A stretch of 64,000 nt of DNA from Polaribacter reichenbachii. Lineage in GTDB: Bacteria > Bacteroidota > Bacteroidia > Flavobacteriales > Flavobacteriaceae. The notes beneath the pieces are model-generated. The model was given only the letters and a program-made list of their open reading frames with translations, had not been told where the DNA came from and made no database searches. Position 1 is the first letter of the stretch, and every line of letters begins with the position of its first letter. Location: NCBI RefSeq assembly GCF_001975665.1, contig NZ_CP019419.1, positions 3,827,501-3,891,500 of the forward strand, given 5' to 3'. Shown one piece after another: positions 1 through 64,000 of this stretch. Made by a program: the position numbers and the translations under genes.

Positions 1-1
1 T

Positions 2-58
2 AATAATTTTTACCCAAGACCTAGATCTTTTGTCTTAGGTGCAAACATTAACTTTTAA
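2..58 (+). CDS. SusC-like TonB-dependent receptor, C-terminal end only
   Basis: The first bases read in frame as a short tail ending RSFVLGANINF and then TAA at 56-58. This is the usual last beta-strand of SusC/RagA outer-membrane receptors, which end in an aromatic residue. The gene starts outside the window. It lies 10 bp before a SusD-like gene, the standard SusC-SusD order, so it should be the transporter of this alpha-glucan locus. Only 18 codons are visible, so the call rests on the tail motif and on context. Confidence 0.75.
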   Translation, partial: NNFYPRPRSFVLGANINF

Positions 59-68
59 ATAAAAAATA

Positions 69-1958
69 ATGCAACAAAAATTTAAATATTTAATTGTAAT
101 CATGTTATTCTCCTTAGGAGTAATATCATGTCATGAAGACTTAAATCAATCTCCTATTGATCCAGATAGTTTTACAGAAGAAGATGTGTTTTCTAACGCA
201 ACAGATGCACAAGGCGCATTAGCTAAATTATACGCTAGTTTAGCATTAACAGGGCAACAAGGCCCTGCAGGACAAGCAGATATTGCTGATATTGACGAAG
301 GTTTTTCTCAATATTCAAGAATGTTATTTAACCTAAACGAATTAACTACAGATCATGCAGTTGTTGGTTGGGGAGATGCTGGTTTGCCAGATTTACATGG
401 ACAATATTGGTCTGGTAGTAACGATTTTACAGAAGCAATGTATTATAGATTAGCTCAAGAAGTTTCTTTTTGTAACTCATTTATAGACAATGCTGCTATT
501 TTAACAGACACAGAAGTTGCGGCTTATATTGCAGAAGCTCGTTTTTTAAGAGCTTTCGCTTACTATAATCTTATGGATTTATATGGGAGTGTTCCTTTAG
601 TTACTCAAGTAACAACAGAATTACCAGAGCAAGCTACAAGAACTGAGTTATTTAATTTTATAGAATCTGAATTATTAGAAATTGCAGATGATTTAAAACC
701 AAGTGGTTCTAATGAATATGGTAGAGTAGATCAAGTTGCGGCTTGGGCTTTATTATCTAAATTATACTTAAATGCTGAAGTTTTTACAGGAACTCCAAGA
801 TATGCAGAAGCTGTAACATTTTCTAACAATGTAATGTCATCTAGTTACACCATTAACACAAATGATGCTAATGGAAATGGTACTGCTTATGATGAGTTGT
901 TTTTAGCTGATAATAATACGAACGGAGCTCAAAACGAATTCATTTTTACTTTAAATTTCGATGGATTAAGATCTCAAACTTATGGAGGTTCTACGTTTTT
1001 AGTTCACGCTGCAATTGGTGGTAGTATGAATGCTACAGAATTTGGTGTAAATGGTGGCTGGGGAGGCTTAAGAACTACAAAAAGTTTAGTTAATAAATTT
1101 GATGTAGATGTTACCACTCTTAATCCAAATTTAGGTCCAGTATCTAATTGGGGGATTATTGGTGATGCAACACCAAATGGATGGAATGATCCTGATACAA
1201 AAATGTATGAAACAGGTACAGATACTTATGCAATTTATGCAAATTTAACTCCAGGTGAATTAAAATTTAGAAGAGATGGTGCTTGGACAGTTAATTATGG
1301 AGATGATACTGTTGATGGTACTTTAGAAGCTGGTGGTGCTAACATTCCTGTTACAGTTGCTGGTACTTATTACATCACTTTAGATTTAAATAGCTTAACA
1401 TATGCTATAGCACCATTTGTAGGTGATAGCAGAGGAATGTTTTATAAAGACGGACAATCATTAGAAATTGAGGAGATTCCTACTTTTGAAGACGGTTATG
1501 CTGTAACAAAGTTTAAAAACTTAGATTCTAATGGTAACCAAGGTTCTGATGCTGCTGGTGATTTTGTAGATACTGATTTACCATTAATTAGATTAGCAGA
1601 AATTTACTTAAACTACGCAGAAGCTGCTCTTAGAGGTGGTGGTGGAGATTTAGGTTTAGCTGTTACTAAAATTAATGAACTTAGAGAAAGAGCTTTTGGA
1701 AACTCTAGTGGTAATATAACAAGTGGAGATTTAACTTTAGATTTTGTTTTAAACGAAAGATCTCGTGAGTTATACTGGGAAGGTCAAAGAAGAACAGATT
1801 TAATAAGATATAACTATTTTACAACAGACGCTTACCTATGGCCTTTTAAAGGAGATTCTAAAGATGGTACAAGTGTAGAAGATTATAGAAATATTTTCCC
1901 TTTACCAAATAATATTATAACAACTAATCCTAATTTAACTCAAAATCAAGGATACTAA
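69..1958 (+). CDS. susD: SusD/RagB-like glycan-binding lipoprotein with inserted SusE-type domain
   Basis: Surface lipoprotein that caps the SusC transporter and binds alpha-glucan. The signal peptide ends in lipobox VISC with Cys21. The N-terminal half has the SusD helical pattern (EARFLRAFAYYNLMDLYG, about 155-175) and the C-terminal half has RLAEIYLNYAEAA and NELRERAFG followed by ELYWEGQRRTDLIRY. At 629 aa it is about 100 residues longer than usual. The excess is a block at about 358-453 (WGIIGDATPNGWND, then ELKFRRDGAWTVNYGDD) that matches the SusE/SusF starch-binding repeats of the next gene. It is followed 11 bp later by susE. Function is assigned by family; the substrate is inferred from the neighbouring SusE and amylase. 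Confidence 0.93.
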   Translation: MQQKFKYLIVIMLFSLGVISCHEDLNQSPIDPDSFTEEDVFSNATDAQGALAKLYASLALTGQQGPAGQADIADIDEGFSQYSRMLFNLNELTTDHAVVGWGDAGLPDLHGQYWSGSNDFTEAMYYRLAQEVSFCNSFIDNAAILTDTEVAAYIAEARFLRAFAYYNLMDLYGSVPLVTQVTTELPEQATRTELFNFIESELLEIADDLKPSGSNEYGRVDQVAAWALLSKLYLNAEVFTGTPRYAEAVTFSNNVMSSSYTINTNDANGNGTAYDELFLADNNTNGAQNEFIFTLNFDGLRSQTYGGSTFLVHAAIGGSMNATEFGVNGGWGGLRTTKSLVNKFDVDVTTLNPNLGPVSNWGIIGDATPNGWNDPDTKMYETGTDTYAIYANLTPGELKFRRDGAWTVNYGDDTVDGTLEAGGANIPVTVAGTYYITLDLNSLTYAIAPFVGDSRGMFYKDGQSLEIEEIPTFEDGYAVTKFKNLDSNGNQGSDAAGDFVDTDLPLIRLAEIYLNYAEAALRGGGGDLGLAVTKINELRERAFGNSSGNITSGDLTLDFVLNERSRELYWEGQRRTDLIRYNYFTTDAYLWPFKGDSKDGTSVEDYRNIFPLPNNIITTNPNLTQNQGY

Positions 1959-1969
1959 TAAATAAAGAC

Positions 1970-3289
1970 ATGAAAAAAATATTAAATTCATTATTCGCTC
2001 TAATTATTGTATCAATTGGTTTTACCAGTTGCGAAGATATTAGCGATCGAGTAATATTAAATGAAAACGTAGAAGCAACAACAGAACTTATTGTTGTAGA
2101 AACTACACCTATTGTACTTTTAGAAGCAAATCAAGATATTATTGCTTTAAATACAAATTGGGCTGAACCAGATTACGGTTTTAATGCTGCACCAACTTAT
2201 AAAGTTCTTGTAGATTTAGCTACAGGAGATTTTAGTAACGCAGCAACTATAGATGTAGGAGACGATTTAGAAAAGTCTTTTAGCACATTAGAGTTAAACT
2301 CTATTGCTTTAGGTTTAGGAGCAGAAGCGGATATGGCTTCAGATTTATCAATTAAATTACAAGGTTTTGTTGGTGGTCAATTATTAATAAATTCTGATGC
2401 TAAAACAATTAATGTAACTCCATATTCTAGTATTTTAGATTTATCTACTACTTGGGGTGTTGTTGGTTCTGCTGCAAATGATTGGGGAGCAACTCCAGAT
2501 TTACCATTCTTTACCACAAGTGAGTCTGGTGTTTTAGTAGCGTATGTTACTTTAATTGATGGAGAAATTAAATTCAGAGAAAACAATGATTGGGCAAACA
2601 ATTATGGTGATACTGGTGTAGATGGAACTTTAGAAGCAGGTGGAGATAACATTAAAGTAAATCCTGGTTCTTATAAAATTCTTTTCAATTTAAACGACCT
2701 TACTTATACTATCGAAGAATTTACAATTGGTATTGTAGGTTCTGCATATAACGAATGGGGAGCAACTCCAGATTATGCATTAACTTATGATCCTTATTCT
2801 GATCAATTTAGAGGAATCGTAAAATTAGAAGATGGTGAAATGAAATTTAGACTGAATAATGAATGGACAACTGCTTATGGTGCCGGTTCTGCTGGATTTC
2901 TAGACACTTCTGGAGGCAATATTGCTACAACCGCAGGCAGATATATTGTAACTGTAAATTTAAATGATTTATCTTATTCATTAGATCCAATTGAAAATAT
3001 CTGGGGTCTTGTGGGTTCTGCTTACAATGATTGGGGTACCACTCCTGATGCAATTTTTACAAGAGATTGGTCGCAACCAAATGATGATATTTGGGTTCTA
3101 AATAATGTTACTCTTTTAGACGGAGAATACAAATTTAGAGCAAATGAGGCTTGGGCTTTAAACTATGGTGATACTGGTGCAGATGGAACTCTAGATAACG
3201 GAGGTGATAATATCGTTTCAGTAGCTGGAACTTACTCTTTTGTTTTAGATTTTACAGATCCAGACAACCCTACTTACACAATAAATTAA
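1970..3289 (+). CDS. susE: SusE-like outer-membrane starch-binding lipoprotein
   Basis: Lipoprotein (lipobox FTSC, Cys21) with an N-terminal SusE Ig-like domain (about 25-150) and three tandem SusE/SusF-type carbohydrate-binding repeats starting near residues 163, 252 and 345. Each opens with WG-VGSA-N-WG--PD and carries a KFR-N--W---YG motif, whose aromatic and basic residues are of the kind that stack on and hydrogen-bond to maltooligosaccharide. The same repeat occurs once inside the upstream SusD. The protein probably holds starch at the cell surface for the amylase encoded next. A strong hairpin terminator follows the stop. SusE is better supported than SusF because of length and position. 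Confidence 0.92.
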   Translation: MKKILNSLFALIIVSIGFTSCEDISDRVILNENVEATTELIVVETTPIVLLEANQDIIALNTNWAEPDYGFNAAPTYKVLVDLATGDFSNAATIDVGDDLEKSFSTLELNSIALGLGAEADMASDLSIKLQGFVGGQLLINSDAKTINVTPYSSILDLSTTWGVVGSAANDWGATPDLPFFTTSESGVLVAYVTLIDGEIKFRENNDWANNYGDTGVDGTLEAGGDNIKVNPGSYKILFNLNDLTYTIEEFTIGIVGSAYNEWGATPDYALTYDPYSDQFRGIVKLEDGEMKFRLNNEWTTAYGAGSAGFLDTSGGNIATTAGRYIVTVNLNDLSYSLDPIENIWGLVGSAYNDWGTTPDAIFTRDWSQPNDDIWVLNNVTLLDGEYKFRANEAWALNYGDTGADGTLDNGGDNIVSVAGTYSFVLDFTDPDNPTYTIN

Positions 3290-3304
3290 GTTTTTTTTTA
3301 ACTT

Positions 3305-3337
3305 AACAAAGGCTACCATAGGTAGCCTTTGTTTTTT
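3305..3337 (+). terminator. Intrinsic terminator between susE and the amylase gene
   Basis: A 13-bp perfect stem (3305-3317 with 3321-3333), a 3-nt loop and a run of T to 3337. It ends only 14 bp before the amylase ATG, so it would separate or attenuate the amylase from susCDE unless the amylase has its own start inside it. Confidence 0.85.
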
Positions 3338-3351
3338 AAAATCGATACAAT

Positions 3352-6129
3352 ATGAAAAAAATTACGATTCTATTTTTATTAATCAGTTCTTTAGGATTTA
3401 GTCAAATTACCATTACACCAAACCCTTTTGATATCAATGCTTCTATTACAATTAGTTTAGATGCTAATAGTGCAGCTACAGATTGTAATGGATTAAATAA
3501 TCCTACAAAAGTATATTTACATTCTGGGGTTGGTAAAACAAACGATGCTTGGAGCACAAGTGTTATTGGTAATTGGGGGCAAGATGATGGTGTTGGGCAA
3601 ATGACTTACAATACGACCAACAATCGTTGGGAAATTACTTTTATACCTAAATCGTATTATGGTTTAACAGATTCTGAGGCTGCATCAATCACCAATATGG
3701 GTATGGTTTTTAGAAACGCTGCTGGTAATCAAGAATTAAAAGACAATGGTTGTTCCGATTTTATTTTTAACGTAGGTTCTTTTCAATTAACACTTAATTC
3801 TCCATCAACAACAACTTCCATTTTAAATTCTGGTGAAACCTTAGCTATAAATGCAACTGCATCTTTACCTGCAAACTTCAATTTAAAAGCAAATGGTGTA
3901 TCTATAGATCAAAAAACAAATCTAACTTCTTATAGTTTTTCTCCAACTGTTACCCAAAACACAACTTTTGTTTTAGAAGCTACAAATAACGGAGAAACAA
4001 AAAGCTCTACTTTTCAAGCTATTGTAAAACCAACGCTTACAGAAGCTGATGTGCCTACTGGAATGAAAGACGGAATTAACTTAAATTCTACAGACAATAC
4101 AAAAGCAACTTTAGTATTTTACGCTCCAGATAAAGACTTTGTTCACGTAATTGGTAGTTTTAACAATTGGGAAATCAATGACGCATATCTACTAAAAAAA
4201 GATAGTAGTTCAGACCGTTTTTGGATAGAACTTACAGGCTTAACACCACAAACAGATTATTCTTATCAATATATTATTAATGCCGATTTAAGAGTTGCAG
4301 ACCCATACTCTACTGTGGTTTTAACAGAATCTAATGATCAATATATAGATGATGTTACGTATCCAAATTTGCCAAGTTATCCATCAGGAGAAACAAATCA
4401 CGCAGTTACTTTATTAAGAACTGGTGATGCTGATTACGTTTGGCAAAACAAAAATTTTACGAAACCTGCAAAAACAGATTTAGTTATTTACGAACTTTTA
4501 ATTAGAGATTTTGATGCTTTACATAGTTATGATGCTGTAAAAGCTAGATTAGATTATTTACAAGATTTAGGTATCAATGCAATTGAATTTTTACCTGTTA
4601 TGGAGTTTGATGGTAATGAATCTTGGGGATATAATCCATCTTTTCATATGGCTTTAGACAAGTATTATGGAACCACAACTGCTTTTAAACAGTTTATTGA
4701 TGAATGCCACAGAAGAGGCATTGCAGTAATTATTGATGTTGCTTTTAATCACGCTTCTGGTCAAAATCCGTATTACAGAATGTGGAACACAGACAATGGT
4801 GGTTATGGTGGCCAAGCAAGTACAGATAGCCCATTTTTTAACCCAATTGCAAGACATTCTTACAGCGTTTTTAACGATTACAATCACTCTAAACAAGCTG
4901 TAAAAGACTATGTGAAAAGAGTTTCTCAATATTGGATTGATGAATATAAAATTGACGGTTTTAGATGGGATTTAACCAAAGGATTTACTCAAAATTGTAC
5001 TGGTAGCGATGCTTGTACTAATGCATATCAACAAGACAGAGTTGATGTTTTAAAAGAATATGCAGACTATCAATGGGAAATTGATCCTGATTTTTATATC
5101 ATTTTTGAACATTTAGGAGGAAATACAGAAGAAACTGAATGGGTAAATTATAGATTAGATGAAGGCAAAGGAATTATGGTTTGGGGTAACCACAATCATC
5201 AATACAATCAAGCAACAATGGGCTTTGGTAGCGATGCAGATTTTTCTTGGATTTCTTATAAAAACAGAGGTTGGTCTGTGCCAGCAAATGTAAGTTATAT
5301 GGAAAGCCATGATGAAGAAAGGTTAATGTACAAAAACTTACAATATGGTAATTCTAGTGGAAGTTACAGCGTTAAAAACACAAGTACAGCTTTAGATAGA
5401 GAAGAATTGGCGGGTGCATTTTATTTTACAGTTCCTGGACCAAAAATGATTTGGCAATTTGGCGAATTAGGTTACGATATTTCTATCGATCAAAATGGAA
5501 GAACTGGTAATAAACCTATTTTATGGAATTATTTTGATAATCAAGATAGAAAAGATGTTTACAATACTTGGTCTAAATTAATTCAGTTAAAATTAAAGTT
5601 TGATATTTTTGAAGCGTCTGATTTTACAATGGATGTAGGTAATTCTAATGGTTTAAATAAAATTCATTTAACTGATGATACTGCTCAAGAAATTCAATAT
5701 GTTACTATTATTGGTAATTTCGGAGTTACCACTCAAAACATAGCTCCTGCTTTTCAAAAAACCGGAGTTTGGTATGATTTACTAAATGATGATCAAACCA
5801 TAAATGTGAATAATGTAAATGATGTAATTTCTTTAGCTCCTGGTGAGTTTAAAGTTTACGGAAATCATCAAGCAGCATTATCAACAGAAGATTTATTTTT
5901 AGAAGATGAAGTTATGGTATATCCAAATCCTGCAAGAAATTCATTTAAATTAAACATCAATACAAACAGTGTTCGTGTTTATGATATGAATGGTAAAAAA
6001 GTGATGGATTTTTCTGGAAGTTTTAGTGCAAATGAAACTTTTAACATTCAACAATTAAATAAAGGTATTTACTTTTTAGAAGTTAAAAACCCTGATGGAA
6101 AAGCCTACAAAAAATTAATAATTGAATAA
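3352..6129 (+). CDS. Secreted GH13 alpha-amylase with T9SS sorting domain
   Basis: Hydrolyses alpha-1,4-glucan outside the cell or at its surface. Order: signal peptide (1-17); a starch-binding-type N-terminal region (about 20-150); an Ig-like linker; a CBM48-like domain (VHVIGSFNNWEIND, about 260-340); the GH13 barrel (about 375-800); and a T9SS type A C-terminal sorting domain (VYPNPARNSF to the end). The conserved regions are visible: DVAFNH (about 461), GFRWD with the nucleophile Asp (about 536-540), FEHLGG with the acid Glu (about 584), and ESHDEE (about 650). The CBM48-like part leaves debranching or pullulanase-like specificity possible. It sits after susE and a terminator, completing the glucan locus. 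Confidence 0.93.
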   Translation: MKKITILFLLISSLGFSQITITPNPFDINASITISLDANSAATDCNGLNNPTKVYLHSGVGKTNDAWSTSVIGNWGQDDGVGQMTYNTTNNRWEITFIPKSYYGLTDSEAASITNMGMVFRNAAGNQELKDNGCSDFIFNVGSFQLTLNSPSTTTSILNSGETLAINATASLPANFNLKANGVSIDQKTNLTSYSFSPTVTQNTTFVLEATNNGETKSSTFQAIVKPTLTEADVPTGMKDGINLNSTDNTKATLVFYAPDKDFVHVIGSFNNWEINDAYLLKKDSSSDRFWIELTGLTPQTDYSYQYIINADLRVADPYSTVVLTESNDQYIDDVTYPNLPSYPSGETNHAVTLLRTGDADYVWQNKNFTKPAKTDLVIYELLIRDFDALHSYDAVKARLDYLQDLGINAIEFLPVMEFDGNESWGYNPSFHMALDKYYGTTTAFKQFIDECHRRGIAVIIDVAFNHASGQNPYYRMWNTDNGGYGGQASTDSPFFNPIARHSYSVFNDYNHSKQAVKDYVKRVSQYWIDEYKIDGFRWDLTKGFTQNCTGSDACTNAYQQDRVDVLKEYADYQWEIDPDFYIIFEHLGGNTEETEWVNYRLDEGKGIMVWGNHNHQYNQATMGFGSDADFSWISYKNRGWSVPANVSYMESHDEERLMYKNLQYGNSSGSYSVKNTSTALDREELAGAFYFTVPGPKMIWQFGELGYDISIDQNGRTGNKPILWNYFDNQDRKDVYNTWSKLIQLKLKFDIFEASDFTMDVGNSNGLNKIHLTDDTAQEIQYVTIIGNFGVTTQNIAPAFQKTGVWYDLLNDDQTINVNNVNDVISLAPGEFKVYGNHQAALSTEDLFLEDEVMVYPNPARNSFKLNINTNSVRVYDMNGKKVMDFSGSFSANETFNIQQLNKGIYFLEVKNPDGKAYKKLIIE

Positions 6130-6140
6130 ATATTTTTAGA

Positions 6141-6179
6141 ATAAAAGAGTTGTTTTAAAGCAACTCTTTTATTTTTTTT
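6141..6179. terminator. Bidirectional terminator between amylase and cysteine desulfurase genes
   Basis: A 12-bp stem (6141-6152 with 6161-6172), T-rich on the plus side and A-rich on the other, placed between two convergent genes. The right arm overlaps the last codons of the minus-strand desulfurase gene. Confidence 0.8.
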
Positions 6180-7288
6180 ACGGTTTCATTAATTTCTTCT
6201 TTGGTAGTATATTTAGAAAAAGAAAAACGTACAGAGGTATTATCCGCATCTTTTTCGTTCAAGATTTCAGCAAGCACATGAGAACCTAAACTACTTCCAC
6301 TTTGGCAAGCAGAACCTCCAGAAACTGCAATTCCTGCCATATCTAAACTAAACAAAAGCATAGCATTATTAACAGGAAAACGTACATTTAAAATCGTATA
6401 ACTGCTTTGACCTAAATCTGAAGAACATCCATTAAATTGAATGTCATCAGAAATATTTTTTAGTTCAGAAATAAAATAAACTTTTAAACTTTCTATATAA
6501 TTTTTATCTTTTTCTAAATTATTATAAGCAATTGTTAAAGCTTTATCCATACCTAAAATACTGTGCACATTTTCTGTACTAGACCTTGCTCCTCTTTCTT
6601 GATCTCCTCCATGTAACATTGGTAAAATACCAAATCCCTTTCTAAAATAAGCAAATCCAACACCTTTTGGTCCGTGAAATTTATGAGCACTTGCCACAAT
6701 AAAATCGATTGGAGTTTTTTGTAAATCTAAATGATAATGGCCAATAGCTTGCACAGTATCTGAATGAAATAAAGCATCATATTTTTTACAAATTCTACAA
6801 ATTTCATCTGCAGGTAAAATCCTACCAATTTCATTATTTATATGCATTAAACTCACTAGTGTTTTATGATCTGAATCTGATAATAATTCTTCTAAATGAA
6901 TTAAATCTACACATCCAAACTCGTCAACATTTACAAAATCTAATTGTATATTTTGTGTTTTTTCTAAAAACTCGCAGGTATGTAAAACTGCGTGATGTTC
7001 TGTTTTAGCGGTAATAATCTGTTGAACATCTAAATTTAAAACAGCATTTTTTAAAATTAAATTATCGGCTTCTGTACCACCAGCTGTAAACACAATTTCG
7101 CTAGCAGTTACATTAAAATGTTTGGCAATATTTTTTCTGGCTGTTTCTACAGCAGATTTTGCTTTTCTACCAAATTGATGCGTAGAAGACGGATTCCCGA
7201 AAAATTCTTGCATAGAATTATGCATTAATTCTAAAACCTCATCATCAATTTTTGTGGTGGCTGCATTGTCTAAATAAATAGCTTTCAT
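6155..7288 (-). CDS. Cysteine desulfurase (NifS/IscS-type aminotransferase class V)
   Basis: PLP enzyme that takes sulfur from L-cysteine to a protein persulfide for Fe-S cluster or tRNA thiolation. Typical start MKAIYLDNAATTK, the PLP lysine in SAHKFHGPKGVG, and the active cysteine in SGGSACQSGSS. At 377 aa it has family length. The ATG at 7288 is preferred over an in-frame start 15 bp upstream because the family begins at MKAIYLD. It ends in the bidirectional terminator and follows the Smr gene closely on the same strand, so the two may be co-transcribed. No isc or suf genes are adjacent, so the exact partner is unknown. Confidence 0.93.
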   Translation of the reverse strand: MKAIYLDNAATTKIDDEVLELMHNSMQEFFGNPSSTHQFGRKAKSAVETARKNIAKHFNVTASEIVFTAGGTEADNLILKNAVLNLDVQQIITAKTEHHAVLHTCEFLEKTQNIQLDFVNVDEFGCVDLIHLEELLSDSDHKTLVSLMHINNEIGRILPADEICRICKKYDALFHSDTVQAIGHYHLDLQKTPIDFIVASAHKFHGPKGVGFAYFRKGFGILPMLHGGDQERGARSSTENVHSILGMDKALTIAYNNLEKDKNYIESLKVYFISELKNISDDIQFNGCSSDLGQSSYTILNVRFPVNNAMLLFSLDMAGIAVSGGSACQSGSSLGSHVLAEILNEKDADNTSVRFSFSKYTTKEEINETVKKIKELL

Positions 7289-7303
7289 AGTACAAAAATA
7301 CAA

Positions 7304-7873
7304 CTAATTCGCATTCTGATATACATAAACTTCAGTAGCGCCTAAACCATATTTCTTATAAGAAGCATCGTAATATTTTACAGGATATTTATTCAGCAAA
7401 TAATGAAGTTCTGTTTTTAAAACGCCTTCTCCTACTCCATGAATAAATACAATTTTAGAAATTCTTTTATTAATTGCGTATTCAATTTTTCTTTTTGCGG
7501 TATCTAATTGTAAGTTTAGCATATCGTAATTATCTAAACCTCTTGTAGATTTTATTAATTGATTAATGTGCAAATCAACTTCTAAAATCACTTCGTTTTT
7601 ATCTTTAACAAAAGCGCTTTTTTTCTTTTTTGGGGAGGCCATTTTTTGTTTTAAAAATGGATTATTAATGTCAGAGAATTTAGTGAGTTCGTGTTGCTCT
7701 TTTTCAATCTTAACCAATTCATAACTTTTGAAAATAAAAACCATTTCATCATCTGTTTTTATGGTAATATTTTCACCATCAATATTGGTGATTATCCCTT
7801 TTAAAACATCATCTAAAACCGCTACTTTATTTCCAATTTCTAAACGCATTCTTAACATTATATTAATTAACAA
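7304..7873 (-). CDS. Smr/MutS2-C-terminal domain protein (DUF2027-like N-terminus)
   Basis: An N-terminal beta-rich segment (about 8-55, RLEIGNKVAVLDDV...) of DUF2027 type is followed by a basic linker (KKKKSAF) and a C-terminal Smr domain (about 100-189) with the DLH motif (EVDLHINQL) and the loop VFIHGVGEGVLK. Smr domains are nicking endonucleases or RNA-cleaving domains; the DLH and HGxGxG motifs are intact. The start may be the in-frame ATG at 7858. It lies just upstream of the desulfurase gene and divergent from the phosphatase-like gene. Confidence 0.85.
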   Translation of the reverse strand: MLINIMLRMRLEIGNKVAVLDDVLKGIITNIDGENITIKTDDEMVFIFKSYELVKIEKEQHELTKFSDINNPFLKQKMASPKKKKSAFVKDKNEVILEVDLHINQLIKSTRGLDNYDMLNLQLDTAKRKIEYAINKRISKIVFIHGVGEGVLKTELHYLLNKYPVKYYDASYKKYGLGATEVYVYQNAN

Positions 7874-7889
7874 AAATACAATTTTAGTC

Positions 7890-7897
7890 TAATTTTG
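7890..7897 (+). promoter_or_regulatory. Bacteroidota -7 box for the phosphatase-like gene
   Basis: TAATTTTG fits TAnnTTTG and ends 19 bp before the ATG at 7916. No clear -33 TTTG is seen at the expected distance. Confidence 0.4.
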
Positions 7898-7915
7898 TTG
7901 GAAAATAATGGGAAT

Positions 7916-8548
7916 ATGCTGAAAACTTCAAATACCTCTACTAAAAACTTTTTTGAAAATTCTTATAAAAAACTTTCAATTTCTGAAGATAGAACAAAGA
8001 TACTGTTAAAAATAGCAGAAACTATAGCCAAAGAGTATGTAAATAATGAAGTTGTTAATTTAAATTTTATTTGCACACACAACTCTAGAAGAAGTCAAAT
8101 GGGGCAAGTTTGGAGCTATTTTGCAGCCTATTATTTTAACCTAAATATTAATGCCTTTTCTGGAGGTACAGAAGTTACCGCTTTTTACAGAAAAACAGTA
8201 AAAACTTTGCAAAAAGCTGGTTTTTCTTTTCAGTTATCAGATTTTTCTCATCAAAACCCTACTTATCAAATTTCTTTTGAAGGCTCTTTTAGTCATATTT
8301 TAGGTTTTTCAAAACTATACAGCAATCCTATAAATAAAGAACCATATATGGCTATTTTAACTTGTAATGATGTAGATAGAAATTGCCCTTTTATTTCTGA
8401 TGCTACACATCGTTTTGCATTGCCTTTTTTAGACCCAAAATTCTCTGATGGAACTACTGAACAAGAAGAAGTTTATCTACAAACAAATACCCAAATTGCT
8501 GGTGAAATCTATTTAATTTTTGATCAAATTAAAAAATTACTTTCTTAA
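7916..8548 (+). CDS. Low-molecular-weight protein-tyrosine phosphatase / arsenate reductase-like protein
   Basis: Contains the CX5R phosphatase loop as FICTHNSRRSQMGQ and the Bacteroidota version of the LMW-PTP/ArsC fold (FSGGTEVTAFYRKTV; later CNDVDRNCPF). At about 210 aa it is longer than typical LMW-PTP (about 150 aa). The ATG at 7916 is chosen because upstream in-frame codons are only TTG and a -7 box ends at 7897. No ars genes are adjacent, so whether it acts on arsenate or on phosphotyrosine is not shown. Confidence 0.8.
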   Translation: MLKTSNTSTKNFFENSYKKLSISEDRTKILLKIAETIAKEYVNNEVVNLNFICTHNSRRSQMGQVWSYFAAYYFNLNINAFSGGTEVTAFYRKTVKTLQKAGFSFQLSDFSHQNPTYQISFEGSFSHILGFSKLYSNPINKEPYMAILTCNDVDRNCPFISDATHRFALPFLDPKFSDGTTEQEEVYLQTNTQIAGEIYLIFDQIKKLLS

Positions 8549-8550
8549 GA

Positions 8551-9507
8551 TTAAAAATAACAAAGGTTATGAATTAACCATCTTGTATTTCTTTTAAAAT
8601 TAAGATCGATGTGAAACATAATTTCGTGAGAACTTAAATTACCACCCAATGTAGAAAATCGATGATCGTAAGCATAACCAATTCTAAATTTCTTATTTAA
8701 AATTACACTGAATAAAGCACTTACAGAACTTTTATGACGATAAGACAAACCACCTTCTACCATATCTTTATACAAGAAATTTGTATTTATATCTACAGAT
8801 ACTGGTAAGTTTTTTGTGTATCTAACCATTGTTGATGGTCTAAACATTACATTTTCTGATAGTTTAAACAAAACTCCACTAGATAAAAAATAATTTGGGT
8901 TGGTTGCCAAGCTACCTTTATTATAATTATCTTCTATATAAAATTGCGGGGTTTCTAATAAATAAGGCACAGATAAACCAATATAAAACTTTCTATTGTA
9001 AAATAAAGCCCCAAAACCTACATTCGAAAAATTACCAGAAGTAGATGCGTAAACATCGCTATCTGGAGTTATACCATCAAATAAATTATTATTAAAAAAG
9101 GTAAAACCTCCTTTTAAACCCAAGGCAATTCTACTATATCTAGAAGTTATTAATGTATAAGATGCATCTAAATTTAAATTTGTTGTTTCTGATAAACCAA
9201 TTTTATCGTTTACAACTGTTAAACCAAAACCTAAGCCTTTTCTTGTTCTTGCATTTAAAGAAAATGTATTTGTTTTTGGTGCACCTTCTACTCCAACCCA
9301 TTGTTGACGAGTTAGAATTGATGCGCTTAACTCTGCTCTATACCCCACAAATGCTGGGTTAATTATTTGCATATTATACAAATATTGCGTGTAATGTGGT
9401 ACTTGCTGGCTTTGCATTTTTATACTTAAAAGGCAAGCAACTAGAAGTACTAAGCTTATTTTAAACTTAGTACTAATATTTAAGATAACTTTAGTTTCCT
9501 GAGTCAT
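8551..9507 (-). CDS. PorP/SprF family T9SS outer-membrane protein
   Basis: Beta-barrel protein of the PorP/SprF family: signal peptide (about 15-35), then the family opening QQVPHYTQYLYNMQIINPAFVGY with a GSRAE/YRAELS-type segment and QWVG. The last residues alternate as membrane strands. PorP/SprF proteins help T9SS translocate or attach one large partner carrying a type B sorting domain. The partner is directly upstream on the same strand: the adhesin stop and this start share base 9507, so the two are translationally coupled. Confidence 0.93.
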   Translation of the reverse strand: MTQETKVILNISTKFKISLVLLVACLLSIKMQSQQVPHYTQYLYNMQIINPAFVGYRAELSASILTRQQWVGVEGAPKTNTFSLNARTRKGLGFGLTVVNDKIGLSETTNLNLDASYTLITSRYSRIALGLKGGFTFFNNNLFDGITPDSDVYASTSGNFSNVGFGALFYNRKFYIGLSVPYLLETPQFYIEDNYNKGSLATNPNYFLSSGVLFKLSENVMFRPSTMVRYTKNLPVSVDINTNFLYKDMVEGGLSYRHKSSVSALFSVILNKKFRIGYAYDHRFSTLGGNLSSHEIMFHIDLNFKRNTRWLIHNLCYF

Positions 9508-12500
9508 TATCTTATTAATTGAATAAATTTAGTAATAGGTTTTGATGATCCATCATTAAAATCTAATTGATAAAAATAGACACCTGTTGGTGCAGGATTG
9601 CCATTATATGTTCCATCCCACCATAAAGGATTTACATTTCCATTATTACTGTAATTGTAAATTTCGTTTCCTTGACGATTGTAAATCGTTAATTTAAAGT
9701 TTGGATAATCTTCTATTCCAGATATTTCGAAAACATCACTTATACCATCACCATTTGGTGAAAACAAATTAGGGTAATCATTATCTTTTATAATACCTGT
9801 ACCTCTTGGAGCAGTTATGTTTGCCACATTAAAACTAAATAAATCTGCTTGTAAATACATTGTTTCTGTATCTTCGTTTAAATTATCGTTTAACGTTTTT
9901 ACTGCTTGCGTTATTGTTGATGAATATGCAGGTATTGTAACTTGTTCAGAAATTGATTCGTAATCAAAATTACCTGTTGTAGTACCATCAACAGTAATAA
10001 AATTTAAATTTATTGGTAGATAATTTTGCATTAATTCATTAGAATCATTTAAAAGATTTATTGTAAAAATTAAGCTTTTGCCTTCCACAGTTTCTTCGTT
10101 AGTGATAACTACTAGCGGATTTGGGTCTACATCTACAATTGTAGCAGTTTTGGTTAAATCTTGTGTACCAACATTGTTAGTTTGAACAACACCAACTACA
10201 TCTAAAGGTTCTTGATCTAACTCATTTAAATTATCTAAAAAAGATGAGATTGAAAATGATACTTCTGTATTTGCATTACTTTCATCAATAGTACCTTCTA
10301 TAACCAAAACTTCTGAAAATGAATCGTAATCATCTGGACTTATGGCAAAATCGTCTTGAGTATTTACATCAATTTCTATTGGTGTTGAACAAGGATGAGA
10401 AATTGTAATAGTATGCGCTAATGCAACTCCTTCATCTTCTAAAGAATTATTCATTATTATGTTTGGGGCAACGTCATTATCTAAAATTGTTCCAATACCG
10501 CTAAAATTTGTATTGATTGTGTTGTTGGATGTAATTGTACCATTTAAGGTAAAAAACTCTGTTAACTCGTAGATATTATCTTCTAGAGTTGTTGTAGAAA
10601 ACTGTTCTGTATTCATTAATGGGGGAATTGTAAATACTGTATTTAAAACACTAAAGTAATCAAAAGGAGCAATTGCAGCATCATATTGCCCAGTTATATT
10701 TGTACCATTTGCAGTTGAAAAATTTATGGTGATAGGAAATGCACTTTCTATTAATACTGAATTATCATTTTTTGTTACTAATCTTAAAGTAAAAACAAAT
10801 TCATTTCCTTCTGATAAACTAACATCATCTATAAGTACAACTATTGCAATAATTTCTCGCCAATCTCTTTCTGGAGTATCTGCATTATCAAAATTTGGAA
10901 AACTTTGTGGCGTTTGCCCATTTGTTGGGTTTAATAAACCATCATTATTATCAAAAGCATCATCTAAACCATCATTATCTGCATCAGAATTTGTGGCTAC
11001 AGTTTCTGCTGTTCCATCACTATTAGTATCCCAACCTTCTATAATATCATCTCTAATATCATTATCTGAGTTTGTATCTATGTAATCTGGAATGTTATCA
11101 TTTTCAGAATCTATAGGTGTTAATCCATTTGGATAAGCTGTATCTATACCAGCATCAGAAAAAACACCATTTATAGTTACGTAATTGTTAGTAAGTTGCG
11201 CTTCTATGTTATCTACAATTCCATCTCCATCAGCATCAATATCTAAAAAATCTGGTTTTGTTGTACCATCAGTATTTGGAATATTATAATTATTTGATGC
11301 GTTTGAACCATCATTAGTTTCATTAGAATTATCTAATCCATTAGCCCCAACATTGTTGTTCGTTCGTCCATTATTACTGGTATCATCTAAAGCATTACCT
11401 GCTTCTACAATGTCTAAAATTCCATCATTATCACTATCTAAATCAAAATGATTTGGCACACCATCATTATCAAAATCAAAAATATCAACAATTCCATCTG
11501 CATTATTATCAGCACCAAAATCGGTATCTCTGTAATTTGGTATAAAATCGGCATCATCATCATCTAAAGGATTTAAACCATCATATTCTAAAACATCTGT
11601 AATAGTATCATTATCATCATCTAAATCAATATCATCTATAATACCATCATTATCAGTATCTGTAGAAGCATTTACACTTGTTGCATTAGATGAGAATATT
11701 TGTCTATCTAAAGGATCATTAGCTGTAAATGAAGCTGAGTTAGAACCAATACAAGATTCGCTATACAAAACCGTAAATTCGATTGTAATTATTTCTCCTG
11801 TTTTTAAAACTCCAGAAGTTCCATCAAACAAATTTGTATCTGATGTACCATTATAATTTAAATTTAAATTCGGATTTGCTGTTGCTGAGGAATTAAAAAT
11901 TGTAGGTGTAGAAACAGAAAGTATATTACCACCACAAGTACTATTTAAATTATCGGTGATTTGTAATTCGTCTAACTGAACAGAATCACTTGTGTTTTCA
12001 ATAGTGATTTGATAAGTTATTTCTTCGTGTTCTAAAACACCATCTGGTACTTTTACAACATTGGTAATTGTTTTATTAGTTTTTGATTTTGCATCAAAAA
12101 TAAATCGCATACCTGCAACCGTACACGTACAATATAAATCTGATGTTATGCTTGCTGATGCTGAATTGGCAAAATAATAACGGTCTAAATGATCGCCTAA
12201 ACCATCTGACCAACTTACAAAGGTAAAAGCTCTTTTATTTGCATCTGATAAAGCGTCAAAACCATCAGCAATTCCTTGAGTTTGCGACAAACTAGTTTGA
12301 TTAAAATAGCTATAACTACCATTATCTATTGGACCTATTTTATAATAAATTTCTAAAACTACAGTTTCTCCTGCCGGCAGGATGTTATTTGGGGTTAATA
12401 AAGTTGTTTCGTTATTTCCATCATAATTGGTGTTAACTGTAACATCTGGGCCTGAAACTTGAGAGATTAGAAATTCTGTAAAAACAACTCTATTTCTAAA

Positions 12501-14543
12501 ATCGGCTAAGCCCATATTAAAATTAATATTTTGGGCATCTACAGTACCTTCATTTGTTAAAATAACAGTGTTTACGTAGTCGTAAGTTCCATCAAAGTTT
12601 ACTAAACCAGGAGGATCTAAAGACTGATTATTAAATTCTGGCACATATAAACCTGCAGAAACAACCGCTTCTGTGGTATGAAAATCATTTAAAGTGATAT
12701 CACTTGTTGCGTTATTGCCTTTGTCTGTATTTACAGTAAGTGTATTTGTAAAATTAATACCAGAACCTGATGGAGTTGGATCTGGCCTTCCATCACAAAA
12801 AGGATTTACAGTAACACAAAAACTAACAAAAATTGATTGCCTTGGATAAAGAATTAAATTATTAATAGCATTAGTATTAAAAAAGGAACTTGAACTACCA
12901 TTTAAAAATGAATTATTAATTGCTGAAATATCATAATCCATAGGAAAATAAGAACCTTCTGCAATATTTTCTACTAAATTATTACTCACTGATGCAGCTT
13001 CTACATTTACAATACAACCAGAACCAAAAGCACTTTGTAAATCATCTATTAAATCGATATTTCTAATTAATGCTGGTTCGTGTAAATCTCTAGCATTATT
13101 TCTATTTGTAAGTATTAAACTATATACAATTTTATATTCGCCATTTGCATTAAATCCTTGATTACAGCTACCAAGTTCATTTATTTCTAATAAATCTTCA
13201 GTAGGCTCTACTGTCATCAATAAATTAGAAGTAGTGGTAAAAGTACCATCAGAAATTGTATATGTAATTGTAGGTACATTACCTGTATAATTTGGTGTGG
13301 GTTCAAAAATATAACTACCATCTACTGCAACTGATAACTTACCTTCTGCTAAATTTGCTGTTTGACCTGCATTATATAAAGTTCCATTTACTGAGAATTG
13401 AGTAACTGTTACAATATCTTGTACATTAATATCTGTATCATTTGCTAAAACACCTGGTGCTGCAACAGTTAAAGTTGTATTTATATCTACAGTATCATAA
13501 TCTGTACTCGCTATCGGTGGTTCTGGTGGTAAATAGACCGTTAGATTTAAGTTGGCAGAGCTTTCAAAAACACCATCTGAAATTGTATAATTAATTTCGG
13601 AAACATCCCCAGAAAAATTTTGAGTTGGTGTGTACATATAACTCCCATTTTCTGATATAATAATTGAACCTTCTGAAAAGTTGGCTGTTTGCCCTGCATT
13701 ATAAGTTGAACTGTTTACTGAAAATTCAATAATTTTAAGTTCATCACCATCTAAATCGATATCATTATTTAAAAGACCTGGAGCTAATTCGCTTATAGAA
13801 ATATCAACAACTGTAGAATTTTCATCATCAATTGCTTCAGGGATATTTTCTACGGAAATATTTAAATCTGCAGTACTTGTAAAATTCCCATCTGAAATTG
13901 TATAATTTATGGTTGGTAAATTACCTGTAAAATCTAAAGTTGGTGTATAAGTAAAACTACCATCTGATAATATTAAAATTGCTCCTTCTGTAAAAGTTGC
14001 AGTTTGCCCTACATTATAAGTTATTCCGTTTATAGAATACTCAGTAACCACAATAACATCTCCATCTGAATCAGTATCATTATTTAAAATACCAGGTGTT
14101 GTAGTAACTAAAGCTGTGTTATTTATAGCAATATAATTATCATTATTTGCAACTGGAGCCACCTTAACAGATATGTTTAAGGTAGCTGAGCTAGTAGAAG
14201 TGCCATCTGAAATTATGTAGTTTATATCTGGTAAGTTCCCAGTAAAATTTAAACTAGGAGTAAAACTATAAGCACCATTCTCTGCAATATTTATGGTTCC
14301 TTCTGTTAGATTCGCAGTCTGATCCGCTAAAATTGTTACTCCGTTTATAGAAAATTCTGTAACGGTAATTGTATCTCCATCAGCATCAGAATCATTTGCT
14401 AAAACTCCAGGAGCAGAGACATTTATGTTTGTATTTATTAGGGCTATGTTTGTGTCATTAACAGCCAAAGGTGCAGTTTGCCCAACAAGTAATTGTGAAA
14501 CAAATAGCAGAATAATTAGGGTATTAGAAAGTTTTGTTAGCAT
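9507..14543 (-). CDS. Giant T9SS-exported adhesin with type B (gliding-motility) sorting domain
   Basis: 1678 aa surface protein. Order: signal peptide (1-21); four tandem cadherin-like/VCBS-type repeats of about 95-105 aa (to about 440), each with PGVLANDSDADGD-like loops and TISDG; a DUF11/conserved-repeat-type region (about 450-960); a thrombospondin-type-3-like run of D-rich calcium loops (DTDNDGIIDDIDLDDDND and similar, about 965-1200); Calx-beta-like domains (about 1215-1560); and the C-terminal gliding-motility domain (NLFSPNGDGISDVFEI to KFIQLIR). The type B domain directs secretion by T9SS with the adjacent PorP/SprF protein. Likely roles are adhesion or gliding; no ligand can be read from the sequence. 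Confidence 0.92.
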   Translation of the reverse strand: MLTKLSNTLIILLFVSQLLVGQTAPLAVNDTNIALINTNINVSAPGVLANDSDADGDTITVTEFSINGVTILADQTANLTEGTINIAENGAYSFTPSLNFTGNLPDINYIISDGTSTSSATLNISVKVAPVANNDNYIAINNTALVTTTPGILNNDTDSDGDVIVVTEYSINGITYNVGQTATFTEGAILILSDGSFTYTPTLDFTGNLPTINYTISDGNFTSTADLNISVENIPEAIDDENSTVVDISISELAPGLLNNDIDLDGDELKIIEFSVNSSTYNAGQTANFSEGSIIISENGSYMYTPTQNFSGDVSEINYTISDGVFESSANLNLTVYLPPEPPIASTDYDTVDINTTLTVAAPGVLANDTDINVQDIVTVTQFSVNGTLYNAGQTANLAEGKLSVAVDGSYIFEPTPNYTGNVPTITYTISDGTFTTTSNLLMTVEPTEDLLEINELGSCNQGFNANGEYKIVYSLILTNRNNARDLHEPALIRNIDLIDDLQSAFGSGCIVNVEAASVSNNLVENIAEGSYFPMDYDISAINNSFLNGSSSSFFNTNAINNLILYPRQSIFVSFCVTVNPFCDGRPDPTPSGSGINFTNTLTVNTDKGNNATSDITLNDFHTTEAVVSAGLYVPEFNNQSLDPPGLVNFDGTYDYVNTVILTNEGTVDAQNINFNMGLADFRNRVVFTEFLISQVSGPDVTVNTNYDGNNETTLLTPNNILPAGETVVLEIYYKIGPIDNGSYSYFNQTSLSQTQGIADGFDALSDANKRAFTFVSWSDGLGDHLDRYYFANSASASITSDLYCTCTVAGMRFIFDAKSKTNKTITNVVKVPDGVLEHEEITYQITIENTSDSVQLDELQITDNLNSTCGGNILSVSTPTIFNSSATANPNLNLNYNGTSDTNLFDGTSGVLKTGEIITIEFTVLYSESCIGSNSASFTANDPLDRQIFSSNATSVNASTDTDNDGIIDDIDLDDDNDTITDVLEYDGLNPLDDDDADFIPNYRDTDFGADNNADGIVDIFDFDNDGVPNHFDLDSDNDGILDIVEAGNALDDTSNNGRTNNNVGANGLDNSNETNDGSNASNNYNIPNTDGTTKPDFLDIDADGDGIVDNIEAQLTNNYVTINGVFSDAGIDTAYPNGLTPIDSENDNIPDYIDTNSDNDIRDDIIEGWDTNSDGTAETVATNSDADNDGLDDAFDNNDGLLNPTNGQTPQSFPNFDNADTPERDWREIIAIVVLIDDVSLSEGNEFVFTLRLVTKNDNSVLIESAFPITINFSTANGTNITGQYDAAIAPFDYFSVLNTVFTIPPLMNTEQFSTTTLEDNIYELTEFFTLNGTITSNNTINTNFSGIGTILDNDVAPNIIMNNSLEDEGVALAHTITISHPCSTPIEIDVNTQDDFAISPDDYDSFSEVLVIEGTIDESNANTEVSFSISSFLDNLNELDQEPLDVVGVVQTNNVGTQDLTKTATIVDVDPNPLVVITNEETVEGKSLIFTINLLNDSNELMQNYLPINLNFITVDGTTTGNFDYESISEQVTIPAYSSTITQAVKTLNDNLNEDTETMYLQADLFSFNVANITAPRGTGIIKDNDYPNLFSPNGDGISDVFEISGIEDYPNFKLTIYNRQGNEIYNYSNNGNVNPLWWDGTYNGNPAPTGVYFYQLDFNDGSSKPITKFIQLIR

Positions 14544-14584
14544 ACTATATTTTTAAAAATGGGGGAATAGTCTAAAGCTAAAAA

Positions 14585-15370
14585 CTATATTTCTAAAGTT
14601 TTATCATAAGGAATACTTTTTAAGATATGATTTATCACATTAACTCTAGCTTCAGTTTTTCTATTGGCTCTTATAATTTTCCAAGGAGAAATTTTGGTAT
14701 TTGTTCTTTCGAACATTGCATTTTTATAACCTGTGTATTGGTCCCATAAATCTTGTGCCTTTTCATCTAGCTTTGTCATTTTCCATTGTTTTAAAGGATC
14801 ACTTTTTATTTCTGCAAAACGCTTTGCCTGCTCTTTTTTAGAAATAGACATATAAATTTTTACCAAATGAATACCAGATTCTAAAATCATTCTTTCAAAA
14901 TCATTCACTTGATTCATAAAAATCTCATATTCTTCTGGTGTACAAAAACCATTTACAGGTTCTACTACTGCTCTATTGTACCAGCTTCTATCAAAAAAAA
15001 CCATTTCACCAGCTTTTGGCAATTGCTCTACATATCTTTGAAAATACCATTGCGATTTTTCGTCTTCAGTAGGTTTTGGCAATGCTACAATTCGCATAAA
15101 ACGCGGATTTATACGTTCTGTAATTCTTCTTATTGCACCACCTTTACCTGCTGCATCTCTTCCTTGAAAAACAACAATAATTCTTTCGTCGTTATTAATT
15201 ACCCAAGTTTGCAATCGAATCAACTCAGTTTGTAACTTTTTTAATTTTTTCTGATAATTTATATATCTTAAAGCTCTTTCTACATTTAAAGGTTCTTTAG
15301 ATAAAAGAGCCAATAAACCTTTTTTAGAGTTTAATTTTTTTAAATCTGATGCACTTAAATTCGTACTCAT
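14585..15370 (-). CDS. Polyphosphate kinase 2 family protein (copy 1)
   Basis: PPK2 P-loop kinase that moves phosphate between polyphosphate and nucleotides. Walker A VFQGRDAAGKGG (about 66-77), lid-side RITERINPRFMRIVALPKPTE, and Walker B FDRSWYNRAVVEPV. 261 aa, single-domain class I size. Its neighbour 5 bp upstream is a second PPK2, so the pair looks like an old tandem duplication in one operon. Whether it makes ADP/ATP or GDP/GTP, or runs toward polyP, cannot be told from motifs here. Confidence 0.92.
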   Translation of the reverse strand: MSTNLSASDLKKLNSKKGLLALLSKEPLNVERALRYINYQKKLKKLQTELIRLQTWVINNDERIIVVFQGRDAAGKGGAIRRITERINPRFMRIVALPKPTEDEKSQWYFQRYVEQLPKAGEMVFFDRSWYNRAVVEPVNGFCTPEEYEIFMNQVNDFERMILESGIHLVKIYMSISKKEQAKRFAEIKSDPLKQWKMTKLDEKAQDLWDQYTGYKNAMFERTNTKISPWKIIRANRKTEARVNVINHILKSIPYDKTLEI

Positions 15371-15375
15371 AAATT

Positions 15376-16236
15376 TTAATCTATTTGATGAATATTAGAA
15401 CGATAATAACGCATAACAATATTAGGATCAGGATTTAAAACAGTACCTGCTTCCGTTTTACCTTCGTAATCGAACTGAGATAAAACGTGTCTTATGGCTT
15501 CTAATCTTGCTACTTTTTTATCATTAGTTTTTACAATCATCCACGGACTGTAAGTAGTGTGGGTTTTGGTAAACATTTCTTCTTTGTAGTACGTATATTT
15601 ATCCCAAAGAATTTGCCCTTGTCTATCTACAGGGCTAAATTTCCAACGTTTTAAAGGATCTTCTTTTCTGCCCTCAAAACGTTTTGCTTGTTCTTCTTTA
15701 GTTATAGACAGCCAAAATTTAATAATAATTAAACCATCCTCATACATCATATGCTCAAATTCTGGTACTTGCTGTAAAAATTCTTTGTACTGCACATCTG
15801 AACAAAAACCCATTACAGGTTCTACAACTGCTCTGTTATACCAACTTCTATCAAAAAAAACAATTTCTCCAGGATTTGGTAATTCTTTAATATATCTTTG
15901 AAAATACCATTGTCCTTTTTCTACTTCAGTAGGTTTATTCAAAGCCACTAATCTACTAGAACGTGGGTTTAAATGCTCCATAAATCTACGAATATTACCA
16001 CCTTTACCTGCTGCATCTCTACCTTCAAAAATTATGGCTACTCTTTTATTATTTTTAGAAACGTAACGTTGTAATTTTACCAATTCTATTTGTAGCATAC
16101 GTAATTCGTTATTGTACGTATGTGTATTTTTTACCTTAGAGAAAGAAATATTTTTTTCTTTGATTAGGGATAATAATTCATCACTACTCTTTAAATTTTC
16201 AAAATCTTCAGCACTTAGAGTTCCCTTTGCAGTCAT
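15376..16236 (-). CDS. Polyphosphate kinase 2 family protein (copy 2)
   Basis: Second PPK2 of the tandem pair: IFEGRDAAGKGGNIRRFMEHLNPR (P-loop), ALNKPTEVEKGQWYFQRY and FDRSWYNRAVVEPVMGF. At 286 aa it has a C-terminal extension (NPDPNIVMRYYRSNIHQID) absent from the other copy. It is first in the two-gene minus-strand unit. The copies share motifs but are clearly diverged, which suggests different substrates or directions rather than redundancy; that is inference. Confidence 0.92.
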   Translation of the reverse strand: MTAKGTLSAEDFENLKSSDELLSLIKEKNISFSKVKNTHTYNNELRMLQIELVKLQRYVSKNNKRVAIIFEGRDAAGKGGNIRRFMEHLNPRSSRLVALNKPTEVEKGQWYFQRYIKELPNPGEIVFFDRSWYNRAVVEPVMGFCSDVQYKEFLQQVPEFEHMMYEDGLIIIKFWLSITKEEQAKRFEGRKEDPLKRWKFSPVDRQGQILWDKYTYYKEEMFTKTHTTYSPWMIVKTNDKKVARLEAIRHVLSQFDYEGKTEAGTVLNPDPNIVMRYYRSNIHQID

Positions 16237-16313
16237 ATCTTTTATTTGATTGGTCTAAAATAAAACCTTTTTTATAATTGCCCTAAAAATTTATAAATTT
16301 AAATTGATTCATA

Positions 16314-16321
16314 TATATTTG
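16314..16321 (+). promoter_or_regulatory. -7 box upstream of the LpxR-like gene
   Basis: TATATTTG fits TAnnTTTG and ends 6 bp before the ATG at 16328, which would give a leaderless or near-leaderless message. No good -33 element was found. Confidence 0.4.
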
Positions 16322-16327
16322 TCCACA

Positions 16328-17278
16328 ATGAAAAACCGAGTATTTATATTTCTTTTTTTTATATCGCTATCTCTTTTTTCTCAGCAAAAATACTCAAAAG
16401 AGATTAGTTTTGTGAGTGATAATGACTTGTATGTTTCTGTGAACTCAGACCGATATTACACAAACGGAATGTTTTTAACCTACAGATATCTGTCAGAAAA
16501 CAAAAATAAAAACCTAGAAAAAAAGATTTTTGAGTGGCAAATTGGTCATAAAATGTACACAGCATACAGGCCTGTAGTTAAAACTATTAATTTACACGAC
16601 AGACCATTTGCAGGTTATTTATATGCTGGTTTAGGCTTAAGAAAGGTTTATAAAAATAATAAAATTTTAAATACTTCTGTACAAATTGGTATTATTGGAC
16701 CCAATGCATATGCTAAAGAACTGCAAGATTTTATTCACGATATTTATGGTTTTGAAGAAGCTACAGGTTGGCAATATCAAATAAAAAATGCCTTCGGATT
16801 AAATTTTGGAGCAGAATACACAAATCTTTTAACCGAAAGTAAATCGAAAACTTTTGATATCTCTTGGGTTAACTCTGCTAATTTAGGAACCGTTTTTACA
16901 AATATTAATACTGGTTTAAATTTTAGGTTTGGTTTTACAGAACTTCAAAAAATGGCAAATTCTATTGCTTTTAACACAAATTTAAATGATGAAAGCACTA
17001 CATTTAAAAGAGAGGTAGAATCTTTCTTTTACATAAAACCAGCTTTACAACTCGCTTTTTACGATGCAACAATTCAAGGTAGCTTTTTAAATAAAAACAG
17101 CATTGTAACCAAAGAAATCATTCCGCTTGTTTTTAATTTAGAGTTAGGGATTAAGTTTACGGCAAATCGTTTTAATTTTGGTTATGCTTTTAATTACAAT
17201 ACAAGCAAATCTAAAGATTTAAGAAGAACAGCAGGTCATAAATACGGTGCAATAAGTGTAAATTACTTACTACATTAA
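16328..17278 (+). CDS. LpxR-like outer-membrane lipid A deacylase family protein (DUF2219)
   Basis: Signal peptide (KNRVFIFLFFISLSLFSQ) followed by the DUF2219/LpxR pattern: EISFVSDNDLYVSVNSDRYYTNGMFLTYRY near the N-terminus, DRPFAGYLYAGLG, and a C-terminal membrane strand pattern ending in INYLLH-like residues. LpxR removes the 3'-acyloxyacyl chain of lipid A using Ca2+; the N-D-Y-TNG region carries the family active-site Asn/Asp type residues. The start at 16328 gives a clean signal peptide; an in-frame start 24 bp upstream adds no sensible sequence. The 3' end overlaps the convergent helicase gene by 4 bp. Confidence 0.8.
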   Translation: MKNRVFIFLFFISLSLFSQQKYSKEISFVSDNDLYVSVNSDRYYTNGMFLTYRYLSENKNKNLEKKIFEWQIGHKMYTAYRPVVKTINLHDRPFAGYLYAGLGLRKVYKNNKILNTSVQIGIIGPNAYAKELQDFIHDIYGFEEATGWQYQIKNAFGLNFGAEYTNLLTESKSKTFDISWVNSANLGTVFTNINTGLNFRFGFTELQKMANSIAFNTNLNDESTTFKREVESFFYIKPALQLAFYDATIQGSFLNKNSIVTKEIIPLVFNLELGIKFTANRFNFGYAFNYNTSKSKDLRRTAGHKYGAISVNYLLH

Positions 17279-18699
17279 TCTATAAAAAACTCATCTTTAA
17301 AGCCTATTAAGTACAATTTATCTTGTGCTCTTGTAATAGCTGTATATAACCATCTAAAATATTCTTTAGAAACACCATCTGGCAAATAGGGTTGTTCTAT
17401 AAAAACAGTTCTCCATTGGCCTCCTTGAGATTTATGACAAGTCATAGCGTAAGAAAACTTAACTTGCAAAGCATTAAAATATTTGTTCTTTTTAATTGCC
17501 ATAAACTGCTTATATTTCGATTTTTCATCAGCATAATCTTCTCTTACAGCTTGGTACAATTTATTAGATTCATCGTAAGTTAAAGAAGGGCTTTCACTAG
17601 TTAAGGTATCTAGTAACAAAACTGTTTCGAAGGGTTGCATTTCTGGGTAATCTATCATTTTCAACTCAACTTCTGCAAATTTAAAACCATATAACTCTTT
17701 AATTGAGAATATTTTTAAAACCTGGCAAATATCTCCATTGGCAATAAAACCTGCTTTTGATGATTCATTTAACCAGAAATAGTTGTTTTTTACAACCATT
17801 ACATAATCACCAGCAGAAATTTCATTTTCTTGCCCACGAATTTTCATTCGTATTTGTTGGTTATATTGATTGGCTCTTTTATTAGAACGCACAATAAAAG
17901 CAGTATCTTCTACTCCATCTGATTCATATGCAGTTACTAAAGCATCCTCAATATCGTAACCATCTTCTAGTCTTTTTATATCAGGAAAATCGACATCAAA
18001 CTGAAAATTATCTCCATTATTTTGCAACAAGAGTCTTAATTGTGTTGCATTTGCCAAAATTCCTGAATTTTCGTGCTGACGCATTACCTCATCCAATTCT
18101 ATTTCAACAACGTTTTTATGATAATCGTAATGTAATGTTTCTTGTTCTAAAGCCGGACTTATATCTAACTTAACAGGTGGTAATTGTGCAGTATCACCAA
18201 TAAAAACTAATTTACAATTGTGCCCACTATATACATAAGATATTAAATCATCTAACAAAGAACCAGATTCAAATAGTTTTTGATTCTGACGACTGTCTGG
18301 AATCATAGAAGCCTCATCAACAATAAAAATTGTATTTCTATGTTTGTTGGTTTGCAACACAAAATCTACAGAACCATTACTTTGCTTTTTAGGAAAATAG
18401 ATTTTTTTATGAATTGTAAAGGCTGGTCTTTTAGAATAAACAGCTATAACTTTAGCAGCCCTACCAGTTGGCGCTAACAAAACTGCTTTTTTACCAGAAG
18501 CCCAAAGAGAATTCACAAAAGTACTTATAGTTGTCGTTTTACCTGTACCTGCATAACCCTTTAATAAAAACAGTTCGTCTTTATCATCATTAAAGATAAA
18601 ATTGCTTAATAATTGCAACAATTTACCTTGTTTTTGCGTTGGATTATGAGGAAACTTCTTTTGGAGTTCTTTGTAAAATTCAGCGGGTAATTTTATCAT
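17275..18699 (-). CDS. RecD-like ATP-dependent DNA helicase (SF1, UvrD-like C-terminus)
   Basis: 474 aa SF1B-type helicase: Walker A LLKGYAGTGKTTTI, motif Ia LLAPTGRAAKV, Walker B IFIVDEASMI, GDTAQLPPV (motif III), and the C-terminal motif V/VI region YAMTCHKSQGGQW and YTAITRAQDKLYLIG. The ATG at 18699 (MIKLPAEFYKEL) is chosen. The longer open frame upstream overlaps the divergent membrane-protein gene and has no family similarity. Found in many Flavobacteriaceae as a stand-alone gene; probably in DNA repair. Confidence 0.92.
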   Translation of the reverse strand: MIKLPAEFYKELQKKFPHNPTQKQGKLLQLLSNFIFNDDKDELFLLKGYAGTGKTTTISTFVNSLWASGKKAVLLAPTGRAAKVIAVYSKRPAFTIHKKIYFPKKQSNGSVDFVLQTNKHRNTIFIVDEASMIPDSRQNQKLFESGSLLDDLISYVYSGHNCKLVFIGDTAQLPPVKLDISPALEQETLHYDYHKNVVEIELDEVMRQHENSGILANATQLRLLLQNNGDNFQFDVDFPDIKRLEDGYDIEDALVTAYESDGVEDTAFIVRSNKRANQYNQQIRMKIRGQENEISAGDYVMVVKNNYFWLNESSKAGFIANGDICQVLKIFSIKELYGFKFAEVELKMIDYPEMQPFETVLLLDTLTSESPSLTYDESNKLYQAVREDYADEKSKYKQFMAIKKNKYFNALQVKFSYAMTCHKSQGGQWRTVFIEQPYLPDGVSKEYFRWLYTAITRAQDKLYLIGFKDEFFID

Positions 18700-18765
18700 A
18701 AAAAAATTAAAGCAGTAAAGATACATTTCTTTGCAAAGAAAATTTTTATCATTAAAAAAAAATTG

Positions 18766-18773
18766 TAGATTTG
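18766..18773 (+). promoter_or_regulatory. -7 box for the membrane-protein gene
   Basis: TAGATTTG matches TAnnTTTG and lies 29 bp before the ATG at 18803; the -33 region is poor. Confidence 0.45.
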
Positions 18774-18802
18774 CGATAACACTATTAAAAAACAAATAAA
18801 AA

Positions 18803-19537
18803 ATGAATTTAATACTAATGATTATAGGAGCTGTGATAGTATCAGTTCTTATCGCTTTTATTATAGTTAAATATTTACCTTTAAAGTTAAGATGGCTTCC
18901 TTCAATTTTACTGTTGGTTATAGCTGTTTTTTTAGGAGTAAAAATATACGATGGGATTATGGAACCTATCAAATTTGCTAAAGATAAAGTTGAAAAGTAC
19001 ACTCCAGTAATTGAAAGCTTAAAAATTATTAGAGATGCTGAGGTTAAATATTATGAAGTTAATGGTGTTTATACTAAAGATAAAACAGGTTTAATTAAAT
19101 TTATTGATACTGCTCAATTAGCTTTAACAGAAACAAAAACTGTAGTAGAAAAAGTTAACAAAGGTGGTGGAATTATTGTTGATGAAGAAGTAAGAGTAAC
19201 AGATACAATAGGTTACGAACCCGTTTTAAAATATTTTAAAAACAAAAATTATCAAGATATGTTCAAAGTTCCTGGTGTTGCAGGTGCTGAGTTTGAATTA
19301 GAAGTTGGTTCTGTAGAAAAAGTACAAGGTTTAGTTGTACCTACTTTTAGAGCAAGAACTCCTAAAGCAGGAATTTTAAAAGGAATGAACGAATCTTTAA
19401 TTAAACAAGAATTAGAGGCTATAGAATCAGTTCAAATTAAAGGAGAGTATGTTTCTGTAGGTTCTTTAGAAGAAGTTTCTACAGGTGGTAACTGGCCTCC
19501 TTCTTACGATAGAAAAGACGGTGCAGAAAAAGAGTAG
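18803..19537 (+). CDS. Conserved membrane protein of unknown function
   Basis: Two N-terminal hydrophobic segments (about 3-24 and 30-48) followed by a soluble domain of about 190 residues rich in charged residues (EPIKFAKDKVEKYTPVIESLKIIRDAEVKYYEVNGVYT). The segment after the membrane part resembles the N-terminal helix region of pilin-like proteins, but no pilin cleavage site is present. I do not recognise the family. It overlaps or abuts the DUF3822 gene and may be co-transcribed with it and rsmD. Confidence 0.7.
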   Translation: MNLILMIIGAVIVSVLIAFIIVKYLPLKLRWLPSILLLVIAVFLGVKIYDGIMEPIKFAKDKVEKYTPVIESLKIIRDAEVKYYEVNGVYTKDKTGLIKFIDTAQLALTETKTVVEKVNKGGGIIVDEEVRVTDTIGYEPVLKYFKNKNYQDMFKVPGVAGAEFELEVGSVEKVQGLVVPTFRARTPKAGILKGMNESLIKQELEAIESVQIKGEYVSVGSLEEVSTGGNWPPSYDRKDGAEKE

Positions 19538-20339
19538 CCTTACATCTTTACAGAAAATAAAGGATATAAAATTATCCATCCAATTTAGTTTGGATGGATT
19601 TTCTTTTTGTATTTCAGATTTAGAAAGTAATCAAGATTTATTTTTTACAGAATATTTGTTTGATGAAACGTTAAATTCGCCAGTAGATTTATTAAATAAG
19701 ATAGAATCTATCTTTAAAAGTGATACAAATCTACAGCAAGAATATGCTAAAATAGAAGCAATTCATCAAAATAACTTATCTACACTTGTACCAAATGACT
19801 ATTTTGATGAAGGTTCTTTAGAATCCTATTTAAAGTATAACATTAAAACGCTAAAGAACGATTTTATTACTTTTGATGGTCTTAGCAATATCGATGCAAA
19901 AAATGTTTACATTCCGTTTGTAAACATCAACAATTATCTGTTTCAAAACTTTGGCGAATTTGAATTCAAACATCATATTACGGTATTAATAGATAAACTT
20001 ATTGCTATAAATAATAGTAATGAAAATGTAATGTATATCAACGTTTCTAAAAACAATTTTGATATTATTATTTTAAAGGATAAAAAACTCATTTTATCAA
20101 ATTCATTTACTTATACTTCAAAAGAAGATTTTATCTATTATGTATTATTTACAGCCGAACAAATTCAATTAAATACAGAAGAATTTAATTTGTATTTTAC
20201 AGGTGAAATTAATTCTGAATCAGATATTTATAAAATAGCCTATACATATATCAAAAATATTTACTTTTTAGAAAGTGAAAATGCTATTTTTAATGATTTA
20301 GAAGCACCAAACCATTCTAATTTTATATTGTTAGGCTAA
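19521..20339 (+). CDS. DUF3822 family protein
   Basis: About 272 aa, matching the DUF3822 style seen next to rsmD in Bacteroidota (LSIQFSLDGFSFCISDLESNQ near the start; TLVPNDYFDEGSLESYLKYN; YINVSKNNFDIIILKDKKLILSNSFTYTSKEDFIYYVLFTAEQ). The fold is ASKHA/actin-like according to family knowledge, with unknown function. Start choice: the GTG at 19521 gives 17 bp of overlap with the previous gene; the ATG at 19485 would give 53 bp and a poor N-terminus. The stop overlaps the rsmD ATG by one base. Confidence 0.8.
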   Translation: MQKKSSLTSLQKIKDIKLSIQFSLDGFSFCISDLESNQDLFFTEYLFDETLNSPVDLLNKIESIFKSDTNLQQEYAKIEAIHQNNLSTLVPNDYFDEGSLESYLKYNIKTLKNDFITFDGLSNIDAKNVYIPFVNINNYLFQNFGEFEFKHHITVLIDKLIAINNSNENVMYINVSKNNFDIIILKDKKLILSNSFTYTSKEDFIYYVLFTAEQIQLNTEEFNLYFTGEINSESDIYKIAYTYIKNIYFLESENAIFNDLEAPNHSNFILLG

Positions 20340-20899
20340 TGAGAATTATATCAGGAAAACATAAAGGAAGACGTTTAAAAGCACCTAAAAACTTGCCTGT
20401 TCGTCCTACAACAGATATGGCAAAAGAAGGTTTGTTTAATATTATAAATAATCTTTATTATTTTGATAGCATTGCTGTGCTTGATTTATTTTCTGGTACT
20501 GGTAACATTAGCTACGAATTTGCATCTAGAGGCACAAAAAACATATATGCAATCGATGCAAATTACAATTGCATTCGATACATTTACAATACAGCAAAAG
20601 AATTTGATTTAGATATAAATACCTACAAAAGTGATGTTTATAAGTTTTTAAACAAAACATCTATTCAATCTGATGTTATTTTTGCCGACCCTCCTTACGA
20701 CTTTGAGCAAGATAAATTTTTAGAAATTGCTGATCTTGTTTTTGAGAAAAACTTACTAAAAGAAGATGGTGTTTTAATTATAGAACACTCCAAACACACA
20801 GATTTAACAATACATAAAAACCATAGTTATGATAAACGATATGGAGGAAATGTATTTAGCTTTTTTGAAAATTCTGTTGAAGAAGAAAAAGAAGACTAA
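20339..20899 (+). CDS. rsmD: 16S rRNA (guanine966-N2)-methyltransferase RsmD
   Basis: SAM-dependent methyltransferase of m2G966 in the small subunit. MRIISGKHKGRRLKAP at the start, VRPTTDMAKEGLFNI, motif I LDLFSGTGNISYE, and catalytic motif IV FADPPYDF. 186 aa, normal length. Translationally coupled to the DUF3822 gene; its 3' end overlaps the convergent moxR gene by 4 bp. Confidence 0.95.
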   Translation: MRIISGKHKGRRLKAPKNLPVRPTTDMAKEGLFNIINNLYYFDSIAVLDLFSGTGNISYEFASRGTKNIYAIDANYNCIRYIYNTAKEFDLDINTYKSDVYKFLNKTSIQSDVIFADPPYDFEQDKFLEIADLVFEKNLLKEDGVLIIEHSKHTDLTIHKNHSYDKRYGGNVFSFFENSVEEEKED

Positions 20900-21849
20900 A
20901 GCAAAGAGGTAATAATATCAGAAATAGTAACTCCTTCTGCTTCTGCTTTATAATTCTTTACAATTCTATGCGATAAAATAGGAATAGCAACTGCTTTTAC
21001 ATCTTCTATATCTGGTGAATATTTTCCATTAATTGCTGCGTGTGCTTTTGCTGCGATAATTAAGTTTTGCGAGGCTCTAGGCCCTGCTCCCCAATCTAAA
21101 TAGCTTTTTATCATTTCTGTTGCTGCACTAGATTTTGGTCTTGTTTTACCCACCAAACTCACTGCATATTCTATTACATTATCTGTAACTGGTATTCTAC
21201 GAATTAATTTTTGAATGGCTATAATTTCATCCCCAGAAAGGATTCCGTTAACATTTTGAGCAATAGCACTTGTAGTGCTTTTTACAACCTCTACTTCTTC
21301 TTTAAACGTAGGATATTCTAAATTAATAGAAAACATGAATCGGTCTAATTGTGCTTCTGGTAAAGGATATGTACCTTCTTGCTCAATTGGATTTTGTGTT
21401 GCTAAAACAAAAAATGGTAATTCTAATTTATAATGATTACCAGAAACTGTTACAGAACGTTCTTGCATAGCTTCTAATAAAGCTGCTTGCGTTTTTGGCG
21501 GAGTTCTGTTAATTTCATCAGCTAAAATAATATTAGAAAAGATTGGTCCTTTTATGAATTTAAACTGTCTGTTTTGATCTAAAATTTCGCTTCCTAAAAT
21601 ATCAGAAGGCATTAAATCTGGTGTAAACTGAATTCGATTAAATTTTAAACCTAAAACATCTGAAACTGTATTTACTAATAAAGTTTTTGCCAAACCAGGA
21701 ACACCAATCAATAAAGAATGACCTCCACAAAAAATAGATAATAAAGTAAAATCTACAGCTTCTTGTTGCCCAATAATTACTTTACTTATTTCAGATTTTA
21801 ATGATTTGTATTTTAAAACTAAATCATCTACAGCTTTAACGTCAGACAT
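20896..21849 (-). CDS. MoxR family AAA+ ATPase
   Basis: 317 aa AAA+ ATPase: Walker A GVPGLAKTLLVNT, Walker B ILADEINRTPPKTQAALLEAMQE, sensor 1 FVLATQNPIEQEGTYPLPEAQLDRF, and a C-terminal lid. MoxR proteins act as chaperone-like activators of VWA-domain partners; no VWA gene is in view. It begins where the SurA-like gene ends (shared base 21849), so it is the last gene of the chaperone operon. Its link with envelope folding is inferred from this order. Confidence 0.93.
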   Translation of the reverse strand: MSDVKAVDDLVLKYKSLKSEISKVIIGQQEAVDFTLLSIFCGGHSLLIGVPGLAKTLLVNTVSDVLGLKFNRIQFTPDLMPSDILGSEILDQNRQFKFIKGPIFSNIILADEINRTPPKTQAALLEAMQERSVTVSGNHYKLELPFFVLATQNPIEQEGTYPLPEAQLDRFMFSINLEYPTFKEEVEVVKSTTSAIAQNVNGILSGDEIIAIQKLIRRIPVTDNVIEYAVSLVGKTRPKSSAATEMIKSYLDWGAGPRASQNLIIAAKAHAAINGKYSPDIEDVKAVAIPILSHRIVKNYKAEAEGVTISDIITSLL

Positions 21850-23228
21850 TATTTACCTGTTTCTTTTTTCCAATTTTTATTAAAAGTACATTTTCTGTGA
21901 GTATCTGCCATTTTAATGTACGTATCCATTATTTTTTCTTTTGCCCACTTATCAATAGTTTCTTCTTTCTTTTTTGTTAAAGCTAATTCTTGCACCTTAA
22001 CATAATCATTTACTAAATCTGCAGTATGTGTATTAGTTCTATCTCTCATTATAATGAACTTATACATTTTTTCTCCACTTCTGTTTTGATCAAAAAACAC
22101 ATCAGAAAGTTCTCCTTTTTTTAACTCAGCAACTCTAGCATACAAGGCAGGGTCCATACCTGTTAAATCGAACGTAGCTTCTCCTGTATAAGGATTAATA
22201 ATTAAACCAGCATTATTTTTAGTTTCTTTATCATCAGAATATTTTTTTACAGCTTCTTCAAAAGTAATTTTACCAGACTTAATATCTTCTACAATCTGTT
22301 CTGCTTTTTCTCTAGTTTCTACCAATTTAGAGTTAGGAACATCTGGCTGCATTAAAATGTGTGATGCAATTCTCATATTACCTCTAACTTCGTGCAATTG
22401 CATTAAGTGATAACCATAGTCAGATTTAAAAGGTTTAGATACTTGACCTACATCTAAACTAAAAGCCATCTCCTTAAATTCTTTAATAAATTGAGATTCT
22501 TTAGTTACCTCATATCTACCTCCGTTATTTGTAACACCAGGATCATCAGAATTTATAATCGCTTTCATTTTAAATGGAGCTCCCTCTTCTATTTCTTTTT
22601 TAAGCTCATTTAACTTATTTAAAATTCTTTCAAGTTCTTCATCAGTTGGCTTTGCATTAATTACAATTTGTGCTAACTCAATTTCTGCAGAAAATTCTGG
22701 CAATTCTCCTTTTTCTTTTAAACCATTATAAAAAATTCGAACCTCTTCTGGAGTTACATCAATCTTTTCTGTAATTTTTAATTGCTCTTTTTCAATTAAA
22801 ACATTTTCTTTTTGAACTGTATATAATTCCTTTTTTAAATCATCTAAGTCGTTAAAACCATAAGCTTTAATTACTTTATCTACAGAACCATATTGTTGTG
22901 TAAAATACTGTACACTTCTATCTACTCTTTGTGTAATTTCTGCATCAGAAACAGTAACACTATCAATTACAGCATGATGTGCTAATAATTTCTGTTGCAT
23001 TAATTCTTCTAACATTTCACAATCTGAAATTTTAATTTTACCTTCTGATCGTACTTCAATTTCTTGCTTAAATTTATCGATATCAGAATCTAGAACAATG
23101 TTTTTACCAATTACTACTGCAACACCATCTATTTTTACTTGTGCAAAATTTGCGATGCTCATTAACCCAAAAAAGGCAGCGAAAAGCGTTAATTTAGTAT
23201 ACTTTGAAATTGTTATTTTTTGTTGCAT
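21849..23228 (-). CDS. surA: SurA-like periplasmic peptidyl-prolyl isomerase/chaperone
   Basis: 459 aa: signal peptide, SurA N-terminal helical domain (VVIGKNIVLDSDIDKFKQE...; about 33-170), first parvulin domain (about 175-290, GRYEVTKESQFIKEFKEMAFSLDVGQVSKPFKSDYGYHLMQL) and second parvulin domain (about 288-395, ASHILMQPD; SDDKETKNNAG). Outer-membrane protein folding role by family. Its start overlaps the upstream chaperone-like lipoprotein gene by 35 bp, so translation is coupled. Confidence 0.9.
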   Translation of the reverse strand: MQQKITISKYTKLTLFAAFFGLMSIANFAQVKIDGVAVVIGKNIVLDSDIDKFKQEIEVRSEGKIKISDCEMLEELMQQKLLAHHAVIDSVTVSDAEITQRVDRSVQYFTQQYGSVDKVIKAYGFNDLDDLKKELYTVQKENVLIEKEQLKITEKIDVTPEEVRIFYNGLKEKGELPEFSAEIELAQIVINAKPTDEELERILNKLNELKKEIEEGAPFKMKAIINSDDPGVTNNGGRYEVTKESQFIKEFKEMAFSLDVGQVSKPFKSDYGYHLMQLHEVRGNMRIASHILMQPDVPNSKLVETREKAEQIVEDIKSGKITFEEAVKKYSDDKETKNNAGLIINPYTGEATFDLTGMDPALYARVAELKKGELSDVFFDQNRSGEKMYKFIIMRDRTNTHTADLVNDYVKVQELALTKKKEETIDKWAKEKIMDTYIKMADTHRKCTFNKNWKKETGK

Positions 23229-24042
23229 CTTTTACTAATATTTTTTCTATATCTCTAATTAATTCGATTTTACGTTTGTGTAAAATCATTTGTTTTATGG
23301 TAGGTTTTATGTAGCTTAATGGTGCTATATCGTTTCTTACCAAAACATCTTTTATAGCGACCAAATATAAACCTAATGAATCTTGTTTTTGAACAAATTT
23401 TGTTTTTTTTAACAGGTTTTCTTTAGAAAAGGGCAGTTTTAACAAAACCTTATCTAATTGTGTCCAAATTGTATCGTTAAATTGATAAAATTTAAAGCTT
23501 AATTGTTGTTTTTCTAAAGCTTCAACATCTTCTATACTATCAGATTTAAAGAGAGTTGTAATTTCTTTCTTATTAATGATATTGTTATCGAAATGAAGAT
23601 ATTTAATCTTTAAAAGCTCTTCGTTTAACTTAAAATTCTCTTTATTTTCTGAGTAAAAAAGTTCAATTTCATTATCATCAATAATAGTATCTAATTGTTG
23701 TTTAATTAACCTTTCTTTATAACTGTTGATTAATAAACTCTCTTTGTAATCTTTTACAAGCGAATTAATTTCTTCTACATCTTCTAAAGAACTATTGGTT
23801 TCAGCTTTTTTTAATAACAATTGTTTAATTGCCCAATCATTAATATAACCTCTTACTAAAACAATACTATCTTGTTCGCTAATATTATTAGGTAAAACAC
23901 TTTTTAAATCTTCTCTAAAAAGCTTTTCTGTGTTTACAATTGCAACAATTTCTGAAGTTGTTTTTTCTTTTTCTTGTACCTCTAAATAATCGCAAGAAGT
24001 AAGCGCACACAACATTAAGAAAAGAACTGCATATTTATTCAT
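23194..24042 (-). CDS. SurA-N-type lipoprotein without parvulin domain
   Basis: 282 aa lipoprotein (lipobox ALTSC). The rest is helical and charged (KLFREDLKSVLPNNISEQDSIVLVRGYINDWAIKQLLLKKAE), like the chaperone core of SurA/PrsA proteins, with no recognisable parvulin active site. It sits between two PPIase genes and overlaps both, which is the conserved order in Flavobacteriaceae. Likely a periplasmic chaperone partner anchored in a membrane; that is inference. Confidence 0.75.
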   Translation of the reverse strand: MNKYAVLFLMLCALTSCDYLEVQEKEKTTSEIVAIVNTEKLFREDLKSVLPNNISEQDSIVLVRGYINDWAIKQLLLKKAETNSSLEDVEEINSLVKDYKESLLINSYKERLIKQQLDTIIDDNEIELFYSENKENFKLNEELLKIKYLHFDNNIINKKEITTLFKSDSIEDVEALEKQQLSFKFYQFNDTIWTQLDKVLLKLPFSKENLLKKTKFVQKQDSLGLYLVAIKDVLVRNDIAPLSYIKPTIKQMILHKRKIELIRDIEKILVKDATKNNNFKVY

Positions 24043-25676
24043 TAACTTTTATTATAAAATTTAATTAATTTTTTAAGTTGTTTTTTATTTACTTCTATTG
24101 CACTTTTATTTCTTAAATCTGCAATCCAATTTTTCTCTAAATAATTTTGGTAATCGTTCATCACCTCTCCTTTTACCTTTTTAAATTCTTTATTCTGATA
24201 TTTAGCTATATTAGAAGTATAATGATTTTTTAAACCTAATGTATCTTTAGACGATTTTTCCCAAATTTTTCTTTGCATTAACTCAAACAACAACAAACCA
24301 TCTTTATATTCTTGCAAGGTATTTGCAAATTCAGGTTCTGTTTTCTCTAAATTATCTTTATAATAGGTTAAGATTTCTTGATCTTTAAAATCATTAAACA
24401 ATTCAAAAACAGGTTTATTCTTTCTATTTTTTATGTAATTTACAAATGCTTCTTGTTTAATTTTCTTTTCATTGATTGACAATAAAACAGATTGCAAAGA
24501 ATCTTTAGCAATGGTTCTTATTTTTTCATTAGCAAAAATTTCTTTTGCAACTTCATTCTCAGAAATTGTATATTTTTTCTTTAGTTTATTGATTACTGCT
24601 TTTTCTGATAATTGAGCTCTATCTCCAGATTTTACTTTGTTTTTTAATTCTCTTTCTAATTCATTAAAAGATTGCACAGGATGTTTTTTTATCAACTGAA
24701 CAATATGCCAACCAAAACGAGTTTGAAAAGGTTTCGAATAATCTCCTTCTTTTTCTAAACTAAAAGCAGCAACTTCAAAAGGTTTTACCATTGCTCCACT
24801 GCCAAATTTTCTTAATTTACCACCTTTTGGTTTAGAACCAGTATCATTAGAATATTTTCTTGCTAAAGCTTTAAATTGTACATCTTTTTCTAATAAACTG
24901 TAAATTGAATCGATTAAAACTTTCGCATTTTTTGTTTGTTTGGTTAATAAAATATGAGCAACTTCTAATTCTCCTTTAGATGGTCTTAAAGAATCTACTT
25001 TTAAAATATGATACCCAAAACGAGTTCTAAATGGCTTAGAAACCTCACCAACTTTAGTTGTATATGCAGCTTCTTCAAAAGGATAGACCATTTTAAAGGC
25101 AGAAAAATAACCTAAATTACCTTTATTTCCTTTTCGCTTTCTTTTTTCATCGTTTCTTGCAGATGGATCTTCTGAAGTTTCTTCTGCAACCGCCTCAAAG
25201 TCTTCGCCATTTACAATACGATTTCTAATCTCAGTAATTTTTTTATAAGCTGCTAAAGTATCTTTGGGTGTTGCTATTTTTGGTGTTCTTATTAAGATAT
25301 GCTTTGCTTTTATCTCATTTTTTGTTCTAAAATAGGCGTCTTTTACTAACTTATTAATAAACAAAGTATCTTGCATATAAGGTGCAGAAAGCTGATTTTT
25401 ATAACCTTCCATTTCTTTTACATAAGATGGTAAAGTATCTAACTTAATATTGTAAGCTTCTTTAACTTTTAATTTATAATTGATAAATAATTCTAAATTC
25501 TTCTCAACATCTTTGGCTTCTTCATTATCAATAGCATCTAAATTTTTTTCGTAAACTCTTTTAAAATCAGAAACTGTTGTAACTTCTCCATCTATTCTTA
25601 ATAACTCTTTGTCTTTCTTTTGTGCAAAAACTACGCTAGAAAAACATAAAACCACTAATAATACTAACTTTTTCAT
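24042..25676 (-). CDS. Periplasmic peptidyl-prolyl isomerase with two PpiC parvulin domains
   Basis: About 544 aa: signal peptide (MKKLVLLVVLCFSSVVFAQ), N-terminal helices, two parvulin domains (about 120-230, KAKHILIRTPK...GNLGYFSAFKMVYPFEEAAY; and 230-335, VAHILLTKQTK...GGKLRKFGSGAMVKPFEVAAF), then a helical C-terminal region of about 200 residues. The start at 25676 is chosen because it gives a proper signal peptide and does not overlap the DUF493 gene. Confidence 0.9.
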   Translation of the reverse strand: MKKLVLLVVLCFSSVVFAQKKDKELLRIDGEVTTVSDFKRVYEKNLDAIDNEEAKDVEKNLELFINYKLKVKEAYNIKLDTLPSYVKEMEGYKNQLSAPYMQDTLFINKLVKDAYFRTKNEIKAKHILIRTPKIATPKDTLAAYKKITEIRNRIVNGEDFEAVAEETSEDPSARNDEKRKRKGNKGNLGYFSAFKMVYPFEEAAYTTKVGEVSKPFRTRFGYHILKVDSLRPSKGELEVAHILLTKQTKNAKVLIDSIYSLLEKDVQFKALARKYSNDTGSKPKGGKLRKFGSGAMVKPFEVAAFSLEKEGDYSKPFQTRFGWHIVQLIKKHPVQSFNELERELKNKVKSGDRAQLSEKAVINKLKKKYTISENEVAKEIFANEKIRTIAKDSLQSVLLSINEKKIKQEAFVNYIKNRKNKPVFELFNDFKDQEILTYYKDNLEKTEPEFANTLQEYKDGLLLFELMQRKIWEKSSKDTLGLKNHYTSNIAKYQNKEFKKVKGEVMNDYQNYLEKNWIADLRNKSAIEVNKKQLKKLIKFYNKS

Positions 25677-25680
25677 AAAT

Positions 25681-25962
25681 TTATAATGATATGATTCCTT
25701 TAATTTTTTCAACTTTTTTATAATAACTAATCACTTCATCAGCATCTTTTAACTTTAAAACGATTGTTATACTAATATATTTACCCGTTTTCGATTTTTT
25801 AGTTTTGATTACGGCTCCTTTATTATCAAAAATAGTTTGTACTTCTTCTAACTGATTACCATCAGTAGGCACAATAAATTTGTACATATAATCAGTAGGA
25901 AATTTTGTGGTGTCTTCTAACTGACCTTTTAACTTTATATAAAAAGCTTTTTTATCACTCAT
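25681..25962 (-). CDS. DUF493 family protein (YbeD-like)
   Basis: 93 aa, ferredoxin-like ACT-type small protein: YMYKFIVPTDGNQLEEVQTIF, KKSKTGKYISITIVLKLKDADEVISYYKKVEKIKGI. The family (YbeD) has a proposed regulatory role but no firm function. It lies 4 bp upstream of the PPIase gene and is probably the first gene of the operon. The 259 bp upstream contain AT-rich promoter-like DNA only. Confidence 0.85.
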   Translation of the reverse strand: MSDKKAFYIKLKGQLEDTTKFPTDYMYKFIVPTDGNQLEEVQTIFDNKGAVIKTKKSKTGKYISITIVLKLKDADEVISYYKKVEKIKGIISL

Positions 25963-26221
25963 AATTATAATTGCGTTTTACTAATAACAAATAGCAAGCC
26001 ACAAAATTACATTAAAATTTAGTTTTATAAAGCGAATGATTTATTTTTGTGGATTTCGCTAAAAAGTGAACCTCAAAAATAAAGTTTTTTTGATTTTAAT
26101 GTAGTAAAATAAAACTGTATTTTTAGAAACACACATAAATAAGCGTAACATATAACTTAGAATCTTTTAGTTGATAGCTAAAAACATTCTTTAATATTTA
26201 ATAATTTTTAAACGAAAATAC

Positions 26222-26773
26222 TTGCAAAATAATCAGCAAAAAATTGTTTTAATCGGTGGACCAGGAACAGGAAAAACAACAGTATTAAACGCATTAAAAG
26301 AAAAAAACTTTTTTTGTTTTGATGAAGTTTCTAGAGCTGTTACCTTAAAAGCACAAGAAAAAGGAATAGAACAATTATTTTTAACAGAACCACTACTTTT
26401 TAGTAAAATGCTTTTAGAAGGCAGAGAAGAACAATACCTAAATGCTGAAAAAACAAAAAATGATATTGTTTTTTTTGATAGAGGAATACCAGATGTTTAC
26501 GCATACCTCAACTATTTTAAAACAGAATATCCGCCAGTTTTTATAGAAAAAAGTAAAGATTATAAGTATGATATTGTATTTCATTTTTCTCCTTGGGAAG
26601 AAATACATACCACAGACAACGAACGTTACGAGTCTTTTGAAGAATCTATTGCTATAGATAATTTTTTAATAAAAGCTTACTCAGAATTGGGCTATAAAAT
26701 TATAACGATTCCTTTTGGTTCTGTAGATGAAAGAGCCAATTACATTATAAATTCGCTTTCTTGCGATTTATGA
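26222..26773 (+). CDS. P-loop ATPase of the AAA_28/NadR-like kinase type
   Basis: 183 aa with Walker A IGGPGTGKTTVLNAL and a downstream F-FDRGIPDVYAYLNYF segment, like the nucleotide/nicotinamide-riboside kinase-like AAA_28 family. The frame opens with TTG at 26222 and no ATG lies before the P-loop, so a TTG start is likely. Its TGA overlaps the recQ ATG (ATGA), so the two are coupled. Substrate unknown. Confidence 0.8.
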   Translation: MQNNQQKIVLIGGPGTGKTTVLNALKEKNFFCFDEVSRAVTLKAQEKGIEQLFLTEPLLFSKMLLEGREEQYLNAEKTKNDIVFFDRGIPDVYAYLNYFKTEYPPVFIEKSKDYKYDIVFHFSPWEEIHTTDNERYESFEESIAIDNFLIKAYSELGYKIITIPFGSVDERANYIINSLSCDL

Positions 26774-28659
26774 TTGACGCAAAAAACATACTAAAACAAT
26801 ACTGGGGTTATTCTACATTTAGAAAACCTCAAGAAGACATAATAAATGCTGTTCTAGCAAAAAAGGATACAATTGCACTATTACCAACTGGTGGCGGAAA
26901 ATCGATCTGTTTTCAAGTGCCTGCATTAATAAACGAAGGTGTATGCATAGTAATTTCACCTTTAATTGCTTTGATGCAAGACCAAGTAGAAAACTTAAAG
27001 AAAAGAGGCATAAAAGCTACGACTATAAAATCTGGAGTATCACAAGATGAAATAATTACTCTTTTTGATAATATTAAATTCGGTAATTATAAATTCTTAT
27101 ACATTTCTCCAGAAAGATTACAAACCTCTTTAATTCAGCAGAAAATTAAAGAACTCAAAATTAGTTTTGTTGCTATTGATGAAGCGCATTGTATTTCTGA
27201 ATGGGGACAAGATTTTAGACCCACTTACAGAAATATTAAAATTCTAAAAGGATTAAAACCCGATGTAAACTTTATTGCACTTACAGCAACTGCCAATAAA
27301 AAAGTGCTAGAAGATATTTCAAAAAATCTTGAATTAAAGCAACCTCAACTTTTTAAAAAATCTTTTTTCAGAGAAAATTTAGCCTATCAAATATTTGATG
27401 TTGAAGATAAATTATTGAGGTTAATTCAGATTTTTACCAAGACAAAATCACCTGCAATTGTTTATGTAAATTCAAGAAAAAAAACAAAAGATATTGCCAA
27501 CTTTTTAAATGCGAATAATTTTAAAAGTAGTTTTTATCACGGAGGATTACCTTTAGCAGAAAAACAAATTGCTTATGAAAACTGGATGTCTGAAAAGACA
27601 AAAATAATTGTGGCAACCAACGCATTCGGAATGGGAATTGACAAACCAAATGTTGGCATTGTTGTGCATTTTGATTTGCCTTTTTCTTTAGAAAATTACA
27701 TTCAAGAATCTGGAAGAGCAGGTAGAAACGAAAAAAAATCTTTTGCAGTTTTATTAAAAAATAATAATGATATTTTAATTCATAAAAATCAACTTAAAAA
27801 AGAACTGCCATCTTTATCAGAAGTAAAAGAAATTCACCGAAAATTATATCAATATTTTAGAATTGCAAAAGGAGAGATTTTAGAAGAAATATTTCAATTT
27901 CAGATTTCGGAGTTCTGTAAAACTTATAAATTTTCTCAAAAAAAAGTTACTTCAGTTTTAAAAATATTATCAAATAATGGTATCTTAGAAATCTCAAATA
28001 CGTTCAATCAAAAATCTACTGTAATTTTTAATGCTAGTAGTAAAAAAGTGATTTCTTACGCTATAAACAATATCTATACTAAACGATTTATAGACACATT
28101 TCTAAGGACTTATACAGCTTTATTTCAACAAGAGGTTAAAGTAGATGAATTTCTATTAGCTAAGAAAACAAATAGCACTTCTAGACAAGTAATTAAGCAT
28201 TTAGAACGTTTACACCAAGACAACATCTTAACTTATAAGCGTACAAAAACAGATGCAGAAATTCGTTTTTTAGTACCTAGAGAAGATGACAGAACCATTA
28301 ATATATTCTCTAAAGAAATTGTTCAATTCTTAAAACAAAAGCAAAAAAAATCTGATGATTTTTTAAACTATATTCAGAACAAAAACACTTGTAGAAGCAT
28401 TCAAATTTTAGATTATTTTGATGAAAAATCAACCAAAAAATGTGGAATTTGCGATGTTTGTTTATCAGAAAAAAAGACAAAAAATCAAGATATTTCTTCA
28501 GATATTTTATCGCTTTTAGCAAAAAAATCGAGCTTAACATCTCAAGAAATAAATCAGAATTTACAAGCAAATGAAAAAGACATTTTAATACATTTGCGAA
28601 TGTTATTATCTGAAAATAAAGTGCAGATAAATCATCAAAATAAATACCTTTTAAAATAA
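26770..28659 (+). CDS. recQ: ATP-dependent DNA helicase RecQ
   Basis: 629 aa 3'-5' SF2 helicase in repair and recombination. Motif I LLPTGGGKSICFQ, DEAH box AIDEAHCISEWGQDFRPTY, TALTATAN, motif V/VI FGMGIDKPNVGIVVHFDLP and QESGRAGRNE, and the zinc-binding Cys set C-R...CGICDVC in the RQC region. The ATG at 26770 is chosen (MIDAKNIL) because it overlaps the previous stop and the longer frame begins with TTG. Shorter C-terminus than E. coli RecQ, as in the shorter RecQ copies of Bacteroidota. Confidence 0.95.
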   Translation: MIDAKNILKQYWGYSTFRKPQEDIINAVLAKKDTIALLPTGGGKSICFQVPALINEGVCIVISPLIALMQDQVENLKKRGIKATTIKSGVSQDEIITLFDNIKFGNYKFLYISPERLQTSLIQQKIKELKISFVAIDEAHCISEWGQDFRPTYRNIKILKGLKPDVNFIALTATANKKVLEDISKNLELKQPQLFKKSFFRENLAYQIFDVEDKLLRLIQIFTKTKSPAIVYVNSRKKTKDIANFLNANNFKSSFYHGGLPLAEKQIAYENWMSEKTKIIVATNAFGMGIDKPNVGIVVHFDLPFSLENYIQESGRAGRNEKKSFAVLLKNNNDILIHKNQLKKELPSLSEVKEIHRKLYQYFRIAKGEILEEIFQFQISEFCKTYKFSQKKVTSVLKILSNNGILEISNTFNQKSTVIFNASSKKVISYAINNIYTKRFIDTFLRTYTALFQQEVKVDEFLLAKKTNSTSRQVIKHLERLHQDNILTYKRTKTDAEIRFLVPREDDRTINIFSKEIVQFLKQKQKKSDDFLNYIQNKNTCRSIQILDYFDEKSTKKCGICDVCLSEKKTKNQDISSDILSLLAKKSSLTSQEINQNLQANEKDILIHLRMLLSENKVQINHQNKYLLK

Positions 28660-28664
28660 AATTT

Positions 28665-29609
28665 ATGAAAGATTTACGTATCGTTTTTATGGGAACTCCA
28701 GATTTTGCAGTTACTATTTTAAAGCATTTAGTAGATAATAATTATAATGTTGTTGGTGTAATTACTGCAACAGATAAACCTGCTGGAAGAGGAAGAAAAT
28801 TAAACGAATCTGCAGTAAAAAAATATGCATTATCTCAAGACTTAAAAATACTACAACCTAAAAATTTAAAAAACGAAGACTTTCATAAAGAGTTAAAAAG
28901 TTTAAACGCAGATTTGCAAATTGTAGTTGCATTTAGAATGTTACCTAAAGCAGTTTGGCAAATGCCAAAAATGGGTACTTTTAATTTACACGCTTCTTTA
29001 TTACCAGAGTATAGAGGTGCTGCACCAATTCATTGGGCAATTATTAATGGAGAAACAAAAACAGGTGTAACTACTTTTTTTATTGATGATAAAATTGATA
29101 CAGGAGAAATCATCTTACAAGAAGAAATTGAGATTACCAACACAGAAACTGTAGGCTCATTACACGATAAATTAATGTTTTTAGGCGCTGGTCTAGTTGC
29201 TAAAACTGTAGATTTGATTGAAGCTGGTAATATTGAAACAAAAAAACAACCTGAATTAGAAGAAAAATCGGCTCCGAAACTAAATTCTGAAAATACAAAA
29301 ATTGATTGGTCTGATAATTTAGATAATATTTATAACAAAATTAGAGGCTTAAATCCTTACCCAACAGCTTGGACTTTAATTAAAAATGATGACGAAGAGA
29401 TTTCTGCTAAAATTTATAATATTGAAAAGATAGAAGAAATACATAATTATGAATTAGGAAAGCTTATTTTTTCTAAAAAAGAAATTAAAGTAGCTGTAAA
29501 AAACGGATTTATTAATATTAAGGAAATTAAACTTGCAGGAAAGAAAAAAATGGATGCCACTAGCCTATTAAATGGCTTCAGTTTTTCTAAAAATGCAAAA
29601 ATGCTCTAA
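28665..29609 (+). CDS. fmt: Methionyl-tRNA formyltransferase
   Basis: 314 aa. Formylates initiator Met-tRNA with 10-formyl-THF. Family signatures: RIVFMGTPDFAV at the start, TDKPAGRGRKL, and the active site FNLHASLLPEYRGAAPIHWAI. C-terminal OB-fold region present. It starts 5 bp after recQ. Confidence 0.96.
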   Translation: MKDLRIVFMGTPDFAVTILKHLVDNNYNVVGVITATDKPAGRGRKLNESAVKKYALSQDLKILQPKNLKNEDFHKELKSLNADLQIVVAFRMLPKAVWQMPKMGTFNLHASLLPEYRGAAPIHWAIINGETKTGVTTFFIDDKIDTGEIILQEEIEITNTETVGSLHDKLMFLGAGLVAKTVDLIEAGNIETKKQPELEEKSAPKLNSENTKIDWSDNLDNIYNKIRGLNPYPTAWTLIKNDDEEISAKIYNIEKIEEIHNYELGKLIFSKKEIKVAVKNGFINIKEIKLAGKKKMDATSLLNGFSFSKNAKML

Positions 29610-29713
29610 GTCCTTTACTGACAAGCATTTTAGCGATTTTTCAATTTTTCAACTCTCCTTATTAACAATTTGGGGGTATTTATCAACAAAACAGTAAATT
29701 TTACAGGCACAAA

Positions 29714-29744
29714 TTTGCGTAAACCCTTAATCCGTCTATATTTG
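29714..29744 (+). promoter_or_regulatory. Bacteroidota sigma-A promoter for HU
   Basis: TTTG at 29714-29717 and TATATTTG at 29737-29744, separated by exactly 19 bp, the canonical -33/-7 spacing. The ATG is 51 bp downstream. Confidence 0.85.
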
Positions 29745-29795
29745 TTGAGCTTTTAAGCAATAAAATATACAATTAATTTAAAAAATCTATTTATT

Positions 29796-30068
29796 ATGAA
29801 CAAGTCAGATTTAATCGACGCAATGGCTGCAGACGCAGGAATCTCTAAAGTAGCAGCAAAAGCAGCTTTAGAATCTTTTACAGATAATGTAACTTCTGCT
29901 TTAAAAGGTGGTGGTAAAGTTGCATTAGTTGGTTTTGGAACTTTTTCTGTTTCTCACAGAGCTGCAAGATCAGGTAGAAACCCACAGACTGGTAAAACTA
30001 TCGAAATCGCAGCTAAAAATGTAGCTAAGTTTAAAGCTGGAGCTGGATTAAGCGACGCTGTAAACTAA
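29796..30068 (+). CDS. hup: HU-family DNA-binding protein
   Basis: 90 aa histone-like protein: [44 protein letters not shown] (the DNA-binding arm with R-NPQTG) and a closing [13 protein letters not shown]. Canonical length. It has its own canonical promoter and a strong terminator, so it is a single-gene unit. Confidence 0.97.
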
Positions 30069-30090
30069 GAAATACAGCATAAATTATATT

Positions 30091-30119
30091 AAAACTCTCT
30101 TTTTAAGAGAGTTTTTTTT
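30091..30119 (+). terminator. Terminator of the HU gene
   Basis: An 11-bp perfect stem (30091-30101 with 30105-30115) with a 3-nt loop and a run of T to 30119. Confidence 0.9.
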
Positions 30120-30146
30120 ATTCCTATATTTTGCCTATATTTACTT

Positions 30147-30704
30147 ATGGCCTATTTAAAACCGCTTAAAGGAAGATTATTAATTGCTGAACCTTCTATT
30201 TTAAACGATAGTTCTTTTAATAGAGCAATTGTTTTAATTACTGAGCATACAGATTTTAATTCTGTGGGTTTTATCTTAAATAGACCTTTAGATTACACAC
30301 TACAAGATTTAATTCCTGAAATCGACTCTGATTTCACAATTTATCAAGGAGGCCCTGTAGAACAAGATAATTTATACTTTGTACATAAAGTACCAGAACT
30401 AATACCAGAGAGCATAGAAGTTGCCAAAGGCATTTTTTGGGGCGGTAATTTTGATTCTTTAAAACTGTTATTAAACGAAAATTTACTAGAAAAATCTGAT
30501 ATTCGATTCTTTTTAGGGTATTCTGGTTGGGGTAAACATCAACTCACCGATGAAATAAACATAAACTCTTGGTTTATATCTGAAAATGATATCGAAAATA
30601 TTTTTTCTGAAAATGATGATTCTCTTTGGAGAAATAAAATTCTACAAAAAGGTGGTGATTACAAACTTTGGGCAAATGCCCCGAGTGATATTCAGCTAAA
30701 TTAA
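30147..30704 (+). CDS. YqgE/AlgH family protein
   Basis: 185 aa. The family starts GRLLIAEPSILNDSSFNRAIVLITEH and contains GFILNRPLDYTLQDL, YQGGPVEQDNLYFVH and FFLGYSGWGKHQL, all visible. Function is not firmly known. It abuts the convergent aminotransferase gene (stop at 30704, next stop at 30705). Confidence 0.93.
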   Translation: MAYLKPLKGRLLIAEPSILNDSSFNRAIVLITEHTDFNSVGFILNRPLDYTLQDLIPEIDSDFTIYQGGPVEQDNLYFVHKVPELIPESIEVAKGIFWGGNFDSLKLLLNENLLEKSDIRFFLGYSGWGKHQLTDEININSWFISENDIENIFSENDDSLWRNKILQKGGDYKLWANAPSDIQLN

Positions 30705-31535
30705 TTAAGAAGTTACCTCTAATACTTTTAAGCTTTTACTTATTTTATTGGCAAAATCTACATTAAATTTCTTCTTTTTATAATTGGTTACTGGCTGAAT
30801 ACCAATAATTGCATTTGTAATAAAAACCTCATCTGCTTTTTGAATTTCGAAAGGAGAAATACTCGTTTCTTCTAAAGAATATTCTTTATTTTTGGCAATT
30901 GTGTCTATAACTTTCATTCTAAGGATTCCTTTTATACATCCTTCTGATAAAGCTGGAGTCTTAATAACATTACCTTTTAAAATAAATATATTGGCATTGG
31001 TTACCTCTACTACCCCTTTCTTTTCATTAATTAATACACAATTATCTAAATCATTTTCATCAGCATAAATACTAGCCAAAGTATTTACCATTCTATTATT
31101 CGTTTTAATGGTTGATAACAAACCAGAATAATTATAGAAATCTTTAAACACATCAACTTTATAAATATCTTTAGTTTGATATTTATTTTCTTTTACATCG
31201 ATTAAATAATCAATTTGGTTAGTTTTTGGTGTATATAAACCCCCATCTTTTCTAAAAACGCTTAAACGAACTCGAAAACTTGTAGCTTGATCTTGTACAG
31301 CCACTGTCTTTAAAATTTCTTCTTGTAAAAACTCTAAAGTAAACTGCATAGGTATTTTCATACGCAACATGCGCATAGAGGCCATTAATCTAAAGTAATG
31401 ATCTTCCCAAAAAACTATTTTATTATTATTTACTTTTATGGTTTCAAAAATTGCATCACCATATTTAAAACCTCTATTTTCTGGAGATAGTTTTACATTT
31501 TCATTAAAAAGTAATTCCCCATTAAAATTAATCAT
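30705..31535 (-). CDS. Aminotransferase class IV (PabC/IlvE-like)
   Basis: 276 aa fold-type IV PLP enzyme. MINFNGELLFNENVKLSPENRGFKYGDAIFETIKV at the start, the active-site lysine in STIKTNNRMVNTLAS, and the family segment GVVEVTNANIFILKG...LSEGCIKGILRM. Could be aminodeoxychorismate lyase, branched-chain or D-amino-acid aminotransferase; motifs alone do not separate them. Confidence 0.88.
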   Translation of the reverse strand: MINFNGELLFNENVKLSPENRGFKYGDAIFETIKVNNNKIVFWEDHYFRLMASMRMLRMKIPMQFTLEFLQEEILKTVAVQDQATSFRVRLSVFRKDGGLYTPKTNQIDYLIDVKENKYQTKDIYKVDVFKDFYNYSGLLSTIKTNNRMVNTLASIYADENDLDNCVLINEKKGVVEVTNANIFILKGNVIKTPALSEGCIKGILRMKVIDTIAKNKEYSLEETSISPFEIQKADEVFITNAIIGIQPVTNYKKKKFNVDFANKISKSLKVLEVTS

Positions 31536-31587
31536 CTATGCTTTTTTTTGTGAATGCAAAATTAGTGTTTTTTGTTAGATTTAGAGC

Positions 31588-31617
31588 ATAAAAAAACTCA
31601 ACCAAAAGTTGAGTTTT
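31588..31617 (-). terminator. Terminator of the START-like gene
   Basis: A 10-bp stem (31593-31602 with 31608-31617) followed by T on the minus strand, about 20 bp after the stop. Confidence 0.8.
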
Positions 31618-31636
31618 CTTTATATTAATTTTAGTA

Positions 31637-32020
31637 TTAAGCTCCAATGGTATGTTTTAATTCATCTATCTGATTTTCCCAAAGTTGTTTAGATTCTTCT
31701 ACCTCATCTTCATCATCTGCGAAATCAGTAATAATTAAAGAAACATCTTTAGTTAAAGCATCTACTTGAATTTTAATTTCGAAATAACTCTCATCATCTT
31801 CGCTTTCTAACCATTTAAAACGAATTCTTTCTTCCGTTTTTTTTGTTACTAGTTCTGCAACCTCTTCTGTACCATCCCAACTAAAAGTAAAAATTTTACC
31901 TCTAGAATTTACACTATCAGCGAACCATTCTTGTAAATTAGAAGGTGAAGATAAATATTGATACAACATATTAGGGGAAGCATGAATTGGTATTTCCAAT
32001 TCGAATTTCACTTTATCCAT
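31637..32020 (-). CDS. START-like/SRPBCC (AHSA1-type) domain protein
   Basis: 127 aa. MDKVKFELEIPIHASPNMLYQYLSSPSNLQEWFADSVNSRG and FSWDGTEEVAELVT are typical of small Bacteroidota START-like proteins. The acidic patch ADDEDEVEESKQLWENQIDELKHTIGA closes the fold. No ligand known. It is the last core gene before the tRNA-Met and its element. Confidence 0.88.
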   Translation of the reverse strand: MDKVKFELEIPIHASPNMLYQYLSSPSNLQEWFADSVNSRGKIFTFSWDGTEEVAELVTKKTEERIRFKWLESEDDESYFEIKIQVDALTKDVSLIITDFADDEDEVEESKQLWENQIDELKHTIGA

Positions 32021-32082
32021 TTAGTATAACTTTAGTTGACAATATAGGTATTAATTCTATTTAAAAAAAATTTTAACCACAA

Positions 32083-32113
32083 CTTGCCAGAATGTAAAAA
32101 TCTATTATATTTG
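32083..32113 (+). promoter_or_regulatory. Promoter of the tRNA-Met gene
   Basis: TTG at 32084-32086, a 19-bp spacer and TATATTTG at 32106-32113, which is 17 bp before the mature tRNA start. Confidence 0.8.
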
Positions 32114-32130
32114 CACCCTCAAATATTAAT

Positions 32131-32204
32131 GGCGAGGTAGCTCAGTTGGTTAGAGCGCAGGATTCATAACCCTGAGGTCACGGGTTCAAATCCCGTTTTC
32201 GCTA
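32131..32204 (+). tRNA. tRNA-Met (CAT)
   Basis: Full cloverleaf: acceptor strands 32131-32137 and 32197-32203 with GU pairs, a D arm containing AGCTCAGTTGGTTAGAGC, anticodon loop TTCATAA (anticodon CAT), and T arm 32180-32196. CCA is not encoded. It looks like an elongator tRNA-Met rather than the tRNA-Ile2 form by overall sequence. Its 3' half is the attachment site of the element, so the 3' part now present came in with the element. Confidence 0.96.
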
Positions 32205-32205
32205 C
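32162..32205. repeat. attL of the tRNA-Met element
   Basis: A 44-bp sequence from the anticodon loop to just past the tRNA 3' end, repeated without mismatch at 62639-62682. Confidence 0.92.
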
Positions 32206-32227
32206 AAGCTTTATGGTAATTAAATCA

Positions 32228-32256
32228 ACGAATTGTGTCTCACAATTCGTTTTTTT
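32228..32256 (+). terminator. Terminator between tRNA-Met and the integrase gene
   Basis: A 10-bp perfect stem (32228-32237 with 32241-32250), loop TCT, and a T run. Inside the element, it would stop tRNA transcripts from entering int. Confidence 0.85.
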
Positions 32257-32283
32257 ATGCCCAATATTTTCTTACTTTTACGA

Positions 32284-32310
32284 AGAGTACACGATACAGT
32301 ACACGATTTA
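32284..32310. promoter_or_regulatory. Candidate integrase arm-type sites, left end
   Basis: A 27-bp block made of two direct copies of AGTACACGAT spaced 12 bp apart. It ends 3 bp before the integrase ATG and is repeated with one mismatch near attR (62567-62593). Confidence 0.7.
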
Positions 32311-32313
32311 CCT

Positions 32314-33618
32314 ATGAAACTGAATTATTCTGAGCCAAAAATCTTTACTGGCGGAGTTGATATAAACTCTTGGTCTAAACTATCTTCTAAAGAAAAAAAA
32401 GAAGCTTTATCTAAAAGTTGGTATATATATTATTCCTTTAGAAATCCAAAAACTGGAAAACTAAAAAGACAAACAAATATAAAAGCTGGTGTAAATCTTT
32501 ATAAAGACAAAAAAAGTAGATTTCACATCTTAAAACAGCTTAAAAAAAGTTTAGAATACATTCTTGCTAAAGGGTTTAATCCTTATCAAGACAATACTAA
32601 CTTAGCCAATTTTATTGAAGAACTTTTAATTGATGATATAGATAATAAAAAAGTAAAATCGAAAAATATCCCTACTAACTGCACATCTAACAAAGAAGTT
32701 TCAGAAAATAACATTATCAACTATTCAATTCAAGATGCTTTTACTTTTGCTTTAAGTATAAAATCAAAAGTCTTAAGCGAAACATCTTACAAAAATTTTA
32801 ACAGTAGAATACATCGTTTTAAAACGTGGTTAGTAAAACAAAATATTGAACTTAGTATTGATATATCTACAGTTGACAAAAAGCTTGTAATACAATATTT
32901 AAATGTTGTATTACAAAAGTCTAGTGCAAGAAATAGAAATAATACAAGAACTGATTTAAGTTCACTTTTTCAAACATTAGCTGACAACGAAATAATACAA
33001 GATAATTTCATTAAAAAAATTAATGTTTTAAAATCAAAACCTGAACGCAATAAAACTTATACTTCTACTGAACAAAAAGATATTTTCAAGTATCTAAAAG
33101 AAAATGACCCCATTTTGCATTTATTCGTACAGTTTGTTTCCTATAATTATTTAAGACCTGTTGAAGTTTGCAGGTTAAAAGTAGGTGACATTGATTTAAT
33201 TGATAGAAAAATTTCAGTTAAAGCTAAAAACAAAGCTGTAAAAATTAAAATCATACCCAATATTTTAATTGAACAACTCCCTGATTTAACTGAAATGAAT
33301 AAAAATGATTATTTATTTACACCAAACAAAATTGGTGGTGTATGGGACACTAAAGAGAATAATAAACGAGATTATTTTACAAAACAGTTTAAAAAAGTAA
33401 AAGACCACTTTAAACTAGGTAAAGAGTATGGCTTATATAGTTTCAGGCATACTTTTATCACTAAGTTATACAAGGAAATGGCTAAAACTGGAACACCTTT
33501 TGAGGTTAAGAGTAAATTAAAATTAATCACTGGCCATGCAACAATGGATGCTTTAGAATTATATCTTAGAGATATTGATGCTGTATTACCTGAAGATTAT
33601 TCAAAATTACTTAAATAA
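32314..33618 (+). CDS. int: Tyrosine recombinase/integrase
   Basis: About 434 aa. N-terminal arm-binding region, SAM-like core-binding domain (about 140-230, NIINYSIQDAFTFALSIKSKVLSETSYKNF), and catalytic domain (about 235-434) with Arg in YNYLRPVEVCRL, His-x-x-Arg region YSFRHTFITKLY, and late H-ATMDALELY with the nucleophile Tyr (EDYSKLL or ELYLRD). Integrates at the tRNA-Met 3' end. The start at 32314 is preferred over upstream frames because the arm-site repeat and a terminator lie in that upstream part. Its stop overlaps the next ATG by one base. Confidence 0.92.
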   Translation: MKLNYSEPKIFTGGVDINSWSKLSSKEKKEALSKSWYIYYSFRNPKTGKLKRQTNIKAGVNLYKDKKSRFHILKQLKKSLEYILAKGFNPYQDNTNLANFIEELLIDDIDNKKVKSKNIPTNCTSNKEVSENNIINYSIQDAFTFALSIKSKVLSETSYKNFNSRIHRFKTWLVKQNIELSIDISTVDKKLVIQYLNVVLQKSSARNRNNTRTDLSSLFQTLADNEIIQDNFIKKINVLKSKPERNKTYTSTEQKDIFKYLKENDPILHLFVQFVSYNYLRPVEVCRLKVGDIDLIDRKISVKAKNKAVKIKIIPNILIEQLPDLTEMNKNDYLFTPNKIGGVWDTKENNKRDYFTKQFKKVKDHFKLGKEYGLYSFRHTFITKLYKEMAKTGTPFEVKSKLKLITGHATMDALELYLRDIDAVLPEDYSKLLK

Positions 33619-34586
33619 TGAAAGAGAATAAATACTATAATATTTTACCATATACATTGTACGAAAAAAATAATTTAGATACCATATTAGAATATCTAAT
33701 TGAAAATGATATTTGTGAAAAGTTGATTGTAAAAAGCTTTTCTGGAAAATTTAATGAAACCAACAATTTAGGTGAATATAAAGCAAATGGTAGGTTAATT
33801 GAAGAAGAGGGAATTATTCAGTATTCAAAAGAATTAGTTAACGAATTTTACAATTTTCTTTTAACTCATTATCAAGCAGGGTTAGGAAAACATATTTCAT
33901 TTAGTTTAGAACTCAATCAAGATACCTTTGGATTAGAATATACTGATAGTAAAAAAATTGCAGTAAAATATTTCAATACATACTATAACCAAATCCCAAT
34001 TAATCCTATTTATAAACTTAAATTTGATACTAATAGAAATGTATTGCCTGCTACGAAATTTGAAACTTTAGATAGTCATAAACAGTATTTGCTTTTAAAC
34101 CTTGAAAATAAATCTGAATTGATAATTCCATATTTAGCAGGTGATGATTTGTTTTACAACAGAAAGTTATTCGAGACTAATTCGATGATTAATGAAATTT
34201 TTCAATTTGAAAATAATTTAAAAATTTTAATTGAATTAAACAAAAAGTATCAATTAGAACAAGATAATCTCTTTACTCACAAAACAGTTGCTCAAAATAT
34301 TTATAAGGAATTTGCTGAAAATTTTGATTCATTAAACCAGATAGAATTTATAGAAAATCAAATTAACTCTAAAACGAAAGTTACTAGATCTTTTATTGTG
34401 GTTCTTTTCGACTTATTCTCCAATCAATTAAAATTACAAATGCCTTCTGGAAAAGATTTTGGAATAATTATAAATAACTTTTTTGGTTTTAATTTCAGTG
34501 AAATAAAGTTGAATGGATCAGAAGGTGATAAACATTATAAACAAATAGAATCAATAAAAAAAGAATGGGCAAATTTTAGAAATTAG
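33618..34586 (+). CDS. Hypothetical protein coupled to integrase
   Basis: 322 aa, no domain recognised. Mostly alpha/beta-looking with stretches such as IIPYLAGDDLFYNRKLFETNSMINEIFQFENNLKILIELN and a C-terminal helical region. No signal peptide or membrane segment. It is translationally coupled to int (overlap TAATG), so it may serve excision, regulation or accessory integration functions. Unknown. Confidence 0.7.
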   Translation: MKENKYYNILPYTLYEKNNLDTILEYLIENDICEKLIVKSFSGKFNETNNLGEYKANGRLIEEEGIIQYSKELVNEFYNFLLTHYQAGLGKHISFSLELNQDTFGLEYTDSKKIAVKYFNTYYNQIPINPIYKLKFDTNRNVLPATKFETLDSHKQYLLLNLENKSELIIPYLAGDDLFYNRKLFETNSMINEIFQFENNLKILIELNKKYQLEQDNLFTHKTVAQNIYKEFAENFDSLNQIEFIENQINSKTKVTRSFIVVLFDLFSNQLKLQMPSGKDFGIIINNFFGFNFSEIKLNGSEGDKHYKQIESIKKEWANFRN

Positions 34587-34612
34587 AAACTTTTTTTTGC
34601 CATTTCCATAAA

Positions 34613-34720
34613 GATTTACATTTCCCACACTTTTCCCACAAATTTTCCATTTTTATTCCATTTTATTTTAAACTATGTATTACAATATTGCACCTAGTTA
34701 AATCTTGTTAATTAGGTAGT
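34613..34720. repeat. Repeat-rich AT noncoding stretch before the replication module
   Basis: Contains two copies of TTTCCCACA, two TTCCATTTT-type motifs and a dyad CCTAGTTAA...TTAATTAGG. It lies directly upstream of an RHH gene and a RepA-like gene, so it could be an operator or replication site; this is weak. Confidence 0.35.
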
Positions 34721-34793
34721 TATCTTTTGATGTAAAATCACCTTACTTTTTAGCAAGCATTTATTTATCAAATAATGTTTTAAAAAAAGTAAA

Positions 34794-35021
34794 ATGGAAA
34801 AAACAATCAATTTTAGAATTTCAGAAGAAAACAAGTTAGAATTACAATTTATTGCAGAAGAAAAAGAAATTAAAGTTTCTCATTTAGTAAGAGAAATAAT
34901 TAATGACTTTATTGAAGATTACTACGAAGATGAAAGTCCTGTTTATTTAGATAATATAGAACCCATCGAAGTTTTTTTAGAGATACCAAGTGATCATCAT
35001 CAATACAAAAAAATCGATTAA
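34794..35021 (+). CDS. Ribbon-helix-helix-type small DNA-binding protein
   Basis: 75 aa. The first half MEKTINFRISEENKLELQFIAEEKEIKVSHLVREIINDFI fits an RHH (CopG/Arc-type) fold: a basic beta strand then two helices. The acidic tail (YYEDESPVYLDN) is separate. Lies 2 bp upstream of the RepA-like gene and probably represses this operon. Confidence 0.65.
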   Translation: MEKTINFRISEENKLELQFIAEEKEIKVSHLVREIINDFIEDYYEDESPVYLDNIEPIEVFLEIPSDHHQYKKID

Positions 35022-35023
35022 CT

Positions 35024-36058
35024 ATGTTTTCAGAAAAAATCGATTTGATTAAAAAGGATATTGATATCCATAAACAAAAATTTAACTCTAATAATTTTGA
35101 AGTAGGTTGCTTAATCATAAAAGAAGCAAATATTTGGATTGAACAAGCCAAAAACAGACCTATACCAAATATGCTATTCAGTGAATTTTGGTATGAGAAT
35201 GAAGTTTGTATTTTATTTTCCGATACTAACTTGGGGAAATCTGTTTTAGCGGTTCAAATTGCGAATAGCATAAGTAAAGGAATACCTATTTCTGGTTTTA
35301 AATTAGAAGGAGGTTCAAAAAAAGTGTTGTATTTAGATTTTGAATTGTCTGATAAACAATTCGAAAATCGTTGTTCTGAAAAATATCAAAATCATTACCA
35401 ATTTAACAGTAATTTTCTGCGTGCAGAATTTAAAGCTGATATAGAAATTCCTAAGACTTTTAATTCTGTTGAGGAATATTTATGTGATAATTTAACAGTG
35501 ATTATTAATACAGTAAAACCATCTGTTTTAATTGTTGATAATCTTACTTACTTAAGCCAAGAACACGAAAAAGCAAAAGAAGCTTTATTCTTAATGAAAG
35601 CTTTAAAAAAACTTTCTAAAGAATTTCAAATTTCTATTCTTGTTTTATCTCACACCCCAAAGAGAGATGAGTCTAAACCAATAACAAAAAATGATTTGGC
35701 AGGAAGCAAAATGCTAATGAACTTTTGTGATAGTTGTTTTGCTATTGGTGGATCTAACCAAGAGCCATCGCTAAGATATATAAAACAGCTTAAGCAACGT
35801 AATACAGAACATTTATATCACACAGAAAATGTTATTCTATGTAGCCTAGATAAAAAATCAAACTTTTTGGAATTTCATTTTGAAGATTTCGATACTGAAA
35901 AAAATCATTTACAATCAAATTCAATTTTAAATTCAGAAGAAAAAGATGAAAAAATCAGATTACTAGTTTCAGAAAACCTACCAAATACACATATAGCAAC
36001 TAGACTTAATTTATCTGAAGGTGCTATTAGAAAAAGAAGAAAAAAACTAGGTATCTAA
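35024..36058 (+). CDS. RepA-like/DnaB-type RecA-fold ATPase
   Basis: 344 aa. Walker A variant LFSDTNLGKSVLAVQIA, Walker B VLIVDNLTYLSQEHEKAKEAL, ILVLSHTPKRDES and LAGSKMLMNFCDSCFAIG, the pattern of RepA-type hexameric helicase ATPases on mobile elements. The C-terminus has a helix-turn-helix-like end (LVSENLPNTHIATRLNLSEGAIRKRRKKLGI). Probably drives or controls replication of the excised element. Confidence 0.8.
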   Translation: MFSEKIDLIKKDIDIHKQKFNSNNFEVGCLIIKEANIWIEQAKNRPIPNMLFSEFWYENEVCILFSDTNLGKSVLAVQIANSISKGIPISGFKLEGGSKKVLYLDFELSDKQFENRCSEKYQNHYQFNSNFLRAEFKADIEIPKTFNSVEEYLCDNLTVIINTVKPSVLIVDNLTYLSQEHEKAKEALFLMKALKKLSKEFQISILVLSHTPKRDESKPITKNDLAGSKMLMNFCDSCFAIGGSNQEPSLRYIKQLKQRNTEHLYHTENVILCSLDKKSNFLEFHFEDFDTEKNHLQSNSILNSEEKDEKIRLLVSENLPNTHIATRLNLSEGAIRKRRKKLGI

Positions 36059-36059
36059 A

Positions 36060-36245
36060 ATGGTCGCTAAAGATGTATATAATATAGCTAAAGCTCTTTC
36101 TAAAAAAGAGTTATACAGTCTATATAATATGCTGAAAAGTGATATGAACACAGAAAACAGTAAACTTAAAACAAAACCTAAATTACCCGATTTTACTATG
36201 CAAGACGGATTAAGGTATTTATTAGAAAACCAGATTAAAAAATAA
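36060..36245 (+). CDS. Small hypothetical protein of the replication operon
   Basis: 61 aa (NIAKALSKKELYSLYNMLKSDM...). Starts one base after the previous stop, which suggests it is translated. No known domain; helical. Confidence 0.55.
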   Translation: MVAKDVYNIAKALSKKELYSLYNMLKSDMNTENSKLKTKPKLPDFTMQDGLRYLLENQIKK

Positions 36246-36247
36246 TC

Positions 36248-36282
36248 GTACCAATCGTACCAAAAAGAAGTACGAATGGTAC
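36248..36282. promoter_or_regulatory. Inverted repeat before the primase-like gene
   Basis: Two 13-bp arms (36248-36260 and 36270-36282) with one mismatch, built from GTACC/GTAC units, 9-nt loop, no T run. It lies 13 bp before the next ATG. Could be an operator or an RNA hairpin. Confidence 0.5.
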
Positions 36283-36295
36283 TAATAATAACACT

Positions 36296-37153
36296 ATGCA
36301 TTACAAATTTAGCTTAGACCCTACTCCAAGAAAATTCATTTGTCCTAATTGTAACAAAAAGACATTTGTAAAATTTATTGATAATGAATCAAAAAACTAC
36401 TTAAATGCCATTGATGGTAGATGTGATCGAGAAAGCAAATGTGGTTATTTTAAAAAACCATCAAATAATTATGCTATCACAAACAGCAATAGCAACGCTC
36501 TAAATGTATTACACCCAACATATCACAATAAAGATATTGTATTACAATTTTATGATACAATGCAACAAAGTAACTTTATAATCTATCTATTAAGTGTTTT
36601 TGATTTAAAAAGCGTGCAAAAAGCAATAATAAGGTATCATTTAGGTATTACAAATTATTGGAAAGGTGCAACAGTATTTTGGCAAATAGATGATAAAAAC
36701 AAAATAAGAGGTGGTAAAATAATGCAATACAATTGCAATACAGGTAATCGTGTAAAACAACCTTTTAATCACGTTAGTTGGATTCATAAACAATTAAAAT
36801 TAAATAACTTTGTATTACAACAATGTTTATTTGGCTTACACCTTATAAATAAAATTTCTAAAAGTGATACAATCTGCATTATAGAGTCAGAAAAATCAGC
36901 TATAATAATGAGCATTTTTATACCTGATTTTTTATGGTTAGCAACTGGAAGTAAATCGGGTTTTAAAGAAAGTATGCTACAACCATTAAAAGGTTATAAA
37001 GTTATCGCTTATCCAGATAAGTCAGAACACCAAAATTGGCAGGATAAATCGCAACTTTTAAATAAAAGAGGATTTAAAATTCAATGTAGTTCTTTATTAG
37101 AAAATATTGACATTGAAGATGGTTCTGATTTAATAGACTTATTAATTTCTTAA
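36296..37153 (+). CDS. Primase-like protein with zinc finger and Toprim-type end (DUF6371)
   Basis: 285 aa. N-terminal zinc-finger-like cluster (ICPNCNKKTFVKF ... GRCDRESKCGYF), then a middle domain and a C-terminal Toprim-like region (ICIIESEKSAIIMSIF with the conserved Glu; KVIAYPDKSEHQNWQDK with the conserved Asp). Fits the DUF6371 family of mobile-element primase-like proteins. Follows the RepA-like gene; together they suggest self-directed replication. Confidence 0.7.
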   Translation: MHYKFSLDPTPRKFICPNCNKKTFVKFIDNESKNYLNAIDGRCDRESKCGYFKKPSNNYAITNSNSNALNVLHPTYHNKDIVLQFYDTMQQSNFIIYLLSVFDLKSVQKAIIRYHLGITNYWKGATVFWQIDDKNKIRGGKIMQYNCNTGNRVKQPFNHVSWIHKQLKLNNFVLQQCLFGLHLINKISKSDTICIIESEKSAIIMSIFIPDFLWLATGSKSGFKESMLQPLKGYKVIAYPDKSEHQNWQDKSQLLNKRGFKIQCSSLLENIDIEDGSDLIDLLIS

Positions 37154-37521
37154 ATAATTAAATCATTCTCCCAAAGAGCCAAAACAACATCCATTTGAGA
37201 ATTTGATCTTTTATCTCCAAGATCTAAAGCTAACCATAATTCTTTTGGAGTAATATTTTTATGTTTATGCTGTTTTAATATTTCAACCGCTTTTAGGGCA
37301 TATTCTTTATTTTTCACAGATTTTGTATAATTACCTTTAGGTATACCTCTTACTAAACCAGTTTCACATAAACCTAAAAAAGTACCTTTGGGACAGCCTT
37401 TTTCTTGAGGACTTTTAGTTGTAAAAAATTCTTTTGCAGCTCTTTCATAACTTTCTAAAATGGAATAGTTTTCTTTATAATTTCGTTTTGCTTTTAACGT
37501 TGTTTGTGCGTATTTATTCAT
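37150..37521 (-). CDS. DUF6979-type small hypothetical protein
   Basis: 123 aa. SPQEKGCPKGTFLGLCETGLVRGIPKGNYTKSVKNKEYALKAVEIL resembles DUF6979 proteins, seen in Bacteroidota and Firmicutes without known function. Convergent with the primase-like gene (4-bp overlap). Confidence 0.6.
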   Translation of the reverse strand: MNKYAQTTLKAKRNYKENYSILESYERAAKEFFTTKSPQEKGCPKGTFLGLCETGLVRGIPKGNYTKSVKNKEYALKAVEILKQHKHKNITPKELWLALDLGDKRSNSQMDVVLALWENDLII

Positions 37522-37620
37522 TATGTTCTTTTATAATTGTCTCTTACCTTTTTTAGAGAAGTACAATACAATCATTTTCAATAAATTAATGCTAAACAAG
37601 TTTTTTCTTTGAAAAAAAAA

Positions 37621-39888
37621 TTACCTTTTATTTACTTTATCCCAAAATTCTTTTAATTTGTTTTCATTACTATCGCTATCGGCTTTAAGTAAGTCTTTTA
37701 AATCATAATTTAATCTATAAGCCTTGCTACCACTTTGTTTGATGTTTTTATTATCAAATTCACTTATGATTTCATTTTCAAGTAAAAACGGAATAACATC
37801 TTCAATAATCATTTTCGTTGATGAACCGTAAATGCTGTGTTCTTTCCAATTAGATTCATATTGTAATATTGTTCTGTGATATTTTGATAAGAATTTATTT
37901 ACTAAAGTTTTAAAAACAGAATGTTTCTTAATTACTAGTATTTCTTTTTCAGTTGTACTTCTTATGCCTCTTTTATGCAGAAGATCTTTTATTCTTATTG
38001 GAGAATAAGCAGTTTCAATTATTTCATCATTATTAATAATTTGAATTGAATCTATATTTGAATTTGAAATAATTACTTCTTCAAAAACATTTGAAGATGT
38101 TAAATCAAATTTAATTTCGTTAAAACTACAATTATCAAAAATTACATTTTTCAATTTTACGTTTTTTAAACTTATATTGATGAAATTTCCATTTTTAATT
38201 ACAACGTTATTTATGAATTTATTTTCGAAACCTAAACTAGAATAAGTTACTTTACCAGAAAAGGACAAAATATCGTCGGTTGTATTATTATCAATTAAAT
38301 AAGGTATTATTGTACCTACATTACTTTGTATATGAGTCGGCTTCCATTCTTTATCAATTATTTCTTGAAATAAATCTAGATACTTTTTTATATCATTTTT
38401 TTTCAAAGTATTTAACATATATCTCGGAACTGAATCAGGAAGTTGACCGAGAAATAAGAATTTTTTCAATTTCCTTAATGAAAGTTCTTTGATCAAATTT
38501 CCTAATGACTTGCCTAAAAAAAAGTTTTTAAACTCTTCATGATCAAATTTTCTTAATTGTTCGGACCCTATTGATATTGGTACTAAAAGCGCATGACTAT
38601 GTAGCATTCTAATAATTGTTGCTCTTAGACTTTCTTCTATATCCCAATCGTCTATTAGCATAGTTCCGTAAAGTTCTATTTCATCAATGGAAATATAATC
38701 TTTTTGAGATTCCCACATTTCTTTTGCAATGGTGGCAAGAAACGAAAGATGTTGATTAAAATTTAAATAAGGTTGACCAGTAACTTTATCTCGATCTTTC
38801 CATTTTTGCACTTCTCTTTTTATAAATGACTCTACTATTGTTGTTACTCCTTCTTTATCTTTATTCATTTCATCAAGAAGTTCTTTAAGCGAATTCTCCT
38901 CATCACTTGAGTCAATTAACTGAACAATTTTTGATAGTAAGAAAGGTCTTGCTAGAATCGGATGAGATTCATCCTTAAAGTTCTCTATTAAATGTGAATA
39001 TATTTTTTCTTGGTCATTACAAAAATATGAAATGTATTCAGTTGCATTTTCCTTTCGCCAATTGAGAACTTTTAACTCGTAAAAAAAACAATTGTGAGAA
39101 ATATATCCTTTCAAAAATTCAGTTCTTTTTAAGTAATCTTGTGTATTAAAAAAAGTTCTTCTAGATGCCGCAATTAATGTTCCTCTCCCATCCATTTCTT
39201 TTACTAAACTTGAAAGAGAACCCAAAGCTGATTCACCTCCAATCTCAGCAGCTAATTCATCAAAACCGTCAATTGCCAAAATTATATTTCTATTCTTTAT
39301 TAAAGTTAATATTGAAGAGTAATACAACCCTCTAATTCTTAACTCTCCTAAATCATACATTATTGCTTCAGCCAGTCTAACAAGATCTCTTCCTTGCAAA
39401 TCAACATGCCAAAAGAGATAATTACTTTCTCCTTTTAAAAACCTATTAGCTTGAATAATTTGGAACTCCTTTAACAATGCACTTTTACCATGACCAGCAT
39501 CAGCCGTAATAAAAGTAATTTTTGTTCCACTTAAAAGAGCTTCATCACATTCCTTTTGTAGTTGTTTAATGGCAATACCATTAGTTGTTGACCATGGCGT
39601 AATTAGATTAGATGGTCCTTCAATAAATGGTTCAATATTTTTTCTTTTTTGTATTAATCTTGTAGCAAAAATATCTAGCTGTGCAATTTCTTTGGAGATA
39701 AAGTCTTGGTATTTTATATTTCTTCCTTCAAAATTAATATACAGACTTTCATCGATATCATTTATTTTTAATTCATAATCTTTACCTAGTCTTGTAAACA
39801 AAACTTGACCATCTGGCTGAATAATTACGTCTTCTTCTGTATCTGCAAATGATTGTAAATCATTTTTAATTCTTTTAAGCCTTTCCAT
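37621..39888 (-). CDS. NACHT-domain STAND NTPase (candidate antiphage sensor/effector)
   Basis: 755 aa. N-terminal unknown domain (1-115, includes short beta-rich VIIQPDGQVLFTRLGKDYEL), NACHT NTPase (Walker A ADAGHGKSALL at 129-138; Walker B IILAIDGFDELA at 202-213; RHD-like ASRRTFF), helical C-terminal half, then pentapeptide-like stretches at about 549-609 (FENKFINNVVIKNGNFINISLKN-type pattern) and a final basic helical segment. Bacterial NACHT proteins act in phage defence by sensing and oligomerising; function here is inferred from family and neighbours. It overlaps the NYN gene by 14 bp and is last in a three-gene operon. Confidence 0.82.
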   Translation of the reverse strand: MERLKRIKNDLQSFADTEEDVIIQPDGQVLFTRLGKDYELKINDIDESLYINFEGRNIKYQDFISKEIAQLDIFATRLIQKRKNIEPFIEGPSNLITPWSTTNGIAIKQLQKECDEALLSGTKITFITADAGHGKSALLKEFQIIQANRFLKGESNYLFWHVDLQGRDLVRLAEAIMYDLGELRIRGLYYSSILTLIKNRNIILAIDGFDELAAEIGGESALGSLSSLVKEMDGRGTLIAASRRTFFNTQDYLKRTEFLKGYISHNCFFYELKVLNWRKENATEYISYFCNDQEKIYSHLIENFKDESHPILARPFLLSKIVQLIDSSDEENSLKELLDEMNKDKEGVTTIVESFIKREVQKWKDRDKVTGQPYLNFNQHLSFLATIAKEMWESQKDYISIDEIELYGTMLIDDWDIEESLRATIIRMLHSHALLVPISIGSEQLRKFDHEEFKNFFLGKSLGNLIKELSLRKLKKFLFLGQLPDSVPRYMLNTLKKNDIKKYLDLFQEIIDKEWKPTHIQSNVGTIIPYLIDNNTTDDILSFSGKVTYSSLGFENKFINNVVIKNGNFINISLKNVKLKNVIFDNCSFNEIKFDLTSSNVFEEVIISNSNIDSIQIINNDEIIETAYSPIRIKDLLHKRGIRSTTEKEILVIKKHSVFKTLVNKFLSKYHRTILQYESNWKEHSIYGSSTKMIIEDVIPFLLENEIISEFDNKNIKQSGSKAYRLNYDLKDLLKADSDSNENKLKEFWDKVNKR

Positions 39889-40642
39889 AACAAATTGTGT
39901 TTACTGAAAAATTAGATAATATATTTTTATAATTCGATTCTAGTCTTGAATTTTTTATTAAAACTTCAAACAAACAGTTTTTATTAAACCTTATTTTGTT
40001 TTGAGAAGCCACAGCCAGTGCTGGGAAAAAATCGACATCATCTGAAACAATAATTATTTTACTTACATCGTCTTCCATAGAATAAGACATTAAGTCACAT
40101 GCAATCATAGTATCAACCATTTTCTGTTCTGTTTTGACAAACAATTCATTGTTTAAAGAATTACAGCCATCTACTGCACACTGATGAGTTTTCTTTTTTG
40201 CTATTCTTTTTAATATATGTGGAGGGCAATTGGTTTTATTATTTGCACATGTATCATTTAACTTGTCGTTATTAATTTTTATGTATGACATTCCATTTTT
40301 CTCCTTCAAAGTATTTCTCCATTGATAACTTGGAACATTAAACAATGTATCAATAACCTCTATTTTTCCTTTAATAATTATATTTTGATTATTAATTATA
40401 GGAAAGAGATTAAAAGATGAAAGAATGCTAAACAATATTGAGGCTTTATTTGTTAATACATCTTCTTGATACCAACCACCATATAACCTAATTTCTAAAT
40501 AAGTATTAATTGGTGATGAATTGATATCAATACATGTATTAATTATTTCAGAAAATTGATATTGAATTTCTTCATCAGTGTATTGATTTAAATCTTTTCT
40601 ATCAAACCAATTATCAAAGTCAACAAGAAAAATATATTTCAT
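39875..40642 (-). CDS. NYN-domain (PIN-like) ribonuclease-type protein with Cys/His insert
   Basis: 255 aa. NYN/LabA-type signatures: FLVDFDNW with Asp8 and Asp10, QKMVDT (K174, D177) and SDDVDFFPA (D201, D202, D204), giving a full acidic site. Between the two halves lies an insertion with C132, C139, H142, H153, C155 and C160, which could bind zinc and is not part of the core NYN fold. NYN proteins are RNases. It overlaps both neighbours (ATGA with the upstream ORF; 14 bp with the NACHT gene), so the three are translated as a unit. Confidence 0.8.
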   Translation of the reverse strand: MKYIFLVDFDNWFDRKDLNQYTDEEIQYQFSEIINTCIDINSSPINTYLEIRLYGGWYQEDVLTNKASILFSILSSFNLFPIINNQNIIIKGKIEVIDTLFNVPSYQWRNTLKEKNGMSYIKINNDKLNDTCANNKTNCPPHILKRIAKKKTHQCAVDGCNSLNNELFVKTEQKMVDTMIACDLMSYSMEDDVSKIIIVSDDVDFFPALAVASQNKIRFNKNCLFEVLIKNSRLESNYKNILSNFSVNTICYGKA

Positions 40643-41055
40643 ATAGTATTATTTATTTCAACAACCAAACCCAAACTTTCTTTTGCTCTTTGATTTAGAT
40701 ACTGATTTTCATCAGTATGCGTTACACGCACCTGCCCATTCATTAACATAGGCAATAAACAATCTCGTAATTCAGATAGTTTTTGGCTTTGTTTAAAATT
40801 GACAACCATTTTATTATAATAAACTCTTCCTAAATCTTCATTTTCTAATGAAAGAGAAATTTTATTAAATATTTTTTCTGATTCTTTTTGAGAAAGATTT
40901 TTATTGTTTTTTTTTAATTGATAATAAAAAATATAAGTAAAAATATTGGTTTCTAAATCCCAATTATTTTCTTTTAAAGAAAGGTATGTATAACCTAATT
41001 TGATAAGATGTAAAATGGAGGGAATTTTTACTCGAGAATCTTCATTGAATTTCAT
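40639..41055 (-). CDS. HsdR-N / HsdS-C fusion ORF (type I restriction locus deletion scar)
   Basis: 138 aa. Residues 1-85 match the N-terminal start of type I restriction subunit HsdR (FNEDSRVKIPSILHLIKLGYTYLSL; SLENEDLGRVYYNKM). From about 90 the frame matches the C-terminal end of specificity subunit HsdS (LSELRDCLLPMLMNGQVRV) and its usual tail. No single family has both. An in-frame deletion from early hsdR to the end of hsdS in an hsdR-hsdM-hsdS operon would yield exactly this. The stop overlaps the NYN start by 4 bp. It may now be only a translational feeder for the NYN gene. Confidence 0.72.
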   Translation of the reverse strand: MKFNEDSRVKIPSILHLIKLGYTYLSLKENNWDLETNIFTYIFYYQLKKNNKNLSQKESEKIFNKISLSLENEDLGRVYYNKMVVNFKQSQKLSELRDCLLPMLMNGQVRVTHTDENQYLNQRAKESLGLVVEINNTI

Positions 41056-41125
41056 AGCAAATGAATAAACTACTAATGTAAGAAAACCAAATGATATTTT
41101 ACTTTAGAAACCTAAATTATGAATG

Positions 41126-41713
41126 TTAAAAAAGAGTAGGTTGTTTAAAACCCAATTGATTTGTAGTAAAATCATATTGTGGATTAACTTCCTTATTATT
41201 TAACCAAGCTTTAAAATCGTCTTCGGTTTTTAAACTAAAAGGCATTCTTAATTTAGAGTTGTGTATTTCTCTCATAATACCTTTAGCTTCTGTGGTTACT
41301 ATTGTGTAGGTGTTATTTATAAACAAGCCTGCGAATGCAAAAAGTTGATTGTTAAAGCCTATTTCAAACTTAATTTTTTCTTTCCCTTGATGTTGCCATT
41401 CGTAAAAACCATCAACTAAAACAATACACCTGTTTTCTGTATAATGTTTAAAAGCAGGTTTTTCTGATATGGTTTCTATTCGTGCATTTAAAGTATAATT
41501 TCTTTTCCAGTCAGAATTTGCCCATTCTGGTATTAGTCCCCAATTATACATTTTAATTTCTGTAAGATTAGAGTTGGTAATGATTGGTGTTTTAGGAAAA
41601 TTAAATCCATTAATTTGTGAACTAGGATTAAATGAAGCTTCAGAATTAAATTTAGCCTTAAATTTTTTCTCTATTTCCTTAATTGATTTTGTTTGTTTAG
41701 TATGAAAACACAT
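41126..41713 (-). CDS. SRAP-domain protein (YedK/HMCES-like), complete copy
   Basis: 195 aa SOS-response-associated peptidase fold that forms a thiazolidine crosslink to abasic sites in single-stranded DNA. The nucleophile is Cys2 (MCFHTKQ), followed by YNWGLIPEWANSD, YTLNARIET, VDGFYEW (active Glu) and REIHNSKLRMP (active His). Part of the dinB-dnaE-SRAP cassette of the element, but now separated from dnaE by the nested RHS segment. The 3' part is complete here; the second copy is truncated. Confidence 0.92.
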   Translation of the reverse strand: MCFHTKQTKSIKEIEKKFKAKFNSEASFNPSSQINGFNFPKTPIITNSNLTEIKMYNWGLIPEWANSDWKRNYTLNARIETISEKPAFKHYTENRCIVLVDGFYEWQHQGKEKIKFEIGFNNQLFAFAGLFINNTYTIVTTEAKGIMREIHNSKLRMPFSLKTEDDFKAWLNNKEVNPQYDFTTNQLGFKQPTLF

Positions 41714-41886
41714 AAAATAACTTTTTGATAGTAAACTTAATAAAAATTAAAAGAAAGCACTTTAATAATCAATTTCTGGGATCAATTGCAATACTCATTT
41801 TTTTAGATTTAATAACGTTCATACTACAAAAGCCAAATCGATTTGTAATTTTACCATAACAAGCATAAATTCCCATTCCGTTTATT
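41300..41886. repeat. 587-bp direct repeat, left copy
   Basis: Matches 57035-57621 at about 97% by eye (roughly fourteen single differences, no gaps seen). Covers part of SRAP and about 100 bp of the 3' end of the error-prone dnaE gene, which is complete only in the right copy. Confidence 0.9.
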
Positions 41887-42044
41887 ATAGTACTTCTAAT
41901 GTATTGGCTTTCTGTCCTATTTGTCGGGGCTTGTAAAGCAAAAATCTACTTCTTGCAAATAGTTGTTTCTAGTGTAACCGTTATTAAATTCTTTGAGAGT
42001 TAATTTTTTATTTTTTGCTCTTACTTGTGGTTTATCTATTCATT
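41887..42044. other. Junction DNA left of the attC-like repeat
   Basis: About 160 bp without an intact gene. On the minus strand it reads as a short open stretch with two stops (LTLKEFNNGYTRNNYLQEVDF...), perhaps a decayed coding remnant of unknown origin. The gene-free span 41714-42170 holds the repeat end, this piece and the first attC-like repeat. Confidence 0.4.
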
Positions 42045-42163
42045 GTATAAGATTAGTTGCATAGTTTAAGTACTAAAGTTAGTAAATAAATCACAAAAAG
42101 AAAGTCCGATAGAACTTTTGTAAGTAGGTAAAAACTAGCAATTAATTTTATATGGTGTTAGGC
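42045..42163. repeat. Intergenic attC-like repeat 1
   Basis: An imperfect copy of a roughly 120-bp repeat ending GTTAGGC, an R'-type integron consensus (GTTRRRY). The second copy starts GCCTAAC (R''-type) at 43122. They flank a single gene. Confidence 0.5.
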
Positions 42164-42170
42164 AATGGCT

Positions 42171-43073
42171 TTATTCTTTTTCTAATTTCTCTAATCTTTT
42201 TTGTAATTCTACAACTTTTTTTAATAAAAACTTTAAAGATTCGTTTTCTTTTTCAACCTTTTCAATTTTCTTTTCCTGAGCAATAGTGTATAATGTCAAT
42301 TCTTCAATTTTTTTTAGAAGATCCATATCCATTTTTGCTAGCATTATTCCATTTTTTTCAAACTCTTTAGCGGATGGTATTTCAGGAAGATGATTGTTTT
42401 CTTTAATGAAGTTTTCTAATTCTTCAAGATCTATAAGTCTGTAACTTTTTTTAAATACATAATCAGGAGCTGGAATATTAAGGTCAATTTTCACCTCTTT
42501 AGCATGAACACTTCCATTAACTGTTAATTTCATATCTGGATTTATTGTTCCAATTCCAACATTACCAAGTGAAGTCCCGTCTGATTTGGTTGCTAAAATG
42601 GTGTTTCGATTCCAAGATTTGATGATGTCTAAATCACCCCCAATGGCATTAATACCCACTCCGTTTGAATACTGATAAGTACCCCTAATAGACCAATTCA
42701 TTGCTCCAGTAATACCACTATAATTTAAAGGTATTATCCTCACAACATTTTTATCAACATAGTTTGTCGCTAACCTAACTCTTAATTCATCTGAAACCTC
42801 TAATTTGGCATTAGGAGCTGCTATTCCAATTCCAATATTCCCATTACCGAGAATTTTAATTCGTTCTTTCCCTTGAGTATAAAAGTTCAATCCAAAATAC
42901 CCAGATAATCCAACATAATGATAACCAGTTCCGCTTATTCTTGACATTCCATAATGAGCAACTGAATTACCTGACACATCGAATGCATCGTTTATATCAA
43001 ATCCAATTTTTGTTTGAGAATGAATTCCAAAATTCATTGCAATTAGAGCAATTAATAAAATTCTTTTTTTCAT
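42171..43073 (-). CDS. Secreted S74/tail-fibre-like protein with coiled coil
   Basis: 300 aa. Signal peptide (KKRILLIALIAMNFGIHSQ), repeated NGNIGIGIAAPNAKLEVS and GNVGIGTINPDMKLTVNGSVHAKEVKIDL blocks, then VFKKSYRLIDLEELENFIKENNHLPEIPSAKEFEKNGI and a Lys/Glu coiled-coil tail. The same type as proteins of Bacteroidota related to phage tail-fibre chaperone ends. A paralogue on the opposite strand starts at 44960 and heads the RHS operon. The flanking attC-like repeats suggest it is a cassette. Confidence 0.75.
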   Translation of the reverse strand: MKKRILLIALIAMNFGIHSQTKIGFDINDAFDVSGNSVAHYGMSRISGTGYHYVGLSGYFGLNFYTQGKERIKILGNGNIGIGIAAPNAKLEVSDELRVRLATNYVDKNVVRIIPLNYSGITGAMNWSIRGTYQYSNGVGINAIGGDLDIIKSWNRNTILATKSDGTSLGNVGIGTINPDMKLTVNGSVHAKEVKIDLNIPAPDYVFKKSYRLIDLEELENFIKENNHLPEIPSAKEFEKNGIMLAKMDMDLLKKIEELTLYTIAQEKKIEKVEKENESLKFLLKKVVELQKRLEKLEKE

Positions 43074-43121
43074 AATAATTTTTGTTTTTATAGTTACTTA
43101 TGTTAGTTTTTTTTTGCTTGT

Positions 43122-43246
43122 GCCTAACGTTTATATATATTAAAAGTTGTGTTTTGTAACACTAAGTTTACAATTAAATCACAGAAAGAAAATCCCCCAG
43201 GATTTTCGTAAGCTAGCTTTCACTAGCATTTTTTTACACGGTGTTA
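43122..43246. repeat. Intergenic attC-like repeat 2
   Basis: Aligned with repeat 1: both share a cacaraaagaaa core, a GAAAATCC-GGATTTTC hairpin region, ctagca and ggtgtta. It starts GCCTAAC. The 3' end is degraded (GTTATTT rather than GTTRRRY). Confidence 0.5.
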
Positions 43247-43679
43247 TTTTTTGTTGCGAAACACATTACTTAACACGTTTTAATACCAATTTTAATTTTT
43301 TTCAACATAGTTTGATTTCCGATTTAAATAATTTTTCTCTTAACATTTTTCCTTTTAATTTTTTTTCAAAGATTTTTCATAGAGTTTGAGAGGGAATTCC
43401 AGCGTTAAAATTCAGAAAATATTTTAGTTTTTAAAGTTAAGATTAAACTTTCAAAAAAGTAAGATTTTTTGACTTTTTTTGTTAAAAATCATATTAAATT
43501 AATATTTTTTATTCAACCATAATTCATCCTGAAAAAGTCAAGCAAAAAATACAATTTCAACTAATTATTAAATTTTTAAACCATAAAATTTCCCCACTTT
43601 TGATTTTTTATTTAATCTTAAAATTCCAAAAAAAAGTAAAATATTTAACTATTTTTTCAGACAATTAGATTTTGCGTTG
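43247..43679. other. AT-rich gene-free DNA
   Basis: I see no coding frame, hairpin or known repeat. A short 24-bp stretch near 43680 resembles the start of repeat 1. Confidence 0.5.
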
Positions 43680-44430
43680 GTTTATCTATTCATTTTATAA
43701 GTCTAAAGCATCCCTCCTATGCTAAATTCTTATATCCTGAACTGATTAGAGTGCAAGTTTTTGTATGTGAAATCATCGGTTACTTGTATGTTTTTAGGAA
43801 AACATTTTTTTGCAGTAGTTTACATAGAATTTTCCTTATTCAAGGTGATTTCCCTGACCTTAGTTTCCTTCTTGACCGATATCTTCAAGAGTTGTTTTAT
43901 AATAGGTTCTACTTTGGTTCCAAGGAATATGGCTACTATAACCTCAGTTCTTTCCTTTAGCCTTCTTTTTAGTGAATATAGTAAAAAGTATTCCTTTAGA
44001 CAATGCTAATTCATCAATAGATAAATAATAACTAATATTTTCAGGAAAAACAAGCTATTGCTTGACCTATATTTTGTTTCCAGTTCTTAAAACCGCTTAA
44101 ATAGTATTTATATAATTGTTGTAATTTTTTCCCATTGACTTCATAGAAACTTTGAATAGTATAACAATCGGAAGTTTTAGTATTGACTAATTTCATTAAA
44201 AAAAGCAACGAACTCGTGGTCAAATTTGTTCCCTTTGCTATTATTTTTCAATCTAATTGAATAACTTCTTTCGTTGTTTTATCTAGCCTTTTAAGTCGTT
44301 TTAGGTGAGGATAAATCGTGTTTTAATTTAATGGAGAATATTGAATAGTTACTTCTTTATGAAAGCCGTGTGCAATTAAAGTTCTGGAGGCTTGTTCTTT
44401 TGGTGATGTGTTCGGTTCTTAAAAATAGAG
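43680..44430 (-). pseudogene. Decayed ISAon1-family transposase (both ORFs)
   Basis: Reading the minus strand in several frames: ASRTLIAHGFHKEVTIQ ... DKTTKEVIQLD*KIIAKGT (ORF1-type N-terminal part), then YKYYLSGFKNWKQ, LSIDELALSKGILFTIFT, a frameshift, EVIVAIFLGTKVEPIIKQLL and KKCFPKNIQVTDDF (ORF2 DDE part). These match the known ISAon1 pattern (HLSDFKEW; LSIDETALSKGELYTI; CFPKAIQVTDRF), with stops and frameshifts. No inverted ends recognised. Confidence 0.75.
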
Positions 44431-44836
44431 GTCCATTACCTAACCGTTCTTAATATTCTTCACAAGATTAAAGTGGTAGATTAAGAATTCAGTAAGAATA
44501 AGTTTTAATAGATTTAGGTAGTCGTCTATTTTTTTTACAAAAAAACACAGTTCAATTCACAAACAAGTTTTTGATTCGTTTTGATTCCATAAAATTCTTA
44601 TTTTGATTATTATAATCTTGTTTGATTTAGTTAAAATAATCGTTAATTAATTTGTTATTAAATTTTAAAAGCAGCTTAATGAAATAATTAAAACACGTAA
44701 TTTAGAGTTAAAAGATTAACATTTTTTATTTTCTTGATTTGACATCATTAGATATAACTTATTTAATATGTTTTAAAAACAGTTGATATTTGAGTTTTTC
44801 TTAATTTACACAAAATCAATTGCTTGTAATTTCTAT
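44431..44836. other. AT-rich gene-free DNA upstream of the RHS operon
   Basis: No coding or RNA feature is seen. A promoter for the operon should lie in or near this stretch but I could not identify -33/-7 boxes with confidence. Confidence 0.4.
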
Positions 44837-44920
44837 CTCCCCATTTATAGTGAAGAACCTCCCCATAAATGGGGAGATAAAAATTTCACTATAAATGGGG
44901 AGTTTTTTTTTTTTTTTTTT
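44837..44920. promoter_or_regulatory. Nested hairpin with T18 tract upstream of the RHS operon
   Basis: Outer perfect 18-bp inverted repeat (44837-44854 with 44885-44902), inner 18-bp palindrome (44859-44876) built from the same CTCCCCAT unit, then 18 consecutive T (44903-44920). It ends 39 bp before the ATG. Looks like a terminator but sits just before the first gene, so it may block read-through in or act as a regulated leader; the T tract could also vary in length. Confidence 0.6.
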
Positions 44921-44959
44921 AAACTAATTTTATCAAATAATTTAAAAACTAAAATTGCA

Positions 44960-45802
44960 ATGAGAAAAATATTATTTATTCTATTATTAATGTCTTTATC
45001 TTTTTGTTTGAATGCCCAAGATTTGTTAAGTGGAGGTAGTAATTCATGGATTTTCCACACTCCCGATGATGGTAGGACGACTCTTCACTTAACATCTATG
45101 CTTAATGGTAGTTGGCAATGGGGGAAAGAAACTGTATTTTATAATAATGGTAATGTAAAATTTAATGGCGAACTGGGTATAGGTACATCTGTTCCTATGG
45201 GTAAATTAGATATATTACTAGGTGGGTGGAGTAATATCCCTAGAGTTTTGTTTAAACAAACATCTGATAATCCATCGATGAGATTATATAGACCCTCTGG
45301 TTCTGGATCAAGTATATATTCTTGGTGGATTGAAAATACGGGGAATGGAGGTTTAAATTTTAAATATGGTTACGGCTCTAGTACCGGAAGTGAATCCCCA
45401 GTTTCAAAATTTACGTTTACTAATAATGGTGATTTTGGAATAGGAACAACTACTCCTGATTCAAAATTATCTGTAAACGGAACAATTCATGCAAAGGAGG
45501 TTAAAATAGATTTAATAGGTTGGCCAGACTATGTTTTTAGAAAAGAGTATCAATTATTAACTTTAGAAGAAGTTGAGTCTTATGTAAAGAAAAATGGACA
45601 TTTACCAAGAATATCATCGGCTGATGAAGTAGAAAAAAATGGAGTTCTTTTAGGAGAGATAAGTAAAAAATTACTTGAAAAAATTGAGGAATTAACGCTT
45701 TATGCAATTTATCAAGAAAAAATAATAAAAGAACAAAATCAAAAAAATAAAGATTTAGAGAAAAGATTGAGTAAAATAGAGTCATTAATTATAAATAAAT
45801 AA
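44960..45802 (+). CDS. Secreted S74/tail-fibre-like protein, RHS operon first gene
   Basis: About 280 aa. Signal peptide (MRKILFILLLMSLSFCLNAQ), GELGIGTSVPMGKLD and GDFGIGTTTPDSKLSVNGTIHAKEVKIDL, then VFRKEYQLLTLEEVESYVKKNGHLPRISSADEVEKNGVLLG and a coiled-coil tail. The paralogue of the minus-strand gene at 42171. The start at 44960 is chosen over a longer frame that runs through the hairpin and poly-T (poly-Phe). May be a cell-surface partner of the RHS protein. Confidence 0.78.
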   Translation: MRKILFILLLMSLSFCLNAQDLLSGGSNSWIFHTPDDGRTTLHLTSMLNGSWQWGKETVFYNNGNVKFNGELGIGTSVPMGKLDILLGGWSNIPRVLFKQTSDNPSMRLYRPSGSGSSIYSWWIENTGNGGLNFKYGYGSSTGSESPVSKFTFTNNGDFGIGTTTPDSKLSVNGTIHAKEVKIDLIGWPDYVFRKEYQLLTLEEVESYVKKNGHLPRISSADEVEKNGVLLGEISKKLLEKIEELTLYAIYQEKIIKEQNQKNKDLEKRLSKIESLIINK

Positions 45803-45808
45803 TGATTT

Positions 45809-46900
45809 ATGAAAACGAAAATATTTTATCTGGTAATACTTGCGAGTTTTAACTATTTTTCTGCAAATTGTCAAAACTTACTAGATTTAAGTTCTTGGAC
45901 GGTTGGTTCAGGTTCAGTTTTAGGTTATTCACAACATGGTTTAACTCTAGAAAATATAAGAGATTATGGCAAAAATCATATTGGTGAGGAGGAAATAATC
46001 TGGATAGCTTCTCCAGACTTGAATGGAGGAAGTAGTGGGGGGTTTTATACAGATTTTTTCAACATTGACAATGAAAAATCATATAGGTTCTCTATATGGC
46101 TAAAAAAGTTAAATTCTAAAGATGGTACTACTTTATTAGGCACTGTGTCTAACAATAATACAACATTAAAATTAGATGGAACAATACAAAATGACCCTTA
46201 CTTTTTTATTGGTGATTTACCAAGTCTTAATAGATGGTATTTATTGGTAGGTTATATTCATAGTAGTACTTATAATTCAACAATAAATTACGGAGCTGTT
46301 TATGATGGTGAATCTGGCCAAAAAGTACAATTATTGACCGACTATAAATTTAAAAATAATGCAATTAATGTTAGGTTACAATCCTATCTGCATAATGATT
46401 ATAACAACTTAGATAGACAATTTTTTTATGCACCTAGAATGGAGGAACTTAATGGCAGTGAGTTATCCATACAAGAATTATTAGGGATCAATAATAATTC
46501 CAAATTAATAGTTTCTTATGATATGGCTGGTAATCAATCTCAAAATTTTTATTGTTATGACCCAAACTTTTGCGTAGCTCCAGCTGCAAAAAAGGAAGGT
46601 AAAGAAGTTATTTCAGAAGAATTACTGGAAGAACCAATTATTGATAAAGAATTAATAGAAAACATATCTGTATATCCAAACCCTACTACTGGGTTTATAA
46701 ATATCAAACTAAGCACAACTTTACTTAGCAATATTCATTCTATAAAGTTATACAATGTAAATTCATCTTTAGTCAAAGAGATTAAAACTAAAAAGGAGAT
46801 AATCGATTTGGATATAAGTCGAATGGCTAATGGAGTTTATTTTTTACATATTCATTTAAAAGAAGGAAGAAGTATTACTAAAAAGATTGTTAAAAAATAA
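45809..46900 (+). CDS. T9SS-sorted secreted protein of the RHS operon
   Basis: 363 aa with signal peptide (KTKIFYLVILASFNYFSANCQ), a beta-rich region and a T9SS type A C-terminal sorting domain (ISVYPNPTTGFINIKL ... KKIVKK). No enzyme motif. It is 6 bp after the S74-like gene and abuts the RHS gene, so the operon exports at least one protein by T9SS. Role unknown; may display or tether the toxin. Confidence 0.85.
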   Translation: MKTKIFYLVILASFNYFSANCQNLLDLSSWTVGSGSVLGYSQHGLTLENIRDYGKNHIGEEEIIWIASPDLNGGSSGGFYTDFFNIDNEKSYRFSIWLKKLNSKDGTTLLGTVSNNNTTLKLDGTIQNDPYFFIGDLPSLNRWYLLVGYIHSSTYNSTINYGAVYDGESGQKVQLLTDYKFKNNAINVRLQSYLHNDYNNLDRQFFYAPRMEELNGSELSIQELLGINNNSKLIVSYDMAGNQSQNFYCYDPNFCVAPAAKKEGKEVISEELLEEPIIDKELIENISVYPNPTTGFINIKLSTTLLSNIHSIKLYNVNSSLVKEIKTKKEIIDLDISRMANGVYFLHIHLKEGRSITKKIVKK

Positions 46901-46906
46901 GTGGTT

Positions 46907-49900
46907 ATGAGAAGAAAAATAAATATAGGTGCTCTATTGTTATTTTTTGTTGGATATCAATTTATCTATTCACAACAAGAAGATAATTTTTTAAAAAAGA
47001 AAGTAGGATTTAAAAAAATTGAACTAAATGATAATGAATCTGGTACTTTAATCTTAGAAGGAGCAAATAAGAAAAATGTAAATCATAAAAATGAACAGAC
47101 TATCAGTAGTAAATCTAATGGTTCTGGTATTGGTGAAACAATGGGAGAATTAAGTGTTTCGCTTACAGGTGGAGCAAATTATGATATCCCTATTACTGTG
47201 CCCTCTGGAATAAATGGCGTACAACCAAATATTTCTATTAGTTATGATAGCCAATCTGGTATGGGTTTAGCAGGTTATGGTTGGAATATAAAAGGAGTAT
47301 CAGCTATAACAAGAATCCCATCATCAAAATACCACGATAACTCTATAGGGGGTGTTAATTTGGATCATAATGAAAATAGGTTTGCTTTAGATGGTAATAG
47401 ACTTATTTTAAGAAGTGGAACCTATGGAGGGGATGGTGCTGAATATGAAACTGAGGTTTTTTCCAATTTGAAAATAACCTCACATAGAACATTTTCATAT
47501 GGACATTATGATGGTCCAGAATACTTTAAAGTTTTGTATCCTGATGGTTCAATTGCCTATTATGGATATAGTACAGATTCAAAAACTGAAATTAACTATT
47601 TGATTTCATATTGGCAGAATAACCAAGGAATTAGAATAAACTATGAATATTTGAATCACAGAAATTATTCAAGCCCTGGAGGCAATACCAATATTATAAA
47701 GAAAATATCGTATGGTAGTAGATTAAACGATATACCTAAAAGTGTGATAGTATTTGAATATGAAGACATATCTAGGAATGATTTATCTGGTATTGGTGGT
47801 AATATGTACTATAATCCAGATATTCTTTCAAAAATTATTGTAAACAATAATTCTATTAAGTATAGAGAATATAATTTAACGTATAATACTAGTAGTCTAA
47901 ACTATCAAAGATTAGAGAGTATCCAAGAAAAAAGTGGAGATAATACAAAATCTCATAGCCCTATATTTTTTGATTATTCTGATAGTAATTCATCAGTTAC
48001 TTATAATGGTTTAACAGCAAATTTAAACTTACTAAATATAGAACAAAGAAATAGTGAAACAAGGTCTTTAGATCTTAATGGTAATGGTAAAATGGATTTT
48101 ATTGTTTTTCCAAGGGATAATAAAGATAAATTTTGGGTATTTCAAGATATAAAAGGGGGTAATAATTCAGCTTATGAAATTCCTACAAACGTTTTTAAAG
48201 ATGTCTTTCCTATTACTTCTTTAAGTCATAATAATAAAGTCTTATCAGGTCAAAACTTAGTTTTTATTGAGGAAACATCAAATCAAGTAAATTTTAAGAT
48301 TATTTCAAAAGCTCCTGCATCTGCTGGTGGTTATCCAGTTAGATTAGATTATGAGAAAACTTGGAATGCACCTAGATATATACATACCATTAATAATTGT
48401 GGAAGTGATGGAGGGGTGAGAAATATTACTACATCTGTAAATAGTGGACAAACATCAAATGTAAATGCTAATGTAATTAATGCAGCTAATTTAATCCATT
48501 CAAATGGAGTAGCAAATTATACAGCTGATCAATTAGTCCTAAAACCAGGATTTAAAGCTAAAAATGGTTCAACTTTTAACGGAACAGCTACAAATAATGT
48601 AACCAAACTTATTCCAAATACTTATGTAAGTGGAGATTTTAACGGAGATGGATTAACAGATATAATTGCAATTTCAGAAAATTATTCTAGATCTGTTTGT
48701 AATGAAGTATGGATAAACCCTAGAATTGGGAGGGATTGCAGATGCACAGGAAGTCCAGTTAATGATGGAAATTCAAAAGTTTTTTTTGTTGATTTAAATA
48801 GAAATAGCAATTCAAATCCAATTCAAATCGGCACATTATCAAAAAGTATAACTAAAGATACTGATAAAATTTTAGTCGCCGATTTTAATGGAGATGGTAA
48901 ATCAAATATCCTTCATATTGTAGAAGGAAAAGTTTTCGTTTATACTTTAAATAATAGCAATGTCTTAGAGTTGCTTTGGACCACAACAGATTATAAGTTT
49001 AATTTAAATTTACCCTATCTTTTAGGTGATTATAATGGAGATGGTTTAACAGATTTTTTAATACCTGATGTAAATACCGGTAATAATTTTGATATATTCA
49101 ACATCCGTTTTTCAACAGGTGAAAGCTTTGTTAATTCAAAATCCAGACAACCTTTTTTTTATACAGAAACTAATTGGAATGGTAGCAACGGAGTCTTGAG
49201 TGGTTATAACTTAATACCCATAGATTACAATAGAGATGGAAAGACGGATATTGTAGAATATAATACCAAAACTTATAATGGAAGCTCTAATGGAACTCAA
49301 GAGATTAAGGTATATTATAATAAGGGAGCAGCAGACTCGTCGAACAAAGTTACTTTTGAATATGAAGGTCAAACTAAGAAAACAGGCAATTTAAAACACT
49401 TTCCAATACCTATTTTCTTAAATTCTAATGAACCTAATAAAAATATTGAATTTGCAGCTATAAGTGATAGATGGATTACTTCATTTAGTTTCACTCAAAA
49501 TCATAGAGAAGATGTTTTATTAAGATCTATTGAAAATAATGGAATTACTAACAGTATATCCTATAATAATCTAGATGATACAGAATACACGGACGACTTT
49601 TTAAGAGTATATCAACCAGATTATAACGCTAATTATCCTAATGTAGATATAACATCTTCTCCAGGAACAAAAGTGGTAACGTCTTTAGCCAGAACTGGTT
49701 TAGGTTATACAGGTTTAAAACAGGTTTTTTCTTATTACGGAGCTATCCATAATATGGAAGGTTTAGGTTTTTTAGGATTTAAAGGTATCGCTCAAAGCAA
49801 TTGGCATACAGATGGTGGAGATAGGATATTTAATGTTTCTAAATTTGATACTTCTTTAAGAGGGGCAATAATTGAAGAGTACTCTCAACCTTATAACTTT

Positions 49901-52900
49901 TCGTTTACTAGTCCATCCAATATAATATCTAAAGTTACAAATACATATTCTCATTCTATTTCATCAGAAAAAGTTTTCAAGTTAACTTTAGATTATAGTA
50001 GTGAGCAAAATACCTTGGAAGGTACTACTACTACTAAGACCTATGAATATAATATTTACAATAATCCAAAAACAGTTATAACTAATTATATTGGTGGTGA
50101 TTCAAGTCTTGTAGAATATGAGTATGATGATACTCCAACTTCAATTACTAACTTTTTTATAGGTAGGCCAGAAAAAGAAAAAAGAACAACCACAATTGAT
50201 GGCAATTCTTTTACTACTGAAACTCATTATTTACAATATTCTGGAAATTTACCAAAACAAATAAAAACTAAAGGAAATGGTACTCAATTTGATGTTGTGA
50301 ATATCACATACGATTCTTACGGTAATATATTAAATAAAGAAAAAATTCCTTTTGATAGTAGTTCTAGAAGTGTAAGTTTCAAATATGATAGCTCTCATAG
50401 ATACTTAGAAGAATCTACCGATTTAGAGGGTTTTACCACAAAATATGACTACAATATTACAGATGGTTCCGGTACACTAAAAAAGGAAACTAATCATTTT
50501 AATCAAAAGACAGAATATTTATACGATTCTTGGAACAGATTAACTCAAATTACGGATTATTTGGGTAACAATTTAACTACCGATTTTTCAGAATCTAATT
50601 ATTCATATACTGTTACAGAGTTAGGTGACAGTGGTATGGGTAAAATTACCATTTACGATCCTTTAAAAAGAGTTTCTAAAGTTCATGAGAAAAACGCTTT
50701 AGGAAACTGGGTAAGCAAAAGTTATGAATATGATGCATTTGATAGATTAATAAGAGAAAGTGAACCATATGCAGGTGCTGCTACTCAATGGAATACTACT
50801 GCTTATGATTTTTATGGAAGAGTGGTAACACATAATAATTATGCTGGGAAGTATATGAATATCCAATATAATGGATTATCAACTACCTTAGATGATGGTA
50901 CAAAAATTATTACAACTGTTAAAAATGGAATGGGACATATTAAAAGTGTGACAGACAATGGTGGAAAAATAAATTATGATTATTATGGAAATGGAGCAGT
51001 TAAATCATCAAATTATAATGGTAATATTGTAACAATTGAACAGGACGGTTGGGGAAGAAAAAGCAAAATGACTGATCCATCATTTGGAGATTTTACCTAC
51101 ACCTATAATGGTTTTGGAGAACTATTAACTGAAACCTCACCTAAAGGAGTAACAACTTATACTTATAGTAATATAGGTAAGCTAGAAACCGAAATTATTC
51201 AAGGTGAAAATACAGATATAAATATTACATATTCTTATTATGATTCTACACATAAACAATTAAAAAATATAACAGGGTTCAATGCTCGTACTAATGAAAA
51301 TTATACGTATGAGTACTTATATGATAATTATAATAGACCTTGGATAACAAGAGAAACTAACGCTCATGCTTTCTTTGAACATCAAGTATCAAGAGATGGT
51401 TTTGGAAGAATAGAGAATGAAACATATATTACTACTAATTATTCAGATAATTTAATTAGTACAGTTAAAACTAAAAACGTATACAATTCTAATTCTGGAG
51501 GATTAGTCGAAATATTAGATTTCAATACCAATGCATCTTTATGGAAATTGAATAGCTTAAATGCTAAAAATAAAGCGACACAATTACAAATAGGTAATGG
51601 TATTCTAAAAAATAAAAGTTATGATACTTATGGTTTCTTAACCAATATATCACACAAAAAAGGTTCAGGCAGTTCTATAATTACTGCTTTGGATGTAGAT
51701 TACAGTTTTGATCATCAAAGAGGAAATTTACTAACTAGAAATAACAATGTATTTTCATGGAGTGAAGCGTTTAATTATGATAGTTTAGACCGATTATTAG
51801 GAGTTTCAGGCTCAGTTAGCTATTCTCATACCTATGATAATCAAGGGCGTATTAATAATAATTCAGATGTAGGAGACTACACTTATGCCTCTTCTTCGAG
51901 TTATAAATTAAAAGAAATTCAACTCAATACAAAAGGAGATTTACACTATCAAAACAACCCACTGCAGAAAATAGAATACAATGCATTTAAAAAGCCTGTT
52001 TCTATTCACGCTAATGGTAATGGTAGAGTTGATTTTGAATACAGTATTTTAAAAAGCAGAAGCCATGCATATTATGGTGGTGAACAAGAAAATAAGTTAG
52101 ATAGACGCTATAAAAAACACTACTCTGCCATTAGCCCGGTAGAAATAGAAGTTGATAAACAAGGGGGTACAAAAATTATCACTTTTATTGGTGGTGACGA
52201 ATACTCTGCACCTATTATGTACGTAAAGAAAACTGGTGCAAATTCTATAGATGGCTATCATTATTTACATAGAGATTATTTAGGGACTATTCTAGCAATA
52301 ACAGATAGTAATGCTATTATTGTAGAACAACGCCAATTTGGTGCTTGGGGTACTGTAGATAAATTTGTAACAGGCAGTAGTGAGGTAGATTTTACAAACG
52401 ATACTACTTTGTTGAACAGAGGATTTACTGGACATGAACATTTCTTTGAGGTGGGGTTAATACATATGAATGGTAGAATGTATGAAGCCAAGTTAGGACG
52501 TTTCTTATCTCCAGACAATTACATACAAAACCCACAAAATACGCAAAACTATAATCGCTATAGTTATGTTTTAAATAATCCTTTAAAATACACAGACCCT
52601 AGTGGTGAATTTATTGCAGAAATAGGAGCAACACTCTTTTTGGTAGTTAAAGCATTGTTTGTAACTTCAGCTCTTGTTGGTTCTTATTCACTAATTAGTA
52701 ATTTAAGTGGGCAATCAGGTGGTGGTGGTCAAAACACTCAGCCTAATATTAAAAATAACAGCTTACTAAATAATGCTACAGGTTCTCCACCAACAGGAGG
52801 TTTCAAACAGGCATTTGATAATGATAGACCTTGGTATGTAAATGCCTTTAAAGCATATATGGACTTCAAACAAGGAAGGGACAATGGTAGGTTAAGAGCT

Positions 52901-53563
52901 GCAAAAAGTAGTTGGAATTTTGTTAAAGGTCTTGCCACAACAACTCAAGCGTGGAAAGATCTGGGGCAAGGTTTTATGGATATGGCTGCAATGGCTAGCC
53001 CTACAGATGCAAGAGGTATGATGCTTAGAACCCAAACTGCTACAGCTGTAATTGACTTTGTAGGTAGAATACCAACTATGGGTTTCTACGAAATTGGTGA
53101 TCATACAGGTTATGGAGAATTTAAATTGGGAGAGTCTATATTATTAAGTAAAGGTACTGGTCTCGTTGCCAATGGTATTAAAGGTCTTGCCAATTTTGCA
53201 AAAGTTCCTGCTAATTTGATTAAGGTGCCTCAAATTCCAATTAAAATTAAATCATTAAATTTGACAACTTCATCTGGAGCGCTAAAACATGCAAGGACAT
53301 ATACGATATATAACCGCTTTGGGGAAGTTTTTAAATTTGGTGTTACAGATCCTTCATTAGTTAGGTATGGACAGTCGTTAGGGATGGCAGGTCCTGGTGC
53401 ATATGGTAAATTTTCACAAGTTATGTTTAAAGGAAAAGCTCATACGATGGAAAGGTATTTAAGAAGTATATATTATAATTCTACTGGACAGTATACCTTA
53501 CCTGGTATGAAATATCCTTACCCTATTAATTTTAATACTGGATTACCAATTAAACCTTTTTAA
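46907..53563 (+). CDS. SpvB/RHS polymorphic toxin
   Basis: 2218 aa, one of the largest genes here. Signal peptide; SpvB-like N-terminal domain (about 75-320); Ca2+-loop VCBS/FG-GAP repeats (DFNGDGLTDII and similar, about 390-770) with an inserted 3-coathanger-like stack (LVLKPGFKAKNGSTFNGTA); Tc/TcdB middle region; RHS/YD repeats (about 1050-1760); RHS core ending YNRYSYVLNNPLKYTDPSGEF at about 1898. The variable C-terminal tip is about 320 aa with a hydrophobic helix first and a GIY-YIG-like last 95 residues (TYTIYNRFGEVFKFGVTD ... HTMERYLRSIYYNSTG). The ATG at 46907 is preferred to GTG at 46901. Expected role: contact-dependent toxin neutralised by the next gene. Confidence 0.9.
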   Translation: MRRKINIGALLLFFVGYQFIYSQQEDNFLKKKVGFKKIELNDNESGTLILEGANKKNVNHKNEQTISSKSNGSGIGETMGELSVSLTGGANYDIPITVPSGINGVQPNISISYDSQSGMGLAGYGWNIKGVSAITRIPSSKYHDNSIGGVNLDHNENRFALDGNRLILRSGTYGGDGAEYETEVFSNLKITSHRTFSYGHYDGPEYFKVLYPDGSIAYYGYSTDSKTEINYLISYWQNNQGIRINYEYLNHRNYSSPGGNTNIIKKISYGSRLNDIPKSVIVFEYEDISRNDLSGIGGNMYYNPDILSKIIVNNNSIKYREYNLTYNTSSLNYQRLESIQEKSGDNTKSHSPIFFDYSDSNSSVTYNGLTANLNLLNIEQRNSETRSLDLNGNGKMDFIVFPRDNKDKFWVFQDIKGGNNSAYEIPTNVFKDVFPITSLSHNNKVLSGQNLVFIEETSNQVNFKIISKAPASAGGYPVRLDYEKTWNAPRYIHTINNCGSDGGVRNITTSVNSGQTSNVNANVINAANLIHSNGVANYTADQLVLKPGFKAKNGSTFNGTATNNVTKLIPNTYVSGDFNGDGLTDIIAISENYSRSVCNEVWINPRIGRDCRCTGSPVNDGNSKVFFVDLNRNSNSNPIQIGTLSKSITKDTDKILVADFNGDGKSNILHIVEGKVFVYTLNNSNVLELLWTTTDYKFNLNLPYLLGDYNGDGLTDFLIPDVNTGNNFDIFNIRFSTGESFVNSKSRQPFFYTETNWNGSNGVLSGYNLIPIDYNRDGKTDIVEYNTKTYNGSSNGTQEIKVYYNKGAADSSNKVTFEYEGQTKKTGNLKHFPIPIFLNSNEPNKNIEFAAISDRWITSFSFTQNHREDVLLRSIENNGITNSISYNNLDDTEYTDDFLRVYQPDYNANYPNVDITSSPGTKVVTSLARTGLGYTGLKQVFSYYGAIHNMEGLGFLGFKGIAQSNWHTDGGDRIFNVSKFDTSLRGAIIEEYSQPYNFSFTSPSNIISKVTNTYSHSISSEKVFKLTLDYSSEQNTLEGTTTTKTYEYNIYNNPKTVITNYIGGDSSLVEYEYDDTPTSITNFFIGRPEKEKRTTTIDGNSFTTETHYLQYSGNLPKQIKTKGNGTQFDVVNITYDSYGNILNKEKIPFDSSSRSVSFKYDSSHRYLEESTDLEGFTTKYDYNITDGSGTLKKETNHFNQKTEYLYDSWNRLTQITDYLGNNLTTDFSESNYSYTVTELGDSGMGKITIYDPLKRVSKVHEKNALGNWVSKSYEYDAFDRLIRESEPYAGAATQWNTTAYDFYGRVVTHNNYAGKYMNIQYNGLSTTLDDGTKIITTVKNGMGHIKSVTDNGGKINYDYYGNGAVKSSNYNGNIVTIEQDGWGRKSKMTDPSFGDFTYTYNGFGELLTETSPKGVTTYTYSNIGKLETEIIQGENTDINITYSYYDSTHKQLKNITGFNARTNENYTYEYLYDNYNRPWITRETNAHAFFEHQVSRDGFGRIENETYITTNYSDNLISTVKTKNVYNSNSGGLVEILDFNTNASLWKLNSLNAKNKATQLQIGNGILKNKSYDTYGFLTNISHKKGSGSSIITALDVDYSFDHQRGNLLTRNNNVFSWSEAFNYDSLDRLLGVSGSVSYSHTYDNQGRINNNSDVGDYTYASSSSYKLKEIQLNTKGDLHYQNNPLQKIEYNAFKKPVSIHANGNGRVDFEYSILKSRSHAYYGGEQENKLDRRYKKHYSAISPVEIEVDKQGGTKIITFIGGDEYSAPIMYVKKTGANSIDGYHYLHRDYLGTILAITDSNAIIVEQRQFGAWGTVDKFVTGSSEVDFTNDTTLLNRGFTGHEHFFEVGLIHMNGRMYEAKLGRFLSPDNYIQNPQNTQNYNRYSYVLNNPLKYTDPSGEFIAEIGATLFLVVKALFVTSALVGSYSLISNLSGQSGGGGQNTQPNIKNNSLLNNATGSPPTGGFKQAFDNDRPWYVNAFKAYMDFKQGRDNGRLRAAKSSWNFVKGLATTTQAWKDLGQGFMDMAAMASPTDARGMMLRTQTATAVIDFVGRIPTMGFYEIGDHTGYGEFKLGESILLSKGTGLVANGIKGLANFAKVPANLIKVPQIPIKIKSLNLTTSSGALKHARTYTIYNRFGEVFKFGVTDPSLVRYGQSLGMAGPGAYGKFSQVMFKGKAHTMERYLRSIYYNSTGQYTLPGMKYPYPINFNTGLPIKPF

Positions 53564-53565
53564 AT

Positions 53566-54264
53566 ATGAAAAATATAATAGAGCGAACTTTGTTTTGGTT
53601 TAGTGATGGAGATGATAAATTGTTATCGTTGAATGAGAGATACTTTTCATTAGGTAATCTTCTTAACAGGTTACTTTGTGAGAAGTATAAAGGAAAGAAA
53701 CTACAGTTTATTAATTTATTTTTTAGAACAGAAGAAACTTATAAACTATACCCACAAGCATCTAAGCATTTTACGCATTTTTACGGAGGGCAACTGACAT
53801 ATGATGATGTATTTGACTTGAAGGCGTTTAATAAAATGAATAAACAAGAACAAGACAATTTTATTTGGAAACGAGCTTTTGAAATATTGCAAGAAGCTGC
53901 CGCTTCAATAAAAAACAAGGATATATTAAATGCTAGTGAATATGCATATAATAAGGGGCTTGAAATGGATTTGAACCCAGATTTCAGAATGATTGAAAAA
54001 GATGTTGTTTTATTCGACCAAGCATTGAAAGCAGCTATCTGGGTGAATTTTAAGAAAGAGGGCATGTACTCTAAGTTCACTTTAGAAAAGGAAAACCAAA
54101 TAGTTTTTGAAAAAGAAATTGATAAAGCTAAAAACGGAGTGGAATTTTTCTTGGAAATTTACAAAGACATTGACTTAAAAAACAATAATATAATTATTAA
54201 GGGTAGAAAAGATGTTGAATATTTACCTTTAAAAATACGGATATATAAAGAAGAACTTGTGTAA
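53566..54264 (+). CDS. Putative immunity protein for the RHS toxin
   Basis: 232 aa soluble protein without signal peptide, 2 bp after the toxin gene. No family recognised (IIERTLFWFSDGDDKLLSLNERYFSLGNLLNRLLC... AKNGVEFFLEIYKDI). Position directly after a polymorphic toxin tip is the usual place of the cognate immunity gene. Alternative: an unrelated accessory factor. Confidence 0.65.
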   Translation: MKNIIERTLFWFSDGDDKLLSLNERYFSLGNLLNRLLCEKYKGKKLQFINLFFRTEETYKLYPQASKHFTHFYGGQLTYDDVFDLKAFNKMNKQEQDNFIWKRAFEILQEAAASIKNKDILNASEYAYNKGLEMDLNPDFRMIEKDVVLFDQALKAAIWVNFKKEGMYSKFTLEKENQIVFEKEIDKAKNGVEFFLEIYKDIDLKNNNIIIKGRKDVEYLPLKIRIYKEELV

Positions 54265-54505
54265 TAACTCCATTTTATAAATGAAATCAAAATAATTTAG
54301 GAAAATATAAAAAACGAACTAATACTGAACCTTATACCAAAAGTATTATAGAAATCTGAAGAAGAAGTCTTATCAGTATTACTAAACAATTTCAGTGAAG
54401 GTCTAAAATCAATTAGAAAACAAAGTTATAATGAGTAAAATTAATAAATCCTAATATTGATAGAAATAGTATTAGATATAAGTTTAATTCAATAAAAAAA
54501 CCCAC
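54265..54505 (+). pseudogene. Immunity-gene relic (C-terminal fragment)
   Basis: Ends in frame with KSEEEVLSVLLNNFSEGL and then KQSYNE and a stop (about 54356-54438). This matches the tail KSESEAFIGLLNHFRNDL ... KQSFNE of the relic on the other side of the IS (56920-57033). No start or upstream part remains. Confidence 0.55.
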
Positions 54506-54558
54506 TTATAATAGGAGGCTGCTGAAAAAGTAGCTTTATTTTTCAAATAAGGTTTTTT

Positions 54559-54596
54559 AAAAATAGATTTGACATTCAGTTGTCAAATCTATTTTT
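54559..54596. terminator. Left-end IS hairpin
   Basis: 16-bp perfect stem (54559-54574 with 54581-54596) with T/A runs on both sides; lies downstream of the transposase stop. Confidence 0.7.
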
Positions 54597-54697
54597 TAAT
54601 TTTATCAGTATTGAAATTAAATTTTAGGGTTTTAAAATAACTAAAACAGCTTTGTTTATCGTTTTTTGGTAGCTTTATTATTTCAAAGTATTCCTTG

Positions 54698-56152
54698 TTA
54701 ATTCAATTTCAAAATTCTTTTAAGATTTACAGCAAAAATGGTCAAAGCACCTTGCATTTGCATATTTTCAATACCATAAGATATAGCTCTCCCATAACCA
54801 TGCACATTTTTTAATTCTCCATTTTTAGCTTCTATTTTGTAACGATGTTTTGATTTTTCTTTGAAATATGTTGATTTTTCAAAATCAATTTGTTCTTGAT
54901 GTATTTCTGATTTTATGGATATAGAATATGTTTTTGTTTTTGCTCCTTCTTTATAGCATCCTTTTTTTAAAGGACAGTTTTTACACTTTTCTACATCAAA
55001 ATAATACGTAATCACTTGATTTTCCCTTACATTCTTTTTACCCTGAATTGCTTTTCGTATCGCCATATGTCCTGCAGGACAAACAAACATATCTGCATCT
55101 TTGTTATAATCAAATTCTTCTTCTTTTTTTCTGATTCCTTGACTAATAGTAGGGTTTAATCTAGCTACTATCTGAATGTTTTCTTGTTTAGCTTTTTCTA
55201 AATTTATTTTCCCTGAATACGCGGCATCTCCAATAACCGTATCTACAACTATTCCATTGTTTTGACTTTGACTTATAAGTTCTGGTAAAATAGGTCCATC
55301 TCCTTTTTCTCCTGATGTCACAACTGCTGCTGTAATGATTCTTTCTTCACTCATCGCTAGATGAGTTTTAAAACCAAAGAAAGAACTATCAGCTGATTTG
55401 TGGCCTATTTTAGCATCTATGTCTTTAGATACAACTTCTTGCTTGTGATGTTCTATCTCATCTATAGATTCTTTTAAGAGATTCAATTTTTCTTTTATTG
55501 AGGGTACTTCTCTTATAGTTGGTGAGGCTTCTAATAATGTTTCTAATTCTTTACTATAGCTAATTTCTTTTCCTAAATCATTACTATCGTTCTTCACAGG
55601 CATTTTATCTTTCCAGTCTTCTTGATAAACATAAACAGCTTTTCGAAGCTGTTTTGATCTTTCTCTTAAAACATCAATAGCAGAAACTGGGTTAGATTTT
55701 GATAAAGTATGCGTAGCATCTACAATAATTGAACTTGAACGAATAATCCCTTTTTCTACAGCAATACCTACTGTTTTGTTTATTAATAAGTTTAATAAAT
55801 TAGTGTCTTTTAGACATTGTCTACGAAATTTGGTTAAGGTACTTGGATTGATAACATCATCTTCGGGAAGCATGTCTAAAAAGTACTTAAAGGACATATC
55901 ATAACGAGAACGTTCAACTACATCAACATCTGAAATAGTGTAAATCACTTTTAATAGTAAATACTTGAAAAGTTTTATGGGACATTCCGCTGTTCTACCT
56001 TGATCCACAGAATACTTGTCTAAAAGTTCTTTATAGATAAAATCAAAGTCTATCAGGTCATTGATTTTACGCAATAAATTATCTTTCGGAACTATTAAAT
56101 CATAAAGTGAACTATATTCACTTAGTTTTAAAACTTGTTGTTGTGAGAGCAT
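54698..56152 (-). CDS. IS1182-family DDE transposase
   Basis: 484 aa. N-terminal DUF772-type domain (LYDLIVPKDNLLRKINDLIDFDFIYKEL... ECPIKLFKYLLLKVIYTISDVDVVERSRYDMSFKYFL), then the DDE region (SSIIVDATHTLSKSNP; GDAAYSGKINLEKAK; a final E region EAKNGELKNVHGYGRAISYG) and a Cys-rich stretch (CPAGHMAIRKAIQGKK ... CKNCPLKKGCY). Intact frame. Confidence 0.92.
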   Translation of the reverse strand: MLSQQQVLKLSEYSSLYDLIVPKDNLLRKINDLIDFDFIYKELLDKYSVDQGRTAECPIKLFKYLLLKVIYTISDVDVVERSRYDMSFKYFLDMLPEDDVINPSTLTKFRRQCLKDTNLLNLLINKTVGIAVEKGIIRSSSIIVDATHTLSKSNPVSAIDVLRERSKQLRKAVYVYQEDWKDKMPVKNDSNDLGKEISYSKELETLLEASPTIREVPSIKEKLNLLKESIDEIEHHKQEVVSKDIDAKIGHKSADSSFFGFKTHLAMSEERIITAAVVTSGEKGDGPILPELISQSQNNGIVVDTVIGDAAYSGKINLEKAKQENIQIVARLNPTISQGIRKKEEEFDYNKDADMFVCPAGHMAIRKAIQGKKNVRENQVITYYFDVEKCKNCPLKKGCYKEGAKTKTYSISIKSEIHQEQIDFEKSTYFKEKSKHRYKIEAKNGELKNVHGYGRAISYGIENMQMQGALTIFAVNLKRILKLN

Positions 56153-56162
56153 TACTAAAAAT

Positions 56163-56203
56163 ACAAAAAGGATTAGAATTTCAAAAATTCTAATCCTTTT
56201 TGT
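56163..56203. terminator. Right-end IS hairpin upstream of the transposase
   Basis: 19-bp perfect stem (56163-56181 with 56185-56203), 3-nt loop, T run. It would stop outside transcription from running into the transposase gene. Confidence 0.75.
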
Positions 56204-56359
56204 TCCTATCTAGACTTTTTCAGCAGCCTCTTATAATAGCGGGAATTATTTAGTTATGAAAATTACACTAAAAATTAACTACACTCTCTAAATCTTCATC
56301 ATCCTTGGAGATAATACCAAAATGAATTATACTCTAAATATTGATTATTTTTGAACTAT

Positions 56360-56640
56360 TGTAAAATGAATTTGATTAATAAAAAATTTACGGAAAGAAT
56401 TTATAAAAACTAAAAAATTAATTGTTCCTTTTGATATGGATAACCCAAACAAAAGAATTACTGGTTTTTTATATACAAATATTGCAGAAAAGTAAAATAC
56501 CTCTTTTTTGCAGTTAGATAAAGATAAAAAGTGGAAAACTAGTAAGGTAGTTTTTATAGTGCAAGAGGTTACCAAAAATGATTTATTTGCAAAAATTATA
56601 GATTCAGGAAAAAAATTGAGTCAGTAATTAATTTATTAGA
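56360..56640 (+). pseudogene. Decayed gene of immunity type (fragment A)
   Basis: In frame: LIVPFDMDNPNKRITGFLYT, an internal stop, then NTSFLQLDKDKKWKTSKVVF and a stop near 56628. Does not resemble a named family. The same direction and place as immunity relic B. Confidence 0.45.
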
Positions 56641-56765
56641 CAACCTTGATATTTTTTTGAGTCAAATAAATGATTTTAAAATTGGAAATGTTCTAGGAAT
56701 TAAACAATCAATAGATTGAAGTTTTGAGTTATATAAGATAAAACAACCACCTAGAAGAAGAATGA

Positions 56766-57033
56766 AGTTGCCTGAAAAAATGGATATTAAAAAACTAAAA
56801 TTAGAGCTTAATAAGATTGAGTACAAAACTTTAATTATTCAATATACGAGGGGGTAAAAGTAGATGCCTTAATGGTAGAGGATTTAGATGGTTTATGGAA
56901 AGTATTTTATTGCGAGAGAGGTAATAAAGAATTGATTTGAATATTTAAATCTGAATCAGAAGCCTTTATTGGGTTGCTAAATCATTTTAGAAATGATCTA
57001 AACTTAACGGGTAAACAAAGCTTTAATGAGTAA
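56766..57033 (+). pseudogene. Decayed immunity-like gene (fragment B)
   Basis: Reads MKLPEKMDIKKLKLELNKIE, a stop and frameshift after YTRG, then VDALMVEDLDGLWKVFYCER, a TGA, and IFKSESEAFIGLLNHF to a stop at about 57033. Its C-terminal end matches the relic at 54356-54438. It abuts the right 587-bp repeat, so the insertion ends here. Confidence 0.6.
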
Positions 57034-57448
57034 ATATTGTGTAGGTGTTATTTATAAACAAACCTGCGAATGCAAAAAGTTGATTATTAAAACCTATTTC
57101 AAACTTAATTTTTTCTTTCCCTTGATGTTGCCATTCGTAAAAACCATCAACTAAAACAATACACTTGTTTTCTGTATAATGTTTAAATGCAGGTTTTTCT
57201 GATATGGTTTCTATTCGCGCATTTAAAGTATAATTTCTTTTCCAGTCAGAATTTGCCCATTCTGGTATAAGCCCCCAATTATACATTTTAATTTCTGTAG
57301 GATTAGAGTTGGTAATGATTGGTGTTTTAGGAAAATTAAAACCATTAATTTGAGAGCTAGGATTAAATGAAGCTTCAGAATTAAATTTAGCCTTAAATTT
57401 TTTCTCTATTTCCTTAATTGATTTTGTTTGTTTAGTATGAAAACACAT
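57023..57448 (-). pseudogene. Truncated SRAP gene copy
   Basis: Same N-terminal 130 or so residues as the SRAP gene at 41126, but the frame ends in unrelated NNTYTIFTH after the repeat boundary. It has lost the region with the active-site His, so it should be non-functional as a SRAP enzyme. Confidence 0.88.
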
Positions 57449-57621
57449 AAAATAACTTTTTGATAGTAAACTTAATAAACATTAAAAGAAAGCACTTTAA
57501 TAATCAATTTCTGGGATCAATTGCAATACTCATTTTTTTAGATTTAATAACGTTCATACTACAAAAGCCAAATCGATTTGTAATTTTACCATAACAAGCA
57601 TAAACCCCCATTCCGTTTATT
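57035..57621. repeat. 587-bp direct repeat, right copy
   Basis: Partner of 41300-41886, with offset 15,735 bp. It contains the SRAP 5' part and the true 3' end of dnaE. Confidence 0.9.
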
Positions 57622-60461
57622 GGGTATTGATGCACAACATTAGTAAAGTGGACTGCATCAAAATAATTACCTTCAATATCAATAAAGGTGCTTAAACGCA
57701 TTAATTTTCCTTGTGAAGTTTTATTGTATCTGGTAGTAACTAATTTGCCATATAGCAATACGTTTTTATCAGAATAATCAATCATTTGATTTGCATTAAT
57801 ATGTTTGTAATATTTTTCTGTAACCAAAGAAAAATAATTCTGAATTGTAAATCCTAACAATTCTATTTCATCATAAACACTCTCTAGCCAATGAGAACTT
57901 AATTTAGGAATCGTAAACTTTTGATGTTGCAAACGGAATAACTTTACTTGTTGATGTACTTGTTGTTTTTTTGTTGCATTCACTTTAAAGGTAGCTTGCC
58001 AAAGTAATTCTGTTTTGGGTTTATTGGTAAAACGAAAAGCATTAATCCGAATTAAGATAGAAAGCTGTTCTATTGAAATTGATATGCGATCAATAAAATC
58101 ATCTAAAGAAGAAAACAAACCATTTAACTGACGTTCAGTTAAAATATTTTGAATTAATAAATTTTCTAAGTTTTTTAAATATCCAAAACCTAAATAGATG
58201 GTTATACCTTTTACAGCATTAGCGTGATCACTCTTATTTATACAAGGTAATTCTACAATTGCACCTCGCATTTTTGCTTCGTGAATATAATGTTCAGCAG
58301 AATAAAAACCACCTCCATTATTTAAAACAGCAACCATAAATTCAATTGGGTAATAGCATTTTAAAAATAAACTTTGATAGCTTTCTACTGCATAAGAAGC
58401 AGAATGCCCTTTTGCAAATGCATAGCCAGCAAAACTTTTAATTTGATTCCAAACTTCAAAAATTAAATCATCTTTAAAACCTTTATTTCTACAATTTGCT
58501 ATAAATTTATCTTCAACCGCTTTAAATTCTGACAGCGACCTATATTTACCACTCATTCCTCTTCGTAAAACATCAGCTTCCCCTAAAGTTAAATCTGCAA
58601 ATTGATTAGCTACTTTCATTACATCTTCTTGATAAACCATTACTCCATAAGTTTCTGGCATAATTTGTAATAAAATAGGATGCGCTTCTTTTCTTTTTTC
58701 TGGATAACGTTGCCTTTTAATAAATTCATCTTTCATACCAGAACTAGAAACTCCTGGTCTAATAATAGAACTTGCAGCAACCAAACCTAAATAATCTTGA
58801 GTTTGTAATTTTTGCATTAAACCACGCATTGCAGGAGATTCTACATAATAAGCACCAATTGCACCACCAGTTTTTAAAAGGTTATTGATATTTTTATCTT
58901 TCTTAAAACGCTCAATATCTGTAATGTTAATTTTGGGGTGGTTAGGATTATTCTCTTTAATAATCTCTAAAGCATCTTTGATTTTTGCTAATCCACGTTG
59001 TCCTAAAATATCAAATTTAAAAATACCTACATCATCAGCAATATTCATATCAAATTGAACAGTAGAGAAACCTTTTGGAGGTAAATTAGTAGCAGAATAA
59101 AAATGAATAGGTTTATCTAAGATTAAGATTCCTGCAGAATGTACGCTTACATAATTAGGGAAACCTTCAATTAGTTTTCCGTATTTTAAAACCAGTTTAG
59201 CAATATCATCTATATCTGTTTGTAATTTGCCTTTGCTCAACTTATCAATTTCTTCTTTAGGTAAACCAAAAACCTTACCTAATTCTCGAACAACAGCTTT
59301 GTATTTAAAAGTTACGTAGGTGGCTAAAAGTGCAACATTATCAAAACGATTAAAAATGTATTGAGTAACAGCATTTCTATCTTTCCAAGAAAAATCAATA
59401 TCAAAATCTGGTGGAGAAGCTCTAAAAGGATTGATAAAACGTTCGAAATATAAATCCAATTCAATAGGATCTACATCTGTAATACCAATAATATAAGCCA
59501 CAATACTATTCGCTCCACTTCCTCTACCAACGTGAAAGAAATTATTTCTATTCGCATATTGTACAATATCATAATTGATTAAAAAAAAAGAAACAAATTT
59601 TAAATCTATTATAACTTTTAATTCTTTTTCTAAGCGAGCATAAACTTGTGGTGTTGCATTCTTATATCTTTTATTAATGTTGTTGTTGCAAAGTTGTTGT
59701 AGCTTATTGCAATCTTCTTTAAAACTGTTGTAATACAATTGTAAATTCTGATTTTCACGTGTTATATCAAATCCAAATTGAATTTTACATTGTTGCAAAA
59801 GTGTTGTTGTGTTTTTAATGATATTAGGAAATTCTTTAAAAAATATTTTCAATTCTTTTAAAGAATGCATTGTATCTGTTGTTAAACATTGTTCATAAGT
59901 AGAAAGCTTACTTAATAAAGTATTTTTATCTATGGCACGCAACAAACGATGCGCATTAAAATCTCTTTTATTACGAATGGTAACTTGCTGTTGAATTACT
60001 ATTTTATCTGAAAACTTTTTTAAATAAGAAAATTTAAGCTTGTTAATTTCTGCAATAGAAACACCTATAAATTCATTTTCAGCTAAAGAAGTTAAATGCA
60101 TTTCCAGTGCTTTTTCAAAAGGATATATGATATAAACATTTTCTAAAAACTTTGGTTGATCTGGGATCTTAGTTTTCGATTCTAAAAAAGAAGACAAATA
60201 ACTATTAATATTCTGAAAACCAATATTGTTTTTAGCCAATGCAACAAATTGCTGACTGTTACCATTTCTGAAATCTACACCAATAACTGGTTTTATATTA
60301 AACTTTTTTGACTGTTGTACAAAGTTTAAACAAGCAGAAGTATTATTTATATCTGTTAGAGCAATACAATTAATATTGTTCTCTTCAGCTAATTGTAACA
60401 ACTCAATTTCTGAGAACGTACCAAAACGTAATGAATAATATGTATGACAATTTAGATACAT
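57504..60461 (-). CDS. dnaE: Error-prone DnaE-type polymerase (DnaE2/ImuC-like)
   Basis: 985 aa, shorter than a replicative DnaE. PHP domain at the N-terminus is altered: HTYYSLRFGT in place of H-H-YS, and ALTDINN where TDHG is usual, so two metal ligands are missing. The polymerase core is intact: GRGSGANSIVAYIIGITDVDP, SPPDFDIDFSW (two catalytic Asp), PGVSSSGMKDEFIKRQRYPE and YQEDVMKVANQFADLT. The C-terminal tau-binding part of replicative DnaE is absent. It lies downstream of dinB (3 bp) and once preceded SRAP, so the three form a translesion mutasome. Confidence 0.88.
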   Translation of the reverse strand: MYLNCHTYYSLRFGTFSEIELLQLAEENNINCIALTDINNTSACLNFVQQSKKFNIKPVIGVDFRNGNSQQFVALAKNNIGFQNINSYLSSFLESKTKIPDQPKFLENVYIIYPFEKALEMHLTSLAENEFIGVSIAEINKLKFSYLKKFSDKIVIQQQVTIRNKRDFNAHRLLRAIDKNTLLSKLSTYEQCLTTDTMHSLKELKIFFKEFPNIIKNTTTLLQQCKIQFGFDITRENQNLQLYYNSFKEDCNKLQQLCNNNINKRYKNATPQVYARLEKELKVIIDLKFVSFFLINYDIVQYANRNNFFHVGRGSGANSIVAYIIGITDVDPIELDLYFERFINPFRASPPDFDIDFSWKDRNAVTQYIFNRFDNVALLATYVTFKYKAVVRELGKVFGLPKEEIDKLSKGKLQTDIDDIAKLVLKYGKLIEGFPNYVSVHSAGILILDKPIHFYSATNLPPKGFSTVQFDMNIADDVGIFKFDILGQRGLAKIKDALEIIKENNPNHPKINITDIERFKKDKNINNLLKTGGAIGAYYVESPAMRGLMQKLQTQDYLGLVAASSIIRPGVSSSGMKDEFIKRQRYPEKRKEAHPILLQIMPETYGVMVYQEDVMKVANQFADLTLGEADVLRRGMSGKYRSLSEFKAVEDKFIANCRNKGFKDDLIFEVWNQIKSFAGYAFAKGHSASYAVESYQSLFLKCYYPIEFMVAVLNNGGGFYSAEHYIHEAKMRGAIVELPCINKSDHANAVKGITIYLGFGYLKNLENLLIQNILTERQLNGLFSSLDDFIDRISISIEQLSILIRINAFRFTNKPKTELLWQATFKVNATKKQQVHQQVKLFRLQHQKFTIPKLSSHWLESVYDEIELLGFTIQNYFSLVTEKYYKHINANQMIDYSDKNVLLYGKLVTTRYNKTSQGKLMRLSTFIDIEGNYFDAVHFTNVVHQYPINGMGVYACYGKITNRFGFCSMNVIKSKKMSIAIDPRN

Positions 60462-60464
60462 AAA

Positions 60465-61679
60465 TCATTGTTTTCTATGTGCTAAAACTAAAGGAGGATC
60501 TCCATTAAAAGGATCATTAAATCTGCCAATAGTTTTTGCTCCCATTGCTGATGCTCTCATTATACTAGCTTCACCATATTTATTACGAACATTATCCATA
60601 GCATTATAAAGGTTTAGCATTTGTTGTGTATCATCAAAAAGGTTAATCTGATAATTACCATTTACAATGTCAGAAATTTTAACACCTACCAACCTTATTA
60701 ATAATCTTCTTTGATAGAGTTTGTTAAATAGCTCTAAAACAGTTGGTATAATAATATGATCTGCACTTGTATAAGGTATTTTAACTTGTTTGCTATAAGT
60801 ATTAAAATCTGAATATCTAATCTTTACACTAAAAACAGAAGCTAGTTTGTCCCCTTTTCTTAATTGATAGGCTAAGTTTTCTGCCATTGCAAAAATGGTT
60901 TCTTTTAGCTTTTTTACATCAATTGTATCTTTATTGTATGTTCTTTCTGTTGATAAAGATTTACGCTCGTGAAAAGTTATTATTGGTGGATTGTCTATTC
61001 CATTAGCACGTTTCCAAATAGTTTTACCATTTTTACCTAGAACACTTATCATCATTTCTAAAGGCATTTCTTGTATCACTTTTACTTTATCAACTCCTAA
61101 GTTTCTGAGAGTTTGATATGTTTTTTCTCCTACTGATGGTATTTTACGAATTGAAAGAGGTGCTAAAAACGATTTCTCAAAACCATTATCTATTTGTAAT
61201 TGATTATTAGGTTTAGCTTCACCTGTTGCAACTTTAGAAACAATTTTGTTTTGTGACAATCCAAAAGAAATAGGTAAACCACTTTCTTTAATAATTCTTT
61301 GACGTAATTCTGATGCAAATTTATAGCTTCCAAAAAATGCATCCATTCCTGATAAATCTGCATAAAATTCATCAATACTTGCTTTTTCGAAAACAGGTAC
61401 ACTCTCTTTAATAATATCTGTAACAATATTTGAATACTTAGAATAGGTGCCAGTATTTCCTCTTATAATTGTGGCTTCTGGACATAGTTTTCTAGCAATT
61501 TTCATAGACATACCAGAATGAACACCAAATCTTCTAGTTTCATAACTACAAGCTGCTACAACTCCTCTATCTCCAGTTCCGCCAACTAACAAAGGTTTTT
61601 TCTGTAACCTGCTATCAATTAAACGTTCGCAGGAAACAAAGAAAGTATCTAAATCTAAATGTAAAATATGTTTTTTCAC
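60465..61679 (-). CDS. dinB: Y-family DNA polymerase (DinB/Pol IV-type)
   Basis: 404 aa. Start is GTG at 61679. Palm residues in HLDLDTFFVSCERL (Asp7/Asp9) and KASIDEFYADLSG; fingers AACSYETRRFGVHSGM; little-finger domain LSTERTYNKDT... It lacks ImuB-like C-terminal changes. Shares the cassette with dnaE and SRAP, and the divergent S24 repressor gene lies 50 bp away, suggesting SOS control. Confidence 0.9.
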   Translation of the reverse strand: MKKHILHLDLDTFFVSCERLIDSRLQKKPLLVGGTGDRGVVAACSYETRRFGVHSGMSMKIARKLCPEATIIRGNTGTYSKYSNIVTDIIKESVPVFEKASIDEFYADLSGMDAFFGSYKFASELRQRIIKESGLPISFGLSQNKIVSKVATGEAKPNNQLQIDNGFEKSFLAPLSIRKIPSVGEKTYQTLRNLGVDKVKVIQEMPLEMMISVLGKNGKTIWKRANGIDNPPIITFHERKSLSTERTYNKDTIDVKKLKETIFAMAENLAYQLRKGDKLASVFSVKIRYSDFNTYSKQVKIPYTSADHIIIPTVLELFNKLYQRRLLIRLVGVKISDIVNGNYQINLFDDTQQMLNLYNAMDNVRNKYGEASIMRASAMGAKTIGRFNDPFNGDPPLVLAHRKQ

Positions 61680-61710
61680 TTGTCAAAAATATCTCAAAAT
61701 TGTAGATTTG
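61680..61710 (+). promoter_or_regulatory. Promoter/operator region between dinB and the S24 repressor
   Basis: TTG at 61680-61682, 20 bp, then TAGATTTG at 61703-61710 for the repressor gene. CTCAAAAT occurs at 61693-61700 and 61715-61722 in direct orientation and could be the repressor site shared by both genes. The whole intergenic is only 52 bp. Confidence 0.55.
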
Positions 61711-61731
61711 TTGGCTCAAAATATTAGTTTT

Positions 61732-62505
61732 ATGTCATTTATTCAACAAAACATTAAGTTCATCAGAAAACAAAAGGGATTAACTCAGCTAGAGTTTTCT
61801 AGTGATTTAAATTGGTCTAAATCTCAAATAGGTGCTTATGAAGAAGGTAGAGCACAACCTTCTATAGACAAGTTAATTCAGTTGTCTGATTTAACGAATA
61901 TTCCTATAGATATTTTAGTAAAAAATGATTTAAGAAAATCTGGAACTACAAGTTTTATAGAGGTTGGTAATAAGAGAATTCTTTTCCCCATTATGGTTGA
62001 TGATGAAAATGAAAATTTAATTGAAGTAGTACCAACAAAAGCATCAGCAGGTTATTTATTAGGTTATGATGATCCAGAGTACATTGAGCAGTTAGAGAAA
62101 ATCAAATTGCCATTTTTGCCTACTGGTAAGCACAGAGCTTTCCCAATAAAAGGAGATTCTATGTTACCAATGAAAGATGGTTCTTATGTGGTTGCTGAAT
62201 TTGTTGAAGATATTAAGCAAGCTAAAAGTGGTTATACTTATGTTATTGTTACTAAAGATGATGGAATGACATACAAAAGGATTTACAATCAAGTTGAAGA
62301 AAATCAATCCTTTTTATTGAAACCAGATAATTCAAGTTATCAACCTTATGAAGTTCCAGTTTCTGAAATAATAGAATTATGGAAATTTACTTGTAGTATA
62401 AATACACAAGAATATGATGAAAATGAATTAAAATTGAGCAGTATTATTGAAATGTTTAATGGTTTAGGTGTTGAATTAGAAGCTTTAAAAAAATCTTTAC
62501 TTTAA
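61732..62505 (+). CDS. S24/LexA-type autocleaving repressor with HTH_XRE
   Basis: 257 aa. N-terminal XRE helix-turn-helix (KFIRKQKGLTQLEFSSDLNWSKSQIGAYEEGRAQPSIDKLIQL, about 9-50), linker, and C-terminal S24 peptidase domain. The autocleavage bond candidate is A106-G107 (KASAGYLLGY), active Ser143 in IKGDSMLPMKDGS, and Lys182 in MTYKRIYNQ; spacing agrees with LexA and CI. Divergent from dinB-dnaE-SRAP, so RecA-triggered self-cleavage should derepress the cassette. The start at 61732 is chosen over upstream TTG codons. Confidence 0.92.
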   Translation: MSFIQQNIKFIRKQKGLTQLEFSSDLNWSKSQIGAYEEGRAQPSIDKLIQLSDLTNIPIDILVKNDLRKSGTTSFIEVGNKRILFPIMVDDENENLIEVVPTKASAGYLLGYDDPEYIEQLEKIKLPFLPTGKHRAFPIKGDSMLPMKDGSYVVAEFVEDIKQAKSGYTYVIVTKDDGMTYKRIYNQVEENQSFLLKPDNSSYQPYEVPVSEIIELWKFTCSINTQEYDENELKLSSIIEMFNGLGVELEALKKSLL

Positions 62506-62566
62506 AATAAATACATTTCTCATATAAGAAAAACTTGTATATTTGAATAGAAATTAATTATAAATC
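62506..62566. other. AT-rich DNA between the repressor gene and the right arm sites
   Basis: Short AT-rich sequence; no gene seen. Confidence 0.4.
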
Positions 62567-62593
62567 AGAGTACACGATTCAGTACACGATTTA
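62567..62593. promoter_or_regulatory. Candidate integrase arm-type sites, right end
   Basis: The 27-bp block with two AGTACACGAT units, one mismatch from the left copy at 32284-32310. It lies 45 bp before attR. Confidence 0.7.
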
Positions 62594-62638
62594 GTTAAAA
62601 TAAGTTGTAAAGGGACTAAAATTTGATTTTTTTATCAA

Positions 62639-62682
62639 ATTCATAACCCTGAGGTCACGGGTTCAAATCCCGTTTTCGCTAC
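62639..62682. repeat. attR of the tRNA-Met element
   Basis: A 44-bp exact copy of the tRNA-Met 3' end (32162-32205). The upstream sequence lacks the 5' half of a tRNA, so it is not a tRNA gene. Confidence 0.92.
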
Positions 62683-62688
62683 TAAAAG

Positions 62689-62726
62689 TAAAGCAGTTAC
62701 ATTTTTTTGTAACTGCTTTTATTTTT
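62689..62726 (+). terminator. Native terminator displaced from tRNA-Met
   Basis: A stem of about 12 bp (AAAGCAGTTACA pairing with TGTAACTGCTTT) with a T run, starting 7 bp after attR. It probably ended the tRNA-Met transcript before integration. Confidence 0.75.
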
Positions 62727-63334
62727 AACAATAAGTGTTTTTTATTACTTTTTTCTATAGATTTAAAATGAAATAAAAATAGTCCTTATTGTTTTTTACT
62801 TTACTAAGGCTAGAAAAAAATCATCTTAAGATAAACTGACTTATTATTTTCAATTTATATGTTATTGTACCCAACATCTCTATCATAATAAAGTAAAAGA
62901 ATATTAGAATAAGGTATTAAAACAATTTCATACTAAGTTATTATCAACCTTAGTTTTAAGTTTATTTGTTTCTAGTTTTTCTGCTAATACCAGAATTAAT
63001 TTCTATAATTATATAATTGGATTCGTTTCTTATAAAAATAACTATACATTAAAATAGTATTCTTTTTTAATATATCAATATTTCCTTCTTTATAAATTAC
63101 AAATTTCATCCTAATAAAAGCTCTTAATCATTTTTATAAAAAAATTACATTTTTAATAAAATAACTATTAAATAATTTGAAATATGGATTTTTTTTTTAC
63201 AATAATATTATTAATTATAATTCTAAATAAGAAAATAAATTTCAGAATAAATAAAAAAAAGGTATATTTAGTAAAAAATTAAAAAGAAATTTTATTTACT
63301 TATTGATAGTAAGTTTCCCCAACAATTTCAAGTT
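62727..63334. other. Gene-free AT-rich DNA right of the element
   Basis: About 600 bp with no supported coding frame, RNA or clear repeat. Core promoter elements for the following gene were not clearly seen. Confidence 0.5.
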
Positions 63335-64000
63335 ATGAATTATAATGAATTGCTAACCTTATTTGTACAAGGTTCTATAATTGCTCTTATAATACTTTTA
63401 TTGTTTAGACTCAGAAAATATCTAGGACTAGGTGTTTTATATGCTTGTTTAGGTCTTTTTCAATTTGTACAGGTATTGGTATTTATTCTAAATACTGTTT
63501 ACGACTCTACTACAAATAAATTTCTTGTTTCCCCAGGTTCATCAGTATTTATTACGATTACGCTTTTTAGTTTATTAATTATCTATTTAAAAGAAGACGC
63601 TAAAGAAACTAAAAAAATGATTTTTGCAATACTTATTGTAAATGTATTAATATCATGGTTATTACTTGCCTTTGGCAGGAATATGAACGAGGCGTATCTA
63701 GAAAATAATTTACTAACTCCTAATCACTTTATATTTTCTCCGAGAATTCAAATTTTTGGTAATATATTTTTATTTCTTGACTCTTTTCTATTGATTATTA
63801 TTTTTGAATACATCTCTAAGAAAATAAAACACCTGTTTTTTCAAATATTTGTAACTATGGTATTAGTTGTAAGTATAGATACTATTCTATTCTCTATAAC
63901 TACATTTTGGAATTTAGAAAATTTAAGTTCTATTATAACTAATAATTTACTTGCTAAAAACAGTTTTACTTTTTATTACAGTATTCTCTTTTATTTCTAC
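63335..64000 (+). CDS. Multi-pass membrane protein, partial (possible sensor N-terminus)
   Basis: Open to the window end from ATG at 63335; 222 codons visible. At least five hydrophobic segments (e.g. LGLGVLYACLGLFQFVQVLVFIL; GSSVFITITLFSLLIIYL; IFAILIVNVLISWLLLAF; FLFLDSFLLIIIFEYI). The start LFRLRKYLGLGVLY... and VSPGSSVFITITLFSLLIIYLKEDA resemble the membrane part of some VUT/sensor-kinase-like proteins. The rest, including any catalytic domain, lies outside the window. Confidence 0.5.
   Translation, partial: MNYNELLTLFVQGSIIALIILLLFRLRKYLGLGVLYACLGLFQFVQVLVFILNTVYDSTTNKFLVSPGSSVFITITLFSLLIIYLKEDAKETKKMIFAILIVNVLISWLLLAFGRNMNEAYLENNLLTPNHFIFSPRIQIFGNIFLFLDSFLLIIIFEYISKKIKHLFFQIFVTMVLVVSIDTILFSITTFWNLENLSSIITNNLLAKNSFTFYYSILFYFY

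Follow-up and report, generated by a model that had tools for sequence, protein, structure and literature searches.

One question raised by this locus is what a gene pair encoding a predicted NYN-type RNase and a NACHT NTPase does where a type I restriction operon has left its remnants, and how the pair came to lie there. The earlier note had recognized three overlapping minus-strand genes in the window, i.e. the whole stretch of 64,000 nucleotides of Polaribacter reichenbachii DNA that was analysed, and their open reading frames are confirmed. The NACHT and NYN reading frames overlap by 14 bp, and the stop of the third gene, an hsdR/hsdS fusion, lies over the start of the NYN gene with an overlap of 4 bp. 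The features of the locus are as follows.

32162..32205, plus strand: attL-like copy of a 44-bp exact repeat, 3' end of tRNA-Met (32131-32205)
32233..33618, plus strand: tyrosine recombinase (integrase) adjoining the tRNA-Met
37150..37521, minus strand: DUF6979 gene
37621..39888, minus strand: NACHT protein, an NLR-like STAND NTPase of 755 aa (open reading frame, Pfam, fold search, alignment)
39875..40642, minus strand: NYN-domain predicted RNase of 255 aa (open reading frame, Pfam, alignment)
40639..41055, minus strand: in-frame fusion of hsdR (N-terminus) and hsdS (C-terminus), 138 aa, left as a scar by a type I restriction operon
40798..40814, minus strand: deletion junction, hsdS 3' sequence below and hsdR 5' sequence above (same-genus DNA)
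41056..41124, minus strand: retained hsdR upstream region (alignment to the intact same-genus operon L113, reaching 41124)
62639..62682, plus strand: attR-like copy of the same 44-bp tRNA-Met repeat at the other end of the island

Since the 3' end of tRNA-Met is repeated identically and in direct orientation on the far side, the locus lies inside an island of 30.5 kb. Neither this repeat nor the DUF6979 gene was mentioned in the earlier note. A scan for sigma-70 sites gave 31 sites versus 30.2 in shuffled sequences, and a terminator scan gave 0 versus 0.8.

Both domain assignments made in the earlier note were borne out. The window NYN matches Pfam PF01936 above the cut-off (E 4.9e-6). Its active-site-type residues D8, N11, D177, D183, D202 and D204 are kept in 40/40 aligned rows (eight rows of the 47 loci, being duplicates, broken, cut or not found, were left out), whereby the conservation of D177, as well as of Q173 and K174, is partly built in, because the profile was built from NACHT-linked members and the stretch [ER]QK[LM]VD[ST][MH][IML] was the sole pattern in the genome scan. 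The protein also carries an inserted cluster of four cysteines (C132, C139, C155 and C160), three of which are found in 40/40 rows and the fourth likewise if a shift of 3 columns is allowed. Its structure was modelled with a pLDDT of 93.4; Foldseek gave no PDB match at E <= 1e-3 and the NYN profile none in the PDB at E <= 0.1. The protein is predicted to act as an RNase on the basis of its domain and residues. The NACHT protein scores slightly under the cut-off of PF05729 (E 2.4e-5, 24.7 versus 26.7 bits). Nevertheless, it can be assigned to the NACHT/NLR type because of the residues conserved in the aligned rows and the result of the fold search. The Walker A motif G132-x-G134-K135-S136 and the Walker B residues D207/E211 are present, and G132, G134, K135, D207, E211, R243 and H450, the last of which we take to be the winged-helix-type histidine, are kept in 41/41 aligned rows (seven rows of the 47 loci left out for the same reasons). 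The structure model (pTM 0.69) found NLRC4 (E 1.3e-14), NOD2 and NLRP3 as top Foldseek matches at low TM-scores, overall about 0.2-0.5, with 0.37/0.32 for the top match and about 0.5 over the NACHT domains of NLRP3. An N-terminal alpha/beta domain (residues ~1-81, no Pfam family match), a pentapeptide-type beta-helix (~540-627) and a C-terminal helical region complete the protein.

Scans with the NYN profile yielded 47 loci, 43 in genomes and 4 on viral contigs, and in 42 of the 47 the NACHT gene follows as the next gene on the same strand with a gap of -50 to +16 bp. The opposite search starting from NACHT found NYN beside 5/5 clear relatives in the phylum with readable upstream DNA and beside 4/4 viral loci, of which four of the five phylum contigs and all four viral contigs are identical with those of the NYN scan. 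Tree distances of the two proteins are correlated (r = 0.88, n = 37; 0/2000 permutations as high), and comparison thus shows a conserved pairing and co-inheritance. The tree spans bacteria under 13 phylum labels. The NYN gene is broken beside an intact NACHT gene in L028, L040 and L065, the NACHT gene is split beside an intact NYN gene in L025, and one distant NACHT relative (G447) has no adjoining NYN. The occurrence is patchy: among 299 same-family genomes NYN was found in the own genome, and a second one gave a weak partial match; NACHT was found in 9 of 395 phylum genomes, counting the own one and two weak matches, and the search for the window subclade in 123 genomes of the family of L055 returned the known member and one weak partial match. 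No relatives of NYN or NACHT were found on PLSDB plasmids, the Pseudomonas NYN had no match in GenBank phages, the Lonsdalea NYN DNA had none in E. coli genomes, and viral contigs scanned with P0002 as a single sequence gave 12 stretches but no relative.

The third gene consists of the hsdR start (~80-85 codons) joined in frame to the hsdS end, as claimed in the earlier note. Residues 1-84 match HsdR N-termini in same-family genomes with up to 75% identity, type I specificity subunits are matched by residues 78-117 with a best E of 6.8e-12, and residues ~60-80 to 133 match HsdS C-termini at places separate from the HsdR matches, so that parts separate in relatives are fused here. In relatives with intact operons the two ends lie 5.4-7.2 kb apart, the HsdR 5' and HsdS 3' parts are colinear with an intact type I operon, and DNA comparison within the genus places the junction at ~40798-40814. 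A working role of the fusion protein (P0003) was rejected, because a match across residues 1-138 was found in the own genome only among 299 same-family genomes. Nor did the HsdR/HsdS queries reveal a fusion beside other pairs; of the one defence unit proposed earlier, NYN and NACHT are supported as members, and the fusion gene is not. The region 41056..41124 is a possible source of transcription for fusion, NYN and NACHT.

The neighbourhood of the pair points to viruses and defence. The viral-contig copies have portal, tail and integrase genes nearby and the pair was also found on prophages. Its defence neighbours include R-M, BREX, DruE, Dsr1 and NsnA, and downstream genes matched models of type IV REase, Gabija and DRT type; of 18 hand-picked neighbour proteins searched with PADLOC, four had no match at 1e-10 (L033, L037, L050, L053). 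From such comparisons we regard it as probable that NYN and NACHT form a portable two-gene anti-phage module, consisting of an NLR-like switch and an RNase acting in trans, which in the window was a cassette of a later-deleted hsd operon. The NACHT protein would be an NLR-like STAND ATPase that is kept off before infection, and its C-terminal beta-helix and helical part would sense an infection cue. Once triggered, it may open or oligomerise and thereby activate the separately encoded NYN RNase, which would cut RNA and halt phage growth, probably together with the host cell; RNA target, trigger, activation in trans and phage phenotype are what we infer for the pair. On the tRNA-Met island of the window, an hsdR-hsdM-hsdS operon would have carried the pair as a cassette at its 3' end, flanked by hsdS and DUF6979, before a deletion of some 5.5-6.8 kb took the restriction genes and left the hsdR start with its upstream region reading into the pair. 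This order of events appears plausible to us, insertion after the deletion being the alternative. If the proposal is true, an NLR-like switch that works with a separate RNase is in use among bacteria under 13 phylum labels. Such a layout would resemble animal inflammasomes, in which sensor and executioner are different proteins, and would provide a small, testable pair for studying by what means a bacterial NLR switches on an effector in trans.

The pair could also be a guard of restriction, silent as long as R-M or BREX works and fired, in a PrrC-like manner, once a phage anti-restriction protein blocks it. The 4-bp overlap of the hsdS-tail stop with the NYN start is consistent with this idea, as are same-strand R-M or BREX genes upstream of the pair in 6 other distinct loci, namely type I in L017/L057 (counted as one), type IIG in L022, L039 and L044, BREX in L054 and type II in the Parabacteroides locus L055 (L039, L044, L054 and L055 directly adjacent). 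Moreover, in the window subclade (window, L054, L055, L058) a DNA-modification system precedes the pair in all 3 members whose upstream DNA is readable (type I scar, BREX and type II), whereas the queries used found none upstream of the next outgroups L052, L053 and L061. For this subclade an RNase guard is possible. As a general explanation we consider it unlikely, because these 6 distinct loci stand among 46 rows, at least 5 of them duplicates, in which >2.5 kb of DNA precedes NACHT, most loci being without a match to the chosen R-M queries, and because the pair persists in the window after the loss of restriction. The viral loci had no match to these queries either, although L048, on a prophage of Pseudomonas sp. 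GM41, has a fragment of a phage-type DNA methyltransferase 4.6 kb upstream; a lone HsdS-like gene lies 9.4 kb upstream of the pair in L051. Furthermore, four unrelated R-M types lie upstream, which makes a single shared molecular guard less likely.

A toxin-antitoxin-like stability module, in which NACHT restrains a NYN toxin to the benefit of the mobile element and not in phage defence, would fit the overlapping two-gene layout, the mobile elements, the RNase-type fold and the three loci with broken NYN and intact NACHT. However, L025 is broken the opposite way, defence genes flank the pair, and an antitoxin needs less than an NLR-like ATPase of 750 residues whose switch residues are conserved and whose C-terminus is sensor-like, hence we find this explanation quite improbable. 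Some NYN proteins process RNA, an example being a CRISPR-associated NYN for which crRNA maturation has been proposed (PMC11346440), so that a cellular RNA-processing role with an accidental island position might be considered; given the patchy presence, the mobile and defence context and the NLR resemblance, this housekeeping or chance reading is already disfavoured and appears very improbable.

Most likely, the pair is an anti-virus defence system that is so far unnamed in the databases searched: no named system in PADLOC (2023) or NCBIfam matched it (in NCBIfam, the window NYN served for the NYN side). The window NACHT had no PADLOC match at E <= 1 and only NCBIfam matches far below the cut-off. 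Among the 41 NACHT members PADLOC gave one weak methyltransferase match, and NCBIfam gave HalA in 25, which falls on the pentapeptide part of the window NACHT, SV2 in 2, Qnr in 1 and DS8 in 1 (weak). The PADLOC candidate HEC-09 matches weakly over the NYN core; however, only 4/40 NYNs match at E <= 1e-3 (best E 2e-7), and in the window NYN the match is partial, covering residues 158-213 only. The anticodon nucleases PrrC and RloC, which are linked to type I R-M, are single proteins with an ABC-type ATPase and a HEPN-type nuclease. The window pair is similar in that a predicted RNase and an NTPase adjoin hsd genes, here the type I scar, yet it consists of two genes with NACHT and NYN, and the hsd link was mostly not found; sequences that might connect the pair with type I R-M are the window scar, the upstream hsd genes of L017/L057 and the lone HsdS-like gene of L051. 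The pair also appears undescribed in the literature within reach of our search, which excluded preprints and most subscription papers, and the accessible portions of PMC3710099, PMC8195603, PMC10853773, PMC10910872, PMC13092281, PMC12169576, PMC13236601 and PMC11346440 contain no NYN-NACHT pair. Compared with bNACHT proteins as far as described there, some of which carry nuclease effectors (PMC12169576), the window NACHT is likewise a STAND ATPase resembling NLRs, but its predicted effector is encoded by a separate NYN gene, it lacks the recognisable N-terminal effector fused to NACHT in the described layout, and it carries a pentapeptide-type beta-helix. In the accessible text on DefensePredictor, DS-3 and DS-5 (PIN RNases) and DS-8 (metallophosphatase-NACHT) are validated anti-phage systems (PMC13092281); the parallel to our pair lies in their PIN-type RNase or NACHT, but PIN and NACHT occur in different systems, and a count of 'NYN' in the accessible main text gives 0. 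According to PMC11346440, the CRISPR-associated NYN is a Mn-dependent RNase that loses activity in D13A and for which crRNA maturation is the favoured role; the window protein, with its predicted NYN fold, shares conserved aspartates with it but has the extra cysteine cluster and the NACHT partner, and no CRISPR genes stood out in its locus.

Finally, the DUF6979 gene indicates where the pair may have been inserted. In same-genus genomes it lies mostly downstream of hsdS, and 5/6 other DUF6979 loci examined sit downstream of hsdM/hsdS with variable intervening genes. The DNA search of 97 same-genus genomes gave matches to hsd, DUF6979 and SRAP, and for the NYN-NACHT stretch short low-scoring pieces only. 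Together with the 6 distinct loci elsewhere, the DUF6979 loci lend some support to the restriction link of the earlier note, while a dependence of the pair on restriction is not supported given the mostly missing R-M matches and the viral copies. The earlier note had named two genes apart and unlinked to restriction in relatives as speaking against its reading; they were found together, with the restriction link mostly missing. Within the genus, different cassettes occupy the slot that hsdS and DUF6979 enclose, one of them a DRT2-like reverse transcriptase. A wider and rather doubtful proposal is that this type I R-M slot trades whole anti-phage modules (DRT2-like reverse transcriptase, small gene sets, NYN-NACHT) and that NYN-NACHT is a new split NLR with an RNase activated in trans, repeatedly coupled to defences that modify DNA and acting as their backup when they fail. 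The slot also offers a route to further defence cassettes within restriction operons.

The ORF map confirmed the three overlapping minus-strand genes proposed in the earlier note, with overlaps of 14 bp (NACHT/NYN) and 4 bp (NYN/fusion). The proposed domain assignments were likewise upheld by Pfam, which placed NYN on the 255-aa ORF (E 4.9e-6, above the family cut-off) and NACHT on the 755-aa ORF (E 2.4e-5, slightly below the cut-off).

37621-39888, minus: NACHT ORF, 755 aa (ORF map, Pfam)
39875-40642, minus: NYN ORF, 255 aa (ORF map, Pfam)
40639-41055, minus: fusion ORF, 138 aa (ORF map, HsdR/HsdS matches)
37150-37521: DUF6979 gene
32131-32205: tRNA-Met
62639-62682: 44-bp exact copy of the tRNA-Met 3' end

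The pairing of NYN with NACHT recurs widely. The NACHT query matched nine of 395 genomes of the phylum; besides the own genome these were six clear relatives and, weakly, the genomes G447 and G595. A NYN gene lies directly upstream in five of the six clear relatives, the sixth (locus L012) being cut by the contig end, while G447 carries a different gene at this position. The NYN alignment scan yielded 43 genome and four viral loci; among these 47, some are redundant (L048/L064 and L058/L059 each from one genome, L029/L030 alike). ORF-level profiles recovered the two genes together at 44 of these 47 loci; at 42, some with a broken or cut gene (L025, L043, L060, L065), they share one strand with a gap of -50 to +16 bp, in line with the earlier suggestion of one unit as far as NYN and NACHT go. 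Elsewhere they are head-to-head (L033) or separated by 1,576 bp, NYN being interrupted by a gene labelled by eye as transposase-like (L040); L021 ends just past NYN, L027 has a NYN frame beside NACHT that ORF calling missed, and L028 a degenerate NYN with intact NACHT. The NACHT-first viral scan returned five loci, four of them on the viral contigs of the NYN scan and one, L101, cut at the contig start. Over 37 pairs, 34 of whose tree rows fall under 13 phylum labels, NYN and NACHT distances correlated at 0.88, a value reached in 0 of 2000 permutations (maximum 0.40). The pair is a conserved two-gene unit of a putative NLR-type switch and a predicted RNase-type partner.

Broken NYN genes accompany intact NACHT genes in L065 (9129-9841), L028 (~4675-5077) and L040 (8150-10341), the damage being a split frame, stops or the interrupting transposase-like gene; L025 shows the opposite, a damaged NACHT with intact NYN. 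The viral contig L098 (1-2774) carries a diverged pair whose NYN is devoid of the four-cysteine cluster, which suggests a wider family.

The NYN alignment (window protein plus 39 of the 47 loci, without L027, L028, L029, L040, L059, L060, L064 and L065) contains the invariant residues D8, N11, R52, Y54, G55, W57, C132, C139, C155, Q173, K174, D177, D183, D202, D204 and P207, the invariance of Q173, K174 and D177 being partly imposed because the genome-scan pattern contains them; D10 is kept in 36 of 40 rows. For a CRISPR-associated NYN protein, PMC11346440 describes three clustered aspartates as predicted active site and loss of cleavage by D13A. The NACHT alignment (window protein plus 40 of the 47 loci, without L021, L025, L029, L043, L059, L060 and L064) shows no variation in H450, in Walker B or in the glycines and lysine of Walker A. 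The best PDB matches of the NACHT structure model (pLDDT 85.3, pTM 0.69) include NLRC4, NOD2 and NLRP3, with E from 1e-14 and TM-scores of ~0.2-0.5; residues 554-619 match pentapeptide-repeat proteins. Bacterial NACHT proteins combine an N-terminal effector, NACHT and a C-terminal sensor, according to PMC12169576; compared with that layout, the N-terminal part is small here and the nuclease is encoded by a separate gene.

The HsdR/HsdS fusion was rightly recognised earlier as the scar of a type I locus. Its residues 1-84 match HsdR N-termini and residues 78-117 HsdS C-termini. Genomes of the same family have these halves at different sites of one strand, with ~5.4-7.2 kb between them where paired on one contig. 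The halves are likewise separate in same-genus DNA (G813, G841, G833, G866; identity 78-82% on the hsdR side, 84-91% on the hsdS side), and the two alignments join at ~40798-40814. The operon order hsdR-hsdM-hsdS is seen on the ORF maps of L110, L111, L113 and L114, where L110 and L111 carry one more gene of ~325 aa after hsdR and before hsdM, and likewise in same-family L086, L088 and L089, the last with an extra gene. Aligned with L113, the hsdR upstream sequence is kept up to 41124, and the former hsdR promoter may drive the NYN-NACHT pair. L087 (G231, 8318-8515) has a further short remnant of the hsdR 5' end, 65 aa long with 83% identity over 42 residues, in front of a different hsdM/hsdS.

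DUF6979 occurs in six of 97 same-genus genomes, own included, and its match is split into two pieces in G841 and G833. It lies downstream of hsdM/hsdS in L110, L111, L112 (hsdR not recognised), L113 and L115 (where the type I set is another one, truncated by the locus edge); around DUF6979 in L116 (G883) no hsd genes were recognised. The slot between hsdS and DUF6979 holds NYN-NACHT in the window and is empty in L111; L112 has genes of 94 and 143 aa there, L110 four genes, L113 five, and L115 an 87-aa gene plus one for a protein of 517 aa that is related to Drt2, an antiviral reverse transcriptase (E 4.3e-58 against a PDB chain). Two further slot proteins gave zero PDB matches. In L114 a McrB-like gene follows hsdS and DUF6979 was not found. 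The own genome has a second, broken DUF6979 copy (G000:C1:2443370-2443649).

NYN-NACHT occurs in mobile and defence settings. Dependence on restriction, raised earlier as a possible former guard role, is not general. Phage-type genes near the pair are integrase and methyltransferase fragments (L048), portal and tail fibre genes (L062), an integrase (L063) or tail sheath and tape measure genes (L065). PADLOC, applied to 18 neighbour proteins picked by eye from 13 loci, gave matches in nine: type I genes and an AriA/OLD-like gene (L017), IIG (L039, L044), BREX PglZ and BrxL (L054), type II (L055), DruE (L015), Dsr1 (L022), NsnA on the opposite strand (L049) and a weak DrmD/DpdE-like helicase (L051). 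A follow-up search of all neighbour ORFs with the PADLOC-matched proteins and flavobacterial Hsd brought up two more genes, one IIG-like and lying further upstream in L022, the other HsdS-like and 9.4 kb upstream in L051. All R-M and BREX matches were upstream on the same strand, an unfair test of sidedness because most of the query proteins are themselves encoded upstream; the downstream matches were an OLD-type gene in L041, on the opposite strand, and DruE-like pieces in L022 and L039. Among the 25 families listed of 141, PADLOC on 67 downstream proteins matched type IV REase, Gabija, PDC-S02 and DRT-type models with one member each, and R-M models may be present among the remaining families; hence, with the upstream matches, defence genes flank both sides. 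Anti-phage action is the best-supported reading of the pair and probably the correct one. PADLOC (2023) and NCBIfam gave weak or partial overlaps only (NYN in NCBIfam: window protein alone), and a description of the pair was not found in the parts of the literature consulted.

The tRNA-Met, the adjoining integrase gene and the 44-bp repeat delimit a 30.5-kb element. Relatives of its DUF6371, small and AAA genes adjoin hsdR-hsdM-hsdS in same-family L088. The island also carries two SRAP (HMCES-like) genes (41126-41713 and, shorter, 57023-57448), and in a DNA search positions 41300-41800 recurred at ~57035-57535 with 97% identity. Beside the attR copy of the 44-bp repeat, 57504-62505 holds an SOS-mutagenesis-like set of DnaE-type polymerase III alpha, Y-family (IMS) polymerase and S24 peptidase/HTH protein. 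A 2220-aa protein with FG-GAP, RHS and SpvB-type domains (46901-53563) follows one that bears a Por secretion tail.
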